From: Planctomycetota bacterium
GTDB taxonomy: Bacteria > Planctomycetota > MHYJ01 > JACQXL01
Direction of reading: 5' to 3'
Assembly: GCA_016235865.1 (NCBI GenBank)
Contig: JACRIK010000001.1
Coordinates: 62,001 to 126,000 of the forward strand
DNA: 64,000 nt
Every line of letters starts with the position of its first letter. Within the stretch, counting starts at the first letter, position 1. Shown here one piece after another: positions 1 through 64,000 of this stretch. Position numbers and translations under genes: made by a program. Below the pieces are notes generated by a model that was given only the letters and a program-made list of their open reading frames with translations, did not search any database and was not told the origin of the DNA.

Positions 1-421
1 TATCCATAATCACCCGTTTCCCGGTAAGGCGGGCGAGTTTATCTTTAATTATGGCCTGTTGCGGTTCGGAGATAGGAAACGGCGTCCGGACCCGGGCCTT
101 GACGATGCCGAGCGATTCGTCGGCCAGAAGATTATACATCTCAACGATATCAGGCAGGATACCGATGCGGCGCTTGGTTATCAACGCCTCAAGGAAATGG
201 ATGAGCAATTCATCTACCTGGCCCTTGAGAATCTGGGCCAGGATTTCTTTCTTGGAGTTTTGGGGTATCATCGGGTGCCGGAGAATCCCGGGCAGTTCGG
301 TGCCGGACTGGTATATGGCCAGGGTGGCCTGGAGGTCCTGGCGGATTTTATCCACTTTTCCAGGAAGGGCAGTATTCAATAATGCCCGGGCGTACCGTGA
401 AGCAATGGTTTTACTGGTCAT
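1..421 (-). CDS. atpH: ATP synthase F1 delta subunit, partial
   Basis: This is the N-terminal ~140 residues of the delta (OSCP) subunit, which joins the F1 head to the peripheral stalk. Reading leftward from ATG at 421, the protein begins MTSKTIASRYARALLNTA and continues through LAIYQSGTELPGILRHPMIP, the usual delta-subunit N-terminal helical domain. The start overlaps the end of atpF in an ATGA junction, so the two are translationally coupled. The C-terminus lies outside the window. Identity is inferred from sequence character and from the conserved atpB-E-F-H gene order. Confidence 0.93.
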   Translation of the reverse strand, partial: MTSKTIASRYARALLNTALPGKVDKIRQDLQATLAIYQSGTELPGILRHPMIPQNSKKEILAQILKGQVDELLIHFLEALITKRRIGILPDIVEMYNLLADESLGIVKARVRTPFPISEPQQAIIKDKLARLTGKRVIMD

Positions 422-933
422 TTATTTCTATCTATCTCTTCCAGGAATTCGGATACCACCCTGGAATTGGTTTTCTCGTCCAGTTCCTTGCTGATAATCT
501 TTTCCGCCGCGCTGATGGCCAGCGTGATTATTTCCTGGCGCATCTCTTTCATGGCCTTGTTCTTTTCCAGTCCGATTTCGTCCTTGGCCTTGCGCAGGAC
601 ATTATCGGCCTGAAGGTGGGCCTCGGAGATAATGTCGGTCTTGGCGGTCAGGCCTTCCTTAACGGCCGATTGGATTTTCTGGTAGGCCTCTTTTTCTATC
701 TGGCTGAGTTTGGCCTGGTATTCATCGGTCATCTGGGTAATATGTTTCTTGTCCTGCTCTATTTTACCGAAAGTGTCCTCAATTTCCTTCTTGCGGTTGT
801 CCAGATGGGTGAGCACGCGCTTGAACAGGAATTTATTGAGGATGAGAATCAATATGATGAAATTTACTGACAAAAGGATGATGACTTGGACCTGCCCGCC
901 CAGGGCTGAGAATAAATTCTTTATCGCTTCCAT
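418..933 (-). CDS. atpF: ATP synthase F0 subunit b
   Basis: Peripheral-stalk subunit b, 171 residues, normal for the family. One hydrophobic membrane anchor lies at about residues 14-36, followed by a long charged coiled coil (about 40-165) rich in K, E, Q and A without prolines. It links membrane subunit a to F1 through delta. It lies 68 bases after atpE, with a strong hairpin in the gap, and overlaps atpH by four bases. No fused or duplicated b' subunit is seen. Confidence 0.95.
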   Translation of the reverse strand: MEAIKNLFSALGGQVQVIILLSVNFIILILILNKFLFKRVLTHLDNRKKEIEDTFGKIEQDKKHITQMTDEYQAKLSQIEKEAYQKIQSAVKEGLTAKTDIISEAHLQADNVLRKAKDEIGLEKNKAMKEMRQEIITLAISAAEKIISKELDEKTNSRVVSEFLEEIDRNK

Positions 934-958
934 AATTATTCCTTATCTTCCATGAAAG

Positions 959-990
959 GCCCAGTCCCCCGGTTTAGTGGGGGACTGGGC
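959..990 (-). promoter_or_regulatory. Stable hairpin between atpE and atpF
   Basis: Bases 959-970 and 979-990 form a perfect 12-bp, nine-GC stem with an 8-base loop (GCCCAGTCCCCC pairing with GGGGGACTGGGC). It sits in the only sizeable gap of the operon, directly after the c-subunit gene. No run of T follows on the transcribed strand, so it is not a standard intrinsic terminator. A 3'-end stabiliser or partial attenuator that raises c-subunit yield is an inference. Confidence 0.7.
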
Positions 991-1001
991 ATATTTAGAT
1001 A

Positions 1002-1337
1002 TTAATGTCCGCCGCCTGTTTTGGCTTTTTCAGATTCGTAGTTATCCTGCAGTTTCTGGGCTTCCACGTTGGCTTTTCCGTAGTTGGCCTGGACCATCTT
1101 GGTTAAATCGCCCTTTAGGATGATGCCGGTCACCAGGAATGTGAACAGCACCAGGGTTTCAATCAGTGCCAAACCGATAATCATCGATGTAAAAATCCTG
1201 CCGCCGGCTTCGGGCTGTCTGGCAATGGCCTCTACAGCGCGCCAGATAGCGCGCGATTGGCTTAATGCGCCAATAGCTGCGGCGATTGCCATTCCTAACC
1301 CGATGGCTAATGCTACCAAACCCACGTTATAATCCAC
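1002..1337 (-). CDS. atpE: ATP synthase F0 subunit c
   Basis: Proteolipid of the rotor ring: two transmembrane helices joined by the conserved loop AIARQPEAGG. Counting from an upstream GTG at 1346, the carboxylate is Glu63 in helix 2 (LIETL), with Gln30 in helix 1 and Thr64 beside the Glu, a sodium-type ligand set. The helix-1 glycine motif is largely replaced (AIAAAIGALSQS). A hydrophilic tail of about 28 residues ending KTGGGH is unusual for this short family. I prefer GTG at 1337 because GAGGGGG then lies 8 bases upstream; from 1346 the spacing would be almost nil. Confidence 0.92.
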   Translation of the reverse strand: MDYNVGLVALAIGLGMAIAAAIGALSQSRAIWRAVEAIARQPEAGGRIFTSMIIGLALIETLVLFTFLVTGIILKGDLTKMVQANYGKANVEAQKLQDNYESEKAKTGGGH

Positions 1338-1363
1338 TATGCTCACCCCCTCTCATTCGTTTA

Positions 1364-2110
1364 TTATTCATGCGCGGTTATTAGTTTAATATATATTGCC
1401 GATAAGGCCGTAAAGATAAACGCCTGTAAAAACGAGGTGAATACGGCAAAACAGAACATTATCAGCTGCAGGCCAATCATGGGCACGCCCATATTAACCA
1501 GTGAGATAATGATCATATCCTCGCCGTAGATATTGACGTAGAGCCGTAGGGACAGGGACATGACCCGGATTATTTCGCTTAATATCTCCACCACTAGTAT
1601 TAATGGGGCAATCAACCAGGTGGCCAGCTCCTTGGGCGAACCCATATAATGTTTGATATAACCCAGGAAACCGTGTTCCTTTAGGCCATATACCTGGACC
1701 ATGAAAATCATCACGATGGCCATGGAGACGGTGCAATTCCAGTTAGCGGTCGGGGAAATCAGTCCGGGGATCAGGCCCATGAAGTTAAGGCAGAATATGA
1801 ACAAGAATGCGGTGCCGAGAAGTCCCAGATAGTTGCGCCCGCCGTGGCCGATAAGCGAATCGAGCATATTGCCGAGCGAGTCCACCACGGTTTCCATTAT
1901 GCCCTGCATCCGGCCTGGGACGCGCTTCAAGCGGCCGGACCAGATGAATGACATCAGCACTAGGAAACCCATGACCACCCAGCTCAGGACAATCAGCTGG
2001 AAATAGGTCTCGCCGTGTTCGTCTTTCAGGAATGAGGGCATCCATCCCTTTTCAACCAGCGCCTTATAAAGTGGTCCTAAGAGAGTCGGCGGATGCATTT
2101 CACTTGCCAT
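1364..2110 (-). CDS. atpB: ATP synthase F0 subunit a
   Basis: Membrane stator subunit, 248 residues and about five or six helices. It forms the ion half-channels against the c ring. The essential arginine is Arg189 in the helix stretch IIRVMSLSLRLYVNIYGED; the usual FGNM after the arginine is replaced by YVNI. The C-terminal helices (QLIMFCFAVFTSFLQAFIF) are typical. Its start overlaps the end of the upstream atpI-like gene by 11 bases, and atpE follows after 18-27 bases. Confidence 0.95.
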   Translation of the reverse strand: MASEMHPPTLLGPLYKALVEKGWMPSFLKDEHGETYFQLIVLSWVVMGFLVLMSFIWSGRLKRVPGRMQGIMETVVDSLGNMLDSLIGHGGRNYLGLLGTAFLFIFCLNFMGLIPGLISPTANWNCTVSMAIVMIFMVQVYGLKEHGFLGYIKHYMGSPKELATWLIAPLILVVEILSEIIRVMSLSLRLYVNIYGEDMIIISLVNMGVPMIGLQLIMFCFAVFTSFLQAFIFTALSAIYIKLITAHE

Positions 2111-2474
2111 ATGATGCCTGCTTATTCGTTAAGTTATTTATCAAAACTATTGTCAGGATAATCGGCGCCATAATCAGGAATCCGATTATAAACGGCGCAG
2201 ATACGATAAATCTGAGGTTGCCGAGAAGCAGGATAACCAGCGCGGTGGCGATGAACTTCATGATGAGGATTGCCCAGAGCAAGATACCGTTGATTTTACC
2301 CGACTTGCCGTAGTATAGGTTTCGGGTGATATAAAAGAAGAAGAAAGGATAGATGCCGAGCAGGGTTCCCAGAGACCAGCTTGCGACCCAGCCGGGTTTT
2401 CCGGCGATGTATAAAGCACTGCCGCCAGCCAGCAGTGAAATCACCAGTGATAGCAGAAGGATGTTCCTATTCAT
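2100..2474 (-). CDS. AtpI-like ATP synthase assembly membrane protein
   Basis: Small membrane protein of 124 residues with four predicted helices, first gene of the operon. Its size, helix number and position immediately before atpB match ATP synthase subunit I (AtpI/AtpR-like), which helps assemble the c ring or supply ions. The sequence itself is weakly diagnostic, so the call rests mainly on context. A promoter lies 25-53 bases upstream, and it overlaps atpB by 11 bases. Confidence 0.7.
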   Translation of the reverse strand: MNRNILLLSLVISLLAGGSALYIAGKPGWVASWSLGTLLGIYPFFFFYITRNLYYGKSGKINGILLWAILIMKFIATALVILLLGNLRFIVSAPFIIGFLIMAPIILTIVLINNLTNKQASYGK

Positions 2475-2499
2475 CTTTATTTTTACCGAGAGTCACGAT

Positions 2500-2527
2500 A
2501 TTCTATAAAATCTGCGCAGGCTGTCAA
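2500..2527 (-). promoter_or_regulatory. Promoter of the ATP synthase operon
   Basis: On the minus strand TTGACA (2527-2522), a 16-base spacer and TAGAAT (2505-2500) give a near-consensus housekeeping promoter. The expected start at about 2493 leaves a short leader before the atpI-like ATG at 2474. Confidence 0.6.
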
Positions 2528-2622
2528 TTTATTATGGGGTTTTTTCGCTGCCAATCAGATTGAGTTTTATCCCACAGAAGACGATATAAGTATAAAGTTT
2601 TATTAGTTAAGTAAAGAGAAAT

Positions 2623-3528
2623 ATGAAACGTCTAACGCACAAACCGATAATCGCAGCGCATGCCGGGGTGGGCTCGCCAAATGCCTACAGTGACGGAACG
2701 CAGAAGGCAGTCCGGGAAGCGCTCAAGGTGTTAAAGAAGACCAAATCTCCGTTAAAGGCAGCCATTGCCGGGACCGTGATATTGGAGAACGACCCGCGAT
2801 TCAATGCCGGCACCGGTTCCAATCTTCGGATGGATGGCCGGACTATTGAGATGGACGCGGCGGTGATGGATTCGGACGGCGTTTGCGGCGCCGTGGCCTG
2901 CATCCAGATGGTCCGAAATCCGGTGCTGGTGGCTGAGCTGGTTTCCCACACGCCGCATCTACTGATGTGCGGCGATGGAGCAGTTGAATTTGCCCGGCTA
3001 CATAAGATTCCGGTTTATAATCCGGCGACGCCCAAGACATTGGCTCGTTTCAGGGCTGCCAAGGCCAGATTAGTTCACAAGAATTTATTATATCAGACAA
3101 AACACGGGTTTAAGGCCTTGGGCAACAAGTCCCGAGGCTGCGATACGGTCGGCTTGGTTGTTTCGGACGGATGCGGTAACTTTGCCGGAGCCGTCTCAAC
3201 CGGCGGAATCTCTTACATGATTAAGGGCCGGATTGGCGATTCGCCCTTGGTTGGATGCGGCATCTATGTCGGGAAAAACGGGGCAGTAGTGGCCACCGGC
3301 ATCGGGGAAGAGATTATCAGACGGCTCCTGTCCAAGCAGGTCTATGACCGGATGGAAAACGGGATGAGCCCTCAAGAGGCCTGTGAATGGGGTCTGACTC
3401 TGTTTAAGGACCCGAGCAAATCAATAAAGAAATGCTACCAGCGGGTGCCGGTCGGCATCGTAGCGGTTAATCTGACCGGTTACGGCATTGTGGCAACGCA
3501 TCAGATGGCCACGGGTTTTTTAAATTAG
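2623..3528 (+). CDS. Isoaspartyl peptidase / type III L-asparaginase
   Basis: N-terminal-nucleophile hydrolase of 301 residues that cleaves isoaspartyl dipeptides and/or L-asparagine after self-cleavage into alpha and beta chains. The predicted autocleavage site and nucleophile is Thr175 in GCDTVGLVV, followed by the hallmark GNFAGAVSTGG and the substrate-binding GRIGDSPLVGCGIYV. Upstream, NDPRFNAGTGSNL is the usual alpha-chain motif. It is a single-gene unit, divergent from the atp operon and convergent with the next gene. There is no signal peptide, so it should act in the cytoplasm. Confidence 0.9.
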   Translation: MKRLTHKPIIAAHAGVGSPNAYSDGTQKAVREALKVLKKTKSPLKAAIAGTVILENDPRFNAGTGSNLRMDGRTIEMDAAVMDSDGVCGAVACIQMVRNPVLVAELVSHTPHLLMCGDGAVEFARLHKIPVYNPATPKTLARFRAAKARLVHKNLLYQTKHGFKALGNKSRGCDTVGLVVSDGCGNFAGAVSTGGISYMIKGRIGDSPLVGCGIYVGKNGAVVATGIGEEIIRRLLSKQVYDRMENGMSPQEACEWGLTLFKDPSKSIKKCYQRVPVGIVAVNLTGYGIVATHQMATGFLN

Positions 3529-3537
3529 GATAGGGGG

Positions 3538-4572
3538 TTATTTTGCCGGCTCAATTATCTGGAACTGATTCATGATCGTGTTGTAGGCGAGTTTTTCCTT
3601 GTTGCGGTACCACCATTCCTGCCAGAGTTTAAGGGATTTCTGATTTTCCTCGTCCTTAGCTTCTTTTTCCGAATCATAGTTAAAGGCGAATCCGGTCAGG
3701 CGGCGCAGGAGATAGAAACTGCTCCAACGGACGGCCGGGTTCTCGTCCGCCAGTGCCTCAATCAGGGTATTAAGGACCGTTTTTTCACCCATCGGGCCGT
3801 AGTTTCGGATTATCCACTTGGGCGCGATTACTTGTTCGACCAGCGGGCGGGATTGTTTATTGAACTCATCGCCTTCGCAGAGATAGGTAATCTTCCTGAT
3901 GCGGTTTTCATATTCATAGGTCGGGGTCTTGCCGCTCCGGGCCTCCTGGAGGTCTTTTTCGATATGCGAGTCCTTGACCGCGTCCGGCTGGGCCTCGCCG
4001 GGATAACGGCGCTTGACTACGTCAACCAATCCGCCAACCATTATTTCGTAAAGCCGGGCTTGCGGGTCAACCTCTTCAAATATTGCAATTCCGGTTACGG
4101 TTTCATTTGCGAACAGGTCCTTCTTGGCGCGCAGTTCCTGGCAATTCAGGTATAACAGCTTTTCCTTTAGTTCCTTTACCCGGTCTTTTCTGATTCCTAT
4201 TGATAGTCCCAGGAGTTTCTCTTCGGTGAAGATAATATTCTCTCCCACGAGAGGTTGCAATGAATCCTGGTAGTATTTTACTCTTGATTTATTGCCGGCG
4301 GCAACCAGATCAGGATGGGTCAAGTCTATTTTCAGGCAGATGTCCAGGTTAAGCGGGGCTGTCTCATCGGACTTATTGGTTAGGGTATAAGTGAAGTAGT
4401 AGTAATTCTTGCGGGCGCCCAACGGGTCAACATTAGTGAATATCTTCAGCGGCCGATATTCAAAGTCAACCTCCCAGCGCTTCTTGAGTTTGGTATACCC
4501 ATTGGAAACGCTGCCAAGCAGCGATAGCAAGACAATGCCCAATATAATCCGTGCGAAAGATATTTTTCTCAT
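3538..4572 (-). CDS. Secreted hypothetical protein with C-terminal HEAT-like segment
   Basis: Function not recognised. From ATG at 4572 the protein (344 residues) starts MRKISFARIILGIVLLSLL, a signal peptide or anchor, then a beta-rich region (EVDFEYRPLKIFTNVDPLG...YYYFTYTLTNKS) suited to an extracytoplasmic fold. Near the C-terminus LIEALADENPAVRWSSFYLLRRLTG resembles one HEAT-type helical pair. An in-frame GTG at 4590 would add six residues ahead of the signal peptide and is less likely. Its stop lies 9 bases from that of the convergent peptidase. Confidence 0.6.
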   Translation of the reverse strand: MRKISFARIILGIVLLSLLGSVSNGYTKLKKRWEVDFEYRPLKIFTNVDPLGARKNYYYFTYTLTNKSDETAPLNLDICLKIDLTHPDLVAAGNKSRVKYYQDSLQPLVGENIIFTEEKLLGLSIGIRKDRVKELKEKLLYLNCQELRAKKDLFANETVTGIAIFEEVDPQARLYEIMVGGLVDVVKRRYPGEAQPDAVKDSHIEKDLQEARSGKTPTYEYENRIRKITYLCEGDEFNKQSRPLVEQVIAPKWIIRNYGPMGEKTVLNTLIEALADENPAVRWSSFYLLRRLTGFAFNYDSEKEAKDEENQKSLKLWQEWWYRNKEKLAYNTIMNQFQIIEPAK

Positions 4573-4612
4573 CGTCTGTCCAGAATCCACTCCCCGATGT
4601 CGCGGAGTTTAT

Positions 4613-4658
4613 CCCCGCCAACGGCGGGGGCTCATCGTGACCCCGACGAATAGTCGGG
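4613..4658. repeat. Two short GC-rich hairpins in the 4.6-4.8 kb intergenic region
   Basis: CCCCGCC/GGCGGGG (4613-4619, 4623-4629) and CCCGAC/GTCGGG (4642-4647, 4653-4658) are adjacent perfect stems with loops of 3 and 5 bases. The second belongs to a family of CCCGA...TCGGG hairpins seen elsewhere in intergenic DNA (5411, 31183, 44482, 63770). Confidence 0.5.
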
Positions 4659-4809
4659 ATAAGTCGCTGATAACGCCCATGCGGGCTAACAGCGACTAAT
4701 CAGAGCCAGTAACTCACCTTGTTCTAATTGGCTCTAATATATCTCAGGAGCCCAACTCCGGCGCGCCGGAACTGGGCAGAAAGTCGCGAAAGTATTACGA
4801 ATCTTATTG

Positions 4810-5370
4810 TTATTCAGACCCAGCAGAAAGCTCCGTATTCGCCTCCGTCCATTCATCACTATTTTTCTGTTCGTTAACTTCTGAAACCTTGCCCCCGTAA
4901 TACAGGACATTTATACTCATAGGGGTTTTCTTGGTATGGTTTGTGTCTACGTCGCCACCAATGGGGTCTGAATCTTTCTTGGCGTAACTCAATGACACAA
5001 TGGGACCGCGATAATGACAGATATTCATACCGTCTCCTGTGTCCGGACTGCCACCTAGCACCGGGCAAACATAGAGTCCGTGCTGCCGCCGCAGAGGCGC
5101 ATTCTCTCCATCATATTTTGATACGTCCCTTAATATGTTCCAAAGTTCTATTCCTGTTTCAGTCGGGTAGGTCTTGTATTCGGCCTCATACATTACCAGG
5201 CCGTTATACAGTCCCGAAAGGTTCTTGGAGCACTTCAGCACGTTGGCCTTGTATCTGATATTACCCATGCCGGGTAGGATGATGGTCGCCAGGACGGCTA
5301 TGATGGCAATTACGACCAGAAGTTCCACCAAGGTGAAACCACTTTCTGTCCGCTTCCGTTCAGTCTTCAT
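4810..5370 (-). CDS. Type II secretion / type IV pilin-like pseudopilin
   Basis: Protein of 186 residues with a class III prepilin signal: a short basic leader (MKTERKRTESG) then FTLVELLVVIAIIAVLATII, which is cleaved after Gly and methylated at Phe by prepilin peptidase. The C-terminal domain contains CPVLGGSPDTGDG and resembles the G-type pseudopilins common in PVC bacteria. A strong AAAGGAGGTGAG ribosome site precedes the ATG. It is expressed alone from the boxed promoter at 5484-5512 through a leader of about 107 bases. No secretion ATPase is nearby. Confidence 0.85.
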   Translation of the reverse strand: MKTERKRTESGFTLVELLVVIAIIAVLATIILPGMGNIRYKANVLKCSKNLSGLYNGLVMYEAEYKTYPTETGIELWNILRDVSKYDGENAPLRRQHGLYVCPVLGGSPDTGDGMNICHYRGPIVSLSYAKKDSDPIGGDVDTNHTKKTPMSINVLYYGGKVSEVNEQKNSDEWTEANTELSAGSE

Positions 5371-5388
5371 ATCTTCTCACCTCCTTTT

Positions 5389-5426
5389 ATGGCGCCTGAG
5401 GCGCCATTATCCCGATGAATATCGGG
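5389..5426 (-). promoter_or_regulatory. Two hairpins in the leader of the pseudopilin gene
   Basis: ATGGCGCC/GGCGCCAT (5389-5396, 5400-5407) and CCCGAT/ATCGGG (5411-5416, 5421-5426) are perfect stems inside the predicted 5' leader, just upstream of the Shine-Dalgarno sequence. They could shape translation or mRNA decay, or be repeat insertions. Confidence 0.45.
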
Positions 5427-5483
5427 ATACTATTTCTTTCGCAACTCTTGGTCCGTCTTTTACGGGATTCCGGAGACACCTGT

Positions 5484-5512
5484 AATATAACTATTGTATA
5501 TTATAAAATCAA
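5484..5512 (-). promoter_or_regulatory. Promoter with shared ATCAGATTTTRCTTG box (pseudopilin)
   Basis: Minus-strand TTGATT (5512-5507), 17-base spacer, TATATT (5489-5484). The -35 is the tail of ATCAGATTTTACTTGATT, which recurs at 24.5 and 36.7 kb before other exported-protein genes. Confidence 0.6.
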
Positions 5513-5607
5513 GTAAAATCTGATAAATTCTGTACTGGCTGTTAGCCCAAATGGAAATACCGTCACTTATCCAGCATCCTGATATTACATCAAGATGCCG
5601 TGATTTA

Positions 5608-6867
5608 TTAGGTTCCTTCGCACCAGCTAATCAGATATTTTTGCTGCTTGGCGGTCAGGGTGTCAATCTTCACGCCCATACTGCCGAGTTTCAATTTGGC
5701 AATCCAGCGCTCTATTTCAACCGGCACCTCATAGACCTTGGCTTGTAGTTTGCCAGCGTTCTTCACGGCATATTCTGCGGTCAGCGCCTGGGTGGCAAAA
5801 CTCATATCCATTACGGTGGCTGGATGCCCCTCGGCGCAGGCCAAGTTGACCAGCCGGCCTTGGGCCAGGAGGAAGATGGATTTCTTATTGCTTATCACAT
5901 ATTCATCCACATTGGGCCTGATATTCTTTTTTACGGACTTGCTTATTTTTTCCAGGGACGGAATGTCAATCTCAACGTTGAAATGTCCGGAATTGGCGAC
6001 GATGGCGCCGTCTTTCATTATCCGGAAGTGTTCCTCCCGGACGACAGAGGTATTTCCGGTTAGGGTGCAGAAGACATCGCCTATCTTACAGGCGTTTTTC
6101 ATGGGCATTACCTCAAATCCGTCCATTAAGGCCTCGATGGCCTTTAGTGGGTTGACCTCGGTAATGATGACCCGCGCCCCGAGTCCCTTGGTGCGCATGG
6201 CAAAGCCCCGGCCGCACCAGCCATAGCCGCACACCACGATAATCTTGCCGGCATAAAGGATATTAGTGGCCCGTAAGATGCCGTCCATGGTTGATTGGCC
6301 CGTGCCGTAGCGGTTATCAAAAAGATACTTGGTCTGAGCGTCATTGACCGCAAACATGGGATAGAGCAGGGCGTTATCCCGTTCCATTGCCCGTAGCCGG
6401 ATAATCCCGGTGGTGGTCTCCTCCATACCAGCGATAATATTGTCGATTTTTTCTTTCTGGTTAGAATGTATTAAATTAACCAGGTCAGCTCCGTCGTCAA
6501 TCGTAATATGTGGATTGAAATCAAGCGACGACTTGATATGCTGGTAATATTTCTGCCGGTTGACGCCTCTGATAGCAAAGACCGAGATGTGGTGATTCTT
6601 GACCAGGGCGGCCGGAATATCATCCTGGGTGGAAAGGGGATTAGAAGCGCACAAGGCCACCTCGGCGCCGCCGGCCTTTAAAGTCCGGACCAGGTTGGCG
6701 GTTTCTGATGTCACGTGCAGGCAGGCCGCGATGCGCTTGCCGCGCAGGGGTTTTTCCCGGCTGAATCGCTCGCGTATCTGGGTAACCACGGGCATCTGTT
6801 TTTCCGCCCAGTCTATCCTGTTCTGTCCGATGGTGGCTAACTTGATATCTTTGAGGTCATACTTCAT
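5608..6867 (-). CDS. ahcY: Adenosylhomocysteinase
   Basis: Reversible hydrolysis of S-adenosylhomocysteine to adenosine and homocysteine, using tightly bound NAD. The 419 residues match the shorter form found in archaea and many bacteria. Visible landmarks are [10 protein letters not shown] in the substrate domain, [10 protein letters not shown], the Rossmann glycine loop [13 protein letters not shown] at about residue 210, [10 protein letters not shown] and [17 protein letters not shown]. It overlaps metK by ATGA, so both enzymes of the SAM cycle are made from one message. Confidence 0.96.
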
Positions 6868-8036
6868 TTCTTAAGTGCCTTTCTTAATAGTTTCACTTTA
6901 TCGGTTAGTTCCCAGGTATAACCGGGTCCGGTTACCCCGAAATGCCCGTAGCGGGCCGTATGTTTATAGATAGGCCGACGCAGGTGCAGATGATGGATAA
7001 TTCCGCCCGGAGTTAGGTCAAAGTTGTCTCTGACTAGTTTAATTATCTGAGCTTCTTTTATTTTAGCTGTACCGAATGTTTCGACATCCACGGTAACCGG
7101 TTCAGCCACGCCGATGGAGTAGGCGAACTGGACCTGGCAACGATTGGCCAATCCTGAAGCCACGATATTTTTAGCAACATATCTGGCCATATAGGCCGCA
7201 CTGCGGTCCACCTTGGTCGGGTCCTTGCCGGAGAAACATCCGCCGCCATGCGTGCCCATGCCGCCGTAGGTATCGACTATGATTTTCCGGCCGGTCAGCC
7301 CGCAATCCGCATACGGACCGCCATAGACAAACCTGCCGGTTGGGTTGATAAGCATTCTGGTCTTGCTGTCAAGCAGGTGTTTGGGTATGGTTGGAAGAAT
7401 AATATGTTTTAACAGATCTTTCTTTATTTTGGCATGGCTGATTTCCGGGTTATGCTGCAGCGAAAGTATTATCGTGTTGATCCGGACCGGATGGTCATTT
7501 TCATAATCGATGGTTATCTGTGACTTGCCGTCCGGCCTGAGATAGGGGAGTATTTTCTTTTGCCTGACTAAAGCAGCCCGGTTAACCAGTTTTCGGGATA
7601 ACATCAGGGGCATCGGCATCAGTTCCGGCGTTTCCCGGCAGGCATACCCGAACATCATGCCCTGGTCGCCGGCGCCTAATTTCTTATGATGCTTGGTATT
7701 CTCATCAACGCCCATGGCAATATCAGGCGACTGCTTCTGGATGCAGGTCAGGACCGCGCAGGTCTCATAGTCAAAGCCCATCTTGGCATCGGTGTATCCG
7801 ATTTCCTTGATGGTCCTTCGGACCACATCAGGTATTTCCACATATGTTTTGGTGGTGATTTCGCCGGCCACAATGGCCATGCCGGTTTTAACCATGGTTT
7901 CGCAGGCCACCCGGGCCGTCGGGTCTTTGCCGATAATCTCGTCCAGGATAGCATCGGAAATCTGGTCGCAGATCTTGTCCGGATGCCCCATACAGACTGA
8001 TTCCGAGGTGAATTCTCTGTTGATGCGTCTTGTCAT
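6864..8036 (-). CDS. metK: S-adenosylmethionine synthetase
   Basis: Makes SAM from methionine and ATP; 390 residues, normal bacterial length. Signature motifs are [20 protein letters not shown] near the N-terminus, [12 protein letters not shown] (about 122) and [19 protein letters not shown] (about 263), covering metal, ATP and phosphate binding. AGGAGGT lies 9 bases before the ATG. The 82-base gap to waaA shows no recognisable SAM riboswitch. Confidence 0.97.
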
Positions 8037-8118
8037 GTCTTATTAACCTCCTGTTACTCCCTCTTTCCACAATCTTGGGACATTACAAATAATTGTTAAG
8101 TATTAATGCTCTCTTATA

Positions 8119-9450
8119 TTAAATCTTAACAGCGTGGTCAACTAATTTTCTAATAAATTCCATATTTTGGGTCGTTGCCCCTTGATATCGGCTTATTACC
8201 TCCCTGGCTTTAGTGCCAATCCGGTTTCGTCTTTCGGGTTCGGCCAGCAAGGAGAGTAATGCCTGATGCAGCCCAGATTTATTCGATACTGACATAGCCG
8301 CATTTTCTTTTATGAGTTGGTTGGCTATGTCCTGGAAATTGGACATATCCGGGCCGAATACTATGGGCTTGCCGGCCGCGGCCGGTTCCAGAATGCTCTG
8401 TCCGCCGTGCGGAATCATACTGCCACCGACAAAGACGATATCAGCAATTTGATACACCTTGTTTAATTCTCCCAGCGTGTCGAGAAGCATAATCGCTGAT
8501 TTATTCATCGTGGCCGGTGGATTGCTTCTCCTTGAGATTTCAAAACCTTTTGTGCTGACAAGCTTAGCCACATCTTCAAAACGGAACGGATGTCTCGGCG
8601 CGATAATTAGCCGGAGATTAGTAAACTTTTTCCGCAGGTCGGAATAGATATCAAGCATGATTTCCTCCTCAGGCGGGTGGGTGCTGCCGGCGATAATAAC
8701 CAGATCATCGTCGTTTATGCCGAAGACCTGCTTGTAGGATCTACCCGGCGCTGAGGCAGTAGCGCTGTCTAACAGGTCATACTTCATATTGCCGGTAATT
8801 TTTAACTTGTTTGAATGGATGCCCAAATGCCTTAATCGCTCCCGATATTCTTCATTCTGGACGCAGAAATATGACACCTTGTTCCAGATTCGCCTGATCA
8901 GCGGTTTTATCAGGCGGTATCTTCTGGTGGAATGTTTGGTCATCCGGCCGTTGAGCAGAATGACCGGGATATTTTTGTAATCAGCCAGACGGATAAGATT
9001 GAACCAAAGTTCCTGCTCTATCAGAATGATAAGAGACGGTTTTATGCGGTTTAAGACCCTCCGGATAATAATGCCTAAATCTATCGGGAAGAGGAAACTC
9101 ACTATTCCCGGGTATCTCTTCTTGACCAGCTTCTGGGCCGATGGAGTGGTGGTGGAGATGACCAGCTCATAATCCGGGTAAAGTTTCTGTATCTTCCTGA
9201 TAAGAATTTCGGAGGCGTTTATCTCGCCGACTGAGGCGCCGTGCAGCCAGATGCACTTTTTTGTGCCTTCTCTCTTCCCGATGAATCCGAATCGTTCCGG
9301 CAGTCCCTGGCGATGGTAGTGGGAAGTGGCAAACTTGAAGAGATAATACGGGCTCGCGATGATGATATAAATAATGTAAACGAAGTCAAGGACGAACATA
9401 GTGATAATATTTAGCACAAAGTGGCCGGGAACACAAATGATTTGTCTCAT
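8119..9450 (-). CDS. waaA: 3-deoxy-D-manno-octulosonic acid (Kdo) transferase
   Basis: GT-B glycosyltransferase (family GT30) that adds Kdo to lipid A precursor at the inner membrane. The N-terminal hydrophobic segment (about 12-40) is the usual anchor. HGASVGE (70-76) contains the catalytic Glu region, ITGNMKYDLL marks the interdomain segment, and VFVGGSMIPHGGQSILEPAA is the CMP-Kdo binding domain. At 443 residues it is normal length. Met18 (MFVLDF) is an alternative start. Its presence implies an LPS-type outer membrane. Confidence 0.93.
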   Translation of the reverse strand: MRQIICVPGHFVLNIITMFVLDFVYIIYIIIASPYYLFKFATSHYHRQGLPERFGFIGKREGTKKCIWLHGASVGEINASEILIRKIQKLYPDYELVISTTTPSAQKLVKKRYPGIVSFLFPIDLGIIIRRVLNRIKPSLIILIEQELWFNLIRLADYKNIPVILLNGRMTKHSTRRYRLIKPLIRRIWNKVSYFCVQNEEYRERLRHLGIHSNKLKITGNMKYDLLDSATASAPGRSYKQVFGINDDDLVIIAGSTHPPEEEIMLDIYSDLRKKFTNLRLIIAPRHPFRFEDVAKLVSTKGFEISRRSNPPATMNKSAIMLLDTLGELNKVYQIADIVFVGGSMIPHGGQSILEPAAAGKPIVFGPDMSNFQDIANQLIKENAAMSVSNKSGLHQALLSLLAEPERRNRIGTKAREVISRYQGATTQNMEFIRKLVDHAVKI

Positions 9451-9469
9451 TTTTCTTGGTGTCCCCTGC

Positions 9470-9526
9470 TCCGCACATATATAATTACTACCGAACTGAG
9501 TTTACTTCGAATATTTATGTGCGGGG
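9470..9526. repeat. Inverted-repeat element CCGCACATA...TATGTGCGG, copy 1
   Basis: CCGCACATA at 9471-9479 pairs with TATGTGCGG at 9516-9524; the AT-rich interior is about 36 bases. The terminal sequence is shared with a longer copy at 21121-21215. Two GC-rich hairpins follow (9538-9556 and 9557-9572, the latter closed by TTCG) before the next gene. Confidence 0.55.
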
Positions 9527-9582
9527 TGAATGGCTTTTGGCGCCATAAGGGCGCCATGGCGCTTCGGCGCCAGTGGTAAAGT

Positions 9583-10146
9583 ATGACATTTATGAAGCAA
9601 GAGCGGGTTGAAATACTCATCGGCGGCATCGGCGGGCAGGGCGTGGTTTATTCAGCCAATCTGATTGCCCGGGCCGGTTTAATCAGGCGCAAGTTCGCCT
9701 CCAGTATTGCCCATTACGGCCCGGAAAGCCGCGGCAGCGTTACTACCTCCGAGGTGGTGATTTCCGATTCACCAACCGGAGATTTGGATTACCCGGTAGT
9801 GGAGAAACCTGATGTATTTATCGCAATGCATCAGAAGGCGTACGAAAGCTATGAGATGAAGCATAAATCTCCTCCGCCATATCTGATATATGACAGCACG
9901 CTTGTGAATATTAACCCCGGGCTCGGAATTCCGAGTTCGCAAATTATTACGGTACCGGCCTCGCAACTGGCCAAGGATAAATTGGGCAATATTATGATGG
10001 CGAATATCATACTCATGGCGGCGTTTGCCGGGCGAACTGCCGTCATTGCCAGGGATGATCTGGAACAAGCCCTGAAAGAGATAGTATCCGCGAATGATTT
10101 TGCGCTCAATCAAAAAGCCCTGGAAATCGGGTTTGCGATAAAGTGA
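9583..10146 (+). CDS. korC: 2-oxoacid:ferredoxin oxidoreductase gamma subunit
   Basis: Gamma subunit of the CoA-dependent, ferredoxin-reducing 2-oxoacid oxidoreductases. EILIGGIGGQGVVYSANLIA is the family start motif, followed by HYGPESRGSVTTSEVVIS, and 187 residues is the normal size for a free-standing 2-oxoglutarate-type gamma subunit. No alpha, beta or delta gene is adjacent; those lie at 51.1-53.2 kb without a gamma gene. It overlaps the next gene by ATGA. Confidence 0.9.
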   Translation: MTFMKQERVEILIGGIGGQGVVYSANLIARAGLIRRKFASSIAHYGPESRGSVTTSEVVISDSPTGDLDYPVVEKPDVFIAMHQKAYESYEMKHKSPPPYLIYDSTLVNINPGLGIPSSQIITVPASQLAKDKLGNIMMANIILMAAFAGRTAVIARDDLEQALKEIVSANDFALNQKALEIGFAIK

Positions 10147-10991
10147 TGAGACTGTTTATTTTATTGTTGGTTGTATCGGTCAGCGTTTTTTCAGCTTTTA
10201 CTTTATGGTCTGAGCCGACACCAGCTCCAATACCGACCCCATCACCCGCACCTACGCCACCCAAACAGGAAGCGCCAAAGCCGGCGCCACCGGCGCCTGT
10301 GCCGCCAAAGAAAGCAGAACCGCCACCACCTCCTCCCATTAAATGGTCAGGGACAATCGAGGGCACTTTCAGTAATACCATCGGGCGACTTGATACTTCA
10401 AACACCACGCTTAAATCAGATATCTACGGTGATTGCAATACCTTTAAACTATACTTTGGACTCCTTTATCTGCGTGGCAAGACTAATGGGCCACTTACCG
10501 CATTCCAGAAGCGGGCTGAATTAAAGGCCGACCGTAAACTGACTGCTAATTTCTACGGATATCTTCAGCAGGTCTTTGACGCCAATCAGATTACCAACCT
10601 GGACATGGGTAGCCGCTCCAGCGGCGGCTTGGGCTATCATTTTGTCAAGACAGATACGTTCAAAGAATCCATTGATATTGGCGCCAGTTATAATGCTGAG
10701 GAATACGGGAACCTTACTCTCAGGAAACGGACTTATTCCTACCAGTCCAGTAATACTTTCTACTGGAAAATCACTACCGGGCTGGAATTGCGCCATCGCT
10801 ACGAATATCTTCCAAACACGAATGATTTGAAGAATTTCCGAGCCCGCTCGGACGGTTCGGTAAAAATTTACATCGGCAAGCACCTTTACAGCAGTTTCGG
10901 GATGATAAACGAATACGACAGCGCTCCGGCCAGCGCCACTACCCCGAAACATAAGGCCACCATACTAACAACCGTCGGGTTTAAGTTTTAA
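10143..10991 (+). CDS. Outer-membrane beta-barrel protein with proline-rich linker
   Basis: Signal peptide (about 1-23), then a 45-residue Pro/Ala/Lys linker with PPPPPP, then about 215 residues of alternating strands ending TTVGFKF, a C-terminal aromatic typical of barrels inserted by BamA. The strand pattern (ASYNAEEYGN, TTGLELRHRYEYLPNTND) resembles DUF481/YdiY-like barrels. The proline linker may cross the periplasm. Translation is coupled to korC by ATGA, though no functional link is evident. Confidence 0.7.
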   Translation: MMRLFILLLVVSVSVFSAFTLWSEPTPAPIPTPSPAPTPPKQEAPKPAPPAPVPPKKAEPPPPPPIKWSGTIEGTFSNTIGRLDTSNTTLKSDIYGDCNTFKLYFGLLYLRGKTNGPLTAFQKRAELKADRKLTANFYGYLQQVFDANQITNLDMGSRSSGGLGYHFVKTDTFKESIDIGASYNAEEYGNLTLRKRTYSYQSSNTFYWKITTGLELRHRYEYLPNTNDLKNFRARSDGSVKIYIGKHLYSSFGMINEYDSAPASATTPKHKATILTTVGFKF

Positions 10992-11016
10992 CACGGGATT
11001 AATCAGGGGGAAGCGT

Positions 11017-12264
11017 ATGAAAAATGTTTTGATAGTAACAATCGGCCTGATTGTCGGTGGATTGGTGGGCGGCGGCATTATTTATCTTTCACATATGGAA
11101 AATAATGCGGCTGATAACAAGCCGACTACTGAAGTGGCGGCCGTAAAGAAAATTTCTGTTGTTTTGACCGCCCGGGAGCAGGAACTTCAGAACAGGTTAT
11201 CTGAAGGCGAGAATATCCGGGCTCAGCTTCAGGCTCAGGTTGTTTCCCTGCAGCGGCAGTTAGCCGAATTAAAAGCGCAACTGCCGGTCTCGGGCACGCC
11301 GAACGCTGCGCCCACGAATACCGAGGCTGATCAGAAAAATACCGCCAAGGAAAATATGCGCCGCTATGCCAAGGCCATCCTGGCGATGGATGCGGCTGAA
11401 AATGACGATAAGATCAGAAATGACCAGGCGCTCCAGACCACCTTTCAGGAGCTTATGGCTGATATTATGAAACTGATGGCCAAGCATAACCTGAACTTTA
11501 ATATGTGGGGCCGGAGCGAGGGCCTGTACAAGGCCTATGCCTTCCCGGAAATCCGGCAGTGGTTCTGCGAACTGGGCGCGGCTATGTTTGAGGAATCGGG
11601 CGTGCCCCTGACCGAGGCGCAGCTCAAGGCCGTGGATGAGTCCATGCTCCGCACGGCTGAAGAGGGTAAAAAGCTGGACGATTCCAGCCTCTCGCAACTG
11701 GAAAGGGTAATTCTATATCAGAAGTTCAGGTCCGAACGCAGCAAGGAATTCGCCGCGCTGTTTACCGATGAGCAGAACCGGAAATTGCCGAACATTACCA
11801 CGGAAATGATAGACGGGAATTCGTATGGTGTGCATCTGAATTCGCGCATTGACGCCAAAAGCAAGACCCACGAAGAATGCTCCGCTTTTGTCATGCAGAG
11901 ATGGGGCAACGAACTCAAACTCAACGACACCGAAAAACTGGGTGTAAAATATCTTTCCGATATGTATGCCAACGAATACAGCGCGCTTAAGGCCGGCACC
12001 GAGGCCGAATGCGGCAAGGAGTTTATGGATTACTACCTCCAACGATATGACCGCGCGGACCGGGACGCACAGCGGAACTGGTGGAAATTGCGCTCTGATT
12101 ACTTCAAGACGCCCGAGAACAAACAGAGGCAGGAATCCATCGACCTGCGTTTTGCCGAACTCCAGCTCAAATACCAAAAACAGCTCCAGTCCGTCCTGCC
12201 TGATAAGCAGGAACAGATAAAGAACCAAAACCCCCAGATTAACCATTTTCCTTATCTGGAATAG
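11017..12264 (+). CDS. Membrane-anchored coiled-coil protein of unknown function
   Basis: Not recognised. An N-terminal anchor (VLIVTIGLIVGGLVGGGIIY) is followed by a coiled coil at about 52-92 (LTAREQELQNRLSEGE...) and a helical, charged domain of about 300 residues without known motifs. GGGGGAA lies 5 bases before ATG. Possibly periplasmic. It is 25 bases downstream of the barrel gene, so probably in one transcript with it and korC. Confidence 0.6.
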   Translation: MKNVLIVTIGLIVGGLVGGGIIYLSHMENNAADNKPTTEVAAVKKISVVLTAREQELQNRLSEGENIRAQLQAQVVSLQRQLAELKAQLPVSGTPNAAPTNTEADQKNTAKENMRRYAKAILAMDAAENDDKIRNDQALQTTFQELMADIMKLMAKHNLNFNMWGRSEGLYKAYAFPEIRQWFCELGAAMFEESGVPLTEAQLKAVDESMLRTAEEGKKLDDSSLSQLERVILYQKFRSERSKEFAALFTDEQNRKLPNITTEMIDGNSYGVHLNSRIDAKSKTHEECSAFVMQRWGNELKLNDTEKLGVKYLSDMYANEYSALKAGTEAECGKEFMDYYLQRYDRADRDAQRNWWKLRSDYFKTPENKQRQESIDLRFAELQLKYQKQLQSVLPDKQEQIKNQNPQINHFPYLE

Positions 12265-12281
12265 TAAATAGCAGAAAAAAC

Positions 12282-12968
12282 ATGCATTTATTTCGTTATG
12301 CTCACGCTACGCTTTGTTCATTCTTTATCACCGGCACAGATACCGGCGTGGGCAAAACCTATATCACGGCCCGACTCTGCAATATGTTCCGCCAGGCCGG
12401 GCTTGACGTGGGTGTGATGAAACCGGTTTCCACCGGCGGCAGAGATGATGCGCTGTATCTCTTGAAGCATACAGGACTGAAAGACCCGCTGGATTGGGTC
12501 AATCCAATTTACTTTAAACCACCAATTGCTCCGACCATTGCCGCAAAACTAGCGGGGAGGTCAATCAAGATTAATAAGATATTCTCCGCCTATAAGAAAC
12601 TTAAAACCATCCATAAAGATGGCATCCTAATAGAAGGCGTGGGTGGGGCGTTGGTCCCGCTTAATAAGAACTATCTGGTGGCTGACCTGATAAAGGAGCT
12701 GCGTATACCTGCTATTATTATCATTCGTCCGACATTAGGCACGGCCAATCATACTTTATTGACCATTGAAGCGCTAAAAACCCGCAAGATTCCGATCAGC
12801 GGATTCATCGTAAACTATGGCCTGCCCGGCAATAAATCCAGGAGACGTCTTGAGAAACTTACCGCCTGTCAAAGCCCGCTGATGATTGAGCAAATTTCCG
12901 GGGTCGGGGAGATAAACATTGAATTTATAAGGGAGCGCCTGACGCATATCAAGTGCGCCGGGCTCTAG
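12282..12968 (+). CDS. bioD: Dethiobiotin synthetase
   Basis: ATP-dependent carboxylation of 7,8-diaminopelargonate to dethiobiotin. The P-loop FFITGTDTGVGKTY and MKPVSTGG are diagnostic, with EGVGGALVPLN as the substrate-binding loop; 228 residues is normal. The usual N-terminus would begin at about residue 13, so the first twelve residues may be an over-long start, but no other start codon is convenient. No other bio genes are in the window. Confidence 0.93.
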   Translation: MHLFRYAHATLCSFFITGTDTGVGKTYITARLCNMFRQAGLDVGVMKPVSTGGRDDALYLLKHTGLKDPLDWVNPIYFKPPIAPTIAAKLAGRSIKINKIFSAYKKLKTIHKDGILIEGVGGALVPLNKNYLVADLIKELRIPAIIIIRPTLGTANHTLLTIEALKTRKIPISGFIVNYGLPGNKSRRRLEKLTACQSPLMIEQISGVGEINIEFIRERLTHIKCAGL

Positions 12969-13008
12969 GCCTGCCCGGATTATCGGTGATTGTTAAGTAA
13001 TCGAGTTT

Positions 13009-15987
13009 ATGAACGATAAAACCATAAGCGTAAAATCATTTGGTACTGCAGAGGAATTCAGGGCATGGTGGGACAGCCCGGAAATCGTGAAGATACGCCA
13101 AGCCCAACCTGGTATTCTGGAGGGGCATTCCTCAGTCCGGATATGGCTGGAGCAATCAACGTCCCAGCCTACAGTGGAAACGCAATTCGGTAAATATCGC
13201 CTGTTCAGGAAATTAGGCCAGGGCGGCATGGGCACGGTGCATCTGGCCTGGGACGCCATGCTCAACCGCCAGATTGCCCTCAAAACCCTGATTCTGGAGG
13301 ATGTAGATTCCACGGCCCGGTTTATGCGTGAGGCCCGGGCCACGGCCAAGCTCCGCCATCCCAACATCGTCAATGTCTATGAAGCCGGCGTGGTCGGCAA
13401 GACCTATTACCTGACCATGGATTATATCGAGGGCGTTTCGCTGGCTGATATGATAAGAGATGCCGATTTGTCGTTAATGCCCAAGCGCATCGCCCAAATT
13501 ATCCATGATGTGGCCTTGGCATTGGAGTATGCGCACAGTAATAATATCATTCACCGGGACATCAAACCCGGTAATATCCTGCTCGGCAAGGGCGGGCAGG
13601 TCTATCTGACGGATTTTGGATTGGCCAAGGAATTGAGCGGGCTGGACCGCTCGCTGACCCTGAGCGGAACGGCGGTGGGCACTCCGGACTATATGTCACC
13701 GGAACAGGCCATGGGCCAGAAGGCGCGGATTGACCAAAGAAGCGATATATTCTCTTTAGGCGCCACGCTGTATCATACCCTGACCGGACAGCTGCCGTTC
13801 CAAGGCGCGGAGTTATACGACGTGCTTAACAAGGTGGTTAACTCTGACCCGCCCACGCCCAGTTCTATCATCATGGTTCATAAAGACTTGGAAACTATCT
13901 GCCTTAAGTGTCTGGACAAGAATAAATTACGCCGATACCAAACCGCCTCGGAATTGGCTGATGACCTGAGCCGGTATATGGAAGGGGAGCCGATCCATGC
14001 CCGGCGCCTGGCCACCCTGACCAAAATCTGGCTCAAGGCCAAGAAGAACAAGGTTGCGGCCATCGGCATCATCAGCGCGGTGTTTGTCCTGTTGCTGGCT
14101 GTTATTATCTGGCTGTTTTATTCCTACAAGAATATCCAGGTTGAACAGGAAAAGAAAGAGGCGCAGTTGCAGATGCGGCAGGCGGTTGATTACGCCCGGC
14201 TGCTGACCGATGCGGTCCTGTCCGACCTGTCCGGCGCGCACGAAGAGGCGCTCCAGCGCCGGCGCGAAGGGGAGACCGTCGAAAACCTCAACCGTATCCC
14301 GCAGCGGATACTGAACTCGGCCGCCTATCAAAGGGCCGGCCGGGATGCCGTCAATAATCATTTGGTTCATTACTCGCTGGGCAAGCTCTACCGAATTGTC
14401 GGCAACAACAACCGGGCGATGGATGAGCAGAATAAGGCCCTGGCGCTGGCTCCCAAGTATGGCCCGTCTCTTTACGAACGCGGACTGCTGGGATACATTG
14501 AGTATGCCAAAATCATGGATAATCTGAAGGCCGAGTGGCAGAGGCAGCAGGCCGAGAAAAGATTGAAGATGTCAGTCGAGGAATCCGCCAACCTGAAAAC
14601 ATCGGCCTCGGTTAAAGAGCTGGAAAACGAAGCGGCAAAAAAGGTGCTGGCCGCCGCATCTGAAGACTTGGCCCTGTCAGTGCAAGAATTGCCACCGGAT
14701 TCACCGGTCCGGGTCACCGCCCAGGCTATCATCGCTTTTAACCTGGGCCAGGTTGATCAGGCCGCGGCCGGATTCAAGTCCGTCCTGAAAAAGGACCCGG
14801 CCTTTGATGATGCGGTTATTTTCCTGGCCTCCATATATGACATGGAAGATAAGACTACTGAAGGGTTAAAACTCCTGAACCAGGCGATTGAAGTCGATAA
14901 GGGTAATAAGGCCTTTTATGAAAAGCGGGTTCAGGTCAGCCTGAAGCTGTATTCTTTTTCCCAGTCCGATATGTATCAGACCTCGGCCATTAATGACCTG
15001 GCCAGAATCCTCAGAATCCAGCCCGACAATTACTCGGCCTTGCTGCAGCGGGGCAGTATCTATAGCAAGATCGGCTGGTCCAACTGCCACCGGGGTCTGG
15101 ACCCGGCCAAATACTTTGACAAGGCCAGGGACGATTTGACTAAGGCGATTGAGATTGCCCCGTCTAATCCGGCCGGTTATAAAGAACGCTCCACACTGAA
15201 TTCCTTCTATGCCAATTATTGCTGGGGCATGTGGTATATGAAAGACACCGGCAAAGACCCGACCGAGGCATATTTGCAGGCCGCGGCCGACCTGGGCGCG
15301 GTGTTGGGGCTGAACCCGACCGATACCGAGGCGCTCTTGAACCGGGCCACGGTTTGGATAAATTTCGGTAATTATAAGAAGGGCCGGCAGCCGGATTCAA
15401 TGCCGGAATACCTAAAGGCCGTAGAGGACGCCACCCAGGCCATAAAGATAGGGGGCGACCAAGCCGAATCCTGGGAGAAACGGGCCAACGCCTGGTCGGT
15501 CATGGGATTGTATAAATATGAAACCAAACGCAGTCCGATAGAAGAATACAAGAAATCAGAACAGGACTACAAGAAAGCGCTGGAAATAGAAGGTTCCGGA
15601 TTATCCTCAATAATCTGGCAGGGCCTGAGCAGTTTGTATTCCTGCTGGGCCATCTACGAGACGGGCCGCAATCAGGACGGCACCGAACATTACCGGTTGT
15701 CTGAATCGGCTATCACCAGAGCAATAAATTTAGGCCGGGCGGATTCCACCAGTTACCAGTATCGGGCCATGGATCGGAGCAACTGGGCGCTCCAGCTGGC
15801 ATCCAATGGAAAATATCAAACCGCCATCCAGAAGTGCCAGGAATCCGTGGTTGATTGGGGCAAGGCCGGGGAACTGAATCCGTCTATGCAGGAACTGGTC
15901 AACTCAAAAATCCAGGAGCTTAATGCCCGAATTGAGGGACTGCGGAATGCGATGACTGACGATAAGCAAACCCCGCGGAGGAAATAA
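13009..15987 (+). CDS. Ser/Thr protein kinase with transmembrane helix and TPR array
   Basis: Hanks-type kinase of 992 residues. A distinctive N-terminal segment of about 60 residues (EEFRAWWDSPEIVKI) precedes the kinase fold: GQGGMGTVHLA (Gly loop), ALKTL (ATP-binding Lys), HRDIKPGNILL (catalytic loop) and DFGLAKE, so it should be active. A membrane helix follows at about 350-370, then about 600 residues of TPR-like helical repeats. The kinase is cytoplasmic and the repeats presumably lie on the other side of the membrane. It is a paralogue of the kinase at 39.8 kb. Confidence 0.93.
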   Translation: MNDKTISVKSFGTAEEFRAWWDSPEIVKIRQAQPGILEGHSSVRIWLEQSTSQPTVETQFGKYRLFRKLGQGGMGTVHLAWDAMLNRQIALKTLILEDVDSTARFMREARATAKLRHPNIVNVYEAGVVGKTYYLTMDYIEGVSLADMIRDADLSLMPKRIAQIIHDVALALEYAHSNNIIHRDIKPGNILLGKGGQVYLTDFGLAKELSGLDRSLTLSGTAVGTPDYMSPEQAMGQKARIDQRSDIFSLGATLYHTLTGQLPFQGAELYDVLNKVVNSDPPTPSSIIMVHKDLETICLKCLDKNKLRRYQTASELADDLSRYMEGEPIHARRLATLTKIWLKAKKNKVAAIGIISAVFVLLLAVIIWLFYSYKNIQVEQEKKEAQLQMRQAVDYARLLTDAVLSDLSGAHEEALQRRREGETVENLNRIPQRILNSAAYQRAGRDAVNNHLVHYSLGKLYRIVGNNNRAMDEQNKALALAPKYGPSLYERGLLGYIEYAKIMDNLKAEWQRQQAEKRLKMSVEESANLKTSASVKELENEAAKKVLAAASEDLALSVQELPPDSPVRVTAQAIIAFNLGQVDQAAAGFKSVLKKDPAFDDAVIFLASIYDMEDKTTEGLKLLNQAIEVDKGNKAFYEKRVQVSLKLYSFSQSDMYQTSAINDLARILRIQPDNYSALLQRGSIYSKIGWSNCHRGLDPAKYFDKARDDLTKAIEIAPSNPAGYKERSTLNSFYANYCWGMWYMKDTGKDPTEAYLQAAADLGAVLGLNPTDTEALLNRATVWINFGNYKKGRQPDSMPEYLKAVEDATQAIKIGGDQAESWEKRANAWSVMGLYKYETKRSPIEEYKKSEQDYKKALEIEGSGLSSIIWQGLSSLYSCWAIYETGRNQDGTEHYRLSESAITRAINLGRADSTSYQYRAMDRSNWALQLASNGKYQTAIQKCQESVVDWGKAGELNPSMQELVNSKIQELNARIEGLRNAMTDDKQTPRRK

Positions 15988-16028
15988 TGCGGCATCACAT
16001 CTCAGGCCCGGATTATGCAGGTGTTCGC

Positions 16029-16412
16029 CTACTTGAAATAAGCCTTAACCTCGGGCTTGATCCAGAATATCAACAGCGGAATACTGGCCGGCAGGCAGCA
16101 GCAACTGAGCATCCCCAGGCAGATCATGACCAGATGGTATATCCAGACCCATGATTTACGGGGCAGGAATAAGGCAACAATAAACGGAATCATGAAAACG
16201 AATCCAATCAGGGAATATACAATCCCGGCCATTAACATTCCATCCGGGTCATTTTGCTCGATTGATTTATGGAAAATGATAAAGATGACGCCCATAACAA
16301 GGATTAAGAAGTTGAGGACTATCATGGCCACGCAGTAGAATTTATACCAGAATATTACCCCGGGCCGTTCCGGCGCCACGCTGGGTGGTTGATTATGCTG
16401 ATTTTCTATCAT
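16029..16412 (-). CDS. Small multi-pass membrane protein, unknown function
   Basis: 127 residues. After a hydrophilic start with PPSVAPERPG come about three hydrophobic helices, the last containing a CCC run (MLSCCCLPASIPLLIFW). No family is recognised. It is convergent with the kinase gene. The promoter directly upstream puts the start of transcription within a base or two of the ATG. Confidence 0.6.
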   Translation of the reverse strand: MIENQHNQPPSVAPERPGVIFWYKFYCVAMIVLNFLILVMGVIFIIFHKSIEQNDPDGMLMAGIVYSLIGFVFMIPFIVALFLPRKSWVWIYHLVMICLGMLSCCCLPASIPLLIFWIKPEVKAYFK

Positions 16413-16420
16413 ACTGTGAT

Positions 16421-16449
16421 TAGATATAGATTATTAAATCATCTGTCAA
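16421..16449 (-). promoter_or_regulatory. Promoter, probably leaderless, of the 127-residue membrane protein
   Basis: Minus-strand TTGACA (16449-16444), 17-base spacer, TATCTA (16426-16421), then 8 bases to the ATG at 16412. Confidence 0.6.
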
Positions 16450-16477
16450 GTAAATCCTATCTTATTTTCTTGACCAT

Positions 16478-16669
16478 AACACATTTATATATGATATACT
16501 CCCGCTACATAGATGTTTAATTACTTACCAACAGAATCGCTGGTTCCCTTAAAGCACTGTCTGGAATTTGGCTGAGGGCGCACATCTTCCCACGCATAGC
16601 CGGCGGCTGTGCTAAATCCTTGGAATATACCTAACCCTAAAACATCCATATTTATTTAAAGGAGTTATT
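16478..16669 (+). promoter_or_regulatory. Promoter and long leader of the methyltransferase gene
   Basis: TTGACC near 16479 followed by an AT-rich TATATGATATACT stretch (about 16496-16501) suggests initiation near 16510 and a leader of about 160 bases. The leader contains GC-rich segments able to pair (for example GCACA near 16580 with TGTGC near 16612) and ends in a clear AAAGGAG ribosome site. I could not match it to a known riboswitch class. Confidence 0.35.
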
Positions 16670-17470
16670 ATGAGAAGATTGAATATCGCCCTCCAGGACG
16701 TGAATGCGGTATACGACGGCCCGGAAGGGCTGCTCTGGGAATTGATTATGGGCGAGCAGATTCACGTTGCCGGATTCAAGTCGTCCAAAATCCTGGCTGA
16801 CAAGGCCGGTATCAGAAAGGAAATGACCGGGCTGGACCTGTGTTCCTGCCTGGGCGCCGGGATGCGCTTCCTGGTGAAGAATTACGGATGCCGGATGTGC
16901 GGCGTTGACGCCACCAAGACCGTCCATCAAAAGGCCATCGAACGGGCTAAGCAGGAAAAGCTTGATGATAAATTAGAGTTCAAACTGGCCGATGTTACGC
17001 AGGTGCCGTATCCGGACAAGACCTTTGACTTTGTTTGGGGCGAGGATGCCTGGTGTTACGTGGCTGACAAGGCCAAGTTGATATCCGAGGCAGCGCGGGT
17101 GCTCAAGCCCGGCGGCAAGATTGCCTTTACCGACTGGATTGAGGGCCCGGCCGGCCTGAGCGATGCCGAGGCGGAAAGAATCAACCGCTTTATGAAGTTC
17201 CCTTATATGGAGAGTTTAAAGGGTTACGCGAAACTGATGACGCAGAATGGCTTGCAGGTGATTGAAGCCGAGGACCTGACTTCTGAATTCGCCCAATACT
17301 GCGATTTCTATATCAAGATGCTGACCGACCAATTGACCTACGATGCGCTCAAGATTATCGGAGACGATATGAATATGTTCCAGGGGATGGGCCAGGAGAT
17401 GTCCTTTATGGCCCAACAGGCGCACCAGGGAAAGATGGGCCGGGGCCGGTTCATCGCTCTGAAACCATGA
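16670..17470 (+). CDS. Class I SAM-dependent methyltransferase
   Basis: 266 residues with a Rossmann methyltransferase core: motif I LDLCSCLGAGMRFLVKNYGC, the acidic ribose binder CGVDATKT, DVTQVPYPDKTFDFVWGED (motifs II/III) and ARVLKPGGKIAFTDW. The N-terminal YDGPEGLLWELIMGEQIHVAGF resembles glycine/sarcosine/dimethylglycine-type N-methyltransferases, but the substrate is not established. Motif I has Cys-Ser-Cys where Gly-x-Gly is usual. It lies upstream of dehydratase-type genes in the same direction, and AAAGGAG precedes the start. Confidence 0.82.
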   Translation: MRRLNIALQDVNAVYDGPEGLLWELIMGEQIHVAGFKSSKILADKAGIRKEMTGLDLCSCLGAGMRFLVKNYGCRMCGVDATKTVHQKAIERAKQEKLDDKLEFKLADVTQVPYPDKTFDFVWGEDAWCYVADKAKLISEAARVLKPGGKIAFTDWIEGPAGLSDAEAERINRFMKFPYMESLKGYAKLMTQNGLQVIEAEDLTSEFAQYCDFYIKMLTDQLTYDALKIIGDDMNMFQGMGQEMSFMAQQAHQGKMGRGRFIALKP

Positions 17471-17505
17471 AGTGTTTAATGCTAAATTTGCACTCTATAG
17501 TTTTT

Positions 17506-17574
17506 CCCCTCTTTGAAAAAGAGGGGTTAGGGGAGATTTAAATCCCCCTTAATCCCCCTTTGCTAAAGGGGGAT
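17506..17574. repeat. Paired CCCCT/AGGGG hairpin repeat
   Basis: Two perfect stems: CCCCTCTTT/AAAGAGGGG (17506-17514, 17518-17526) and ATCCCCCTTT/AAAGGGGGAT (17552-17561, 17565-17574), separated by GGGGAGATTTAAATCCCC. This resembles intergenic repeats dispersed in many environmental genomes. It fills the gap between the methyltransferase and the first dehydratase subunit. Confidence 0.65.
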
Positions 17575-17587
17575 AACCTCAGCAGAT

Positions 17588-18679
17588 ATGAAAGATGTAA
17601 CAGCCCTTATTAATGGATATTACCGCAGCGTCTTGGCTAAATTGAGCCGACATAAGACCGTGGGTTATACCTGTCTCTATGTGCCGCCGGAACTGATTGA
17701 GGCCTACGGCTTTTGGCCGGTCCGGCTGGCCGGTCTGGGCAATGTGGATTCCGAGAACGAAGGCGAGCGGTTCATCCATAATGAGGGCTGTTCATTCTGC
17801 AAGGACTGCCTGGGCGCCCAGGGACTAAAACGCCTGCCGCAAAGCGCCGTGGATTATCTGGTTATCCCGAGCACCTGCGACCAGATGAAACGCCAGGGCG
17901 AAAAGTGGCACCTGACCTTCAATGTCCCGACCTATTTCCTCTTTGTGCCCAAGACCTGGCAAGACCGCTCCTGCCAAAATGCCTACAGGCGGGAAATCAA
18001 ATGGCTGTCCGAGGAATTGGCAACCTTAATACCATCCGGCAAACCTGTCCGGCCGTTAAAGGAAATCATCATTAGGTATAACCAGGCGCGCGCCCGGATG
18101 CGGGATTTAGGCCGGCGCATGGACTATCACACCCGCCGGCTGTTGATGCACCTATTCTTCGTATCTCCAATAGATGATTTCCTGAAGTATCTTGATAAGG
18201 TGGAGCAACACCTGCCGGAAAAAGCAACGTTGTCCAGACGGCTCAACTTGATGTTGGTCGGCAGTCCAGTCGCGTATGGCGATAATTTTCTGGATAATAT
18301 TCTGTCGGAATATCCTGAAATTAATATCGCCATTGATACTACCTGCACCGGCCAGCGGGCATTGGACGTCAGTATTGCGACAAACGGCAACCTGATTGAC
18401 AATTTGGCGTCGGGTTACTTCCAGCGTCCGCCCTGCATCTGGCGCCGGCCTAACAGCCAGTTCTACCGCTACATCAACGAATGTTACAGCAAGTATAAAA
18501 TAGACGGCATCATCTACAAGACCCTGAAGTTCTGCGACCTCTGGAAATACGAGTTCCGGCGCTTCCGGGAAATGGTCAAACATCCGATGGTGCAGGTTGA
18601 GAATAATTACAGCCCGGCCCAGGCCGGCCAGTTTAACAAGAGAATCTCGGCGTTTATTGAGATGATTAAATCACCGTGA
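17588..18679 (+). CDS. 2-hydroxyacyl-CoA dehydratase family, HgdB/BcrC-like subunit
   Basis: 363 residues, the usual length for the smaller subunit of radical 2-hydroxyacyl-CoA dehydratases and benzoyl-CoA reductases. YVPPELIEAYGFWPVRLAG is the family N-terminal motif. Candidate iron-sulfur ligands are the cysteines in NEGCSFCKDC, PSTCDQMKR, PPCIWRR and TLKFCDLWKYE. With the next gene it should form the two-subunit enzyme activated by the ATPase at 20.3 kb. The substrate is unknown; a double-cubane-cluster protein acting on another small molecule is an alternative. Confidence 0.85.
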   Translation: MKDVTALINGYYRSVLAKLSRHKTVGYTCLYVPPELIEAYGFWPVRLAGLGNVDSENEGERFIHNEGCSFCKDCLGAQGLKRLPQSAVDYLVIPSTCDQMKRQGEKWHLTFNVPTYFLFVPKTWQDRSCQNAYRREIKWLSEELATLIPSGKPVRPLKEIIIRYNQARARMRDLGRRMDYHTRRLLMHLFFVSPIDDFLKYLDKVEQHLPEKATLSRRLNLMLVGSPVAYGDNFLDNILSEYPEINIAIDTTCTGQRALDVSIATNGNLIDNLASGYFQRPPCIWRRPNSQFYRYINECYSKYKIDGIIYKTLKFCDLWKYEFRRFREMVKHPMVQVENNYSPAQAGQFNKRISAFIEMIKSP

Positions 18680-18722
18680 AAATAATTATTTAACCGAATG
18701 AAGTAAACGCAAATAAATACTA

Positions 18723-18817
18723 AACACGAATAGGACGAATAGAGCGAATGACACGAATAATACAAGGGAATAAAATTACTTATTCGTGGGATTCGTATAA
18801 TTTGTGTGATTCGTGTT
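18723..18817. repeat. 38-bp imperfect inverted repeat of ACACGAAT type
   Basis: Left arm 18723-18760 and right arm 18780-18817 both begin or end with AACACGAAT/ATTCGTGTT and match at roughly three quarters of positions. Each arm repeats CGAAT every 9-10 bases. It lies between the two dehydratase subunit genes. Confidence 0.6.
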
Positions 18818-18848
18818 CTCTTCTCTGTATTCGGCTAATATGTTACCT

Positions 18849-20309
18849 ATGAAAATATATCGCGACCAACGGGGAGTCTCACCGAGACCCAGTGGGTCCC
18901 GCAGGGGCGACCCGAAGCCGGCCCTGGTCTCAATGCGGAAATGGGACGTCCTCTACAATAGCATCCCTCAGTCCTTTATCAGACAGCATAAATACGTCTC
19001 GAAAATATCCGCCCACTTCCGCGCCGGAGACAAGCGCCTGGCCCATCTGCGGTTTGATAATTCCCTGGCATCGCTTCGGCTCTGGAGTTTTCTGTTAAGC
19101 GAGGAAGAGCGCTTGGAGCGCTGGCGCCGGGCTGGCCGCAAACTATTCGGCGTGATGAAGGACCTGGGCACGATTCCGGTATTAATCGCCGCAACCGATA
19201 AGGCCATCGGGTTCTATCCGGACGGCGCCTGGTGGACCCCCTGTATGATGGAGCTGAGCGACCGTTTGTTCAAGATAGCCGATGAACACGGCATCGGCGA
19301 TGATGCCTGCCCGGTCCGGGCCACATTCGCGGCCTTTGTCAACCAAGAACATTTTCCCATACCCGACCTGTGTATTGCCGCGGTAGGCAGCTGCTGTGAC
19401 GATTTCTCAGCCATAATGCAGCGTATCGCCGGCCTGGGGCATAAGTTCCTCTGGTGGGAACTGCCGTATCGCAAGGATTTGCAGCTCTGGTATCATAATA
19501 TTGAGGGAGGCCGACTACCCAATCAGGAACGGTTCCCGGAGTCTCTCTTATCCTTTACAGTCCGGCAGCTAAAATTAGTCAGGAAGGGGATTGAAGACGC
19601 TGTCCATACAAAGATTACCGATAAGATGATTAGCCGCAGTATCAAAAAGGTAAACCGGTTGAGAGGAATCATCAGGCGGCTGCGCGACCTGTCTTATGGG
19701 TCTGTTCCGGTGCCGGCCCCGGCTCTGGAATTGCTCATCTGCGAGGCCATCGCCATCCATTTCTGCTCTGACCTGGACGAATCCATTCAGGTGCTGGGGT
19801 CTTTCCTAAAGACCGTGGAACAGCGTGTCAAAACAGGGCAGGGCATACTCAAGGGCAATCCCTATCGCCTGACTATCGTTAATCCGGTGGCTGACCTGAA
19901 GATGCTGAATCTCATTGAGGAATTAGGCGGCTGCGCGGCCGGCACCGAATACCTGTTCAGTCATGCCTTTGAACATATCCCGGAGGATATCCCGCCCATG
20001 GAGGCGTTGGCATATATGGTCTTGAGCGACCCGATGATTGGCTCGGCCAAATACCGGGCTAATCGGGTGTTGGAGCAGGCGCGGAAATACCGGGCTGAGG
20101 GCGTGCTCATCTGCCGGATTCCGGGCGCCTCGCATTGCGCCTCGGAAAGCCAAATCATCGCCCAGTCCGTCCAGGCCCGGATGGATATCCCGGTCCTGGA
20201 TATCACCGTGCCGTCGTATATTGACCCGATTCTGCCCGCATTAAAGACCAGAATCCGGGCATTCTTTGAGATACTTGAATCAAGACGCCAGAAAGGAATT
20301 GCCAGATGA
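18849..20309 (+). CDS. 2-hydroxyacyl-CoA dehydratase family, larger subunit
   Basis: About 486 residues, the partner subunit (HgdA/BcrB-like). Family features are IPVLIAATDKAIGFYPDGAWW, cysteines in DDACPVR, GSCCDD and ASHCASE as cluster-ligand candidates, and a C-terminal Rossmann-like half. The N-terminus to about residue 30 (RGVSPRPSGSRRGDP) is unusual. Earlier in-frame starts exist (18813, 18840), but 18813 overlaps the inverted repeat, so I favour ATG 18849. It overlaps the activator gene by ATGA. Confidence 0.82.
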   Translation: MKIYRDQRGVSPRPSGSRRGDPKPALVSMRKWDVLYNSIPQSFIRQHKYVSKISAHFRAGDKRLAHLRFDNSLASLRLWSFLLSEEERLERWRRAGRKLFGVMKDLGTIPVLIAATDKAIGFYPDGAWWTPCMMELSDRLFKIADEHGIGDDACPVRATFAAFVNQEHFPIPDLCIAAVGSCCDDFSAIMQRIAGLGHKFLWWELPYRKDLQLWYHNIEGGRLPNQERFPESLLSFTVRQLKLVRKGIEDAVHTKITDKMISRSIKKVNRLRGIIRRLRDLSYGSVPVPAPALELLICEAIAIHFCSDLDESIQVLGSFLKTVEQRVKTGQGILKGNPYRLTIVNPVADLKMLNLIEELGGCAAGTEYLFSHAFEHIPEDIPPMEALAYMVLSDPMIGSAKYRANRVLEQARKYRAEGVLICRIPGASHCASESQIIAQSVQARMDIPVLDITVPSYIDPILPALKTRIRAFFEILESRRQKGIAR

Positions 20310-21079
20310 ATACGATTACCTGTGGTATTGATATCGGCTCGCGCACCACCAAACTCATACTCCTTGATGCGCCCAAACGGAAGATAATATACAAGGATAT
20401 TATTGACTCTAAACTTGATAAGGACAAGGTAGCCAGAGACCTGTTCAAGAAGGGCGTTGCCTTCGCCAAGCGCCGCGGTATGGGCATCAAAAAGGTCATT
20501 GCTACCGGTTACGGAAGCCATCTGATAAGGTTTGCCGATAAGAATGTCACCGAGATTACCTGCCACGCCCGAGGTGTCACGCACCTGATGCCGACCGCCC
20601 GGACCATCATTGAAATCGGCGGCCAGGACAGCAAACTGATTAACTTGGGGGAAAGAGGGCAGGTGGTAGATTTTGCCATGAATGACCGGTGCGCGGCCGG
20701 GACCGGCCGGTTTCTGGAGATGGTGGCCCGGCTATTAGAAAGGGACATCAGGCGGTTGGGTGTCGGCAAATCTGGAAAACCGGCCCATATCAGCAGTATG
20801 TGTGTGGTCTTTGCCGAGTCCGAGATTATCGGGCTCCTGGCCCGGAAGATATCCCGGAACGATATCATTAAGGGGGTCCAGCGGGCGCTGGCCACCAGAG
20901 TGATGGCATTAACCGGCCGGGATTTCCATAAACCGGTGGTATTTACCGGCGGGGTGGCCTTGGTGTCCGGGATGGCCTCGGCGCTGGAATGGTCCTGCGG
21001 CAAAAAGGTCGTTACCCCGGCGCATCCGCAGTTCACCGGCGCGCTGGGCGCGGCTCTCATCGCCGCAGAGCCGGAATAA
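20306..21079 (+). CDS. 2-hydroxyacyl-CoA dehydratase activator ATPase (HgdC/BcrA-type)
   Basis: ASKHA-fold ATPase of 257 residues that carries one [4Fe-4S] cluster per dimer and drives a low-potential electron into the dehydratase. Signatures are CGIDIGSRTTKLILLD (phosphate-1), IIEIGGQDSKLI (phosphate-2), NDRCAAGTGRFLE and SSMCVVFAESEIIGLL, the two conserved cluster cysteines lying in the last two motifs, then VVFTGGVA near the C-terminus. Translation is coupled to the larger subunit, so the three genes act together. Confidence 0.93.
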   Translation: MNTITCGIDIGSRTTKLILLDAPKRKIIYKDIIDSKLDKDKVARDLFKKGVAFAKRRGMGIKKVIATGYGSHLIRFADKNVTEITCHARGVTHLMPTARTIIEIGGQDSKLINLGERGQVVDFAMNDRCAAGTGRFLEMVARLLERDIRRLGVGKSGKPAHISSMCVVFAESEIIGLLARKISRNDIIKGVQRALATRVMALTGRDFHKPVVFTGGVALVSGMASALEWSCGKKVVTPAHPQFTGALGAALIAAEPE

Positions 21080-21117
21080 ATCCATAAGGTAAGGCCAGGG
21101 AAAAGCACGATAGGTAT

Positions 21118-21221
21118 TGACCCCGCACATAAATTTAGTATAATTATCGTGACTGCAGTTATATAAAAGGGTAGTTCTATTTCTGGTAAACTGGAAATAT
21201 TTGTTATGTGCGGGGTTGACA
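21118..21221. repeat. Inverted-repeat element CCCCGCACATAA...TTATGTGCGGGG, copy 2
   Basis: Perfect 12-bp terminal arms at 21121-21132 and 21204-21215 enclose a 71-base AT-rich interior. The arms are flanked by TTGA on the left and TTGAC on the right. The right edge supplies a possible -35 (TTGACA, 21216-21221) for the next gene. It is related to the element at 9470-9526. Confidence 0.65.
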
Positions 21222-21245
21222 ATCATTCCTGAAACTGTTAGTAAT

Positions 21246-23054
21246 ATGCCTATGCCTACCAAAAATATTGTCGCTGTCTGCCTGACAATAATTGCCGCAA
21301 TCCTCATTGGTTGTTCTAATAATACAAGTGATTCGTTCAAATGGACCGTGTGCGGCCGGGTGGTCGGGCCAAAAAACCAACCGGTGCCTGATGTTCCGGT
21401 CTATGCCTATAATGGCGGCGGATACCAAACCTGTAGTGATGGTCCCCCTAAGGTCATTCCATGGAAACGGCTGGCCGAACAATACCCGACTCCCAGTTAC
21501 TTCTCTACTATCCAGGAATATACAGATAAGAATGGTGAATTCAATATCACACTTGAATCGCCCGTAAACGGATTGGTAATAGTGCGTCATCCTGATTACT
21601 TGCAGGTGGAGAAATACATTGAACCCAACCGCCTAAGGCCGGATAATACCATAGATATTGGTATTATCGCTCTTGATAGCGGCGCATCCGTAACCGGCGT
21701 TGTCACCGGCACTGATGGCACACCTGCCCGCAATGTGGATGTCGGGTTATATCAAAGAGACATTTCTTACGATGAATATATCCGTCTGGTCAAAACCGAT
21801 AAGCAGGGCAGATATATTATCAAGGGACTGCCGGACGGTAAATATGCTTTGGCGGCTTGGGATGAATATTCTACGCCCTGCGAGAAAGAAATTGATATTA
21901 AGAAATCCGATAAACCGGCCGCAATTGATTTTACCCTTCAGTTAGGCGGAACCCTGACCGTGCTGGTCCAGAATCGGGTTGATGACTCGCTGGTTCCCGG
22001 CTATGCGGTTTATCTTGAACCCAGAGTGCCAAGTGGATTCACTTTCCGGCCTACTGATGCCAAATATACCAACCTCATCGGCAAGGCAACCTTTGACGGA
22101 TTGGAAGACAGGGAATACTGGATTCTGGTGGTGCCGCCGGACCAGTTACACGCCGTCGGCCATATCCTTCCTTGGCCGCCGTTTTCTCCTCATTACCTAT
22201 TGAAAGACGAGGCCAGCGTAACAATCAAGGTTGACCCTGCGATTGCCCTCAAAGGCAGAATCATTGATGCCAATACCTCTCAGCCGGTCAGGGAGTTCAG
22301 GATAACCGCTCTGCCTGATGGTAAGGCCTTTGATAAGACGTACGGCAATCCGTGGGAGATTAATAGTGATACTATTACTTCACCATCAGGCGAGTTTATC
22401 ATTGATGGATTCAGGCCCGGCAGATGGTTATTGCGCCTAAACGCTGATGGCTATATTGTTCCGAAAGATGGTTTTTCGGTAGATATTCCTGTCGGCGGAT
22501 TGAAGGATAAATTAGAAATTTCCCTAAATCCTGGCACAGGCAAAATCAACGGAACGGTCCTAGATGCCCAGACTGGTAACCCATTGGCCGGTGTAAAGGT
22601 TAATGTCTATGAATGGGATGGTCGTCCGTTTGGCGCCAGCAGTTTGGATACGTTAACCGATACTAATGGCGTATTTTCATTTAACACCCTGTTAGGAAAT
22701 GAATTCCCTCTAACTATTCGGGTTGACAAGAGAGGCTATGTCAAATGGGAAATTAAGTTTGAACAGAATAAGAGACCTGCTATCATAGAGCCTATCCAAC
22801 TTGAATATGTCTGCACCCTCAAGGGCAGGTATCTGGACGCCAATGGCCAGCCGGTCCCGGGCGCAAAGATAATCCTGGCAAAAGGCGAAGGACGGGGCAA
22901 GACCTATCACCTGCCGCAGACAACTACCAAGGCCGATGGCTCGTTTGAGATAACCGATATCCCCAAGGGCGAATATTTTGTCCACTACCACGACAAGAAA
23001 GAGCCGGTTAAGTTTACCAAGCCGGGTGAGGTGGTGAGCGTGGTATTGAAATAG
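21246..23054 (+). CDS. Lipoprotein with carboxypeptidase-regulatory / CnaB-like repeats
   Basis: About 602 residues. A signal sequence ending ILIGCSNN gives a lipobox with lipidated Cys. The mature protein is a string of about five or six beta-sandwich units with the pattern VTGxVTGxDGxPxxNVxVxL...DxxGxYxIxGLPDGKY, typical of carboxypeptidase regulatory-like domains in surface proteins (for example GTGKINGTVLDAQTGNPLAG). It probably stays attached to a membrane as a structural or binding protein. ATG 21252 is an alternative start that would be leaderless from a TTGACA at 21216. Confidence 0.78.
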   Translation: MPMPTKNIVAVCLTIIAAILIGCSNNTSDSFKWTVCGRVVGPKNQPVPDVPVYAYNGGGYQTCSDGPPKVIPWKRLAEQYPTPSYFSTIQEYTDKNGEFNITLESPVNGLVIVRHPDYLQVEKYIEPNRLRPDNTIDIGIIALDSGASVTGVVTGTDGTPARNVDVGLYQRDISYDEYIRLVKTDKQGRYIIKGLPDGKYALAAWDEYSTPCEKEIDIKKSDKPAAIDFTLQLGGTLTVLVQNRVDDSLVPGYAVYLEPRVPSGFTFRPTDAKYTNLIGKATFDGLEDREYWILVVPPDQLHAVGHILPWPPFSPHYLLKDEASVTIKVDPAIALKGRIIDANTSQPVREFRITALPDGKAFDKTYGNPWEINSDTITSPSGEFIIDGFRPGRWLLRLNADGYIVPKDGFSVDIPVGGLKDKLEISLNPGTGKINGTVLDAQTGNPLAGVKVNVYEWDGRPFGASSLDTLTDTNGVFSFNTLLGNEFPLTIRVDKRGYVKWEIKFEQNKRPAIIEPIQLEYVCTLKGRYLDANGQPVPGAKIILAKGEGRGKTYHLPQTTTKADGSFEITDIPKGEYFVHYHDKKEPVKFTKPGEVVSVVLK

Positions 23055-23077
23055 GAACGCACGCCTGAACAAAACAC

Positions 23078-23105
23078 TTGACAATCCGGATAAAAGAGCT
23101 ATCAT
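23078..23105 (+). promoter_or_regulatory. Promoter, probably leaderless, of the 453-residue protein
   Basis: TTGACA (23078-23083), 16-base spacer, TATCAT (23100-23105), then 6 bases to ATG 23112, so the predicted start of transcription coincides with the start codon. Confidence 0.6.
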
Positions 23106-23111
23106 TACGCT

Positions 23112-24473
23112 ATGACCAAACGGAAGAAGATAGTTCTCATCTTTATCCTGTCCCTTGTTGCGTTATTCCTGCTCTTTATCGGCTACCACTATGTCAAGTA
23201 TCTCCAGGCCACCAGCCGGATGAAGGGACTCTCGGCGGACCTGGAAAAGCGTATAACCGAATGGGAGAAGAAGGAATATAAGCGCCAGCCATTATTTGGA
23301 CCGGTTGTCAAGGGCAATGCCGCGGAGTTCTACCAAGAGGCGGAGACAAAATTAGATTATACGTCTGATAATGGATGGATGGAAGTATCTGCTGCTATTT
23401 ATAATCCATCTCAACCTATTAGTCCCGTGGGGCAGGCATTCTACGAGAGTAATATACATCTTATTGAGATTGTCAGGAAGGGCACACGTTCTGAAACGTA
23501 TAAGTCCCCGATAAATCTCCGTGACGGATTTAAAAGTAAGATACCAAATCTAATAAAGCCCATGATTATTGGTAATCTTATGGTTTTACAGTCCCGTGAA
23601 TTATGTAATACTGGCCAGATATCAGAGGCAATAAAGGAATTATGCGACATTATTCAATTTGGCGACGATTATTTACACTATGGTTCTTTAATACCCGCAA
23701 TGATAAGTATTGGCATTGCTGATAAGGGCCATGAGGAAATACAGCGTTTCCTTGTCTCGGATAAACTTACCGAAGAACAATTCACTGAATTGATGGGCTA
23801 TCTTAAGTTCCTGATTGATTCCCATCCAACGATGGATGATTCATGGGATGGAGAAATAGCACTGGTAACATCTGGATTAAAAGATTGGTCAAAAGATAGT
23901 GGGTTTATCTTCTGTAAGGATTTATTCAGTTTACACCCTAAAGATAGTATATGGAACAAGATAAAACTTTTATTCGCCAAGGGCTGGATAAACAGAACTG
24001 ATATTGTTGGAGCATGGAGCGATTGTATTACTCTCGGTGCAGAGATAAAAAGAATAGGAGCGTTGCCGTATCCACGTGCAAAGAATGAAGGGGATAAATT
24101 TGAGAATACGGTAAAACAGTTAGATAATCCGGTTAGCCGTATGATGCTCCATAGTTTAATGACTGGTAACAGTGCTTATCTACAAGCGCCAACTATCCGA
24201 AAAGGGCTGTATATCCTCACCGCCTTGCAGATATACAAAATCAGGCGCGGGGCGTATCCTGAGACGCTCTCGGCCCTGGCGCCGGGGATTATTCCGGAGG
24301 TTCCATTAGACCCGTTCAGTAACAAGCCGTTTATCTACAGGTTAGATAAAGACAAAAAACCGATACTCTATAGCGTGTGGTATAATCTTAAAGACGACAA
24401 TGGCGAAAAGCAGGATAATAGATATGAAGATTTGCTTATTACTCCTTTTCTACGCTATGGAGAAAAGAAATAG
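23112..24473 (+). CDS. Membrane-anchored protein of unknown function
   Basis: 453 residues. An N-terminal anchor (VLIFILSLVALFLLFIGYHYV) is followed by a mostly helical extracytoplasmic domain. Near the C-terminus the segment LYILTALQIYKIRRGAYPETLSAL...IPEVPLDPFSNKPFIYRLD resembles the end of planctomycete secreted proteins with a pseudopilin-like terminal motif. I do not recognise a named family. Confidence 0.65.
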   Translation: MTKRKKIVLIFILSLVALFLLFIGYHYVKYLQATSRMKGLSADLEKRITEWEKKEYKRQPLFGPVVKGNAAEFYQEAETKLDYTSDNGWMEVSAAIYNPSQPISPVGQAFYESNIHLIEIVRKGTRSETYKSPINLRDGFKSKIPNLIKPMIIGNLMVLQSRELCNTGQISEAIKELCDIIQFGDDYLHYGSLIPAMISIGIADKGHEEIQRFLVSDKLTEEQFTELMGYLKFLIDSHPTMDDSWDGEIALVTSGLKDWSKDSGFIFCKDLFSLHPKDSIWNKIKLLFAKGWINRTDIVGAWSDCITLGAEIKRIGALPYPRAKNEGDKFENTVKQLDNPVSRMMLHSLMTGNSAYLQAPTIRKGLYILTALQIYKIRRGAYPETLSALAPGIIPEVPLDPFSNKPFIYRLDKDKKPILYSVWYNLKDDNGEKQDNRYEDLLITPFLRYGEKK

Positions 24474-24527
24474 GGCCGGGGCATTGGGTATGCTTAGACA
24501 GATATCTTGCTGAGCCATACGCAAGAA

Positions 24528-24570
24528 AATATCAGATTTTACTTGATTTCATGAGTATCCTGGGTATATT
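24528..24570 (+). promoter_or_regulatory. Promoter with shared ATCAGATTTTRCTTG box (1732-residue lipoprotein)
   Basis: ATCAGATTTTACTTGATT runs into the -35 TTGATT (24543-24548); 16 bases on is TATATT (24565-24570). The predicted leader is about 70 bases. The same box occurs at 5.5 and 36.7 kb. Confidence 0.6.
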
Positions 24571-24646
24571 ACCATCAACTAACTTGTGATGCCCGCAGAG
24601 TGAATAATCAGATACCAATAGCTTACTTTTACATAAAAACATATTT

Positions 24647-27600
24647 ATGGCTAAGAGAAGGCCCATACTAAATCCGCTCTGGCTGGCAGTCGTGCTATCA
24701 GGTATAGCGCTGGTTGGCTGCGGCGGGGCGGCCGGGACCACGGCCGGGAGCAGCGGAACGCCGAACAGCGCGCCGGTATTAGCCGCGATAGGCAATAGAA
24801 CCACTGCCGAGGGCTCGCTACTGACCTTTGCCATCTCGGCCAGCGACCCGGCCAGCCTGCCTCTGACCTTTGTGGCCAGCGGATTGCCCGCCGGGTCGGC
24901 TTTTTATCCGGTATCAAAGGTATTCGCCTGGACGCCCACCTACACCCAGGCCGGAAACTATAATGTCTTATTCCGGGTGACTAACGGCGTGAGCCTGAGC
25001 GACGAGGAAACCATTACTGTCACGGTCACGGATGTCAATGTCACACCGGTGGTGGCGGCTATCACTAATAAAACCGTGAGCGAGGGCTCATTGCTGATAT
25101 TTGCGGTTTCCGGCAGCGATGCCGGCAATGACGTCCTGACCTATACCGCCGTAGGGATGCCTTCTGGTGCAAACCTGAATTCCTCCAATGGCACATTCAC
25201 CTGGACACCAGACTATACCCAGTCCGGCGTTTATACCGGCGTCACCTTCAGGGCCACCGACCCGATCGGGCTATACGATGAGAAAGCCATAACCATTACC
25301 GTCAATAATACCAACCGCACGCCAACCTTATCCGGTATCGGCAATAAGGCCATATCGGAAACGGCGTTATTGACCTTCACTATTGCCGGCTCAGACCCTG
25401 ATGGAGACGCGATTACTTATACGGCCACCGGCCTGCCCAGCGGCGCTGCCTTCACCAGTACCAGCGCCACATTCGCCTGGACGCCGTCTTACAGCCAATC
25501 CGGCAATTATACCAATGTCCGGTTCCGGGTCACCGATACCGGCGGCTTATATAATGAAGAGGCAATCAGCATCGCGGTAACCAATGTCAACCGGGCGCCG
25601 ACCTTAAACGCCATCGGCAACAAGAGCGTAAACGAGGCAGCCGTGTTGTCATTTACTGTTTCCGGCTCAGACCCGGATGTGGAAACTCTGGCCTACTCGG
25701 CCATCAGCCTGCCGTCCGGGGCGAGTCTTAACCCGTCCAGCGGCGCGTTCTCCTGGACGCCGTCTTACATCCAATCCGGCAGTTATAATGTCACATTCCG
25801 GACCACCGACCCGGGCGGGCTGTATGCCACCGAGCCGATTACCATTACGGTCAATAATGTCAATCGGACTCCGACGCTGGCCGCCATCGGAAATAAAACA
25901 ATCAGCGAGGCGTCGTTATTGTCGTTTACCATTTCCGGCTCAGACCCGGACACCGATGCGATTACCTATACGGCCGGAAATCTGCCCAGCGGGGCGGTAT
26001 TTACCGCCACCTCGGGCGCGTTTGACTGGACCCCGAGCTATGACCAATCCGGTGTCTATCCCAATGTGGCGTTTACCGTTACCGATACCGGCGGATTATA
26101 TACCACCGAGCCGATTACGATTACGGTAAACAATACCAACCGGACGCCTACCCTGAATCCGGTTGGGAATAAGAGCGTCAATGAAGGCGAGTTATTGACC
26201 TTTACCATATCCGGCTCAGACCCGGACGGCGGGGCGGTGACCTATACAGGTGTCGGCCTGCCCGCTGGCTCGGCCCTGGTTTCCGCCACCGGCGTATTCT
26301 CCTGGACCCCGACCTATCTCCAGGCCGGGACCTACAGCACGGTCAAATTCCGGGCCAATGATACCGGCGGGTTGTACGCCGAAGAAACCATCAGCATTTC
26401 AGTCACCGATGTCAATGTGGCGCCGGTCCTGGCGTCTATCGGCAACAAGACCGCCAATGAGGGCTCGGCATTGAATTTCACCGTATCGGCCACGGATGCC
26501 GGAGGCGATGCCCTGACATATACCGCTACCGGACTGCCCAGCGGCGCGGCTGTTAATCCCTCCAGCGGCGCATTCTCCTGGACCCCGGCCTATGACCAGG
26601 CCGGCGTCTATCCTGATATCAACTTCAAGGCAACTGATGCCGGCGGTTTATATGATGAGGAGGCCATCACCGTTACCGTTAATAATACCAACCGGGCGCC
26701 GACCCTGAATTACATCGGTAGCCAGAGCGTGAATGAAAACGTCTTGTTGGCCTTCACTATCTCTGGCATCGACCCGGATGGCGATGCCATCACCTATTCG
26801 GCCAGCAATCTGCCGTCCGGCTCGGTATTCACCGCCACCACCGGCGAATTTGCCTGGACCCCGACCTATCTCCAGGCCAACAGTTATAACGTCACCTTCC
26901 GGGCCACCGATACCCCGGGCCTGTCCGGCCAGGAAGTAGTTGCCATCACCGTCAATAACGTAAACCGCGCCTGCACCCTGAATCCGGTGGGCGATAAAAC
27001 CACGGATGAAGGCGTGTTGTTATCATTCACTATCTCGGGAACCGACATCGATACCGATGACGTCCTGAGCTATAACGCGTTTAATATGCCGGCCGGGGCA
27101 ACTATTAATGCCACCAGCGGGGTATTTACCTGGACTCCGACCTATCTCCAGGCAAATACCTATAATGTCACATTCAGGACAACTGACCCTTACGGCCTGT
27201 ATGACGACGAGGCAATAACTATTACCGTCAATAATGTCCCGGCCTCTCCGACCGTTACCACCGAGCCGGCCACCGGCGTTGATATCAATATGGCCACCTT
27301 AAACGGCACGGTCAATCCCAATGAATTAGCGACTACGGCATATTTTGAATGGGGTATCAGCACGACATATGGAGCCACGACCACGGTCCAGGCATTGGGC
27401 AGTGGAACAACCATTCTTAATGTGGCTCAGGTGATTACCGGACTGGAGCATAACAGCATTTATTACTACCGGATGGTGGCTGACAACAGCGTCGGCACAT
27501 CCTATGGAATTAATCGGACATTTACCACGGCTACAAATACTAATTGGGCCATGATTGTGGGCGGCGAGACGCACTCAATGGGTATCAAGAACGACGGCTC

Positions 27601-29845
27601 GCTCTGGGCCTGGGGTGATAATGCGGACGGCCAATTGGGTTTGAATGACACAGTCAGCCGGACTGTTCCAACACAAGTTGGCACCGGAACGTTTTGGGCC
27701 GAGGTGGCCTGCGGCAGCGGATTCACCATTGCCCGGAAGAATAATCATACACTCTGGGGCGCCGGGGATAATTCAGAAGGTCAGTTGGGTCTGGGCGCTA
27801 TTACCGGAACATTAGTATTTATCCAGATTGGTTCTGATGGTAATTGGACCAGGATAACCGCCGGCGGCCAGTCGCATACCCTGGCGCTCAATAGCAGCGG
27901 CGAGCTTTATGCCTGGGGTGATAATGCCAAGGGCCAATTGGGACTGGGCGATTACACCAATAGAACCACGCCTCAGATAGTTACCACCACCCCGGTCAGT
28001 TCCATCGCGGCCGGTTATGACCATTCCATGGCCATTATGGCAGATGGTTCGCTCTATGCCTGGGGTGACAATTCCGGCGGCCAGTTAGGCACCGGTAGTC
28101 TGATAACCCAGACCGAACCAACGTTGATTACCACTACCGGCTGGATTGATGTGGCCGGCGGATACAAGCATACCGTGGCCATCAATACCAGCGGAGATAT
28201 CTATGCCTGGGGTAATAATGACGAAGGTGAACTGGGCACCGGTGATTTGATAAGCCGGACTGAGCCGGCGTTTATCACCGCCAGCGGCTGGGCTGATATC
28301 TCGGTCGGCTACAAACACACCGTTGCCCTGAAGACTGACGGAACACTCTATTCCTGGGGCGATAATTCTGAAGGACAGTTGGGATTAGGCGATTTGGTAA
28401 GTAGAACCGACCCGACACTGATTACCGGTACGGGAATAATAACTTGGACCAAGACTTCAGCCGGATGGAGATTTACTGCCGGCATTGATAGTAATAATAC
28501 GCTCTGGGCCTGGGGCGATAATGCTTTTGGGCAATTGGGCACCGGAAATACCTTTGACAAAAATATACCCGCTAGTTCCAACGACCTTCCAATCACGGCA
28601 ACATGTTGGGCTAAATCATACGGCACCACTTTTGCGGAGTCTGGTGTTACGATACAACAGACATCTGATAACGGATATATATTGGCTGGATATGCAAATA
28701 ATGCAAGCTCTAACAACCTGTTTGCTATGAAATTAGGCGGCAATTCCACTGTCGAATGGCAAAAAATATATACAGGCGCTCCTGGAGGAAATTATAATCT
28801 TATTAGGCAGGCTTCAGATGGTGGTTATATACTTGCTGGCCAGGTTAAAGTTGGTACTAATTATTATATGGATTCGTGGGTCGCAAAACTAAACAGTGAC
28901 GGAACACTTGCCTGGCAGAAAGCATACGGAGCCAGCGAGGATAGGCGGCCTCGTGCAATTAGACAGACTTCTGATGGCGGTTATATTGTAGTGGGTGAAA
29001 TGCCTATTAGCAATAGTGACGCTTGGATTATGAAACTTAACAGCAATGGGTCAATTGCCTGGCAAAGGAGTTATGGTACCAATGAAAGGGAAACATTCGA
29101 ATCAATAGAGCAGACTTTAGATGGGGGATACATTGTTTCTGGATGTATAAACTTCAGCGATGCTTGGGTGTTAAGATTGAATAGTAGCGGGTCAATTATC
29201 TGGCAAAGACGATACAGTGGTACTCTTACATTTGGACGTTCAATAGTCCCAACATCTGATGGCGGATATATCTTGGGTATGGAGGCTGATGGCTGGATGT
29301 ATGATTTTTGTGCGTTAAAATTAAATAGTGATGGAACGATTGCCTGGCAACGATATTATCGCGGTTTGGATCAGGATATGTTAGATTCAATTCGGCAGAC
29401 ATCGGATGGCGGATATATTATGGCTGGAAGCTCACGATCATTTGGACTTGGTACTGGTTTTGGCGGTGGACCGGATTATGACATCTGGCTTGTGAAAACT
29501 GATAGCAACGGTGCGATTATCTGGCAAAAGGCGTATGGAGGCACAAATGATGACGCTATGGTAAGTTGGGGCGCGTTTGATCAGACTTCAGATGGTGGAT
29601 ATGTTGCTACTGGTAGCACACTATCATTTGGATTAGGTGGTGGTTGGGGTGATATATGGGTCTTAAAGATTAGTAGTGACGGATCGCTTCCACTATTAGC
29701 TCGAGATACCAATGCAACGGTCTTAATCTCAGCATACACAATGACTACTACATCAGTTCCTGAAACAAGCAATACAGTAACTGATGTAAATACGTCTTTG
29801 GTGCCGACTGCGACTTCCATGACCATTAATCAGCAGTCACCATAA
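24647..29845 (+). CDS. Giant surface lipoprotein: cadherin/Ig-like repeats, RCC1 propeller, second propeller
   Basis: 1732 residues. Lipobox VGCGG near residue 24. Nine repeats of about 90 residues (about 45-865) of the putative-Ig/cadherin-like type with PTLxxIGNKxxxE, SGSDPDGDAxTYTA and FxWTPSYxQSG. One FN3-like domain follows, then seven RCC1 repeats (GSLWAWGDNADGQLGL type, about 965-1320) and seven repeats with QTSDGGYIxxG (about 1320-1690). Each set of seven suggests one seven-bladed propeller. The likely role is adhesion or surface binding. The DNA of the last propeller is clearly more AT-rich than the rest. Confidence 0.9.
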   Translation: MAKRRPILNPLWLAVVLSGIALVGCGGAAGTTAGSSGTPNSAPVLAAIGNRTTAEGSLLTFAISASDPASLPLTFVASGLPAGSAFYPVSKVFAWTPTYTQAGNYNVLFRVTNGVSLSDEETITVTVTDVNVTPVVAAITNKTVSEGSLLIFAVSGSDAGNDVLTYTAVGMPSGANLNSSNGTFTWTPDYTQSGVYTGVTFRATDPIGLYDEKAITITVNNTNRTPTLSGIGNKAISETALLTFTIAGSDPDGDAITYTATGLPSGAAFTSTSATFAWTPSYSQSGNYTNVRFRVTDTGGLYNEEAISIAVTNVNRAPTLNAIGNKSVNEAAVLSFTVSGSDPDVETLAYSAISLPSGASLNPSSGAFSWTPSYIQSGSYNVTFRTTDPGGLYATEPITITVNNVNRTPTLAAIGNKTISEASLLSFTISGSDPDTDAITYTAGNLPSGAVFTATSGAFDWTPSYDQSGVYPNVAFTVTDTGGLYTTEPITITVNNTNRTPTLNPVGNKSVNEGELLTFTISGSDPDGGAVTYTGVGLPAGSALVSATGVFSWTPTYLQAGTYSTVKFRANDTGGLYAEETISISVTDVNVAPVLASIGNKTANEGSALNFTVSATDAGGDALTYTATGLPSGAAVNPSSGAFSWTPAYDQAGVYPDINFKATDAGGLYDEEAITVTVNNTNRAPTLNYIGSQSVNENVLLAFTISGIDPDGDAITYSASNLPSGSVFTATTGEFAWTPTYLQANSYNVTFRATDTPGLSGQEVVAITVNNVNRACTLNPVGDKTTDEGVLLSFTISGTDIDTDDVLSYNAFNMPAGATINATSGVFTWTPTYLQANTYNVTFRTTDPYGLYDDEAITITVNNVPASPTVTTEPATGVDINMATLNGTVNPNELATTAYFEWGISTTYGATTTVQALGSGTTILNVAQVITGLEHNSIYYYRMVADNSVGTSYGINRTFTTATNTNWAMIVGGETHSMGIKNDGSLWAWGDNADGQLGLNDTVSRTVPTQVGTGTFWAEVACGSGFTIARKNNHTLWGAGDNSEGQLGLGAITGTLVFIQIGSDGNWTRITAGGQSHTLALNSSGELYAWGDNAKGQLGLGDYTNRTTPQIVTTTPVSSIAAGYDHSMAIMADGSLYAWGDNSGGQLGTGSLITQTEPTLITTTGWIDVAGGYKHTVAINTSGDIYAWGNNDEGELGTGDLISRTEPAFITASGWADISVGYKHTVALKTDGTLYSWGDNSEGQLGLGDLVSRTDPTLITGTGIITWTKTSAGWRFTAGIDSNNTLWAWGDNAFGQLGTGNTFDKNIPASSNDLPITATCWAKSYGTTFAESGVTIQQTSDNGYILAGYANNASSNNLFAMKLGGNSTVEWQKIYTGAPGGNYNLIRQASDGGYILAGQVKVGTNYYMDSWVAKLNSDGTLAWQKAYGASEDRRPRAIRQTSDGGYIVVGEMPISNSDAWIMKLNSNGSIAWQRSYGTNERETFESIEQTLDGGYIVSGCINFSDAWVLRLNSSGSIIWQRRYSGTLTFGRSIVPTSDGGYILGMEADGWMYDFCALKLNSDGTIAWQRYYRGLDQDMLDSIRQTSDGGYIMAGSSRSFGLGTGFGGGPDYDIWLVKTDSNGAIIWQKAYGGTNDDAMVSWGAFDQTSDGGYVATGSTLSFGLGGGWGDIWVLKISSDGSLPLLARDTNATVLISAYTMTTTSVPETSNTVTDVNTSLVPTATSMTINQQSP
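24770..27240 (+). repeat. Nine tandem ~275-bp coding repeats
   Basis: In-frame repeats that encode the cadherin/Ig-like domains. Successive units share stretches such as GGCTCAGACCCGGA and ATTACCGTCAATAAT but have diverged. Non-coding functions are not suggested. Confidence 0.8.
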
Positions 29846-30324
29846 TATTTAGAGATAAAGATACCTTTAATAAGTCTGCATATAGATAGTCTTTACTGAT
29901 AGTATATCCTGTTTTCATCTCCCATATCTCCAATCCGAATAGGGCAGATAGATAATTCTCATCCCTACGCTAAATGGCACTATAGAGTATATCCACTTGC
30001 CTTACCGGATACGAGAGAGTGTCTGCCTATCTATTACCTCTAATCCACCTATCCCAGTTCTATAATTCAAGAGGGTACATCCAATACTAATACCGACCCG
30101 GTATGATTTAGCATCAGGGTATGTATTCCTAAATAATAGGGTATGTTAGATAAAGGCACAGAGTATGTCTCTCTTGTTAGCAGGATATGCAAGATAAAGG
30201 CATATGGTATGCTGGATGGGGGTATATACTACGTCTAATGTCTCTACAGCCGTATAGACCCGACCGTATGTCCTACCAGACCCTGCCCCATATGGTATGA
30301 CTGGTGGCGTCTCGGGGTGATAGA

Positions 30325-30361
30325 GGGTAGGGGGGAGGGGGGGTGGGGGGTACTACCCCCC
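30325..30361 (+). other. G-quadruplex motif overlapping a G6/C6 hairpin
   Basis: G-runs of 3, 6, 7 and 6 (30325-27, 30330-35, 30337-43, 30345-50) separated by TA, A and T fit an intramolecular quadruplex with short loops. The last run can instead pair with CCCCCC at 30356-30361 across TACTA, so the two folds exclude each other. Confidence 0.65.
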
Positions 30362-30988
30362 TGCCGCTTTGGATAATAGGGTATAGCGGTGTGGGTATTA
30401 CCATAACCGGTTGGGAGTATTATGGTTAGGCATAGGGGCTAATACCCGATGGCTCAGAGGGTGTCAGGACTTACCGCTGGGGATACTACTGTCTGGGTTA
30501 GGGGATAATACCTCATCCGTCTGCCCCTGATACCCTGTCTGATTAGGGGTAATAAGATAACCGGCTGGTTCTAATAGTCCGCCAGGCCTGAGGTATCAGG
30601 ATGTCAGGCCGGAGGTATTACCCTGTGCGGTCAGAGGTATATGGCTGTAGAGCCATAGAGCCGGGGGAGTCCCTACGGGAGGCAGTAGCACTAGGGTTTA
30701 GATACATACCATAAATGGAAATTCCGCATAGGATATAGTAACAGGGAATATATGCTATTTCTTTTAGAAACTACTTGTCAGTGGACAGAGGTATGGTTAT
30801 ATTATTATGGGGAGCAGAGAGGTGCTTTCCCAATATATGCCCGAGGGATTACTCAGAGATATGGGGCGTATCTCGGAGAATATAGGGCAGTGCATTAGAG
30901 TAATGGGGCTCGTTCTAACAAGAGCTTATGCGTGTGGATTAGAATGCGTATACTCCTGTTACTAAGAGCATAGACCATAAGTATCCTC

Positions 30989-31022
30989 TAACCCCCACAC
31001 CAATACATTGGTGTGGGGGTTA
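30989..31022. other. Perfect 16-bp palindrome
   Basis: TAACCCCCACACCAAT (30989-31004) and its exact complement (31007-31022) are separated by AC. No T-run follows on either strand, so a standard terminator is unlikely. It marks the end of the unusual region. Confidence 0.7.
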
Positions 31023-31178
31023 AGCATGGCCTGGAATACCCCGGAAGAACATCTATATATTTGAGTAACAGGGTTGAGTTGGCTACATACTCATCTTGTC
31101 CGCCAGTGACTAAATGCGCACCGGGTACTTACAAAGATGGCGCAGATTAAATCCCCTCTAAAAAGCGGAGTCGCAACG

Positions 31179-31198
31179 GAGTCCCGATTATTTCGGGG
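31179..31198. repeat. Dispersed CCCGA...TCGGG hairpin, copy at 31.2 kb
   Basis: The 20 bases GAGTCCCGATTATTTCGGGG are identical to 63766-63785. The stem is CCCGA/TCGGG with loop TTATT. Confidence 0.6.
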
Positions 31199-31339
31199 AG
31201 GGGTAGGGGTGTGTTGCACCAAATCCGCTGCGACCCTTGCCAAGAGCGGGATAAACTCCGGGAGTCCGGTTAGGGATGCGGCTGAATTAGTCGGCGTATG
31301 CTCCTAACTGGACTCTCGCCGCGGCGGGAGCGGGTATAA

Positions 31340-32386
31340 CTAGAATTTCAAGGCGGCCGTTATCTGGATAAAATGGTATCTGATGTCGGTTTCGTTGTTC
31401 CTGACTATGGTATAATTTACGTTCTTGTATTGGAATCCGAATGAGGTGACATCCGCGCCGGTGTTGTTCTGTTTGTAGTATCCGGCCCGCAGGGTCAGCC
31501 ATCGGACCAATTTCCGTTCCACGCCGATGTGCCGCTCGCCATACGCCTCGGCTTCATCATTCAAGAGATTGCGCACGTCAAAAGCGACTTCCGTGTCATC
31601 ATCCGGCCGGAATGACAGCCCGAGATTGGTGCTCCGGTCGACGATGCGTTCCATCGGCAGCAGGACATCCTTGGCGCCCGGGGTAAAATCAAAGTAGCTT
31701 AAGCCCAGCGAGAGTCTTTCCATTGGCGAATACATCGTTCCCATGGTGAGCGTGCCGGCCGAGGTATGCCCGCCATTTTCATATAAATGGTATAATCCGG
31801 CCGTGGCGCCGACTGAGAATTGGGGTGTTATCCTGGCCCTCATCCCGAGTTGGTATCCCAGGTTATCGAACACATCCATATCCCGGCTGGCGCGCTTGTT
31901 CTTGTCCAGGGTTTCGTAGGGCAGGACATCCTCCACCACATTAGCGGCAAAGACCAGCGTGCCGGCGTCATTTCTCAGGCTGCCGCTCTTGAAAAAGAAG
32001 GGCAGGGCGACCCCGAAACCTTCCATAGCCTGGTCCGTCATCGGGGTGGGGTATTCATTGCCCAATTCATCCACGCCGTCTCCTTCTATCATGCCTCCGA
32101 GGATCATGCCGCCTAAACCGGTGGCGACAAACGGCGCGGCCAGGAGATTGGTATGGACCCGGCCCGGCTGGTCAGGGTGCGGCGGCATCTGGATGCCGGC
32201 CGGATTCCAGAGCATGGATTCTGTTTTATAGGACACGCCCATATAGGCGCCGCCCATGCCCATGGACCGGGCCTTGAGCGTGGAAAGGAAGGTCAGGTCC
32301 GAATCCTGGCCTAATAACGGTGGAGCAATAGGAGCTAATATCAGGAGGGAGAATATAAACAAGCACACTGTCTTTTTTATACCCAT
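31340..32386 (-). CDS. PorV/UPF0164-like outer-membrane beta-barrel protein
   Basis: From ATG 32386 about 348 residues: a signal peptide (MGIKKTVCLFIFSLLILAP), then ARSMGMGGAYMGVSY...SMLWNPAGI, the typical opening of FadL-related PorV/UPF0164 barrels, then amphipathic strands, ending ITAALKF with C-terminal Phe. Probably in the outer membrane, possibly a transporter or an attachment platform for secreted proteins, as known for PorV. The long upstream protein on the same strand is a plausible surface cargo. ATG 32407 is in frame but would sit inside the promoter. Confidence 0.8.
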   Translation of the reverse strand: MGIKKTVCLFIFSLLILAPIAPPLLGQDSDLTFLSTLKARSMGMGGAYMGVSYKTESMLWNPAGIQMPPHPDQPGRVHTNLLAAPFVATGLGGMILGGMIEGDGVDELGNEYPTPMTDQAMEGFGVALPFFFKSGSLRNDAGTLVFAANVVEDVLPYETLDKNKRASRDMDVFDNLGYQLGMRARITPQFSVGATAGLYHLYENGGHTSAGTLTMGTMYSPMERLSLGLSYFDFTPGAKDVLLPMERIVDRSTNLGLSFRPDDDTEVAFDVRNLLNDEAEAYGERHIGVERKLVRWLTLRAGYYKQNNTGADVTSFGFQYKNVNYTIVRNNETDIRYHFIQITAALKF

Positions 32387-32393
32387 ATATATT

Positions 32394-32421
32394 ATTCTAT
32401 AAAACAATGAAGATATGTCAA
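32394..32421 (-). promoter_or_regulatory. Promoter, probably leaderless, of the PorV-like gene
   Basis: Minus-strand TTGACA (32421-32416), 16-base spacer, TAGAAT (32399-32394), then 7 bases to ATG 32386. Confidence 0.65.
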
Positions 32422-32443
32422 GGTAATTGCGGGTGCGCGCTAT

Positions 32444-35400
32444 TTAGCGGTTGGCACTATAATCTGCCTGAATCTCGGCGGCGCTGCGGGCATAGTTATA
32501 GATTTTGACTTCATCAATACGGCCTTGGAAGAAGGTTGACCTTAATATGGTGGAAGACGCCAGATGCCCACCGATGGCAATGTCAGCCATGCTCGCAGTC
32601 AGGTTAACCGGGGCATCTGTCCGTTCATCAATCTTTGTTCCATTGATATAAATCTTTCTGGTGCCGGTGGACTTGTCATAAACCGCGGTCATATGGTTCC
32701 AGCTATTAAGGGCTAAAATACCATTCTGCGTGGTAAATACATGGAATTGGCTATCCTGTTGATGGGCATCGTCCGATATGCCGAATACCAATCTGCCGGA
32801 AGAAGTACTTAAGGCATATGCGCGCTGGCCGGACCAATCACCGGTATCACCCCATTTTGTCAGGATATGACCATATCGATCAGTCGTCGGGAAAATCCAG
32901 GCGTCTACTGAAAAGCTCCCCTGTGGATTTAGCAAAGGGGAATTCGGGACACGGACATAATCATCCAGTCCATCAAAAGAGAGGCATCCGTTCGACCAGG
33001 TGGCGCCAGAGACCGTGCCGTGATGACCGTTGCCCGTACTGTCCATAGCCGTTGCGCCTGAGGTCTCATCAAACTTCCACCAGGCAATCGGTCCCGGGTT
33101 TGCGGCCGGAGCGGGTGACACAGATGCTATTATATATCCAAGCTGGACCCGGCCGATGTATTCCTTGTAGCCGGCTTTTTCCGTTGCAGGCAGGGACAAG
33201 CTAAAATAGAGATATTCGGTTCCATCCGTGTCCTTGAAATAATGGGGACTGCTTATCCCCAATATATCGCTTCTCAACTGGGTCTTGTTTAGTATCTGCT
33301 CCCGGCCGGTCCAGTTTATTCCGTCCGCGCTGGTCGCCCGGTAGATGACGCTGTCCGGGCCGGAAGCAGCGGTATAATACATGGTATAAGTCCCGTCCGA
33401 TTCCTTGATGACATCCGGGGTCAAGACATTCTCTTCCGAAGTGCCCGGGACGCGGGCCAAGGCGAGTTGTTTATTGGTCCAGGTGATGCCATCAATACTT
33501 GAGGCCCGGGTGATATTAGACGGCCCGCCGACTCCGACCCGGGGGCGCTGGTTGACGCCATACCACATTGAGTAGGCGCCGTTTGCTTCTTTGACCAGTG
33601 ACGGCTGGCTGGTGCAGTAGTCGTCATAATTTGAAAGGTTGCCGCTTCCGGTCAGCACGGTTTTCTCATTGGCCCAGTTAATGCCATCGGCGCTGGTCAG
33701 ATGGGTAATATAGTAAGACCAGTCGCCGCCGATCCAGGTATAATAATCCGCTTGCCACATCCGGTAAGACCCGTTTTCCTTCATTACCCAGGGGTCGGTG
33801 GCCAGGCGATAGTCGTTCAGCACGGTGCCGTTGACGTGGACGCGCTGGCGGTTGGACCAGTTCGTGCCGTCCGCGCTTTCGGCATATCCGATGGAGCCGT
33901 CGTTCTGGTAGTAAGAACCGGCCCACCAGTAATTGTTTCCCCGATACCACATTTTGTAGATTCCGTTCTCTTTCAGGAGACAGGGCTTTCCCACGCCGTC
34001 TATTTCCCAGCCGGTGGCGGTCGGACTGAGAACTATCTGGAACGGGACCTGGGCGCCGGGCGCCGGTAAGGTGGTCGCTACAGCCATATTGCTGTATGCC
34101 GAGGTATTCCCGGTCGCATCATAGGCCGCCACGGTATAGTTGTAAGTCGTGGCAGAAGTTAATCCGGTGTCTGAGTAGTTAGTAGCATAGAGCGTAGAGC
34201 ATAGAGCGCCGTTACGATAAACCTTATAGCCAACCACAGCAACATTATCTGTTGGGGCGTTCCAAATAATATCTATCTGATTAGAACTTACGGTTGTTGC
34301 GATAAGCCCGGTCGGTATGCTGGGCGCTGAGGTATCAGGCGGGGTCAAGGTGGTGGCGCTGGCCAGGTTACTATGTGCTGAAATATTTCCAGCCGCATCA
34401 TAGGCCGCTACGGCATAACTATAGGTGGTGGATGGGAATAATCCGGCATCGCTATATGAAGCCGCGCCCACAGAGATAATATAGGTTCCGTTGCGGTAGA
34501 CCTTATAGCCGCCCATAGCGAGATTATCAGTCGAGGCGCTCCAGGTCAGATTTATCTGCGAGGTTGACACGGCTAAGGCATTAAGGCCGGTCGGGACAGA
34601 AGGCGGAGTGGTATCAGGCGGGGTCAAGGTGATGGCGCTGGCCAGGTTACTATGTGCGGAAACATTTCCGGCCGCGTCATAGGCCGCTACGGTATAACTA
34701 TAAGTTGTTGAGGCGGCCAGGCCGGCATCGCTATAGGTTATAGAGAGGACAGAAGCGATAAATGCTCCGTTACGGTAAATCCTATAACCGGCCACGCCGA
34801 CATTATCAGTCGAGACCTTCCAGAAGAGATTAATATGGGAGACGGATATGGGTGCGGCAACCAATCCGGCCGGTACGCTGGGCGGAGCAGTGTCCGGAGG
34901 CGGCCAGGTGTTTGCGCTAACCGGACTGCATTGAGCTGAGGTATTGCCGGCGGCATCGTAGGCCGCCACGCTATAACTATAGGTGGTTGAGGCGGCCAGG
35001 CCGGTGTTGCTATAGGAGGTGGCGCTAAGCTGAAGGAGTAAAGCGCCGTTGCGGTAGACTTTGTAGCCAGCCACGCCGACATTATCAGTAGAGGATTTCC
35101 AAGCCAGGTTTATCTGGTTGTGGGAGACCGCAACGGCAGTAAGGCTGACCGGGACAGTCGGCGCGGTGATATCAGGTGGAGCCAATGTGGTTGCGGCTGC
35201 AATGTTACTGAATGCGGAAATATTTCCAGCCGCATCATAGGCCGCGACGGTATAACTATAGGTGGTAGATGGCGCTAATCTGACATTAATATATGAAGCT
35301 GCAGCAACAGATGTAATACAGGTTGCGTTCCGATATATCTTATAGCCGACCACGCCAACATTATCCTTAGAGGGGTTCCAGGCCAGATTTATCTGGTTTG

Positions 35401-36610
35401 GGGAAACCGCAACGGCAGTAAGGCTGACCGGGGTAGTCGGCGCGGTGATATCAGGTGGAGCCAATGTGGTTGCGGTGGCCATGTTACTGAATGCGGAAAC
35501 ATTTCCAGCCGCATCATAGGCCGCCACGGTATACCTATAACCGGTTGAGGCAGCTAGGCCGGTGTCGCTGTAAGAGTAAATAGATGAAATGGTAGAGATG
35601 AGAGCGCCATTACGGTAGAGCTTATATCCGGTAACGCCGACATTGTCGGTGGAAGCATTCCATGAGAGATTTATCTGGCTGGGACTGACGGCAGTAGCAG
35701 CCAACCCTATCGGCACACTTGGCGGGGTTGTATCTGGCAGAGTCAGGGTGGTGGCCGTGGCAGTAACACTCGGATTTGAGAAATTCCCGGCCGCATCATA
35801 GGCCCTAACAAAATAGCAATAAGCCGTGCTGGGCGCCAATCCGGTGTCGGTATAGGACGTATCAGCTACTGCCTCCAGATAATCATCGCAATCATTACGA
35901 TAAACCCGATAGCCGTTCACCGCGACATTGTCAGCAGCTGTATTCCAGGTTAATCTGATTTCACAGGAACTTGTGGCGGTGGCTACGAGACCGTCGGGAG
36001 TACCGGGTGCGGTTTTGTCTGTTTTGACCCTAACCCAGCAGAAAGGCCTGATGCCGGTGAGTTTGGCCGGATTTTCCTCGTCCGGTCCGATATATCCGGC
36101 CTTGGGACCATCCTCATGCACCTTGCCTTTCTTATCCGGCAGGACAATCACCCAGTGGCCATCAATAAACTCCATCAGTTTAATGTCGGTATTGGAGAGT
36201 TCTTCGGCCCGGACATTGTCCGGCAGGATGACGTAGCAATCAGCTTCCTTGCCGTTATTAAAATCCGCTTTGTCATTATGTTTGGGCTTGAGATTAGCGC
36301 CACCCAGGAATTCACAGCCGTCGGGTAGGGCCTCTGGCAGGTCATCACTATGGCGGAATGGTATAAAGTCAATTTCAGTATCATTATCAACGGCCTGGGC
36401 CGGGACATCTATTTCTTGGCCGGGCGTGGAGTGGTTATCCTTGACGGTGTTATGTGAATTTGCCTTGATGATTAGCACGCTGCTGCTGCCACTGTCTGTC
36501 TCGTCGGTAAGATTACAGCCATTACCATTAAAGCCTAAAGACAGGGCAGAGGCCAGGAAGGCCAGCAGCCCCAGGCGCCACCCTCTAATCAGGTACCGCT
36601 TGGCAATCAT
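32444..36610 (-). CDS. Giant secreted protein: FN3 repeats, glycosidase-like propeller, LamG
   Basis: About 1388 residues from ATG 36610 (GGAG ten bases upstream). Signal peptide, a beta-rich N-terminal segment (about 30-185), seven fibronectin type III domains with starts like DTTPPSVPTGLNA and AAYDAAGNVSA, then a region with repeated YAESADGTNWSNR and ATSADGINWTGRE, as in five-bladed glycoside hydrolase (GH43/GH32-like) propellers, and a C-terminal LamG/concanavalin-like domain (AWWKFDETSG...GRIDEVKIYNYARS). Probably an extracellular carbohydrate-binding or -degrading protein; catalytic residues were not identified. Confidence 0.87.
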   Translation of the reverse strand: MIAKRYLIRGWRLGLLAFLASALSLGFNGNGCNLTDETDSGSSSVLIIKANSHNTVKDNHSTPGQEIDVPAQAVDNDTEIDFIPFRHSDDLPEALPDGCEFLGGANLKPKHNDKADFNNGKEADCYVILPDNVRAEELSNTDIKLMEFIDGHWVIVLPDKKGKVHEDGPKAGYIGPDEENPAKLTGIRPFCWVRVKTDKTAPGTPDGLVATATSSCEIRLTWNTAADNVAVNGYRVYRNDCDDYLEAVADTSYTDTGLAPSTAYCYFVRAYDAAGNFSNPSVTATATTLTLPDTTPPSVPIGLAATAVSPSQINLSWNASTDNVGVTGYKLYRNGALISTISSIYSYSDTGLAASTGYRYTVAAYDAAGNVSAFSNMATATTLAPPDITAPTTPVSLTAVAVSPNQINLAWNPSKDNVGVVGYKIYRNATCITSVAAASYINVRLAPSTTYSYTVAAYDAAGNISAFSNIAAATTLAPPDITAPTVPVSLTAVAVSHNQINLAWKSSTDNVGVAGYKVYRNGALLLQLSATSYSNTGLAASTTYSYSVAAYDAAGNTSAQCSPVSANTWPPPDTAPPSVPAGLVAAPISVSHINLFWKVSTDNVGVAGYRIYRNGAFIASVLSITYSDAGLAASTTYSYTVAAYDAAGNVSAHSNLASAITLTPPDTTPPSVPTGLNALAVSTSQINLTWSASTDNLAMGGYKVYRNGTYIISVGAASYSDAGLFPSTTYSYAVAAYDAAGNISAHSNLASATTLTPPDTSAPSIPTGLIATTVSSNQIDIIWNAPTDNVAVVGYKVYRNGALCSTLYATNYSDTGLTSATTYNYTVAAYDATGNTSAYSNMAVATTLPAPGAQVPFQIVLSPTATGWEIDGVGKPCLLKENGIYKMWYRGNNYWWAGSYYQNDGSIGYAESADGTNWSNRQRVHVNGTVLNDYRLATDPWVMKENGSYRMWQADYYTWIGGDWSYYITHLTSADGINWANEKTVLTGSGNLSNYDDYCTSQPSLVKEANGAYSMWYGVNQRPRVGVGGPSNITRASSIDGITWTNKQLALARVPGTSEENVLTPDVIKESDGTYTMYYTAASGPDSVIYRATSADGINWTGREQILNKTQLRSDILGISSPHYFKDTDGTEYLYFSLSLPATEKAGYKEYIGRVQLGYIIASVSPAPAANPGPIAWWKFDETSGATAMDSTGNGHHGTVSGATWSNGCLSFDGLDDYVRVPNSPLLNPQGSFSVDAWIFPTTDRYGHILTKWGDTGDWSGQRAYALSTSSGRLVFGISDDAHQQDSQFHVFTTQNGILALNSWNHMTAVYDKSTGTRKIYINGTKIDERTDAPVNLTASMADIAIGGHLASSTILRSTFFQGRIDEVKIYNYARSAAEIQADYSANR
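34060..36010 (-). repeat. Seven tandem ~290-bp FN3-coding repeats
   Basis: In-frame repeats encoding the FN3 domains; neighbours share near-identical blocks such as GCCGCATCATAGGCCGC (plus strand), so the array has probably been homogenised or expanded by recombination recently. Confidence 0.75.
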
Positions 36611-36716
36611 ATTGCTTTCGCTCCATATATATGAATGTTTGAGACACCCTAAAAACTGCACGGCATTGCCAAATACTCGAGAACATCAGAGTTGCTGCAT
36701 CTATGAATCTAATGAT

Positions 36717-36755
36717 AATGTAACCTTTCTCTAAGTAAAAACAAGCAAAATCTGA
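36717..36755 (-). promoter_or_regulatory. Promoter with shared ATCAGATTTTRCTTG box (FN3/LamG protein)
   Basis: Minus-strand ATCAGATTTTGCTTGTTT includes the -35 TTGTTT (36744-36739); a 16-base spacer leads to TACATT (36722-36717). The leader is about 100 bases. Confidence 0.5.
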
Positions 36756-36866
36756 TATTTTTATCATAAATCAAAGCCATTAGTTTTCCCAATATATTAG
36801 ACAACGATGGAGGCTGAATTTGCGATTAGATTTGTAAAATTATGTAAATAATGACATACTATAAGC

Positions 36867-37385
36867 ATGCTGTTGTTATGCAAGAAGTGCGCCTATCCGA
36901 ACCTACCGACCGGTAATACCTGCGGCCGGTGCGGCAACGTGATCCAATCGCCTGATGAGCTGGCTAAGAGTATTCATGCCTGGAACGGCCTGCCGGCCCA
37001 GGTGAGAACTGAATTTGAGCAGAAATACCAGTCAGCTCAAGAACGGTATACCAACCGACCCATAATTCAGAAAGCGAGACGGTGGAAAGACGCGCTTCTG
37101 GGAGGCGTTGCCTTGGGCGTAGTGGGCCTTATTCATGGTCCGCTTATTATTATTGATTTTGTGGTGGGCGCCTTTATGGGATTAGTGCTGAATATTACCG
37201 GCGGCGGGTCTTCAACAGGTTCATTTCTTTTTGGCTTCGGTTATTTTATCTCCTTTATACTCAAGGCAATGATGGGTTTTTTCTGGGGTAATCTTATTAC
37301 ATTGTTGTTTGGTTCCGTTGTTGGTATCTGCGCCGGGTATCTTGTCGGCATGTCTTTGGATATTAAGCGCGTTGACGATGTTTAG
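36867..37385 (+). CDS. Zinc-ribbon membrane protein
   Basis: 172 residues. An N-terminal zinc ribbon with two CxxC pairs (LLCKKCAYPNLPTGNTCGRCGN) is followed by a helical linker and about three or four hydrophobic helices rich in Gly. Function unknown; similar zinc-ribbon membrane proteins are common where many kinases occur. A weak promoter TTGTAA-N17-CATACT (36832-36860) lies six bases before the ATG, again giving a leaderless message. Confidence 0.7.
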   Translation: MLLLCKKCAYPNLPTGNTCGRCGNVIQSPDELAKSIHAWNGLPAQVRTEFEQKYQSAQERYTNRPIIQKARRWKDALLGGVALGVVGLIHGPLIIIDFVVGAFMGLVLNITGGGSSTGSFLFGFGYFISFILKAMMGFFWGNLITLLFGSVVGICAGYLVGMSLDIKRVDDV

Positions 37386-37434
37386 GCTTATGACCAGGGG
37401 CTGATATCATTTTTTACCGAGCCGGTTTTTGGTT

Positions 37435-38610
37435 TCAAGGGTTAGGAGATTTATCGCCGTAGTATAGACCCGTCCGACTTCGGCGCTCCAGCGCATCCCA
37501 GCTGCCGCAGGCGCAGGTGTTCTTTTTCGTCTTCTGGTTTTTTGCCAGCACTTCCGTGGTTGTTTTATTCCATTGACCCCAGCAAGGGCCTTGGGGGCCA
37601 TCATACTTATATAAACAGGAGGAACCATAAAACCAGTAATAGTAATCAATTGTGCCCGTTTTCGATGCCCACTTGGGCTGAGAGGCCGTAACTATTTTGA
37701 CGCCTTTTTCTATCGTGGTAGTGGTAGCGCCTTTTTCTAAGAACAGGCGAACTAATACGCCTATGGCCGTAAGAGAGGGCTGGATAACGATTTCCCTCGG
37801 GTCTTCGTAACCAAATATGGCCACACTGCCGAGTGAAGTATAGCCGACCTTGCCATACTTGGGTTCAGTTATCTTGTTAAAGAAAGATTTGATGCCGCTA
37901 AAAGCCGAGGGTGGGACGGCAATACCAGCGGATTCCGCGGTCTTCAGGGCCATAAATACCCAGCCGGTGACTGACGAGTCACTTTCACCGTCCTTGGGCT
38001 GATAGCGCCAGCCTTTGCCCGGGTTCTGGGCCTCGATTATACATTTGACGGCTTTTTCCAGCGGTTCCTTGTAGATGTTATCTTCGGTTAGATAATAAAT
38101 ATCAGCCAGGGCATAGGTAGCAATGGCCTGATTATACATGAATTTATAGCCCGGTTTGATGCCGCCGAAGGCGCCGTCCGAGAGCTGAGTATCAATAAGA
38201 TTATCGGCGGCCTTGCGAGTAACGCCGCCGAAACTGATGCCATTATGGATTTCTTTATCATCCGGCGTATATCCGGCGCCGGTAAAAGCCAGTAAGGCCA
38301 GGCCAGTGAGGCCGATGTCATAATACTCATCGCCGGTGCCGGTGCATTGGGAATCCTCGCATTGGTTTCTGAATAATTTGGCGCTCCAGGCGCCGTCCGG
38401 AGTCTGATGCCGGGCCAGCCAGCCAAGTCCCCGGGTAACCATTTCATCGGTCTGAATATTTCTCTTTTTGTTAACCGACCTGGGCGGCGGGGTTGCCTTT
38501 TTGTTGTCGTCCGTTTCTTGCGGGAATACCATGGGTATAAATAGAGTGGCAAAGGCGATGATGAGGCAGGACATATATGAACGGTTTTTAGGCGATCTAA
38601 GGCATTTCAT
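37435..38610 (-). CDS. Exported squalene-cyclase / prenyltransferase-like repeat protein
   Basis: From ATG 38610, 391 residues, with a signal peptide (YMSCLIIAFATLFIPMVF). The body has alpha/alpha-barrel repeats: GLGWLARHQTPDGAWSAKL, DTQLSDGAFGG, EAQNPGKGWRYQPKD. These resemble the prenyltransferase/squalene-oxidase repeat proteins abundant in Planctomycetota. No DxDD acid motif of squalene cyclases is seen, so a binding rather than a cyclase role is likelier. GGAGG lies about 10 bases upstream of the chosen start. Confidence 0.82.
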   Translation of the reverse strand: MKCLRSPKNRSYMSCLIIAFATLFIPMVFPQETDDNKKATPPPRSVNKKRNIQTDEMVTRGLGWLARHQTPDGAWSAKLFRNQCEDSQCTGTGDEYYDIGLTGLALLAFTGAGYTPDDKEIHNGISFGGVTRKAADNLIDTQLSDGAFGGIKPGYKFMYNQAIATYALADIYYLTEDNIYKEPLEKAVKCIIEAQNPGKGWRYQPKDGESDSSVTGWVFMALKTAESAGIAVPPSAFSGIKSFFNKITEPKYGKVGYTSLGSVAIFGYEDPREIVIQPSLTAIGVLVRLFLEKGATTTTIEKGVKIVTASQPKWASKTGTIDYYYWFYGSSCLYKYDGPQGPCWGQWNKTTTEVLAKNQKTKKNTCACGSWDALERRSRTGLYYGDKSPNP

Positions 38611-38633
38611 GGGTTTGTTACCTCCATTATTTG

Positions 38634-38662
38634 AGTTTAGCAAATGCCTTTAAGACTGTCAA
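38634..38662 (-). promoter_or_regulatory. Promoter of the squalene-cyclase-like gene
   Basis: Minus-strand TTGACA (38662-38657), 17-base spacer, TAAACT (38639-38634); a short leader with GGAGG follows. Confidence 0.5.
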
Positions 38663-38683
38663 GTGTAAATCAGACTGTGAGAA

Positions 38684-39706
38684 TTATTTCATCGCCTTGA
38701 GTTCGGAGAGTTTCTTTTTGAGCGCGCCCTGGAGCCGCTTGCTGATTTTGGGGGTATCGTCCCAGTATTTCTTGAGGTAAGTAATAGCCGCATCAATCTT
38801 ACCGTCGTTAACCATGGGTTTGATCTCGGCCATTAAATCATTGTATGCCTTAGTGTCTTCCTCTTCCTGCTTGGCGGCAACTTTAGTTTCAATATCCTTC
38901 AATTCCGAATCCGCCTTACTGAAGAGTTGGCTGAACTCGGCGTAATTATTCCTGAAACCGGTGAGCTCCTTAATCAGGTCTTCATACTGATCCGGCGGGG
39001 TATTGCTCTTTTTTTCCATCAGGTTGGCTAACTTTCCCTTGCCTTCTTTTTCCAGTTCTATCTTCTGTTCAATCCCTTTAATAGACTTTTCGGTATTCTC
39101 CACGTTCTTTTTTACCTCAGGTATCTCGCATTCCCTAAATTCTTTAATAAATGCCCCGATCTTTTCCAGCGCCGTGGCATAATCCTTGGCGCCCAGGAGC
39201 TCAATTATTTCCTTGCTTTTCTTGGCTACATCCTCGACTGTTTGCTTATCTCTCGCGGCCACGCTGTTGCTGTGCATCACATAGACAACTGCCAGAATTA
39301 CCAACAGAACCGCGCCGCCGATATAGATGTACTTCCGGTTTTCCTTGGCCATAATACCGCCTTTTATAGCGCCCATTTCAGCCTCTTCGTTTTCCTCAGA
39401 CTTTCTGGTTGGTATTTTGCCTCTTTTGAGCGGCACGGATGCCTTGGATGCGGGGACTCTTGAACCGGAGATTCTTGAAGGGGCGGGTGTCGGTTTTGGT
39501 CCAGCCTTAACCGGTAGTTTTACTTGTGGTCTGGCCTGAGGTCTGGGAGGCGGCGGTGACTGATACTTAATAGGTTCTTCGCCGGCCGGCACGATATTTA
39601 TTGTACTGCATTTCTGGCACTTAAATTTAGCGCCCGGCGCCATACTGGAGACATTATACTGTGTCCCACAAGAGGCACAGGCAACAATAACATCCGTGTT
39701 CGGCAT
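38684..39706 (-). CDS. MJ0042-type zinc-finger membrane protein with coiled coil
   Basis: From ATG 39706 (GGAG five bases upstream), 340 residues. The N-terminal zinc finger VACASCGTQYNVSSMAPGAK...CQKC fits the MJ0042 family. Then a Pro/Lys-rich linker (about 45-105), one membrane helix (YIYIGGAVLLVILAVVYVM) and a charged coiled coil of about 180 residues with no known motif. It is divergent from the kinase at 39.8 kb, with back-to-back promoters, which suggests co-regulation. An upstream GTG at 39733 is in frame but less likely. Confidence 0.78.
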   Translation of the reverse strand: MPNTDVIVACASCGTQYNVSSMAPGAKFKCQKCSTINIVPAGEEPIKYQSPPPPRPQARPQVKLPVKAGPKPTPAPSRISGSRVPASKASVPLKRGKIPTRKSEENEEAEMGAIKGGIMAKENRKYIYIGGAVLLVILAVVYVMHSNSVAARDKQTVEDVAKKSKEIIELLGAKDYATALEKIGAFIKEFRECEIPEVKKNVENTEKSIKGIEQKIELEKEGKGKLANLMEKKSNTPPDQYEDLIKELTGFRNNYAEFSQLFSKADSELKDIETKVAAKQEEEDTKAYNDLMAEIKPMVNDGKIDAAITYLKKYWDDTPKISKRLQGALKKKLSELKAMK

Positions 39707-39739
39707 ACATACTCCATTAGTGCAATAAAACACGTGGAG

Positions 39740-39767
39740 GATATAGTATAGATATAATGTATGTCAA
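39740..39767 (-). promoter_or_regulatory. Promoter of the MJ0042 zinc-finger gene
   Basis: Minus-strand TTGACA (39767-39762), 16-base spacer, TATATC (39745-39740). Its -35 is 23 bases from the -35 of the divergent kinase promoter. Confidence 0.5.
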
Positions 39768-39790
39768 GTAATAAAAGAAATAATTAGTGT

Positions 39791-39819
39791 TTGACATCCA
39801 CCAGTATTGTATATATAAT
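39791..39819 (+). promoter_or_regulatory. Perfect consensus promoter, leaderless, of the kinase gene
   Basis: TTGACA (39791-39796), exactly 17 bases, TATAAT (39814-39819), then six bases to ATG 39826, so transcription should begin at the start codon. Confidence 0.8.
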
Positions 39820-39825
39820 TTTAAC

Positions 39826-42603
39826 ATGGAGCAAAAACCATTGGCTGGAGATGGAATTAATGTTGTTTCGGGCGCCAATGCCCTGAGCAGTCCGTCACCG
39901 CAAAGGATCCTGCCGGAGTACCTGACCGGTAAATTCGGCAATTATCAGATTGAAGGAAAGATAGGTCAGGGCGGGATGGGGGTAATCTATCTGGCTACGG
40001 ATTTAACCCTGAACCGCAAGGTGGCGCTCAAGATTCTGCTACCGCAGGACGAGGAGTCGCTCAAACGATTCATCGGCGAGGCGCAGGCCGCAGCTAAACT
40101 CAAACATCCGAATATTACGCAAATCCATGAGGTCGGAACTGTTGAGGGTCTCCACTACTTTACGATGGACCTGATTAGCGGCAGCGCTCTGGATGATTTC
40201 ACCGAAGAAGGTCATTCTAAACTAACACCCCGTGAGATTGCCGAGGCCATACGGGAGATTGCTCTGGCTTTGGACTATGCACACAGCCAGGGAATTATCC
40301 ACCGCGATATAAAACCGTCAAATATACTGATAGACCAGGAGGGAAGGGCTTATCTGACTGATTTCGGGCTGGCCAAGGAAATCAATAAACTGGACCGTTC
40401 GCTGACTGTTACCGGCACGATTATCGGCACGCCGGAATTCATGTCGCCGGAACAGGCTAAAAGCGATAAGAAAAAACTTGATGGGCGCAGCGACATATTT
40501 TCTCTGGGTACCACATTTTATTATGCCTTGACTGGCCAATCGCCTTTTAAGGCGGCTGATTTTTACGATGAATTAAGTAATGTGCTGAATAAAGACCCGG
40601 CCCGGCCAGCCAAGATTATGCCCAATCTTAATCGTGACCTTGAAACCATCTGCATGAAGTGCCTGGAAAAGGAACCATCGCAACGTTACCAAAGTGCCAG
40701 GGAATTGGCAGATGATATCAAGCGTTTCCTGGACGGGGAGGTTATTACGGCGCGTCCAACCGGGTTGCTTACCAGATTTATCAGAAAAGCGCGGAAGAAT
40801 AAGATTGCAGTTGCAGCCGTGGGGCTGGCCGCGGCTCTGGTTATAGCCGTGGCTATTGTTATGATTCTTTTCTGGGCTCAAGCACAGTCCAGAAATAAGG
40901 CTGAAATGATCTTGAATCAGATAAAATTAGGCAACCTCAGCCCAGATGAACGAATTACCATCGCTCAAAATGCCTTAGAGATTGACCCCCGTTTTGGGCA
41001 GGCATACGAGATTATAGGAGAATCCTATTATGATAAAAAAAGGGCCGAGAAGGCATATGAGGCGTTTACTAAGGCGATCGAGCTGAATCCGATATCGTCT
41101 TTTTCCTATTACCGGCGGGGTTGTATAGTGGAAAAGATTTTAAAGAAGCCGAAGGATGCCATTTCGGATTATAAAAAGGTAATTGAACTCGCCCCGGACA
41201 GCGATATCGGATACGTCGCCCACGGGATTGTGGCTTTTGGGCAGCAGCAATATGATGAGGCCTTCAATGATTTCAACCGGGCAATAAAATTAAATCCAAA
41301 GGGCATAGAAGGTTATAATCGACGAGCGATGGTTTATCTGCACCGAATGCAGAGAGATAAAGCCCTGGCCGATTGGGGAAAAGCCATAGAGATTAATCCC
41401 CGGGACGATATGACCTACCGGGCGCGGGGTTTTTTTTACTATATGATGAAAGATTTTTCCCGGGCCTTGGCCGATTTCGATAAGGCCATCGAATACAATG
41501 ATACAGATGCTGACCTTTTTCATGAGCGAGGCTTTACGCACCGGGAAAATAATGAACCGGATTTGGCCCTGGCGGATTTTGCCCAGGCACTAAAGCTTGA
41601 ACCCAGGCAGGGCATGTTTTACCATGACCGTGGCATTACCTATAGGATTAAAAAGCAATACGATAAAGCGCTTGATGATTTTAGCATGGCGATTAGACTT
41701 GACCCTAACTATCTCGAGTCCTATGTGGAACGCGGCAATACCTTCCTAAGGAAAAAGGAATTAGACCTGGCACTGGCTGATTTTAGCACGGCGATAAAGA
41801 TCGAACCGAAAAATCCGGATTTATACAGTTTCCGCGGCATTGCTTTAGGAGAAAAGGGCGACTACAATACGGCGCTGTCAGATTTTAATACGGCCCTTCA
41901 GCTTAATCCGGGTAACGCTCTTTACTATCATAACCGCGGCATTGTCTATGAGCGTATAAATATGCCCGACTTAGCGCTGGCTGATTTCGACATGGCAATA
42001 GGGATGGACCAAAACATTGATACGGCCTATTCCTGGCGGGCGATAGTTCATTACAAGAAAGGCCATATTGAATCTGCCTTAGCTGATTGTAATAGCGCCA
42101 TAAAACTTAATCCTAGAAATGAACGGGCTTATTTTTGCCGTGCCTCGGTTTACAGGGATAGGGGGAATCTTACACAGGCATTAGCTGATTTCAGCAAGGT
42201 ACTAGAGCTTGCCCCTAATGATGCTTCAATCTATTACTACCGCGGAACTGTTTATTACCTGAAAAAACAGTTTGATATGGCAATCAGCGATTTTACCAAA
42301 GCCACTGAAATCACGACGGACAAAGCCGACCTGGCAACCGCTTATGACTATCGCGGTCGGTGCTATTTTAAAATAAAAGATTTTGACCGGGCGATTCGAG
42401 ATTACAATAAAGCAATAGAATTGAATGACAAGATGGCAATATATTATTATGACCGGGCTATGGTTTATGACGATAAAAAAGATTACAAAAATGCAGTTTC
42501 AGACGGGGAAAAATTCCTGCAATTGGATACATCAGCGCAACATAAAGATATGCGTGAGTTGGTCAAGGAATGGAAGAAATTGATCCCAAAAGAGGATAGA
42601 TAG
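39826..42603 (+). CDS. Ser/Thr protein kinase with transmembrane helix and long TPR array
   Basis: 925 residues from ATG 39826; an earlier in-frame start (39787) would place the consensus promoter inside the gene. Kinase signatures: GQGGMGVIYLA, ALKILL, HRDIKPSNILI, DFGLAKEI, GTPEFMSPEQA. A membrane helix (VAAVGLAAALVIAVAIVMILF) follows at about 325, then roughly fourteen 34-residue TPRs of the type ALADFSTAIKIEPKNPDLY filling the rest. It probably senses or assembles partners through the repeats. The kinase half is closely related to the one at 13.0 kb. Confidence 0.95.
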   Translation: MEQKPLAGDGINVVSGANALSSPSPQRILPEYLTGKFGNYQIEGKIGQGGMGVIYLATDLTLNRKVALKILLPQDEESLKRFIGEAQAAAKLKHPNITQIHEVGTVEGLHYFTMDLISGSALDDFTEEGHSKLTPREIAEAIREIALALDYAHSQGIIHRDIKPSNILIDQEGRAYLTDFGLAKEINKLDRSLTVTGTIIGTPEFMSPEQAKSDKKKLDGRSDIFSLGTTFYYALTGQSPFKAADFYDELSNVLNKDPARPAKIMPNLNRDLETICMKCLEKEPSQRYQSARELADDIKRFLDGEVITARPTGLLTRFIRKARKNKIAVAAVGLAAALVIAVAIVMILFWAQAQSRNKAEMILNQIKLGNLSPDERITIAQNALEIDPRFGQAYEIIGESYYDKKRAEKAYEAFTKAIELNPISSFSYYRRGCIVEKILKKPKDAISDYKKVIELAPDSDIGYVAHGIVAFGQQQYDEAFNDFNRAIKLNPKGIEGYNRRAMVYLHRMQRDKALADWGKAIEINPRDDMTYRARGFFYYMMKDFSRALADFDKAIEYNDTDADLFHERGFTHRENNEPDLALADFAQALKLEPRQGMFYHDRGITYRIKKQYDKALDDFSMAIRLDPNYLESYVERGNTFLRKKELDLALADFSTAIKIEPKNPDLYSFRGIALGEKGDYNTALSDFNTALQLNPGNALYYHNRGIVYERINMPDLALADFDMAIGMDQNIDTAYSWRAIVHYKKGHIESALADCNSAIKLNPRNERAYFCRASVYRDRGNLTQALADFSKVLELAPNDASIYYYRGTVYYLKKQFDMAISDFTKATEITTDKADLATAYDYRGRCYFKIKDFDRAIRDYNKAIELNDKMAIYYYDRAMVYDDKKDYKNAVSDGEKFLQLDTSAQHKDMRELVKEWKKLIPKEDR

Positions 42604-42605
42604 TC

Positions 42606-43250
42606 TTAAATATAATCCGGAAAGTTGCTGAGCCGAGCAATGACTACGGTCGGGCAGGCTTTGGCTAAATCTTCCTTGCTGGTAGTGCCGCTGGGAACCG
42701 CATATACCCTGATATCGGCGTTATGCGCGGTCTGGATATCTATGCAAGAGTCGCCCACCAGAACGGCATTTTGCTTAAGTACGCCCATTTTTTCTATTGC
42801 CAGACAAACCATTTCCGGATCTGGTTTATTGCGTGAGACATCGCCTTCACCGATAATAGCGCTGAAAAGATGGCCGACCTGCAGATGTTCCAAGATAGCC
42901 CTGGAAAATCTGCCTAATTTATTAGTGGCAACCGATAATTTTATTCCGCGAGTATGGAGTTCAATCAGAACTTCTTTGACATCAGGCAAGAGGCGGGTAT
43001 GGGTTTTGAACACCTCTTCATATTTCCGGCGGAATAGTACTACGGCCTGCGGGACTTTCTCTTTTCCAAGGAGCTCCGTGAAGATGTGTTGCAAACTATA
43101 CCCAACCTGATTTTTAACTTCGTCGCAAGATAGCGGCTTAAGACCCATCTGGTGATAGGCATATTGGAATCCAAGATAAATCGCTTCGTATGAGTCAACA
43201 AGGGTGCCGTCCAAGTCGAAGATGACACCCTTTATCTGCGTGTCACTCAA
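42606..43250 (-). CDS. HAD-superfamily hydrolase, phosphoglycolate phosphatase-like
   Basis: 214 residues with all HAD motifs: FDLDGTLVDS (nucleophile and general-acid Asp), SVATNK (motif II Thr), KPDPEMV (motif III Lys) and VGDSCIDIQTAHNA (motif IV). The cap domain is helical as in Gph/PGP phosphatases; the substrate could also be another sugar or nucleotide monophosphate. The start codon is TTG, two bases after the upstream gene, with GAGG nearby, so translation is probably coupled. Confidence 0.88.
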   Translation of the reverse strand: MSDTQIKGVIFDLDGTLVDSYEAIYLGFQYAYHQMGLKPLSCDEVKNQVGYSLQHIFTELLGKEKVPQAVVLFRRKYEEVFKTHTRLLPDVKEVLIELHTRGIKLSVATNKLGRFSRAILEHLQVGHLFSAIIGEGDVSRNKPDPEMVCLAIEKMGVLKQNAVLVGDSCIDIQTAHNADIRVYAVPSGTTSKEDLAKACPTVVIARLSNFPDYI

Positions 43251-43252
43251 TA

Positions 43253-44380
43253 TTATTTAACCTCAAACTCTCCATAAGCAACCGGATCAGCATCGTGGGT
43301 TTTCAGATAAATGGTGACCAGATATTTGCCCTGGTCCCATTTACCCGGCGGCTTCAGATAGATGTAGTTCCGGGGCGCATCCGGCGTCAACGGCAGGGCA
43401 TTCCAGTAGACAATCTTCATTGTATATGTATTGGACCACTTTATAATAGCCTTGTCTAATTTCGCCAGCGGGCCCCTATTTTCAAAGCAGGCAAATATCA
43501 CTTTGGCATCGGCAGTAAACATGTTGGTCGGCGAAATCGGGCTGTTATCGGACTGATTAACCTGGATGGAGAATGACAGCATATTCTCGCCTTTTGGCTT
43601 GAAGTCATAAGCGGCTTTCCTGAGTATATTGACCACATCGGCTGGCTTACGGTCTCTATAGGTTTCTTCGGTAACAGCCAATCCAAAATACTCCTCTATC
43701 TTTTGTTTTAGATACTCCTGTGGCATCACGTTCAGAACGGTTTCTATCACGCTGTCCGGGATAACGCGGATAATGTCCAATATTTCGTTAGGCGAGGTTT
43801 CATTGAGAACCTTGTCCATTTCTTTAGGTGATGTGATGTCCACGCCTTCTATTTTAAATGGGCCGGATTCCTTTTCTCCTGGTTTATATACCTTGACCAG
43901 AGACGCTTCCGGAGTCGCGGTGACGGGTTTTTCCGGCTTCGGCATTAATTTAAGTGTGTGTTCCCGTGCGACAGAACCGTTATCGTAATACTGGCGGATA
44001 ATTGTTTCCTTTTCTGTGATGTTGACTACAGTCCAGCGGCCGTAATTTTGGGAGTGCAGGAAATTACCTTCCTGACACATTTGTTCCTGATTTGTCAGGA
44101 TATTCGTGATAAAGGCTGATTTGAACTGAGGGAGAATAACCGCATTGGTCATCTGGAATTCCAGGTTCATCGGTTCCTCTTTACCAACCAAAGCTGTGGC
44201 AGTAGCGGTAGCCGGTTCAATCGGCTTTGGTGCAGCACTTTGTTCGTGAGGTTGTAGCTGTCCCGGTTGCGATGAGGTTTGCTTGCCCTGGAATTGCGGG
44301 TAGTATTGATAGGAAGTAAAGACAGCAATGACTCCGAGTAGAATAATTGCAACTGCGCTGATAACAATAATTTTCTTCAT
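43253..44380 (-). CDS. Membrane-anchored protein of unknown function
   Basis: 375 residues. N-terminal anchor (IIVISAVAIILLGVIAVFTSY), a Gln/Pro/Ala linker to about residue 65, then a mixed domain ending in a beta-rich segment (KWDQGKYLVTIYLKTHDADPVAYGEFEV) that looks like an Ig-like fold. A middle segment has NEILDIIRVIPDSVIETVLNVM. No family recognised. AGGAG is seven bases from ATG. It is probably co-transcribed with the HAD hydrolase. Confidence 0.6.
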   Translation of the reverse strand: MKKIIVISAVAIILLGVIAVFTSYQYYPQFQGKQTSSQPGQLQPHEQSAAPKPIEPATATATALVGKEEPMNLEFQMTNAVILPQFKSAFITNILTNQEQMCQEGNFLHSQNYGRWTVVNITEKETIIRQYYDNGSVAREHTLKLMPKPEKPVTATPEASLVKVYKPGEKESGPFKIEGVDITSPKEMDKVLNETSPNEILDIIRVIPDSVIETVLNVMPQEYLKQKIEEYFGLAVTEETYRDRKPADVVNILRKAAYDFKPKGENMLSFSIQVNQSDNSPISPTNMFTADAKVIFACFENRGPLAKLDKAIIKWSNTYTMKIVYWNALPLTPDAPRNYIYLKPPGKWDQGKYLVTIYLKTHDADPVAYGEFEVK

Positions 44381-44461
44381 ATATTTCTCCTGTCAATCAG
44401 TTTTTACCCGCGAAAGATAAAAAGGTTGTATGTATATTTATAAGAAATTATACTTATGTTA

Positions 44462-44587
44462 ACCCCGTTAGAAATAGGTCGTCCCGTCGAATCGGGATGA
44501 CCGTGTTATTAAAATCATCCTCCGCACGTAAACCATTATTAAAATGAATCCATCGATAAATATTAAATCAAATACTTCTAACGGGGT
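44462..44587. repeat. Inverted-repeat element ACCCCGTTAGAA...TTCTAACGGGGT
   Basis: Perfect 12-bp ends (44462-44473 and 44576-44587) enclose about 102 bases, including an inner stem GGTCGTCCCG/CGGGATGACC at 44477-44502. The design is like the CCCCGCACATAA elements at 9.5 and 21.1 kb, with a different tip. No transposase gene is inside, so it is non-autonomous or a structural repeat. Confidence 0.6.
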
Positions 44588-44598
44588 CAAGGAATTTA

Positions 44599-45390
44599 TT
44601 AGCTCTGGCTTTCCGGGTTGGCAGGGGTGCGCTTACGCAGCAGTTCCCAGAGAGTAATGATAATAGCTACGACAAAGAAGAGCACGATAGGGGCGTAGTA
44701 ATAATCGCCGGTTTTGGACCAGTTGACCAGCTTGGTCAGCCGTCCGATAGCCAGCGATTCACGGGCCATTACGGTGTAGCCGAAGGCCGCGCCGAAAGCA
44801 ATCATCATGTAATATATACCGGTCCGGGCGACACCCTTGATAACCCCTTTGTGCTCTACCGAGAAGAAGAAATAAATCAGGACGGCTAAGACGCCGATGA
44901 GGATTATTATTGTGTTGGCAGTCTGGAGTAAAGTAATATCCTTTCCCCAGAGCGGTTGAAGCGTCGGGATTATCTGTTTGAATATCGTGGCCGATATGGC
45001 ATTGGGTATAATCATTCCAGAGCCGGCGCCGATAATAAATGCAAAGGAATAGCGGGACAGCCAGCCAATCTTAGATGAAAATCGCGTCAGCATAAAGACG
45101 CCCAAGACCAGCGGAATAATCAGCCAGAAGGTTTCGTATGGCTCCAACTGCGTATCCAGTTTGTAATTGAGTGTGTGCAGCGTTACCCGTTTTAACGGCA
45201 GGATTAAGTCGGGCCAGACCACGACGTACCAGGCGTAGCATAATCCGTATCCGGCGCTTAATCCAACATAGATGTATTCGCCCAATTTAAATAGGGGGTT
45301 GTCTTTGTAAAGGAAACTGTACATCATCAGGGTGAACCCGACAGCCAGCCAGACCTCAATGACCTGCAATGTGAAGATTGTTTCTATCAT
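44599..45390 (-). CDS. Module subunit D (copy 1): multi-pass membrane protein
   Basis: 263 residues with six or seven hydrophobic helices. Shared with copy 2 (48.2 kb): YSFLYKDNPLFKLGEYIYVG near the N-terminus, IYFFFSVEHKG and AFGYTVMARESLAIGRL near the C-terminus. Copy 1 has an extra C-terminal helix and polar tail. Function unknown. It is the last gene of an eight-gene run and overlaps subunit C by ATGA, consistent with a stoichiometric membrane complex. Confidence 0.75.
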   Translation of the reverse strand: MIETIFTLQVIEVWLAVGFTLMMYSFLYKDNPLFKLGEYIYVGLSAGYGLCYAWYVVVWPDLILPLKRVTLHTLNYKLDTQLEPYETFWLIIPLVLGVFMLTRFSSKIGWLSRYSFAFIIGAGSGMIIPNAISATIFKQIIPTLQPLWGKDITLLQTANTIIILIGVLAVLIYFFFSVEHKGVIKGVARTGIYYMMIAFGAAFGYTVMARESLAIGRLTKLVNWSKTGDYYYAPIVLFFVVAIIITLWELLRKRTPANPESQS

Positions 45391-46217
45391 ACTTTTGGTT
45401 TTCTGCGCGACAGGAAATAAGCTGCATTTCCGATAATTATCAATAGAATAATTAAAGAATGAACTACGGTCTGAGGTTTCATGCTTTCCGTGGCTGTTCC
45501 TCTATGCTGGATTAATGCCTCGTATTGTGAGGCGGCCCCTAATCCGCCCACCAATCCCAGGAGTTGCCCTGATTGCAGGTAGGGATAATAATCTGTGGCC
45601 ATGACGCCGGTGCATCCGGCGCCTAAAGGCATCTTACCTTTTTCCTTGCCGAAGATAATCCACGTATCAACCGCATTGCCGGCTGAAATGCACATCGCAT
45701 ATTTTATATCCCTGAGTGATTTGACCCCTTTAAGAACCGGTAAATCTTTAGTCTTGTTGCCTTTGTGGTCTTCCGGGTAAGTGAAAGAAATATCCTGGCT
45801 TATATTTAATATAACAGAACTTACGCCTGGCTTATAGGGCATTATGGCAAAATCAATCCCTTCCTGTTTGTTAAATTCTTTGGAGGTCTTAATGAAGATG
45901 TCGCTCATAGTGCCGTAGGCGGACGGGCCCCAGATAGTCATCCCGACAACCCTCAGATTTTGTCTGAATCCGTGGCGCAATACTGCGGTAGCTATCGGTC
46001 TTAATTCTTCATCGGATGAAGGGTCAAAATCAAGCGAGAGGATTATGGGCGAGCCGGCCGGTAGTTTCTCTATATGGTCATAGATGCTTTTTACCACCTT
46101 TGACGAGGTGTCGGGAAGTTTTATATTTTCCTTTATAATAACAGGAATAATAATGGCTAAGGCAACCAGGATGAAAATTAGCCAGCGCGTCATATTGAAA
46201 TTCATTTCTTTAGTCAT
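45387..46217 (-). CDS. Module subunit C (copy 1): bitopic protein with alpha/beta domain
   Basis: 276 residues: an N-terminal helix, a soluble domain of about 200 residues and a C-terminal helix (VVHSLIILLIIIGNAAYFL). Motifs shared with copy 2: SIYDHIEKLPAGS, RHGFRQNLRVV, a QDI/KG/LPV segment and YYPYLQSGQLLGLVGGLG. The soluble part looks like an alternating alpha/beta fold, but I cannot assign a family or active site. It is packed between subunits B (2-base gap) and D (ATGA overlap). Confidence 0.72.
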   Translation of the reverse strand: MTKEMNFNMTRWLIFILVALAIIIPVIIKENIKLPDTSSKVVKSIYDHIEKLPAGSPIILSLDFDPSSDEELRPIATAVLRHGFRQNLRVVGMTIWGPSAYGTMSDIFIKTSKEFNKQEGIDFAIMPYKPGVSSVILNISQDISFTYPEDHKGNKTKDLPVLKGVKSLRDIKYAMCISAGNAVDTWIIFGKEKGKMPLGAGCTGVMATDYYPYLQSGQLLGLVGGLGAASQYEALIQHRGTATESMKPQTVVHSLIILLIIIGNAAYFLSRRKPKV

Positions 46218-46219
46218 AA

Positions 46220-46915
46220 TTAATCCTTGCCGCCGCCTAAGTAAGACCGTTCAATGCCGAAGATAATCCTTAATGAAAAAGCTATGGAGCCCATAGCAAT
46301 ACCGAAAAGAAGCGCCCGTTTTGCCGCAGTAGTCGGCACAGTAAAGAGCCAGACCATAATATCCGGAATACCCTGCCAGAGCATTTGGCCTAAAGGCGTT
46401 TGACCTAACATAATAATCACGGCGGCCACCAATAGCAGAGTGGCCTCTATGCTGCGCGCCCTGAAAGTCCTGAAAGCGGCTGAGGCGATAAAGAATCCGA
46501 TAATTGAAAACATCGTGGCTGAAAGCGGCGTGATACCGTGTTTGAAAACCCAGTCCAGAAGCCCACCTTCTCCTATTCCGCTGATTAAATACCATTTCGG
46601 CGCTTCTGATGGCGCTGTCCCAGGGCTGAACCAGCCAATCACCGACGGTAAAAATCCGGACGCGACGCTGATTATAAATGCTGTAAACATTATTACGCTA
46701 AACCCCCAGCCTGGAACCCCGCGACGAATCTGCACAGAATGGAAATGCAGTAAACTCCAGATACCTAAAAGCAACGAAATACCCCCGATAATCATTATCC
46801 ATTTGTTAACCCAGAGAAGGAAGTATTGCGACCATTGATGGGGGACAAAATACTGGACAATAAAGAGCATCCCCATTATAAATGCGATAGCTAACGGCAA
46901 CTGTCGTCTGAGCAT
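46220..46915 (-). CDS. Module subunit B (copy 1): multi-pass membrane protein
   Basis: 231 residues with about six helices. The conserved core with copy 2 is ATMFSIIGFFIASAAFRTFR, then ATLLLVAAVIIMLG and the C-terminal RIIFGIERSYLGG. The Arg-rich FRTFRARS loop is identical in character in both copies. Unknown function. It starts two bases after subunit A, so the order A-B-C-D is tightly coupled. Confidence 0.75.
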   Translation of the reverse strand: MLRRQLPLAIAFIMGMLFIVQYFVPHQWSQYFLLWVNKWIMIIGGISLLLGIWSLLHFHSVQIRRGVPGWGFSVIMFTAFIISVASGFLPSVIGWFSPGTAPSEAPKWYLISGIGEGGLLDWVFKHGITPLSATMFSIIGFFIASAAFRTFRARSIEATLLLVAAVIIMLGQTPLGQMLWQGIPDIMVWLFTVPTTAAKRALLFGIAMGSIAFSLRIIFGIERSYLGGGKD

Positions 46916-46917
46916 AG

Positions 46918-48114
46918 TTAAAACGTTCTAAACAGATTAGTTAAAAAAGCAATTCCGGAAGTGCTTAAGCCGGAGCCGACGAGTAATATCAAGATAATGA
47001 GGCCCTTGCTTACATCCTGTCCTTTCAGCGATCCTAATTGGAGCGGTTCTCTTGACAAATAGGCGGAAGAAGCATATAGCTCCTCGCCCATTAAGGTATA
47101 ATCGCAGGTGGTGATAAAGAAAGGTAATTGTGTAATAGAATCGGTCCCGGCAATCTGCATAGCTCCGGTAGCAGCTCCGGTTTCAGCCAGAAGTAATGCC
47201 TCGGCATAGTAATACCCCATATAAATATTAGCCGCCGGTTTATGTCGCATCATCATTCCTTCTACCGCCGCCGCATAGGCGAACTGGTCATTGGTAACAA
47301 AGAAGATATTATCTTGCTTAAAGGCATCAGGTCGGCCGGCTTCTACATACGCTTCTTTTACTACTTCCTGGCAGACCGACATTACGATGGGGTCATAGCA
47401 GGGGACCATTATCTGCGAATCGTAGTTAGCCACCTTACGGGCAACTTTACCTAAAATGCTGGTCGAGGCAATTGTGGAAAGCGAGTCCATGCCGTGCAGT
47501 CCGTTCAGATAGAGAATCGGCTTGCCCATTTCAGTTGCCCGTCCGATGGTTTCTTCTATAGCATCCAAACCCGGGATGCGCCTGATAAAAAGATTGGGGT
47601 TATTACGGGCCGCCCTGATAAAGAACATTATAAGGCCCGAGAAGAATATGACGCAAATCAGTATGTTGACCTTTGACGTATCAAACCAGTTGCCTTTGGG
47701 AGTAGCCGAAACAACCGCTGGGAACTCTATGGTATTAGAATTGTCTGTTATTGTCAGATTGAAATATGTAGTAGTCGTGGCTGGAACTTCATAGAAATGC
47801 CACAGTTTATTGTTTTCGCTTAAACCAAAGTATTGCGGAAAATCCGATTTGTATGAGGTGGTGGAAAGAATTGGGTCCGACTGTGTCCAGGGACCATCCG
47901 GTGATGGGCTGGTGGAAATGATATATTTTACGCCTTCGCGGTCATTTTCTGATACCTTCCAGGTCAAGCCAATACTACCGCTTGCATCATTAGGCGTATC
48001 AAAGGCGGTAAATTCTTCTGGCGGGGTTAAGGATTGTCTGTCCTGAGCTAAAACCGGTAAAGAACAAACAATTACTAAAACCGTTAACCCTGCAATTAAC
48101 AACTTTGGGTTCAT
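46918..48114 (-). CDS. Module subunit A (copy 1): FN3 plus conserved membrane-linked domain
   Basis: From ATG 48114 about 398 residues: signal peptide ending LPVLAQD, an FN3-like domain (about 25-140), a membrane helix, then a conserved domain of about 200 residues and a terminal helix. Landmarks: GRATEMGKPILYLNGL, VPCYDPIVM, GRPDAF, DNIFFVT, AETGAATGAMQIAGTD, CDYTLMGEELYA, SREPLQLGSLKGQD. I think this resembles the family catalogued as DUF6754, unverified. Its own promoter lies 11-39 bases upstream. Confidence 0.78.
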   Translation of the reverse strand: MNPKLLIAGLTVLVIVCSLPVLAQDRQSLTPPEEFTAFDTPNDASGSIGLTWKVSENDREGVKYIISTSPSPDGPWTQSDPILSTTSYKSDFPQYFGLSENNKLWHFYEVPATTTTYFNLTITDNSNTIEFPAVVSATPKGNWFDTSKVNILICVIFFSGLIMFFIRAARNNPNLFIRRIPGLDAIEETIGRATEMGKPILYLNGLHGMDSLSTIASTSILGKVARKVANYDSQIMVPCYDPIVMSVCQEVVKEAYVEAGRPDAFKQDNIFFVTNDQFAYAAAVEGMMMRHKPAANIYMGYYYAEALLLAETGAATGAMQIAGTDSITQLPFFITTCDYTLMGEELYASSAYLSREPLQLGSLKGQDVSKGLIILILLVGSGLSTSGIAFLTNLFRTF

Positions 48115-48124
48115 AATGCCGGAT

Positions 48125-48153
48125 TTTATAACAGACATAGTGAATGTGGTCAA
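48125..48153 (-). promoter_or_regulatory. Internal promoter before module copy 1
   Basis: Minus-strand TTGACC (48153-48148), 17-base spacer, TATAAA (48130-48125), then ten bases to ATG 48114. It lies between copy 2 and copy 1 of the module, so copy 1 can be expressed separately. It also shows that the longer in-frame start at 48153 is unlikely. Confidence 0.6.
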
Positions 48154-48165
48154 GGAAATATCTTA

Positions 48166-48768
48166 TTACTTTATTAGTGGTATCCAGTCCTGAAAAAGGA
48201 ATTCCAGTCGCCCGATTAGTAGCGAGATACGGGCCATAACTGTGTAGCCAAACGAGGCCCCGAAACCGACCATTATAAACAAAATGCCTATTTTGCTAAC
48301 CGAACTAACAATCCCCTTATGTTCACTCGAGAAGAAGAAATAAATCATAACGCAAAGCACACCGACTACAATAAGGATGCTGTTAATATCGGTCATCGGC
48401 AACATAGTACCTTGTAGTTGTTTTAGCATACTGGCCTGGATTATTAATGGTAGGTTAATGCCAGTGGAAATCCCCAGAACAAAAGCAATAGTGATCCGGC
48501 TGAGCCAGTCATATTTCTGAAAGAATCTGGAAAACATCAGGCATCCAATAAGCGCCGGAAAAATTAACACCCAATCGCCTTCATGAAAAATGGGGTTTAT
48601 TAATCTTGGCAATACTATCTGGTAATAACTTATTACTATAGAGTAACCTACCGAAACTCCAACGAAAAGATGTTCGGCTGCCTTGTAAAGAGGATTGTCT
48701 TTATATAAGAATGAATATATGGCTAAGGTCAAAAGAGCCGCTATCCAAACATAGATATCTGATGACAT
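48166..48768 (-). CDS. Module subunit D (copy 2): multi-pass membrane protein
   Basis: 200 residues with about six helices, paralogue of the 44.6-kb protein. Shared motifs are YSFLYKDNPLYKAAEHLFVG, IYFFFSSEHKGIVS and ASFGYTVMARISLLIGRLEF; the protein ends shortly after the last of these, without the extra helix of copy 1. Seven bases separate it from subunit C. Confidence 0.75.
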   Translation of the reverse strand: MSSDIYVWIAALLTLAIYSFLYKDNPLYKAAEHLFVGVSVGYSIVISYYQIVLPRLINPIFHEGDWVLIFPALIGCLMFSRFFQKYDWLSRITIAFVLGISTGINLPLIIQASMLKQLQGTMLPMTDINSILIVVGVLCVMIYFFFSSEHKGIVSSVSKIGILFIMVGFGASFGYTVMARISLLIGRLEFLFQDWIPLIK

Positions 48769-48774
48769 ATTGTT

Positions 48775-49587
48775 TTACGCCTTTTTACTTCGCGTCATAA
48801 AGTAGGCAATATTACCTACAACTATTAAAACCAAAATTAATAAGTGGGCGATGGACTGAGAATCCATTCTGATACAACCCTTATCCGGTTTATTAATCAG
48901 GAGTTCGTATTCAGCCGCACTTCGCAACCCCCCCATCAGTCCGATAATCTGCTTGGTCTGGAGATACGGGTAGAGGTCGGCTGCGCCTACTGCAGTGACT
49001 CCGACTGCCAAATCGGCATTATACATCGTAACTGCCGTTCCGATATAGCCGGTTCCTGAAGCAGTATAATCAACAATAAGCCCAATATCTTTGTATGTCC
49101 GCACATTTTTCATCACCGGTAGTTCCTCTATTTTAGTTCCTTTATAATCAGCCGGGAATGTTTTGTGAATATCCTGTCCCATTCCCAGGGTGACCGGTCC
49201 CGCCTGGAATCCCAGGTTCACATAATCTGTTCCTTCTTGTTTATTATATTCTTTGGCTGCCTCCTGTAACGCCATTTCACCTATACCAACACCTGTAATA
49301 ACAAGTGAAACACAAACCACTTTGATATTATGCCTGAAGCAGTGCCTGATTACCGCCAGGGTCATCGGATATAGTTCAGGCATAGTAGATGGGCTATAGC
49401 TGATGGAAATAAGGACAGTTGAACCTTCAGGTAACTTTTCTATATGGTCATAAATGGCTTTAACCGGTGGCTGGATACCTTTTATAGGCAGTCCTATCTT
49501 AAATATCAACGGCAGGAGCACCGCCAGAAATACAAGGGCGAAGATAATACGTCTATCAAGTTTTGACAGCATTTTCCAGAATTCCAT
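48775..49587 (-). CDS. Module subunit C (copy 2): bitopic protein with alpha/beta domain
   Basis: 270 residues with the same plan as copy 1: N-terminal helix, soluble domain, C-terminal helix (HLLILVLIVVGNIAYFM). Conserved: AIYDHIEKLPEGST, IRHCFRHNIKVV, GQDIHKTFPADYKGTK and LYPYLQTKQIIGLMGGL. Side chains between these motifs differ strongly from copy 1, suggesting different ligands or partners rather than simple redundancy. Confidence 0.72.
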   Translation of the reverse strand: MEFWKMLSKLDRRIIFALVFLAVLLPLIFKIGLPIKGIQPPVKAIYDHIEKLPEGSTVLISISYSPSTMPELYPMTLAVIRHCFRHNIKVVCVSLVITGVGIGEMALQEAAKEYNKQEGTDYVNLGFQAGPVTLGMGQDIHKTFPADYKGTKIEELPVMKNVRTYKDIGLIVDYTASGTGYIGTAVTMYNADLAVGVTAVGAADLYPYLQTKQIIGLMGGLRSAAEYELLINKPDKGCIRMDSQSIAHLLILVLIVVGNIAYFMTRSKKA

Positions 49588-49593
49588 TAATTC

Positions 49594-50226
49594 TTACTCC
49601 TTGCTTCCTAAATAAGACCTTTCGATACCGAATATTATTTTCAATGATGTTGCCATCATACCCAGGCATACTCCCAGAAGGATTCCTCTTTTCTGCGCCA
49701 TATTAGGGACTACCATAATCCATTCTGTGAAGGAAGGCAATCCATCCCACACCAATGAACCAAAGGATACCCGGCCCAGCATTACAATAAATGCCGTAAC
49801 CAGGAGAATGGTCGCCACGGCAGTTCTGGCCCGGAATGCCCTGAAAGCGGCTGATGCCATATAAAACGCCAGGATTGAGAACATTGTTGAATCCAGCGGG
49901 ATAAATACTGATTCGTATGCCTTGGCAAGAGGGACTCCTTGAACACCCCAGCCAAAGCCGACTATACACATAAATGCAATTCCGGCAAAGGTTATGACGC
50001 TGTAGCCCCAACCTTCTCTTTGGTGGGATATCTTAAAATAATGCAATCTGAATAAACTTGCTAATCCGATTAACAGGAAGAAAGATCCGATAATTGGTAG
50101 CCACCTTGTTGTCAATTCAGTAAAGAATGTTTGAGCCAACGGATTGGAGCGCGGTATGAAAAACCACATTATCATTGCCATACCACCCACGAACGTAAGA
50201 ATTAACGGTAATTTACGTTTATACAT
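49594..50226 (-). CDS. Module subunit B (copy 2): multi-pass membrane protein
   Basis: 210 residues, about six helices. Conserved with copy 1: STMFSILAFYMASAAFRAFR, ATILLVTAFIVMLGR and LKIIFGIERSYLGS. The loop between helices 3 and 4 is shorter than in copy 1. It begins three bases after the stop of subunit A. Confidence 0.75.
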   Translation of the reverse strand: MYKRKLPLILTFVGGMAMIMWFFIPRSNPLAQTFFTELTTRWLPIIGSFFLLIGLASLFRLHYFKISHQREGWGYSVITFAGIAFMCIVGFGWGVQGVPLAKAYESVFIPLDSTMFSILAFYMASAAFRAFRARTAVATILLVTAFIVMLGRVSFGSLVWDGLPSFTEWIMVVPNMAQKRGILLGVCLGMMATSLKIIFGIERSYLGSKE

Positions 50227-50229
50227 AAC

Positions 50230-51090
50230 CTATATCTTAAACAGATTAATAAACCAGCAGAATATATCAGTTTGCATTGTTGCATTCAGTGTTGCGCAGA
50301 CGACTCCGGCAATAATTATTAGCATCAGGATAAACTTACTATAATCTTGTCCCTTAAGCGAACCCAACAATAATGGTTCTCGTGATAGGTATGCGCTGGC
50401 CGCATACAATTCCTCACCTATTAGGGTGTAATCACAGGCAACGAAAAAGAAGGGGAGTTGTGCCACGGCATCGGTTCCGGCAATTTGTATTGCCCCGGTT
50501 GCCGCGCCGGTTTCAGCCAGCAGCAACGACTCTGCCCAGAACATACCCATATAAAAATTAGTGGCCGGTTTTTCTCGGACCATAATACCGGATACCGCAG
50601 CTACATATCCAAACTGACTATCCGTTACAAAAAATATATTGTCCGGCCTGAATGCGTCCGGTCTGCCTTTATTAATATATGCATTTTTAACTACTTCCTG
50701 TTGGATGGTCATTACTAATGGGTCGCGGCAGGGAACGATCAGTTTAGTATCATACTCCGCGGTCTTTTCGGCTACCTTACCAAGAATATTAATTGCCGCA
50801 ATTGTGGCAACATCATCCAGGGTGCTTAGACCAGGCACATAAAGAATCGGTTTACCCATCTCGGTTGCCCGGCCAACAGCTTCTTCCACTGCCTCAAGGC
50901 CGGAAATCTTTCTGACAAAGAATGACCTGCCTTTTCTGGCGTGATAGATGAAATATAGAATCATGGCGGAAAATATCACCAGGAAAATCAGGACATTGGT
51001 CTTTTGGACTTCATACCAGTCAGGGAAATTAAATGAGAGAGAAATGAAGCAGAATTGGTTCTGCATAGAACTTATCAGATTATAAATCAT
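50230..51090 (-). CDS. Module subunit A (copy 2): conserved membrane-linked domain without FN3
   Basis: 286 residues. A short N-terminus and membrane helix (VLIFLVIFSAMILYFIYHA) lead directly into the conserved domain, which looks about two-thirds identical to copy 1 over 165 residues: GRATEMGKPILYVPGL, VPCRDPLVM, GRPDAF, DNIFFVT, AETGAATGAIQIAGTD, CDYTLIGEELYA, LLGSLKGQD. The FN3 domain and signal peptide of copy 1 are absent. It is the first gene of the eight-gene run, 50 bases after korB. Confidence 0.77.
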   Translation of the reverse strand: MIYNLISSMQNQFCFISLSFNFPDWYEVQKTNVLIFLVIFSAMILYFIYHARKGRSFFVRKISGLEAVEEAVGRATEMGKPILYVPGLSTLDDVATIAAINILGKVAEKTAEYDTKLIVPCRDPLVMTIQQEVVKNAYINKGRPDAFRPDNIFFVTDSQFGYVAAVSGIMVREKPATNFYMGMFWAESLLLAETGAATGAIQIAGTDAVAQLPFFFVACDYTLIGEELYAASAYLSREPLLLGSLKGQDYSKFILMLIIIAGVVCATLNATMQTDIFCWFINLFKI

Positions 51091-51098
51091 TGTGGAGC

Positions 51099-51126
51099 AT
51101 TTTCTCTTTCTACTCTAAACTGTCAA
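51099..51126 (-). promoter_or_regulatory. Promoter, probably leaderless, of the eight-gene module
   Basis: Minus-strand TTGACA (51126-51121), 16-base spacer, GAAAAT (51104-51099), eight bases to ATG 51090. The -10 is weak, so read-through from the kor operon is also possible. Confidence 0.45.
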
Positions 51127-51140
51127 GTAATTAAGCACAA

Positions 51141-51899
51141 TTATTTAAACTCGCCTGTTAGTATTTTATCTTTTTCGCTGAAGGTGAAAAGTTCATCCGG
51201 CTGTTTGGCCCGGACCGAAATGTTCTTCAGGTCCAAAACCATATTTGCCGGTGATGTGCCGCAGACATTCTGGTTCCGGCGGCCATATTGGGTATAGCAA
51301 GGCGAAACCGTATCAATGAAAGAGAATCCTTTGTGAGTTAACGCCTTTTTAATATATTTTACCAGTTCCTTTACATGAAATACCGTGGAACGGGCGATAT
51401 AGGTGGCTCCCGCGCCCCAGACGAGTTTACACAGGTCAAACGGCGGTTCTGATGCGCCTTGCGGCGTGGTGGCCGTCTTTGCTCCGCAAGGCGTGGTCGG
51501 CGCCACCTGGCCGCCGGTCATTCCGTAGATGGAATTATTAGCGCAGATAACGGTTAATTCTATGTTGCGCCGGGCCGCATGAATCAGATGATTGCCGCCG
51601 ATAGCCGCCAGGTCGCCGTCTCCGCTGATAACCACGACCTTTAACGCCGGATTAAATAACTTAATACCGGTGGCATAAGCAATCGGGCGACCGTGCAAGG
51701 TATGCAGGGTATCAGCCGCAAAATGCGGGCTAGGAATCCAGGCCGCGCAGCCAATCCCGGAAACGAACACCATCTTATCTATATCCAAAGATAATTCATC
51801 TAGGGCCCTTAGGATGGCCTGCATTAGGATGCCGTGCCCGCATCCCTGGCAGAATGGTGTCGGAAATACCTCTGGCCTGATGTATTTATCTAATTTCAT
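51141..51899 (-). CDS. korB: 2-oxoacid:ferredoxin oxidoreductase beta subunit
   Basis: 252 residues, the thiamine-diphosphate binding subunit. TPFCQGCGHGILM opens the domain, GIGCAAW follows, and GDGDLAAIGGNHLIHAARRN is the TPP/Mg site. Size and motifs match 2-oxoglutarate-type enzymes, although branched-chain 2-oxoacids or pyruvate cannot be excluded. It overlaps the alpha gene by 14 bases. In the cell it would reduce ferredoxin while making the acyl-CoA. Confidence 0.92.
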   Translation of the reverse strand: MKLDKYIRPEVFPTPFCQGCGHGILMQAILRALDELSLDIDKMVFVSGIGCAAWIPSPHFAADTLHTLHGRPIAYATGIKLFNPALKVVVISGDGDLAAIGGNHLIHAARRNIELTVICANNSIYGMTGGQVAPTTPCGAKTATTPQGASEPPFDLCKLVWGAGATYIARSTVFHVKELVKYIKKALTHKGFSFIDTVSPCYTQYGRRNQNVCGTSPANMVLDLKNISVRAKQPDELFTFSEKDKILTGEFK

Positions 51900-52992
51900 T
51901 TAGTTTGTCTGCTATTTCACTGGCGGTAATAACCGTGCCGTTGGTCTTGTTGTATTGTTCCACCGGTAGAGCAGTGAATCGTTGTATTTCGCGGACAATT
52001 TGTCCCTGATTCATCTCCGGAACAACAATCTTTTTAACGGTTTTGGGAAGTTCCCTAAATATCCCTTCCGGAAAAGGCCAAATGGTTTTAAGGCGGATAA
52101 GTCCCACTTTATGTCCATCAGCGCGGGCCGTCTGAACCGCCTTTAAAGCGCTCCGGGCCGTAAATCCATAGGCAATCACTATGGTCTCGGCGTCTTCTAT
52201 ATGATAACTTTCATATGAGATGATTTTATCCGTATTTTGCTTTATCTTATTGCAGAATCTGGCGACTGATGTTGCCTGGGCTTCAGGCGACTGGGTCTTG
52301 CGATAGCCCCATTCATCGTGGGTCGAGCCGGTGACGGAAAGCTTCCGGCCCTGGCCGAACATCGGCATCGGCGTGACGCTGTTGTCTTTGGAATTGCCAA
52401 AGGTCGGGAGATCGGTATGGTCCACGCGATTTACAACCGGAATATCGGGAGATATCACGGCAGATTCTCTTATGTGTCCGACGGCTTCATCAGCCAGCAG
52501 GAATACCGGGACGCGGTATGTCTCGGCCAGGTTAAATGCCTGGATGGTCATTTCATACATCTCGGTGGCAGACCAGGGCGATAGGGCAATGATTTCGTAG
52601 TCGCCGGATGCGCCCCAGCGGACCTGCATCACATCGCCGGAAGCCGGCTTGGTGGCCTGCCCGGTGGACGGACCGGCGCGCTGGACATCCACAATTACGC
52701 AGGGCGTCTCGGTCATTATGGCGTACCCGATATTTTCCAGCATCAGTGTCAGTCCCGGTCCGGAAGTAGCGGTCATGGCCTTGGCGCCGGCCCAGGTTGC
52801 GCCGATGACCGCACCCATAGAGCCGATTTCATCCTCCATCTGGACAAAGACGCCGCCTACCTTGGGCAATTCGCGGGCCATCTGCTCCATTATCTCGCTT
52901 GAGGGCGTAATCGGATATCCGGCATAAAACCGACAGCCGGCCTTGATAGCGCCCAAGGCACAGGCCTCATTTCCTTGGAGAAATTGTGGCAT
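51886..52992 (-). CDS. korA: 2-oxoacid:ferredoxin oxidoreductase alpha subunit
   Basis: 368 residues, the pyrimidine-binding/CoA-handling subunit. FLQGNEACALGAIKAGCRFY, AGYPITPSSEIMEQMA and MEDEIGSMGAVIGATWAGAK are typical of the KorA/VorB group. It is too short to contain a fused gamma domain. The order delta-alpha-beta lacks a gamma gene locally. It overlaps the delta gene by 26 bases. Confidence 0.93.
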   Translation of the reverse strand: MPQFLQGNEACALGAIKAGCRFYAGYPITPSSEIMEQMARELPKVGGVFVQMEDEIGSMGAVIGATWAGAKAMTATSGPGLTLMLENIGYAIMTETPCVIVDVQRAGPSTGQATKPASGDVMQVRWGASGDYEIIALSPWSATEMYEMTIQAFNLAETYRVPVFLLADEAVGHIRESAVISPDIPVVNRVDHTDLPTFGNSKDNSVTPMPMFGQGRKLSVTGSTHDEWGYRKTQSPEAQATSVARFCNKIKQNTDKIISYESYHIEDAETIVIAYGFTARSALKAVQTARADGHKVGLIRLKTIWPFPEGIFRELPKTVKKIVVPEMNQGQIVREIQRFTALPVEQYNKTNGTVITASEIADKLNEIR

Positions 52993-53209
52993 CTTTTAAA
53001 CTCTTTACTTCTATGGCCAGATCCGGGCAATGCAGTTCGCATTCCAAGCAACCGATGCATTTCTTCTGGTCAATGACCTGGGCCAGCAGATAGCCGCTGG
53101 CCATTGGCTCCTGGGACATGGCCAGGACCTTCTTCGGGCATATCTCAACGCAGATAGCGCAACCCTTGCAGCGGTCATCTATTATTTGGACTGTAAACTC
53201 TTTTTTCAT
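52967..53209 (-). CDS. korD: 2-oxoacid:ferredoxin oxidoreductase delta subunit (2[4Fe-4S] ferredoxin)
   Basis: 80 residues with two classical cluster motifs, CKGCAICVEICP and CIGCLECELHCP, that relay electrons from the TPP site to free ferredoxin. Its ATG shares one base with the stop of the aminotransferase gene (TAATG), implying coupled translation. Confidence 0.92.
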   Translation of the reverse strand: MKKEFTVQIIDDRCKGCAICVEICPKKVLAMSQEPMASGYLLAQVIDQKKCIGCLECELHCPDLAIEVKSLKDATISPRK

Positions 53210-54543
53210 TACACCTTGCGTAACACTTTGCCGATTATCTCAATAGCCACGTCAATATCGTTCTTAGTGATAATCAATGACGGCGAGAAACGGATGTTAT
53301 TCTCTCCACAACCGACCAGGAGAATGCCTTTCTTAAAGCACTCGTTGACAATCCTGATCCGTCTGGCCGGGTCTTTGGCCTTGGTCTTGCGGTTCTTTAC
53401 TATTTCTATTCCGACCATCAAGCCCATGCCTCTGACATCGCCGATAAAATCATATCTATTCTGGAGCGCTTTAAGCCGTTTAATCAGATAGTCGCCGGTA
53501 ATGCGGGCGTTTTCCATTAATGATTCCTCAAGCATCTCTATGGTTTTGAGCGCGGCCGCGCAGCAGACCGGATTGCCGCCAAAGGTATTGGCGTGCGCGC
53601 CGGTTGGCCAGGTCATAATGCTGGACTTGGCGACCATAACGCTTAACGGCAGGCCTGACGCGATTCCCTTGGCAATGCAGACCATGTCCGGCTCCACCTT
53701 CCAATGTTCGATAGCGAACATCTTTCCGGTTCGGCCTAATCCGGATTGAATCTCATCAACTACCAGCATAATGCCGTGCTTGGTGGCAATGGCCCTGAGT
53801 TTCTGGAAATATCCGTTCGGCGGAACCACGTAGCCGCCCTCGCCCTGGATGGGCTCAATAACAACCGCCGCCACATCTTCAGGCGGCGCGACCTTAGCAA
53901 AAATAACATCCTCTAAATATGACAGGCAGGCCAGGTTACATTTGGGATACGTCAGATTAAAGAGACAACGATAGCAATACGGATAGGGGATATGGGTGAC
54001 TTCAGAAAGCATCGGGGAAAAATGCCGCCGCTGTGATGCTTTGCTGGCGGTCAGAGACAGGGCGCCCATGGTCCGTCCGTGGAAAGAGCCGATATAGGCA
54101 ATCATCCTTGGACGGCGCGTATGATAGCGGGCCAGTTTAATCGCCGCCTCAACTGCCTCGGCACCGGTGCAGGCCAGGAACGCTTTCTTGGCAAATTTAC
54201 CGGGCGTAATCCGGCACACCGCCTCGGCTACGTCTGATTGCCAGCGGTAATAAAAATCCGTGCCGATCATGTGGATTAACTGCTCGGCTTGCTCCTGAAT
54301 AACCCGAACCACCTCCGGATGGCAATGACCGGTTGCATTGACTGCCACACCGGCGTTCATATCCATATAACGGTTGCCGTCCGGGTCCTCGACCATCATT
54401 CCGTAGCCGCGTTCGGCAACAAACGGATATCCGCGCGTGTATGAAGGCGAGATATACTTGGCGTCCTTGGCCAATACCTTCCTGGCTTCAGGCCCGGGTG
54501 GGGCGATTTTGATTAGGGGGCGGTTTGCGTTTTGGTGCAGCAT
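53209..54543 (-). CDS. Class III PLP-dependent aminotransferase
   Basis: 444 residues, fold type I. Landmarks: DPDGNRYMDMNAGVAV, GAEAVEAAIKLAR (cofactor phosphate), SFHGRTMGALSLTASK, VIEPIQGEGGY, VVDEIQSGLGRTGK, IAKGIASGLP (Schiff-base Lys) and HANTFGGNPVCCAAAL. It resembles the acetylornithine/4-aminobutyrate group, especially thermophile-type broad-specificity enzymes. Sitting first in the kor operon, it may supply the 2-oxoacid by transamination, so the operon could ferment or oxidise an amino acid. The exact substrate is unproven. Confidence 0.9.
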   Translation of the reverse strand: MLHQNANRPLIKIAPPGPEARKVLAKDAKYISPSYTRGYPFVAERGYGMMVEDPDGNRYMDMNAGVAVNATGHCHPEVVRVIQEQAEQLIHMIGTDFYYRWQSDVAEAVCRITPGKFAKKAFLACTGAEAVEAAIKLARYHTRRPRMIAYIGSFHGRTMGALSLTASKASQRRHFSPMLSEVTHIPYPYCYRCLFNLTYPKCNLACLSYLEDVIFAKVAPPEDVAAVVIEPIQGEGGYVVPPNGYFQKLRAIATKHGIMLVVDEIQSGLGRTGKMFAIEHWKVEPDMVCIAKGIASGLPLSVMVAKSSIMTWPTGAHANTFGGNPVCCAAALKTIEMLEESLMENARITGDYLIKRLKALQNRYDFIGDVRGMGLMVGIEIVKNRKTKAKDPARRIRIVNECFKKGILLVGCGENNIRFSPSLIITKNDIDVAIEIIGKVLRKV

Positions 54544-54712
54544 GTTCTCATTCCTTTCTACGTGAACTCAATCACAATACTGTAACTTCCTCCACCGTAC
54601 TGTCATAAATCCAGATAACCTAAAAACCGCGGTTATGTAAAGAATTTCTCGGCTTAATAATTGACTTTATGAAAGGTGTTTGTTACAAGGTAATCCAGGA
54701 GCAGAATGGTTT

Positions 54713-55267
54713 ATGGATGACTTGATACAATTAGGCGCCTATGTGGTGATTATCCTTGTCATCGGAGGCGCCTCGGTAATAAAGAAAATAATCGAAGCCC
54801 AGAAGCGCCGCAAAGAGGCAGAGCAAAGCCAGGTCAAGACCTTGCGCTTGGAACCGACATATTCCCGGGAACCCCGGCAGCCAAGCGCGCCGGAAACCGA
54901 AGAGCCGGACAGCGAAATAGTCCTGGAATCAGAGTCAGCCAGCGAGTCCGGCCAAAAGCCCAGAATCGAGGATATTCTTAAGGAAGTATTTAATATCCCG
55001 ACCATGACGCAGAAGCGGGATACGGTAATAAAAAGTATCACCCGAAAACAAAAGGGAATCCAACAGCCAGTTGAAAAACCGCAGCTGGTCAGCGCGGCGG
55101 TTGAAGAGCCGGTCCCGACGCCAGCCGAGACCGTCACGGCCAGCGCGGAACCGAGTTGGGAGGTCTTTGCCACCGGGTTGAAGAACCGGGGACTGACCGA
55201 GATACAGCAGGCGGTCGTTATGTCCGAGCTAATCCAAAAGCCAAGGGCAAGGAGGATGGGACGGTAA
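54713..55267 (+). CDS. Small membrane-anchored acidic protein, unknown function
   Basis: 184 residues from ATG 54713, with AGGAG ten bases before it. One N-terminal helix (LGAYVVIILVIGGASVI) is followed by a charged helix (KKIIEAQKRRKEAEQ) and a low-complexity Glu/Ser/Pro region. The C-terminus TEIQQAVVMSELIQKPRARR could be a short helical docking motif. Not recognised. A TTGACT-N17-TACAAG promoter (54661-54689) is plausible. Confidence 0.62.
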   Translation: MDDLIQLGAYVVIILVIGGASVIKKIIEAQKRRKEAEQSQVKTLRLEPTYSREPRQPSAPETEEPDSEIVLESESASESGQKPRIEDILKEVFNIPTMTQKRDTVIKSITRKQKGIQQPVEKPQLVSAAVEEPVPTPAETVTASAEPSWEVFATGLKNRGLTEIQQAVVMSELIQKPRARRMGR

Positions 55268-55339
55268 ACCACAGATTTCACTGATTACACAGATAATTTA
55301 TTGTTTTCTGAAATCTGTGCCATCTGAGTAATCTGTGGT
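55268..55339. repeat. 27-bp imperfect inverted repeat of CCACAGATT type
   Basis: Arms 55268-55294 and 55313-55339 match at 22 of 27 positions around an 18-base loop. It starts right after the stop of the preceding gene and could serve as its 3' hairpin. Related half-sites occur at 55532-55546 and 56126-56144. Confidence 0.6.
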
Positions 55340-55350
55340 CGGTTTATTAA

Positions 55351-55433
55351 GCCGGTGTGGCGGAATGGCAGACGCGCTAGATTCAAAATCTGGTCCCCTT
55401 AGGGGGGTGAGGGTTCAACTCCCTCCTCCGGCA
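55351..55433 (+). tRNA. tRNA-Leu (anticodon CAA)
   Basis: Class II tRNA of 83 bases. Anticodon stem CTAGA/TCTGG closes the loop TTCAAAA, giving CAA (codon UUG). The variable arm TCCCC-TTA-GGGGG and T arm GAGGG-TTCAACT-CCCTC are well formed. The acceptor stem GCCGGTG/CTCCGGC has one U-U mismatch at the sixth pair. The 3' CCA is not encoded, so it is added after transcription. Confidence 0.93.
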
Positions 55434-55435
55434 TT

Positions 55436-55470
55436 AGCAACTTTTGCCCCTTTAGGGGCTTAGAGTTGCT
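55436..55470 (+). terminator. Hairpin after tRNA-Leu
   Basis: AGCAACT/AGTTGCT (55436-55442, 55464-55470) encloses GCCCC/GGGGC (55446-55450, 55455-55459). There is no clear T-run, so it may be a processing or termination structure rather than a classic terminator. Confidence 0.4.
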
Positions 55471-55506
55471 TATCCCGTAGTCTCTGAGGGATGGAGAGAC
55501 CATAAG

Positions 55507-55546
55507 CACGGATTACCTGTGAACATCCGTGTTAATCTGTGGTTTA
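55507..55546. repeat. CACGGAT/ATCCGTG hairpin with ATCTGTGGTT tail
   Basis: Stem 55507-55513 with 55525-55531, followed by TTAATCTGTGGTTT, a half-site of the CCACAGATT repeat family just upstream of the cobO gene. Confidence 0.5.
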
Positions 55547-55553
55547 ACTTCTT

Positions 55554-56126
55554 ATGTCCAAAGGCTTAGTTATTGTCATCACCGGCCATGGCAAGGGCAA
55601 AACCACCTCAGCCCTGGGCCAGGCGCTCCGGGCCGCAGGCCAGGGCCTCAAGGTCCTGATGATTCAGTTCTTAAAGAGCTCCCATATCTACGGCGAGATT
55701 ACCTCGGCCAAGAAACTCCATCCGGACTTCGAGATCATCCAGGCCGGCAAGGATTGCGTCCATACCAAGAAAGCCCACGATTGCACGGACTGTAACTTCG
55801 AATGCCACGTGGATATCAAGAATCCGTCGGTTGAGGACAAGGAAGCCGCCCAACGCGCCTTTGCCCTGGCCCAGGAAAAGATTATGTCCGGCAAATACAA
55901 CCTGATTATCCTCGATGAAATCATCTATGCCATTGATTACGGCCTGCTCAGCGTGGACAGCGTCCTGAAACTTATTAACAGCCGGCCGCCGGACCTGCAT
56001 CTAATCCTGACCGGCCGCAATGCGCCCATCCAGTTGACCCGCGAGGCCGACCTGGTCAGCGAGATACTGGAAATCAAACACCAGTTCCACCAGGGTATGA
56101 AATCGGTTCGGGGAATTGATTTTTAA
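55554..56126 (+). CDS. cobO: Cob(I)yrinic acid a,c-diamide adenosyltransferase
   Basis: CobA/CobO/BtuR-family enzyme that adds the adenosyl group of coenzyme B12. The P-loop is ITGHGKGKTTSALG (residues 9-22); LIILDEIIYAIDYGLL and LILTGRNAP are family motifs. At 190 residues it is normal. It has a Cys-rich insert, KAHDCTDCNFECHV, that may bind metal. The nearby radical SAM gene at 62.4 kb has a B12-binding-type domain, but no other cobalamin genes are present here. Confidence 0.93.
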   Translation: MSKGLVIVITGHGKGKTTSALGQALRAAGQGLKVLMIQFLKSSHIYGEITSAKKLHPDFEIIQAGKDCVHTKKAHDCTDCNFECHVDIKNPSVEDKEAAQRAFALAQEKIMSGKYNLIILDEIIYAIDYGLLSVDSVLKLINSRPPDLHLILTGRNAPIQLTREADLVSEILEIKHQFHQGMKSVRGIDF

Positions 56127-56149
56127 CCGCGGATTACACAGATTATATA

Positions 56150-56932
56150 ATGATTTCCCAATACGCTATTGTCCGCAACGTTGCCAAGACCTATGACAAG
56201 TGTATTAAGCCAGCCATGTCAACCGCGCCAATAGATGTCCGCCTGGCACAGAAACAGCATCAGGCATACTGCAAGACGTTGAAGGCATTGGGATTAAAAA
56301 TGATTAATATAGAAGCCGATGATCGGTTCCCGGACTGCTGCTTTGTGGAAGACCCGGCTATTGTGATAGGGGATACGACCATTATCTCACGGATGGGAGT
56401 TAAGTCAAGAATCGGAGAAGAGCGCGCGGTGGAGAAAACCCTATCCCGCCACAAGAAGATATACCGGATTAAACCGCCTGGCACGATTGAAGGCGGGGAT
56501 GTCCTGCGAATCGGCCACCGGATTTATATCGGACTGTCCGAACGCACCAATATATCAGCCATCAAACAGGTCAGAACTATCGCAGCGAAATATGGATGTG
56601 AAGTTATCCCGGTTCGGGTCAAAGGCATGATTCATCTCAAGACAGGATGCACCTATTTAGGGAATAACTGCATAACCCTGGTGCAAGGGCAGTTGGACGC
56701 CAAGCCGTTTGCCGGATATAAGAAGATAATCATCCCCAAGTCAGAATCCTACAGTGCCAATTGTTTATCAGTTAACGGGACCATCTTGATACCGAAGGGC
56801 TATACTAAGACCAGGCAGATGATTAAAAACGCTGGTTTCAAGATAAAAGAATTGGATATGTCCGAATTCCGCGCTGGCGGTGGCAGTCTGACCTGCTTAT
56901 CGGTTATATTATCGGTAATCAATAACTCTTGA
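56150..56932 (+). CDS. Dimethylarginine dimethylaminohydrolase-like amidinotransferase-fold hydrolase
   Basis: 260 residues, close to bacterial DDAH length. The pentein-fold catalytic set is visible: FPDCCFVEDPA (acidic residues, about 60-69), GTIEGGDVL, catalytic His162 in GMIHLKTGCTYL and nucleophile Cys249 in RAGGGSLTCLSV. It would hydrolyse dimethylarginine or a related guanidino compound to citrulline-type products. The last codons contain the -35 of the next gene's promoter. Confidence 0.9.
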   Translation: MISQYAIVRNVAKTYDKCIKPAMSTAPIDVRLAQKQHQAYCKTLKALGLKMINIEADDRFPDCCFVEDPAIVIGDTTIISRMGVKSRIGEERAVEKTLSRHKKIYRIKPPGTIEGGDVLRIGHRIYIGLSERTNISAIKQVRTIAAKYGCEVIPVRVKGMIHLKTGCTYLGNNCITLVQGQLDAKPFAGYKKIIIPKSESYSANCLSVNGTILIPKGYTKTRQMIKNAGFKIKELDMSEFRAGGGSLTCLSVILSVINNS

Positions 56933-56957
56933 CAACAAGGCGTGTCGCATATAAAAT
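56929..56957 (+). promoter_or_regulatory. Promoter, probably leaderless, of the first TPR-DUF1080 gene
   Basis: TTGACA (56929-56934, overlapping the upstream TGA), 17-base spacer, TAAAAT (56952-56957), then seven bases to ATG 56965. Confidence 0.6.
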
Positions 56958-56964
56958 TTGATAT

Positions 56965-58026
56965 ATGAAACCCAGATATATTATCTGTGCGGTTTGTTTG
57001 GCGGCCATTTCAATCGTATCGCTCATCGGCGATGAAGATGTCGCCCGGGCCATGCTCAAAAAGGGCGATGAGTCCTTACAGAAAAACGATTCAGCCAAGG
57101 CCATTGAACTATACAGAAAGGCCCTAAAGGAATATCCCAACCTGCCTGAAGCCTATTTCGGCCTGGGCAACGCCTACGCCAAAACCGGGGATAAGCGCCG
57201 GGCGCGCCGAAACTTCGAAGAATGCATCCGGGCAGTCAAGGCAATGTCAAAGCCATCCAGCGCCCAACAATCGCTTCAGAAAGATGCCACTAACCGGCTC
57301 AATAACCTGGATAAGGGACGGCAGGAATTGGCCGGGCTGGAAAAGAAATATATCGAGCAATCCCTGGCGCTGGCCAAGCGCTTGGTCAAGAAAGACCTGC
57401 CGCTGGCCGAATCCATACTCAACTCAATTGCGGCCATGGATCCGACCAATGCCGAAGCCGCCAAGCTCCGGCAGGAATTAGGACAAGCGCGTCAGTTGCC
57501 ATCCTGGCAGTTGTTATTTAACGGACAGAACCTTGACGGCTGGAATCCGCAGCGCGCCTCCAATTGGAATGTTACAGATGGTATCCTGGTCTGCGATACG
57601 CCTGAAGCCGAGGTTAATTTCCGGCCCCAGCCAAACTTCAGCGGCGAGTATAAATTGCTCATGGAGTTCAAGATAGACGCTTTCTATAAGGAAACTGGCG
57701 GTATCGGGGTAGTATTAGGAAATAAAAATAATAAGGACGGCTCGATAGCTGTTTTGATAATCAAGAAGGAGGGACTATCCCTGGCCGAGCTTAAACCAGA
57801 CGGTGCGCTGGATCTAAAATTCGAGAATCTGCCCGAGAGTTCAAATTTGTCGGATTGGAATAAGCTGGTGCTGGGTGTTTCTTATACCGGGCTTAAATGC
57901 CATCTTAATGACCGGCTGGTTTTTGAATATACGGCAGACCGGGAGAACTTCTTCCAGGGCGGAACCGGCATCTGGATGCAACGCGCCAAAATCCTGGTCC
58001 GGAAAATGCAATATATCAGACAATGA
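56965..58026 (+). CDS. Exported TPR plus DUF1080 domain protein, copy 1
   Basis: 353 residues: signal peptide (about 1-22), two to three TPR-like repeats (AKAIELYRKALKEYPNLPEAY), a helical linker and a C-terminal DUF1080/LamG-like jelly roll starting at WQLLFNGQNLDGW (about 181). DUF1080 domains include 3-keto-disaccharide hydrolases and carbohydrate-binding modules and are very common in Planctomycetota. It overlaps copy 2 by ATGA. Confidence 0.83.
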   Translation: MKPRYIICAVCLAAISIVSLIGDEDVARAMLKKGDESLQKNDSAKAIELYRKALKEYPNLPEAYFGLGNAYAKTGDKRRARRNFEECIRAVKAMSKPSSAQQSLQKDATNRLNNLDKGRQELAGLEKKYIEQSLALAKRLVKKDLPLAESILNSIAAMDPTNAEAAKLRQELGQARQLPSWQLLFNGQNLDGWNPQRASNWNVTDGILVCDTPEAEVNFRPQPNFSGEYKLLMEFKIDAFYKETGGIGVVLGNKNNKDGSIAVLIIKKEGLSLAELKPDGALDLKFENLPESSNLSDWNKLVLGVSYTGLKCHLNDRLVFEYTADRENFFQGGTGIWMQRAKILVRKMQYIRQ

Positions 58027-59087
58027 TGAAATACCTTTTGTTGGGATTGGTCTTGTTAGCCGGTTCGGTCGGGCTCTATCCGGACGAGGATACGGCGTCT
58101 ATTTATCTCAAGAAGGCCCAGGAGCTGGCCAGGAAAAAGGCCTACAAGGAGGCGCTGGACAATTTCAATAAGGCCATCAATGAAGCGCCGGAACAGGTTG
58201 ACGCCTACCTGGCGCTGGGCGAGCTGTACCGTGATATCAATGAAAGCGATGAGGCCGTGGCCAATTTCCGCAAGGCCCTGGCGCTAATCGAACAAAAGGG
58301 CAGTCCGGATAAATTCAAATCCGTCCAGAATAAGATTAATTCCTATCTGGCCGAATATGACAAGAACCGCCAGGAATTAGTAAAATTCCGTGACCAATTC
58401 CTGCAGTCGTTATGGTCGCTGGTGGTGAAGTATGAAAAGGACGACTTGCAATTCGCCCTGTTAGTAACCGAGCGGGCGCTCAAGATTGACGCCACTAACG
58501 CCCTTTTTATTAATAAGCGCCTGGAACTCAGCAAGGCCATCGGCGAACTGGGTAAGGAACAGATGGCCTCGCTCTTTAACGGGACTGATTTGGACGGCTG
58601 GAAGGGCGCATCTGAGGACTGGCAGGTGGAAAATGAGGCCATCAGGTTTGAGTGTGACAAACCGGAGATTTTATCCGGGTTGTCGTATAAGATCAAACTG
58701 GAAAGCGACTACGTCTTCACGTCAAAGTTCAAGATGGAAAAAGTCTATGGCAGCCAGAATTTCCTGATGCTGGCGTTCGGCTATCAGAGCCTGTCGAACA
58801 ATTACGCCTTCGGCATCTTTGACCAGAAACTGGCCCTGGTCCGGCACGAGGGAGATAAACCCTACCGGAAAATTAAGGAGAAAGAACTGCCGCCCGGCAT
58901 TGACCTGGTCGGCTGGAACGAATTAACCGTTGAGGTCTATGGCGACGCCGTACGCTGTTACCTGAATGGCGATTTGTGCCTGGAGATGGAAGAATCCGAC
59001 AAAACTAATCTGCGTGGCTTGGTGGCCCTGGTCGGCAATAACTGCTCCGGCTATTTCAAGGACATCATGTATTCCAGCGAGGAATAG
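58023..59087 (+). CDS. Exported TPR plus DUF1080 domain protein, copy 2
   Basis: 354 residues with the same architecture: signal peptide, TPRs (KEALDNFNKAINEAPEQVDAY), helical linker, then ASLFNGTDLDGWKG opening the jelly roll. Copies 1 and 2 are clearly paralogous but well diverged, so the duplication is old. Probably periplasmic or surface partners expressed together. Confidence 0.83.
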   Translation: MMKYLLLGLVLLAGSVGLYPDEDTASIYLKKAQELARKKAYKEALDNFNKAINEAPEQVDAYLALGELYRDINESDEAVANFRKALALIEQKGSPDKFKSVQNKINSYLAEYDKNRQELVKFRDQFLQSLWSLVVKYEKDDLQFALLVTERALKIDATNALFINKRLELSKAIGELGKEQMASLFNGTDLDGWKGASEDWQVENEAIRFECDKPEILSGLSYKIKLESDYVFTSKFKMEKVYGSQNFLMLAFGYQSLSNNYAFGIFDQKLALVRHEGDKPYRKIKEKELPPGIDLVGWNELTVEVYGDAVRCYLNGDLCLEMEESDKTNLRGLVALVGNNCSGYFKDIMYSSEE

Positions 59088-59097
59088 GCGAATCAAA

Positions 59098-60054
59098 ATG
59101 CTTCGTAAAATATTCCTGATATTGTTATGTCTGGCTATGGTGTGGGGCGCAGGTTGCCGCAAGAACGTTGTTCCGGTCAACAGTCAGGCCGAATCAATAA
59201 CCGTCAATGGCCTGACGCGCACCTATTGGGTTCATCTGCCTGCTTCCTATGATAAATCCCGGGCTCGGCCGCTGGTGATTGTCCTGCACGGCGGTGGCGG
59301 GACCGGAGAGAAGATGATTAACCACACCCTGGGTGGATTGAATACGCTGGTCGACAAGGAAGGTTTTATCGCGGTCTATCCGGACGGCATAGAGAAACAC
59401 TGGAATGACGGACGGCCCCAGGCCATCTCCCGCGCCCATAAAGAGGGTGTGGACGATGTCGGATTCATCTCGGCTTTGATTGGCCGGCTGGACAAGGAAT
59501 TCGGGATTGACCGCAAGCGGGTCTATGTGACCGGTATCTCCAACGGCGCCAAGATGTCTTTCCGGCTGGCCTGCGAGATGACCGATAAGATTGCAGCCAT
59601 TGCCGCCGTAGGCGGTTCTATGGTGGATCCTGTGTCCGTGTATAAGAAACCGTCCCGGCCCATATCGGTTATGGTCATTCATGGCACGGACGACCCACTG
59701 GTGCTCTATAACGGAGGTCCGATACGTATTCCATTTAGTAAGCGCGATTTCGGGAGTTCAATCCCAGTGCTTGATGCGGTCAAGTTCTGGGTCACCCATA
59801 ACCAGTGCCAGCCGGAACCGGTCTCGACTGAAGAAGCGGACTTAGACCCGAATGACGGCACGCGGGTCCATAAAGAGATTTATTCCGGCGAGGCAGAGGA
59901 TACCGAGGTGGTTTTTTATAAGATACAGGGCGGCGGCCATACCTGGCCCAACGGGTACCAATACCTGTCCGAGAAATTGGTCGGCAAGACCTGCCGCGAT
60001 ATAGATGCCAACACAGTTATCTGGGAGTTCTTTAAGAGACATAAACGGGAATAA
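59098..60054 (+). CDS. Lipoprotein esterase of the LpqC / PHB-depolymerase family
   Basis: 318 residues from ATG 59098; longer in-frame starts lie inside the previous gene. Lipobox VWGAGC (Cys20). An alpha/beta hydrolase fold with IVLHGGGGTGE (oxyanion hole), nucleophile Ser148 in TGISNGAKMS, Asp198 in IHGTDDPLV and His281 in QGGGHTWPNG. Relatives include feruloyl and acetyl-xylan esterases and poly(3-hydroxybutyrate) depolymerases; a plant-polymer or polyester substrate is possible. Confidence 0.88.
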   Translation: MLRKIFLILLCLAMVWGAGCRKNVVPVNSQAESITVNGLTRTYWVHLPASYDKSRARPLVIVLHGGGGTGEKMINHTLGGLNTLVDKEGFIAVYPDGIEKHWNDGRPQAISRAHKEGVDDVGFISALIGRLDKEFGIDRKRVYVTGISNGAKMSFRLACEMTDKIAAIAAVGGSMVDPVSVYKKPSRPISVMVIHGTDDPLVLYNGGPIRIPFSKRDFGSSIPVLDAVKFWVTHNQCQPEPVSTEEADLDPNDGTRVHKEIYSGEAEDTEVVFYKIQGGGHTWPNGYQYLSEKLVGKTCRDIDANTVIWEFFKRHKRE

Positions 60055-60063
60055 GGAATTAAG

Positions 60064-60480
60064 ATGAACGATAAGTTATTATACGCATTAATCATTCTTG
60101 GCGTTGCGGCAGGTTTTGCGATACCGGCCTTTTTGGGCGCTTGGTTATGGGATAAGTACAAGAAATCTTGCGTATTCGCGTTAAACTCTATCCTGGTCGG
60201 GTATCATTTGCCGGAGAAGGGAAATATCGGCGAGATTCATCGTGTCACTTTTCATACATATTATGGCATCTTGCTTTTGTGGGTTCAGACGGAACATATC
60301 ATACCCTTTGACCCGGCAAATGTGGAACCGACTGCTGAATTACTGTGGGCTTTACTGAAGTTTAATCTTAAGCGAGGTACTAGTATCCGTCTTGGAGTAA
60401 TTATGCCGATTTTATCGTATCTTGAATATCGCTCGGCTATCAAGACGCTGCGAATACATCAGTTAACTGATAAACAGTAA
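60064..60480 (+). CDS. Small membrane protein, unknown function
   Basis: 138 residues with one or two N-terminal helices (LYALIILGVAAGFAIPAFLGAWLW) and a C-terminal soluble part containing IIPFDPANVEPTAEL. No family recognised. It starts 9 bases after the esterase and probably shares its transcript. Confidence 0.55.
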   Translation: MNDKLLYALIILGVAAGFAIPAFLGAWLWDKYKKSCVFALNSILVGYHLPEKGNIGEIHRVTFHTYYGILLLWVQTEHIIPFDPANVEPTAELLWALLKFNLKRGTSIRLGVIMPILSYLEYRSAIKTLRIHQLTDKQ

Positions 60481-60487
60481 AACCGTT

Positions 60488-60553
60488 ATGTTCTGTCCCC
60501 ATTGCGGACGGAAGAACCGCATAGTAAAGCAATATAAAACGCTATTTGATTGA
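60488..60553 (+). pseudogene. Very short ORF encoding a CPHCG zinc-ribbon tip
   Basis: ATG 60488 to TGA 60553 encodes MFCPHCGRKNRIVKQYKTLF and one more residue. The CxxCG knuckle is typical of the first half of a zinc ribbon, but the second Cys pair is absent. It is either a remnant of a zinc-ribbon gene or chance. Confidence 0.25.
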
Positions 60554-60621
60554 CATTTAAGGTTTGGCAAGCGAAACTATCAGACAACTGATTAATAATC
60601 TGACGAAAGGAAGCATACAGT

Positions 60622-61713
60622 ATGGAACACGCAGTGAGAAAATGGTTGCCGGTTCTGGCTCTCGCGGTATTTACATTTGTTGCAACGGCCTGCGACCGGT
60701 TTTCCCCGAATAAGCCTTCACGCGAAACCAAGACGACCACGCCGCCGCCGGCGGCCCCGAAGATTGCCGGGCCGGAGGCCTTTGTTTCGGAAAAGGGCAA
60801 TTTTACGGTGACGCTTCCACCGGGCTTTCCGCCTTTCACGGTGACCGGAGGGGACAGCGAAGACCAGAATGACATTGCCCTGTCCTATACGTCCGAGAAA
60901 CACGGCCAGGATGCCTGCCTGGTTATGGTTAATAGCAACTCCATCTGGGACGGGATGGACCCGAAGACCGTGCTGGACGCCGGCCGGGATGGCGGCGTAA
61001 AATCCAATCCGGGAAATACCCTGGAACGTGAGGTTGATTTCAAGTTAGGCGGCTATCCGGGACGGCGGATTTTTATCACCCAAAAGAGCGGCCTGGAAAC
61101 CTATTATATGCGCGATGATATTGTTCTGGTCAAAACCCGGCTTTACCAGATTATGTATATTTCGAACAAAAAAGCCGATTTGAACACGCCAAAAATCCTG
61201 GCCTATTTCAATTCATTCAGGCTGACTAATGTGCCGGCGGCCGAAGTGGTCGGGGAAACACCTCAGCCGTCAACCAAACGCCGGCTGGAATTCACCCTGC
61301 CGACTGACTGGATAAACCAGTTAACCGAACCGCAGAAGGATGGTTCAACTACGACCATTATGGACTTCACCAAGGGTGAAGATCTCAGGGGGCTTTATAT
61401 CCTGAGCGAAGGGGTCGGTAATACCAAGGTCGAGACCCTGATTCCGCCTTTTATGGAGGGCATAAAAGGAACCGATGACAGCACGGCCTTTTATGATTTT
61501 GAGGAACTGGGCCGGACCAAGACCGCCTGGGGCGGGATTCGCCAGGATTGTCGGGCCAGCCGGTCTGATGATGACGCCCGGGTTTACTGGTCCAACGTCT
61601 TTATCGTCCTGGACGGAAATTTCTACGTGGTCAGCGTCATTACACTCGATGACAATACGCAGACGTATCAGTCTGAGGTTAACAGCTTCTTTGACAGTAT
61701 TACCGTCCGGTAG
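60622..61713 (+). CDS. Lipoprotein of unknown function
   Basis: 363 residues. The signal peptide ends with lipobox VATAC; a Thr/Pro linker follows. Two similar alpha/beta halves seem present, around FVSEKGNFTVTLPPGFPPF and RRLEFTLPTDWINQL, each like the DUF1795/PsbP-type fold in which a short beta sheet follows such openings. Function not assigned. AAAGGAAG lies about ten bases before the ATG. Confidence 0.62.
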   Translation: MEHAVRKWLPVLALAVFTFVATACDRFSPNKPSRETKTTTPPPAAPKIAGPEAFVSEKGNFTVTLPPGFPPFTVTGGDSEDQNDIALSYTSEKHGQDACLVMVNSNSIWDGMDPKTVLDAGRDGGVKSNPGNTLEREVDFKLGGYPGRRIFITQKSGLETYYMRDDIVLVKTRLYQIMYISNKKADLNTPKILAYFNSFRLTNVPAAEVVGETPQPSTKRRLEFTLPTDWINQLTEPQKDGSTTTIMDFTKGEDLRGLYILSEGVGNTKVETLIPPFMEGIKGTDDSTAFYDFEELGRTKTAWGGIRQDCRASRSDDDARVYWSNVFIVLDGNFYVVSVITLDDNTQTYQSEVNSFFDSITVR

Positions 61714-61740
61714 AGATTCCATAAAAGAAATAAGAAACAC

Positions 61741-61769
61741 TTGACACGCCGCCGCCGATTAGGTATCTT
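61741..61769 (+). promoter_or_regulatory. Promoter of the LiaF-like membrane gene
   Basis: TTGACA (61741-61746), 17-base spacer, TATCTT (61764-61769). The predicted leader of about 90 bases includes the stem ACCCAGC/GCTGGGT near 61789-61815. Confidence 0.5.
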
Positions 61770-61864
61770 ACTCTTGACCGCAGCATTCACCCAGCTCCTG
61801 TGATAAGGGCTGGGTTCACGTGTATTACCAGCCACGTCCTGCCGCCTACTTTAAGGAGCCAGAT

Positions 61865-62374
61865 TTGAAAAACAAGAAGAGTATCAGCGTTTTAGCTGGA
61901 TTGTTTATCATCGCCGGAATGGTCCTGGTGCTGGAGAATTACGCCCTGCTCCGGGGCATCAGCCAGTTCTGGCCCGGCCTGATTCTGATAACCGGTAGTG
62001 GCTTTGTCCTGCTGTTCTTCAGCCGTCATCGCCAAGACCCGGCGCTTATCTGGCTGGGTTCGTTTATGGTTGCGCTAAGCATCTTTTTCCTGTGCCTGAA
62101 TAACACGGCCTGGGCGACCCTGTCCTATCTCTGGCCGGTATTCCTGGGCATTGTCGGCCTGAGTTTCTTGGTTACCGGCATCTTTGTAAAAGGCCGGACT
62201 TATGCCTATCTGGCGGTGTTTTTTATCAGCGTATTCCTGGCCTTGTATTTCGTATTCACGGTATCGCTTAAATTATGGCCGCTGTCAATGGTGCTCTTCG
62301 GCATAAGTTTATTGATTATAGATTACTTTAATACGGCGCAATCACGCGCGGAGGAAAAAGAGAATGTATCATAA
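61865..62374 (+). CDS. Multi-pass membrane protein (DUF5668/LiaF N-terminal-like)
   Basis: 169 residues with about six short helices rich in Trp-Pro turns (ISQFWPGLILITGSG, TLSYLWPVFLGIVG, LKLWPLSMVLFGISLL), like the membrane part of LiaF/DUF5668 proteins. The start is chosen as TTG 61865 because AAGGAG lies six bases upstream; an in-frame GTG at 61820 lacks a ribosome site. It overlaps the radical SAM gene by 11 bases. Confidence 0.68.
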   Translation: MKNKKSISVLAGLFIIAGMVLVLENYALLRGISQFWPGLILITGSGFVLLFFSRHRQDPALIWLGSFMVALSIFFLCLNNTAWATLSYLWPVFLGIVGLSFLVTGIFVKGRTYAYLAVFFISVFLALYFVFTVSLKLWPLSMVLFGISLLIIDYFNTAQSRAEEKENVS

Positions 62375-63767
62375 AAAAGTCCTGTTTATCGAGCCGCGCG
62401 GGGCGCAGTCCAATGTCTTTACCAGATTTATGAGCACCCCGTTGCTGGGCCCGGTCTATCTGGCCACCATCGCCCGGGACGCCGGATATGACGCCACGGT
62501 CTTTAACGAGAATATCTCGGGCCGGGCCGTCAGCCCGGATGAACTGGCATCGGTTGATATCCTGTGCCTGAGCTGCCTGACCGCCACGGTCACCCGGGGC
62601 AAGGAAATCGCCCGGGAATATAAGGCGCTCCGGGCCGCCCAGGGACTGGAATCGTTCACCGTCATCGGCGGCATCCACGCCAGTATGATTCCGGAAGATG
62701 TGGCGCCTCACTTTGACCGGGTGGTGGTCGGCGAGGCCGAGAACGTCATTCTGGATGTGCTGGCCGGACGGACCACGGATAAAATAATCCGGGCGGCCCG
62801 GCCAGAGCAATTGGATGGCCTGCCCATGCCGGATTTCAACCTGATAAAGGACTCGGATAAGATAAAGGTCTGGCCGATAATGACCTCGCGGGGCTGTCCG
62901 TTTGACTGCAATTTCTGCTCAGTCACCGAGATGTTCGGCCGGGACTACCGGTCCCAGAAGGCCGAAAAGGTGATTGAGGAGATTTCCAGATACCGAACCG
63001 GGTCGATGTTCTTCGTGGACGACCATTTTGCCGTCAATACGGCCAAGACCGGCCAACTCCTGGATATGATGATTGAACGCCGGTTTAACCGGGTCTGGTC
63101 CACCCAGATGCGGACCGAGGCCACCAAGAACCCGGAATTCATCGCCAAGCTGCGGAAGGCCGGCTGCGAGACCGTTTATATCGGATTTGAATCCATCAAT
63201 CCGCAGAGTTTGAAGGATATGAACAAGCACCAGACCGTGGACGACATCAAGCGGTCCATCCGGGTGTTCCACGACAACGGCATCGAGGTGCACGGCATGT
63301 TCATCGTGGGCAACGACGCCGACACCAGGGACGTCTTTAAGATGACGACCGATTTCTGCCAGTCCAGCAAGATTGACTATGTCCAGTATTCCATACTCAC
63401 GCCTCTGCCGGGCACCCGGACCTATGCCGCCCTGGAAAAAGCCAATCGGATTCTCCATAAGAACTGGGAACTCTACGACGGACTGCACGCCCTGTTTACC
63501 CCGAAGAACATGACCGCCCTGGAATTGCAGAGCGGGCTGATAGAGTGTTTCAGCGACTTCTATTCATACACCAACGCCTTTAACGACGCCCTGAACACGG
63601 TGATTGAAAAGGTGGCTACAGCCGCCAAACTGATACCGGCCCGGCCGTATGGAACCTCTTTCTATCGCTCTTTCATAAAACTCATCGGCACCGGCATTGT
63701 CAGGAGTTGGATGAAACACAACAGGTTTTATTTCAATTATCTCAGGCAGTTGCGAAGCCGTAGCTGA
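62364..63767 (+). CDS. Radical SAM protein with B12-binding-type domain
   Basis: 467 residues. An N-terminal cobalamin-binding-like Rossmann domain (about 5-140) lacks the base-off DxHxxG histidine motif. The radical SAM core has the cluster cysteines 178, 182 and 185 in SRGCPFDCNFCS, with FVDDHF and ETVYIGFESINPQ further on. The C-terminal 130 residues are helical and basic. Family members perform methylations and rearrangements on lipids, hopanoids or cofactors; the substrate cannot be named. GGAGG precedes the ATG. Confidence 0.88.
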   Translation: MYHKKVLFIEPRGAQSNVFTRFMSTPLLGPVYLATIARDAGYDATVFNENISGRAVSPDELASVDILCLSCLTATVTRGKEIAREYKALRAAQGLESFTVIGGIHASMIPEDVAPHFDRVVVGEAENVILDVLAGRTTDKIIRAARPEQLDGLPMPDFNLIKDSDKIKVWPIMTSRGCPFDCNFCSVTEMFGRDYRSQKAEKVIEEISRYRTGSMFFVDDHFAVNTAKTGQLLDMMIERRFNRVWSTQMRTEATKNPEFIAKLRKAGCETVYIGFESINPQSLKDMNKHQTVDDIKRSIRVFHDNGIEVHGMFIVGNDADTRDVFKMTTDFCQSSKIDYVQYSILTPLPGTRTYAALEKANRILHKNWELYDGLHALFTPKNMTALELQSGLIECFSDFYSYTNAFNDALNTVIEKVATAAKLIPARPYGTSFYRSFIKLIGTGIVRSWMKHNRFYFNYLRQLRSRS

Positions 63768-63785
63768 GTCCCGATTATTTCGGGG
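63766..63785. repeat. Dispersed CCCGA...TCGGG hairpin, copy at 63.8 kb
   Basis: Identical over 20 bases to 31179-31198. It overlaps the stop codon of the radical SAM gene and may act as a 3' hairpin. Confidence 0.6.
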
Positions 63786-63866
63786 CGCAAATCACCGGTG
63801 GCCTGACGTCAGACAGGTTTGGCATAAATAGGGCGGTTTCTTCGTCAGCATAATTTTACTTTCTAC

Positions 63867-63895
63867 TTGACAAGACGCATCTGGCTGGTTATATT
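63867..63895 (+). promoter_or_regulatory. Promoter, nearly leaderless, of the ABC ATPase gene
   Basis: TTGACA (63867-63872), 17-base spacer, TATATT (63890-63895); ATG follows nine bases later at 63905. Confidence 0.65.
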
Positions 63896-63904
63896 TAAGG
63901 TAAC

Positions 63905-64000
63905 ATGATTCAACTCAATTCACTGCGCAAGGAATACGATGACGTCATCGCCGTAAAGAATCTCACCCTGACCATTAACAAAGGCGATATCTTCGGGCTG
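63905..64000 (+). CDS. ABC transporter ATP-binding protein, N-terminal fragment
   Basis: Thirty-two codons reach the window edge. MIQLNSLRKEYDDVIAVKNL then TLTINKGDIFGL is the usual opening of an ABC ATPase before the Walker A motif, of the kind that pairs with ABC-2-type permeases. The Walker motifs themselves lie outside the window. Confidence 0.8.
   Translation, partial: MIQLNSLRKEYDDVIAVKNLTLTINKGDIFGL

Follow-up and report, generated by a model that had tools for sequence, protein, structure and literature searches.

What is encoded by eight consecutive genes in which four kinds of membrane protein follow one another twice in the same order? The genes lie in the window, by which we mean the whole stretch of 64,000 nucleotides that was analyzed. 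They occupy the minus strand from position 51090 to 44599, in the transcription order A1-B1-C1-D1-A2-B2-C2-D2 (Table 1). From A1 onward, successive genes are separated by 3, 6, 6, 12, 2 and 2 bases, and C2 and D2 overlap by 4 bases, in line with an earlier reading of the DNA (the sequence-only reading). That reading regarded each gene pair as paralogous. Comparison by blastp agrees for all four pairs (39-60% identity, E-values 3e-52 to 3e-118); A1 and A2 are 60% identical over 257 aa with an E-value of 3e-118. The shared motifs that it listed were all found: AETGAATGA and CDYTLxGEELYA in A, FGIERSYLG in B, IYDHIEKLP and YPYLQ in C, and YSFLYKDNPL in D.

Two differences between the copies are real and had been assigned to the wrong copy. 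One A protein does possess a signal segment and an FN3 domain, but it is A2, and A1, which is transcribed first, is without them. Similarly, the extra helix of D exists and is C-terminal (hydrophobic segment at 233-251), but it sits in D2. The proposal that each copy has its own promoter found no support: there are 30 promoter-like sites in the real sequence against 19.9 +/- 4.4 in shuffled sequences, and the spacing available between D1 and A2 is only 12 bases.

Table 1 Genes of the two ABCD modules in the window and of partner families E, M and X in the same genome
Feature	Position	Strand	Description	Basis
A1	50230..51090	-	DUF6754 protein, 286 aa, without FN3	PF20539, E 2.8e-125
B1	49594..50226	-	Polytopic membrane protein, 210 aa, ~6 TM, predicted N-in	ORF and charge pattern
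C1	48775..49587	-	270 aa, TM + alpha/beta domain + TM	AlphaFold2, charge pattern
D1	48166..48768	-	Polytopic membrane protein, 200 aa, ~6 TM, predicted N-out	ORF and charge pattern
A2	46918..48153	-	DUF6754 protein, 411 aa, signal/anchor segment and FN3-like ectodomain	PF20539, E 2.5e-120
B2	46220..46915	-	B1 paralogue	blastp, 39% identity, E 3e-52
C2	45387..46217	-	C1 paralogue	blastp, 40% identity, E 1e-53
D2	44599..45390	-	D1 paralogue, 263 aa, extra C-terminal helix	blastp, 45% identity, E 1e-57
E-M	C3:89220-90969		On a contig other than that of the window	Profile search of this genome
X	C3:76566-77690		On a contig other than that of the window	Profile search of this genome

Spread of the four-gene order and age of the tandem pair

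Searching genome contigs with A1 retrieved 78 loci. Their labels include WOR-3, Stahlbacteria, Eisenbacteria, Zixiibacteriota, Fermentibacteria, Coatesbacteria, Latescibacterota, Cloacimonadota and Planctomycetota; they come from metagenome bins, which can be mis-assigned or incomplete. With an iterated profile for each of the four families, run over all ORFs, we found 94 complete modules with the ABCD order in 68 loci, the window included. The four families thus recur as one syntenic block, as the sequence-only reading had anticipated. For 21 of the 68 loci the modules are in tandem, with two modules in 16 loci and three in 5. Across phyla, the A proteins share 50-63% identity and many invariant charged residues. 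In this genome, A1 and A2 are the only DUF6754 genes.

The tree built from the concatenated proteins has a clade (support 0.98) that unites 16 modules of several lineages. Most of these modules share their locus with a module from outside the clade, which argues that the two module types are old. Module 2 of the window groups with a module from another locus (L069, support 1.0) and module 1 falls outside that pair. This placement rules out a recent duplication and marks the tandem pair as old; judged from the tree, the window's two copies are ancient paralogues. In the tree of A, one mis-extracted outlier (L091) was disregarded. Several lineages harbour both ancient module types, so it is plausible that the two copies work as a functional pair, a possibility that the sequence-only reading had raised.

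Partner families and their co-occurrence with ABCD

When flanking genes were clustered and ranked by the number of loci, a MutL-containing cluster came first (19 loci; the genes behind these counts came from a simple ORF caller). Profiles then resolved three families: E (~115 aa), M (~600 aa, PF13941) and X (~375 aa). Their usual order is E-M-X directly before A, and at 13 loci the genes E-M-X-A follow one another on one strand. For instance, a relative from the same order as this genome has the arrangement E-M-X-ABCD-ABCD (G005, locus L136). M-like and X-like parts are also fused in a single protein of ~910-920 aa in Fermentibacteria-type genomes, which suggests that M and X contact each other. 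ABCD therefore looks like only part of a seven-family system, E-M-X-(ABCD)n. Some genomes have the parts of the system scattered over the chromosome (G045 and G245), which counts against a single complex.

Whole-genome co-occurrence was profiled for A, C, E, M and X. We looked for independent occurrence of the families in 59 relatives and found A and C in exactly the same 24 genomes. M is present in 23, E in 22 and X in 19, and every genome with E or X lies inside the A set. The sole genome with M and without A is G032, and two genomes have ABCD without M, one of them 76% complete (G035) and the other listed at 8% contamination (G058). In a second, overlapping set of 294 Planctomycetota genomes (completeness at least 90%, M matches below the family cut-off removed), 93 genomes have A and M, 4 have A only, 2 have M only and 195 have neither. 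For 288 of the 294, A and M are either both present or both absent, and about a third of the sampled genomes carry the system. The association has a Fisher p of 6e-69, a value that ignores shared ancestry, and is better argued from its patchy distribution over many families. A sample from many phyla comprised 32 genomes with A; M was detected in 31 of them and X in 30. The exceptions count against a one-system model: A or ABCD occurs without a detected M in G058, G105, G232 and G324, and M occurs without A in G170.

The overall picture given by the sequence-only reading holds for the recurring ABCD block and its lack of a described match, and is unsupported for the promoters and for a ferredoxin link, to which we return below. 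It had overlooked E, M and X, and these partners alter how the block is to be interpreted.

The system is probably carried by Kuenenia stuttgartiensis and Planctopirus limnophila. In the candidate K. stuttgartiensis MBR1 genome (G131), E-M-X and ABCD lie at separate places. In the candidate P. limnophila genome (G245), a search that covered A, B, M and X found X-A-B together and M elsewhere. The system goes unmentioned in the searched main texts of papers about essential genes in Planctopirus and about the transcriptomes of Kuenenia. Carriage by these two organisms would make the function directly testable. The near-perfect co-occurrence, the strong conservation and the presence in many phyla make it likely that the system does something basic in these cells. 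For six of its seven families no function has been described; the seventh, M, is easily misread as a glutamate mutase accessory protein.

Protein M as a branch of the GlmL lineage

M matches PF13941 above the cut-off (E-value 3e-127, 426 bits) and retains the ASKHA motifs: the phosphate-1 motif is present in 47, the phosphate-2 motif in all and the adenosine motif in 51 of 53 sequences. We compared M with the NCBIfam models TIGR01319, NF040745 and NF040744, a set that includes models of GlmL, of an ornithine-associated relative and of the GlmL subfamily. The protein of this genome failed all three (229 bits against a cut-off of 475, 207 against 600, and 164 against the subfamily cut-off of 204). 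M from five other loci and the fused M-X protein likewise stayed below the equivalog and subfamily cut-offs. Overall, the scores of M range over 112-237 bits, and in no case does M pass any of the cut-offs (204 for the subfamily, 475 and 600). By comparison, the subfamily cut-off is passed by the true GlmL of G032, even though only a fragment of it was scored. Because all GlmL cut-offs were missed and the ASKHA motifs were kept, we assign M, on sequence grounds, to a separate branch of the GlmL-lineage ATPase family that is tied to ABCD and is not GlmL.

Glutamate mutase (PF06368) was sought in the 59 genomes and is absent from this genome and from all other genomes with both M and A. The only clear case is in G032, a genome without ABCD, where it adjoins the GlmL-type MutL. 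This case, together with the family membership of M, whose named relatives sit with B12-dependent mutases, would suit the main rival to the reading that we favour: M could be a chaperone-type ATPase, a role proposed for GlmL relatives, with the task of loading, repairing or assembling an ABCD enzyme, and ABCD would catalyse a reaction and transport nothing. The conservation of A and its invariant charged residues are what one may expect of an active site. However, M lies far below the GlmL-family cut-offs, no glutamate mutase co-occurs with it, and A-D yielded neither a cofactor site nor an enzyme homologue. We regard a chaperone role as unlikely, while noting that the annotation of known GlmL relatives, as accessory proteins of mutases and not as motors, counts against M as a motor.

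Predicted architecture, mechanism and known systems

The suggestion that the A domain corresponds to DUF6754 proved correct: A1 and A2 score 417 and 401 bits against PF20539, for a Pfam gathering cut-off of 27 bits. AlphaFold2 models of A1 (mean pLDDT 88.7) and C1 (mean pLDDT 94.8) both show a membrane helix, a six-strand alpha/beta domain and a second membrane helix. In A1 these elements span TM 28-52, domain 63-236 and TM 239-272, and in C1 TM 12-28, domain 40-230 and TM 236-269. Based on the K+R charge pattern beside the helices, the A domain is predicted to be cytosolic in 67 of 68 homologues and the C domain to be outside in 42 of 56 sequences, with 4 against. The soluble domains of A and C are hence predicted on opposite faces of the membrane, and B and D in opposite orientations (alignments of 53 B, 56 C and 52 D sequences); this is a topological statement only. 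A and C have the same order of secondary-structure elements, and profile comparison detected no A-C or B-D homology (hhalign probability below 1%). Most A proteins also have an FN3-type ectodomain (family profile against titin FN3 in a PDB profile comparison, E-value 6e-20).

Searches with these proteins returned few relatives. No reliable Pfam match was found for the B, C or D family. Fold searches of A and C against the PDB gave only generic alpha/beta domains (best E-values 2.5e-3 and 1.1e-4, query-normalised TM-scores ~0.4 or less), and no relatives of A were found in viral contigs. No open-access paper was found to name DUF6754, which may be described elsewhere. A covalent flavin site at the TGAxTG motif of A was dropped because conservation of the threonine falls short of 90% and the charge pattern places the domain in the cytosol. 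A defence-system reading was rejected because A1-D1, A2, D2, E, M and X had no match among the PADLOC anti-phage models.

X has a KOW-like C-terminus and an N-terminal barrel-sandwich region with weak matches to RnfC_N (best 1.4e-6) and NQRA_N (5.8e-5); the one match to such domains that has a stated cut-off lies below it. This likeness raises the possibility of an ion-pumping or redox-linked complex of Rnf or Na+-NQR design with X as a peripheral subunit. RnfA and RnfE are oppositely oriented in the membrane, as B and D are predicted to be, and in this genome kor genes lie upstream of the block, the context from which the sequence-only reading had drawn its possible link to energy metabolism. 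Yet the kor, ferredoxin and aminotransferase neighbours are missing from every other fetched locus, and we reject a link via korAB/ferredoxin because this neighbourhood is unique to this genome among those loci. A role tied to ferredoxin metabolism is also disfavoured because the probable carriers include an anaerobic anammox bacterium (Kuenenia) and P. limnophila, which is aerobic. Furthermore, A-E and X have no conserved cysteine/histidine clusters for Fe-S, haem or similar cofactors, and neither B nor D matches Rnf/Nqr membrane subunits (RnfADE/NqrBDE) in Pfam or the PDB. A redox pump is the least probable of the rival readings.

Ranked just before it, and also improbable, is an envelope scaffold or surface-assembly apparatus, with an actin-like M that would organise ABCD units in the manner of PilM or FtsA. 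The ASKHA membership of M, the predicted extracellular FN3 of A and the tandem multiplication of modules fit such a role, as does the gene immediately upstream of A in 12 WOR-3 loci, which encodes an SLBB protein of the polysaccharide-export type. This SLBB link is limited to one lineage group, however, M retains full ATPase motifs, and it showed no sequence relation to PilM or FtsA in the searches made.

We tentatively prefer, at less than even confidence, an ATP-driven or ATP-gated membrane machine in which the seven families, ABCD as core with M, X and E, move a substrate. Beyond the observed membership, order and co-occurrence of the families, the ATP-site motifs of M and the predicted topology, we infer that they form one physical complex and that the M ATPase works on ABCD. 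In such a machine, B and D would be embedded in the membrane in opposite orientation. The conserved alpha/beta domain of A would face the cytosol, the FN3 that most versions of A possess would face outward, and C would carry its similarly built domain outside. M would act with X and E on the cytosolic face, most likely docked to the cytosolic domain of A, and its use of ATP would drive or gate the passage of the substrate through the ABCD core. Transport is our best guess for the output, and the machine would probably be a transporter. The searches by sequence and fold found no transporter homologue for any component, which counts against transport.

No part of the system matches a described complex, and for A, B, C and D a described transporter or complex was looked for and none was found. 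That the machine is of a kind not yet described, with a GlmL-lineage ASKHA ATPase energising transport through a four-subunit core of two oppositely oriented pairs, spread across many phyla and multiplied into paralogous modules, is a further step that we consider doubtful. Four known families or folds come closest. The soluble domains of A and C share a generic fold class with Rossmann or SIS-like alpha/beta domains in the PDB, with no confident match. The N-terminal region of X is weakly similar to the barrel-sandwich domains of RnfC and NqrA (PF13375, PF05896), whereas the rest of X and the membrane partners differ. A1 and A2 are clear members of DUF6754 (E-values 2.5e-120 or better), but the Pfam entry is one domain without a function and does not describe the six partner families alongside. 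M shares its family profile and ATP-site motifs with the GlmL/methylaspartate mutase accessory family, but it goes with ABCD and X and not with a mutase; its usual label is 'glutamate mutase L', although the genomes concerned lack glutamate mutase, and the system, if confirmed, would correct that label.

Genes around the module

The genes directly upstream of A1, the first copy of the DUF6754 protein A, encode a 2-oxoacid:ferredoxin oxidoreductase, a ferredoxin and an aminotransferase (table below), and no homologue of the alpha or beta subunit, the ferredoxin or the aminotransferase was found in the other fetched loci. In 12 WOR-3 or Stahlbacteria loci (L008, L009, L010, L012, L013, L014, L017, L020 and others), the gene immediately preceding A encodes an SLBB or polysaccharide-export-type protein. 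By eye, glycine cleavage P-protein genes lie upstream of the module in several Eisenbacteria-type loci, and a lipoate-protein-ligase-like gene lies closely downstream of ABCD (both observations from L033, L035, L048 and L061).

Other genes of the window

The A profile also matches the 1405-aa protein of the window, probably because of its FN3 part. Contig C3 of the same genome bears a further 2-hydroxyacyl-CoA dehydratase/benzoyl-CoA reductase-like subunit near selenocysteine genes (L135:9328-10515). The Pfam check of the two kinase-TPR proteins covered the second only.

Coordinates of the genes and fusion proteins discussed
Feature	Position	Strand	Remark
Serine/threonine protein kinase fused to long TPR-type region	window 13009-15987	+	
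2-Hydroxyacyl-CoA dehydratase/benzoyl-CoA reductase-like genes and ASKHA activator	window 17588-21079	+	by eye
Tandem-repeat protein of 1732 aa (cadherin-like, RCC1-like and other repeats)	window 24647-29845	+	by eye
Surface-type protein of 1405 aa, rich in FN3-like repeats	window 32444-36661	-	
Serine/threonine protein kinase fused to long TPR-type region	window 39787-42603	+	Pfam check
2-Oxoacid:ferredoxin oxidoreductase alpha and beta, ferredoxin, aminotransferase	window 51141-54543	-	directly upstream of A1
MutL paralogue/X-like fusion	L175:1484-4216	-	
MutL paralogue/X-like fusion	L042:17468-20230		
MutL paralogue/X-like fusion	L045:13192-15942		

MutL-X fusion proteins

In Fermentibacteria-type genomes, a second paralogue of the MutL-type ATPase is joined to a barrel-sandwich region like that of the partner family X, forming one protein of 910-920 aa.
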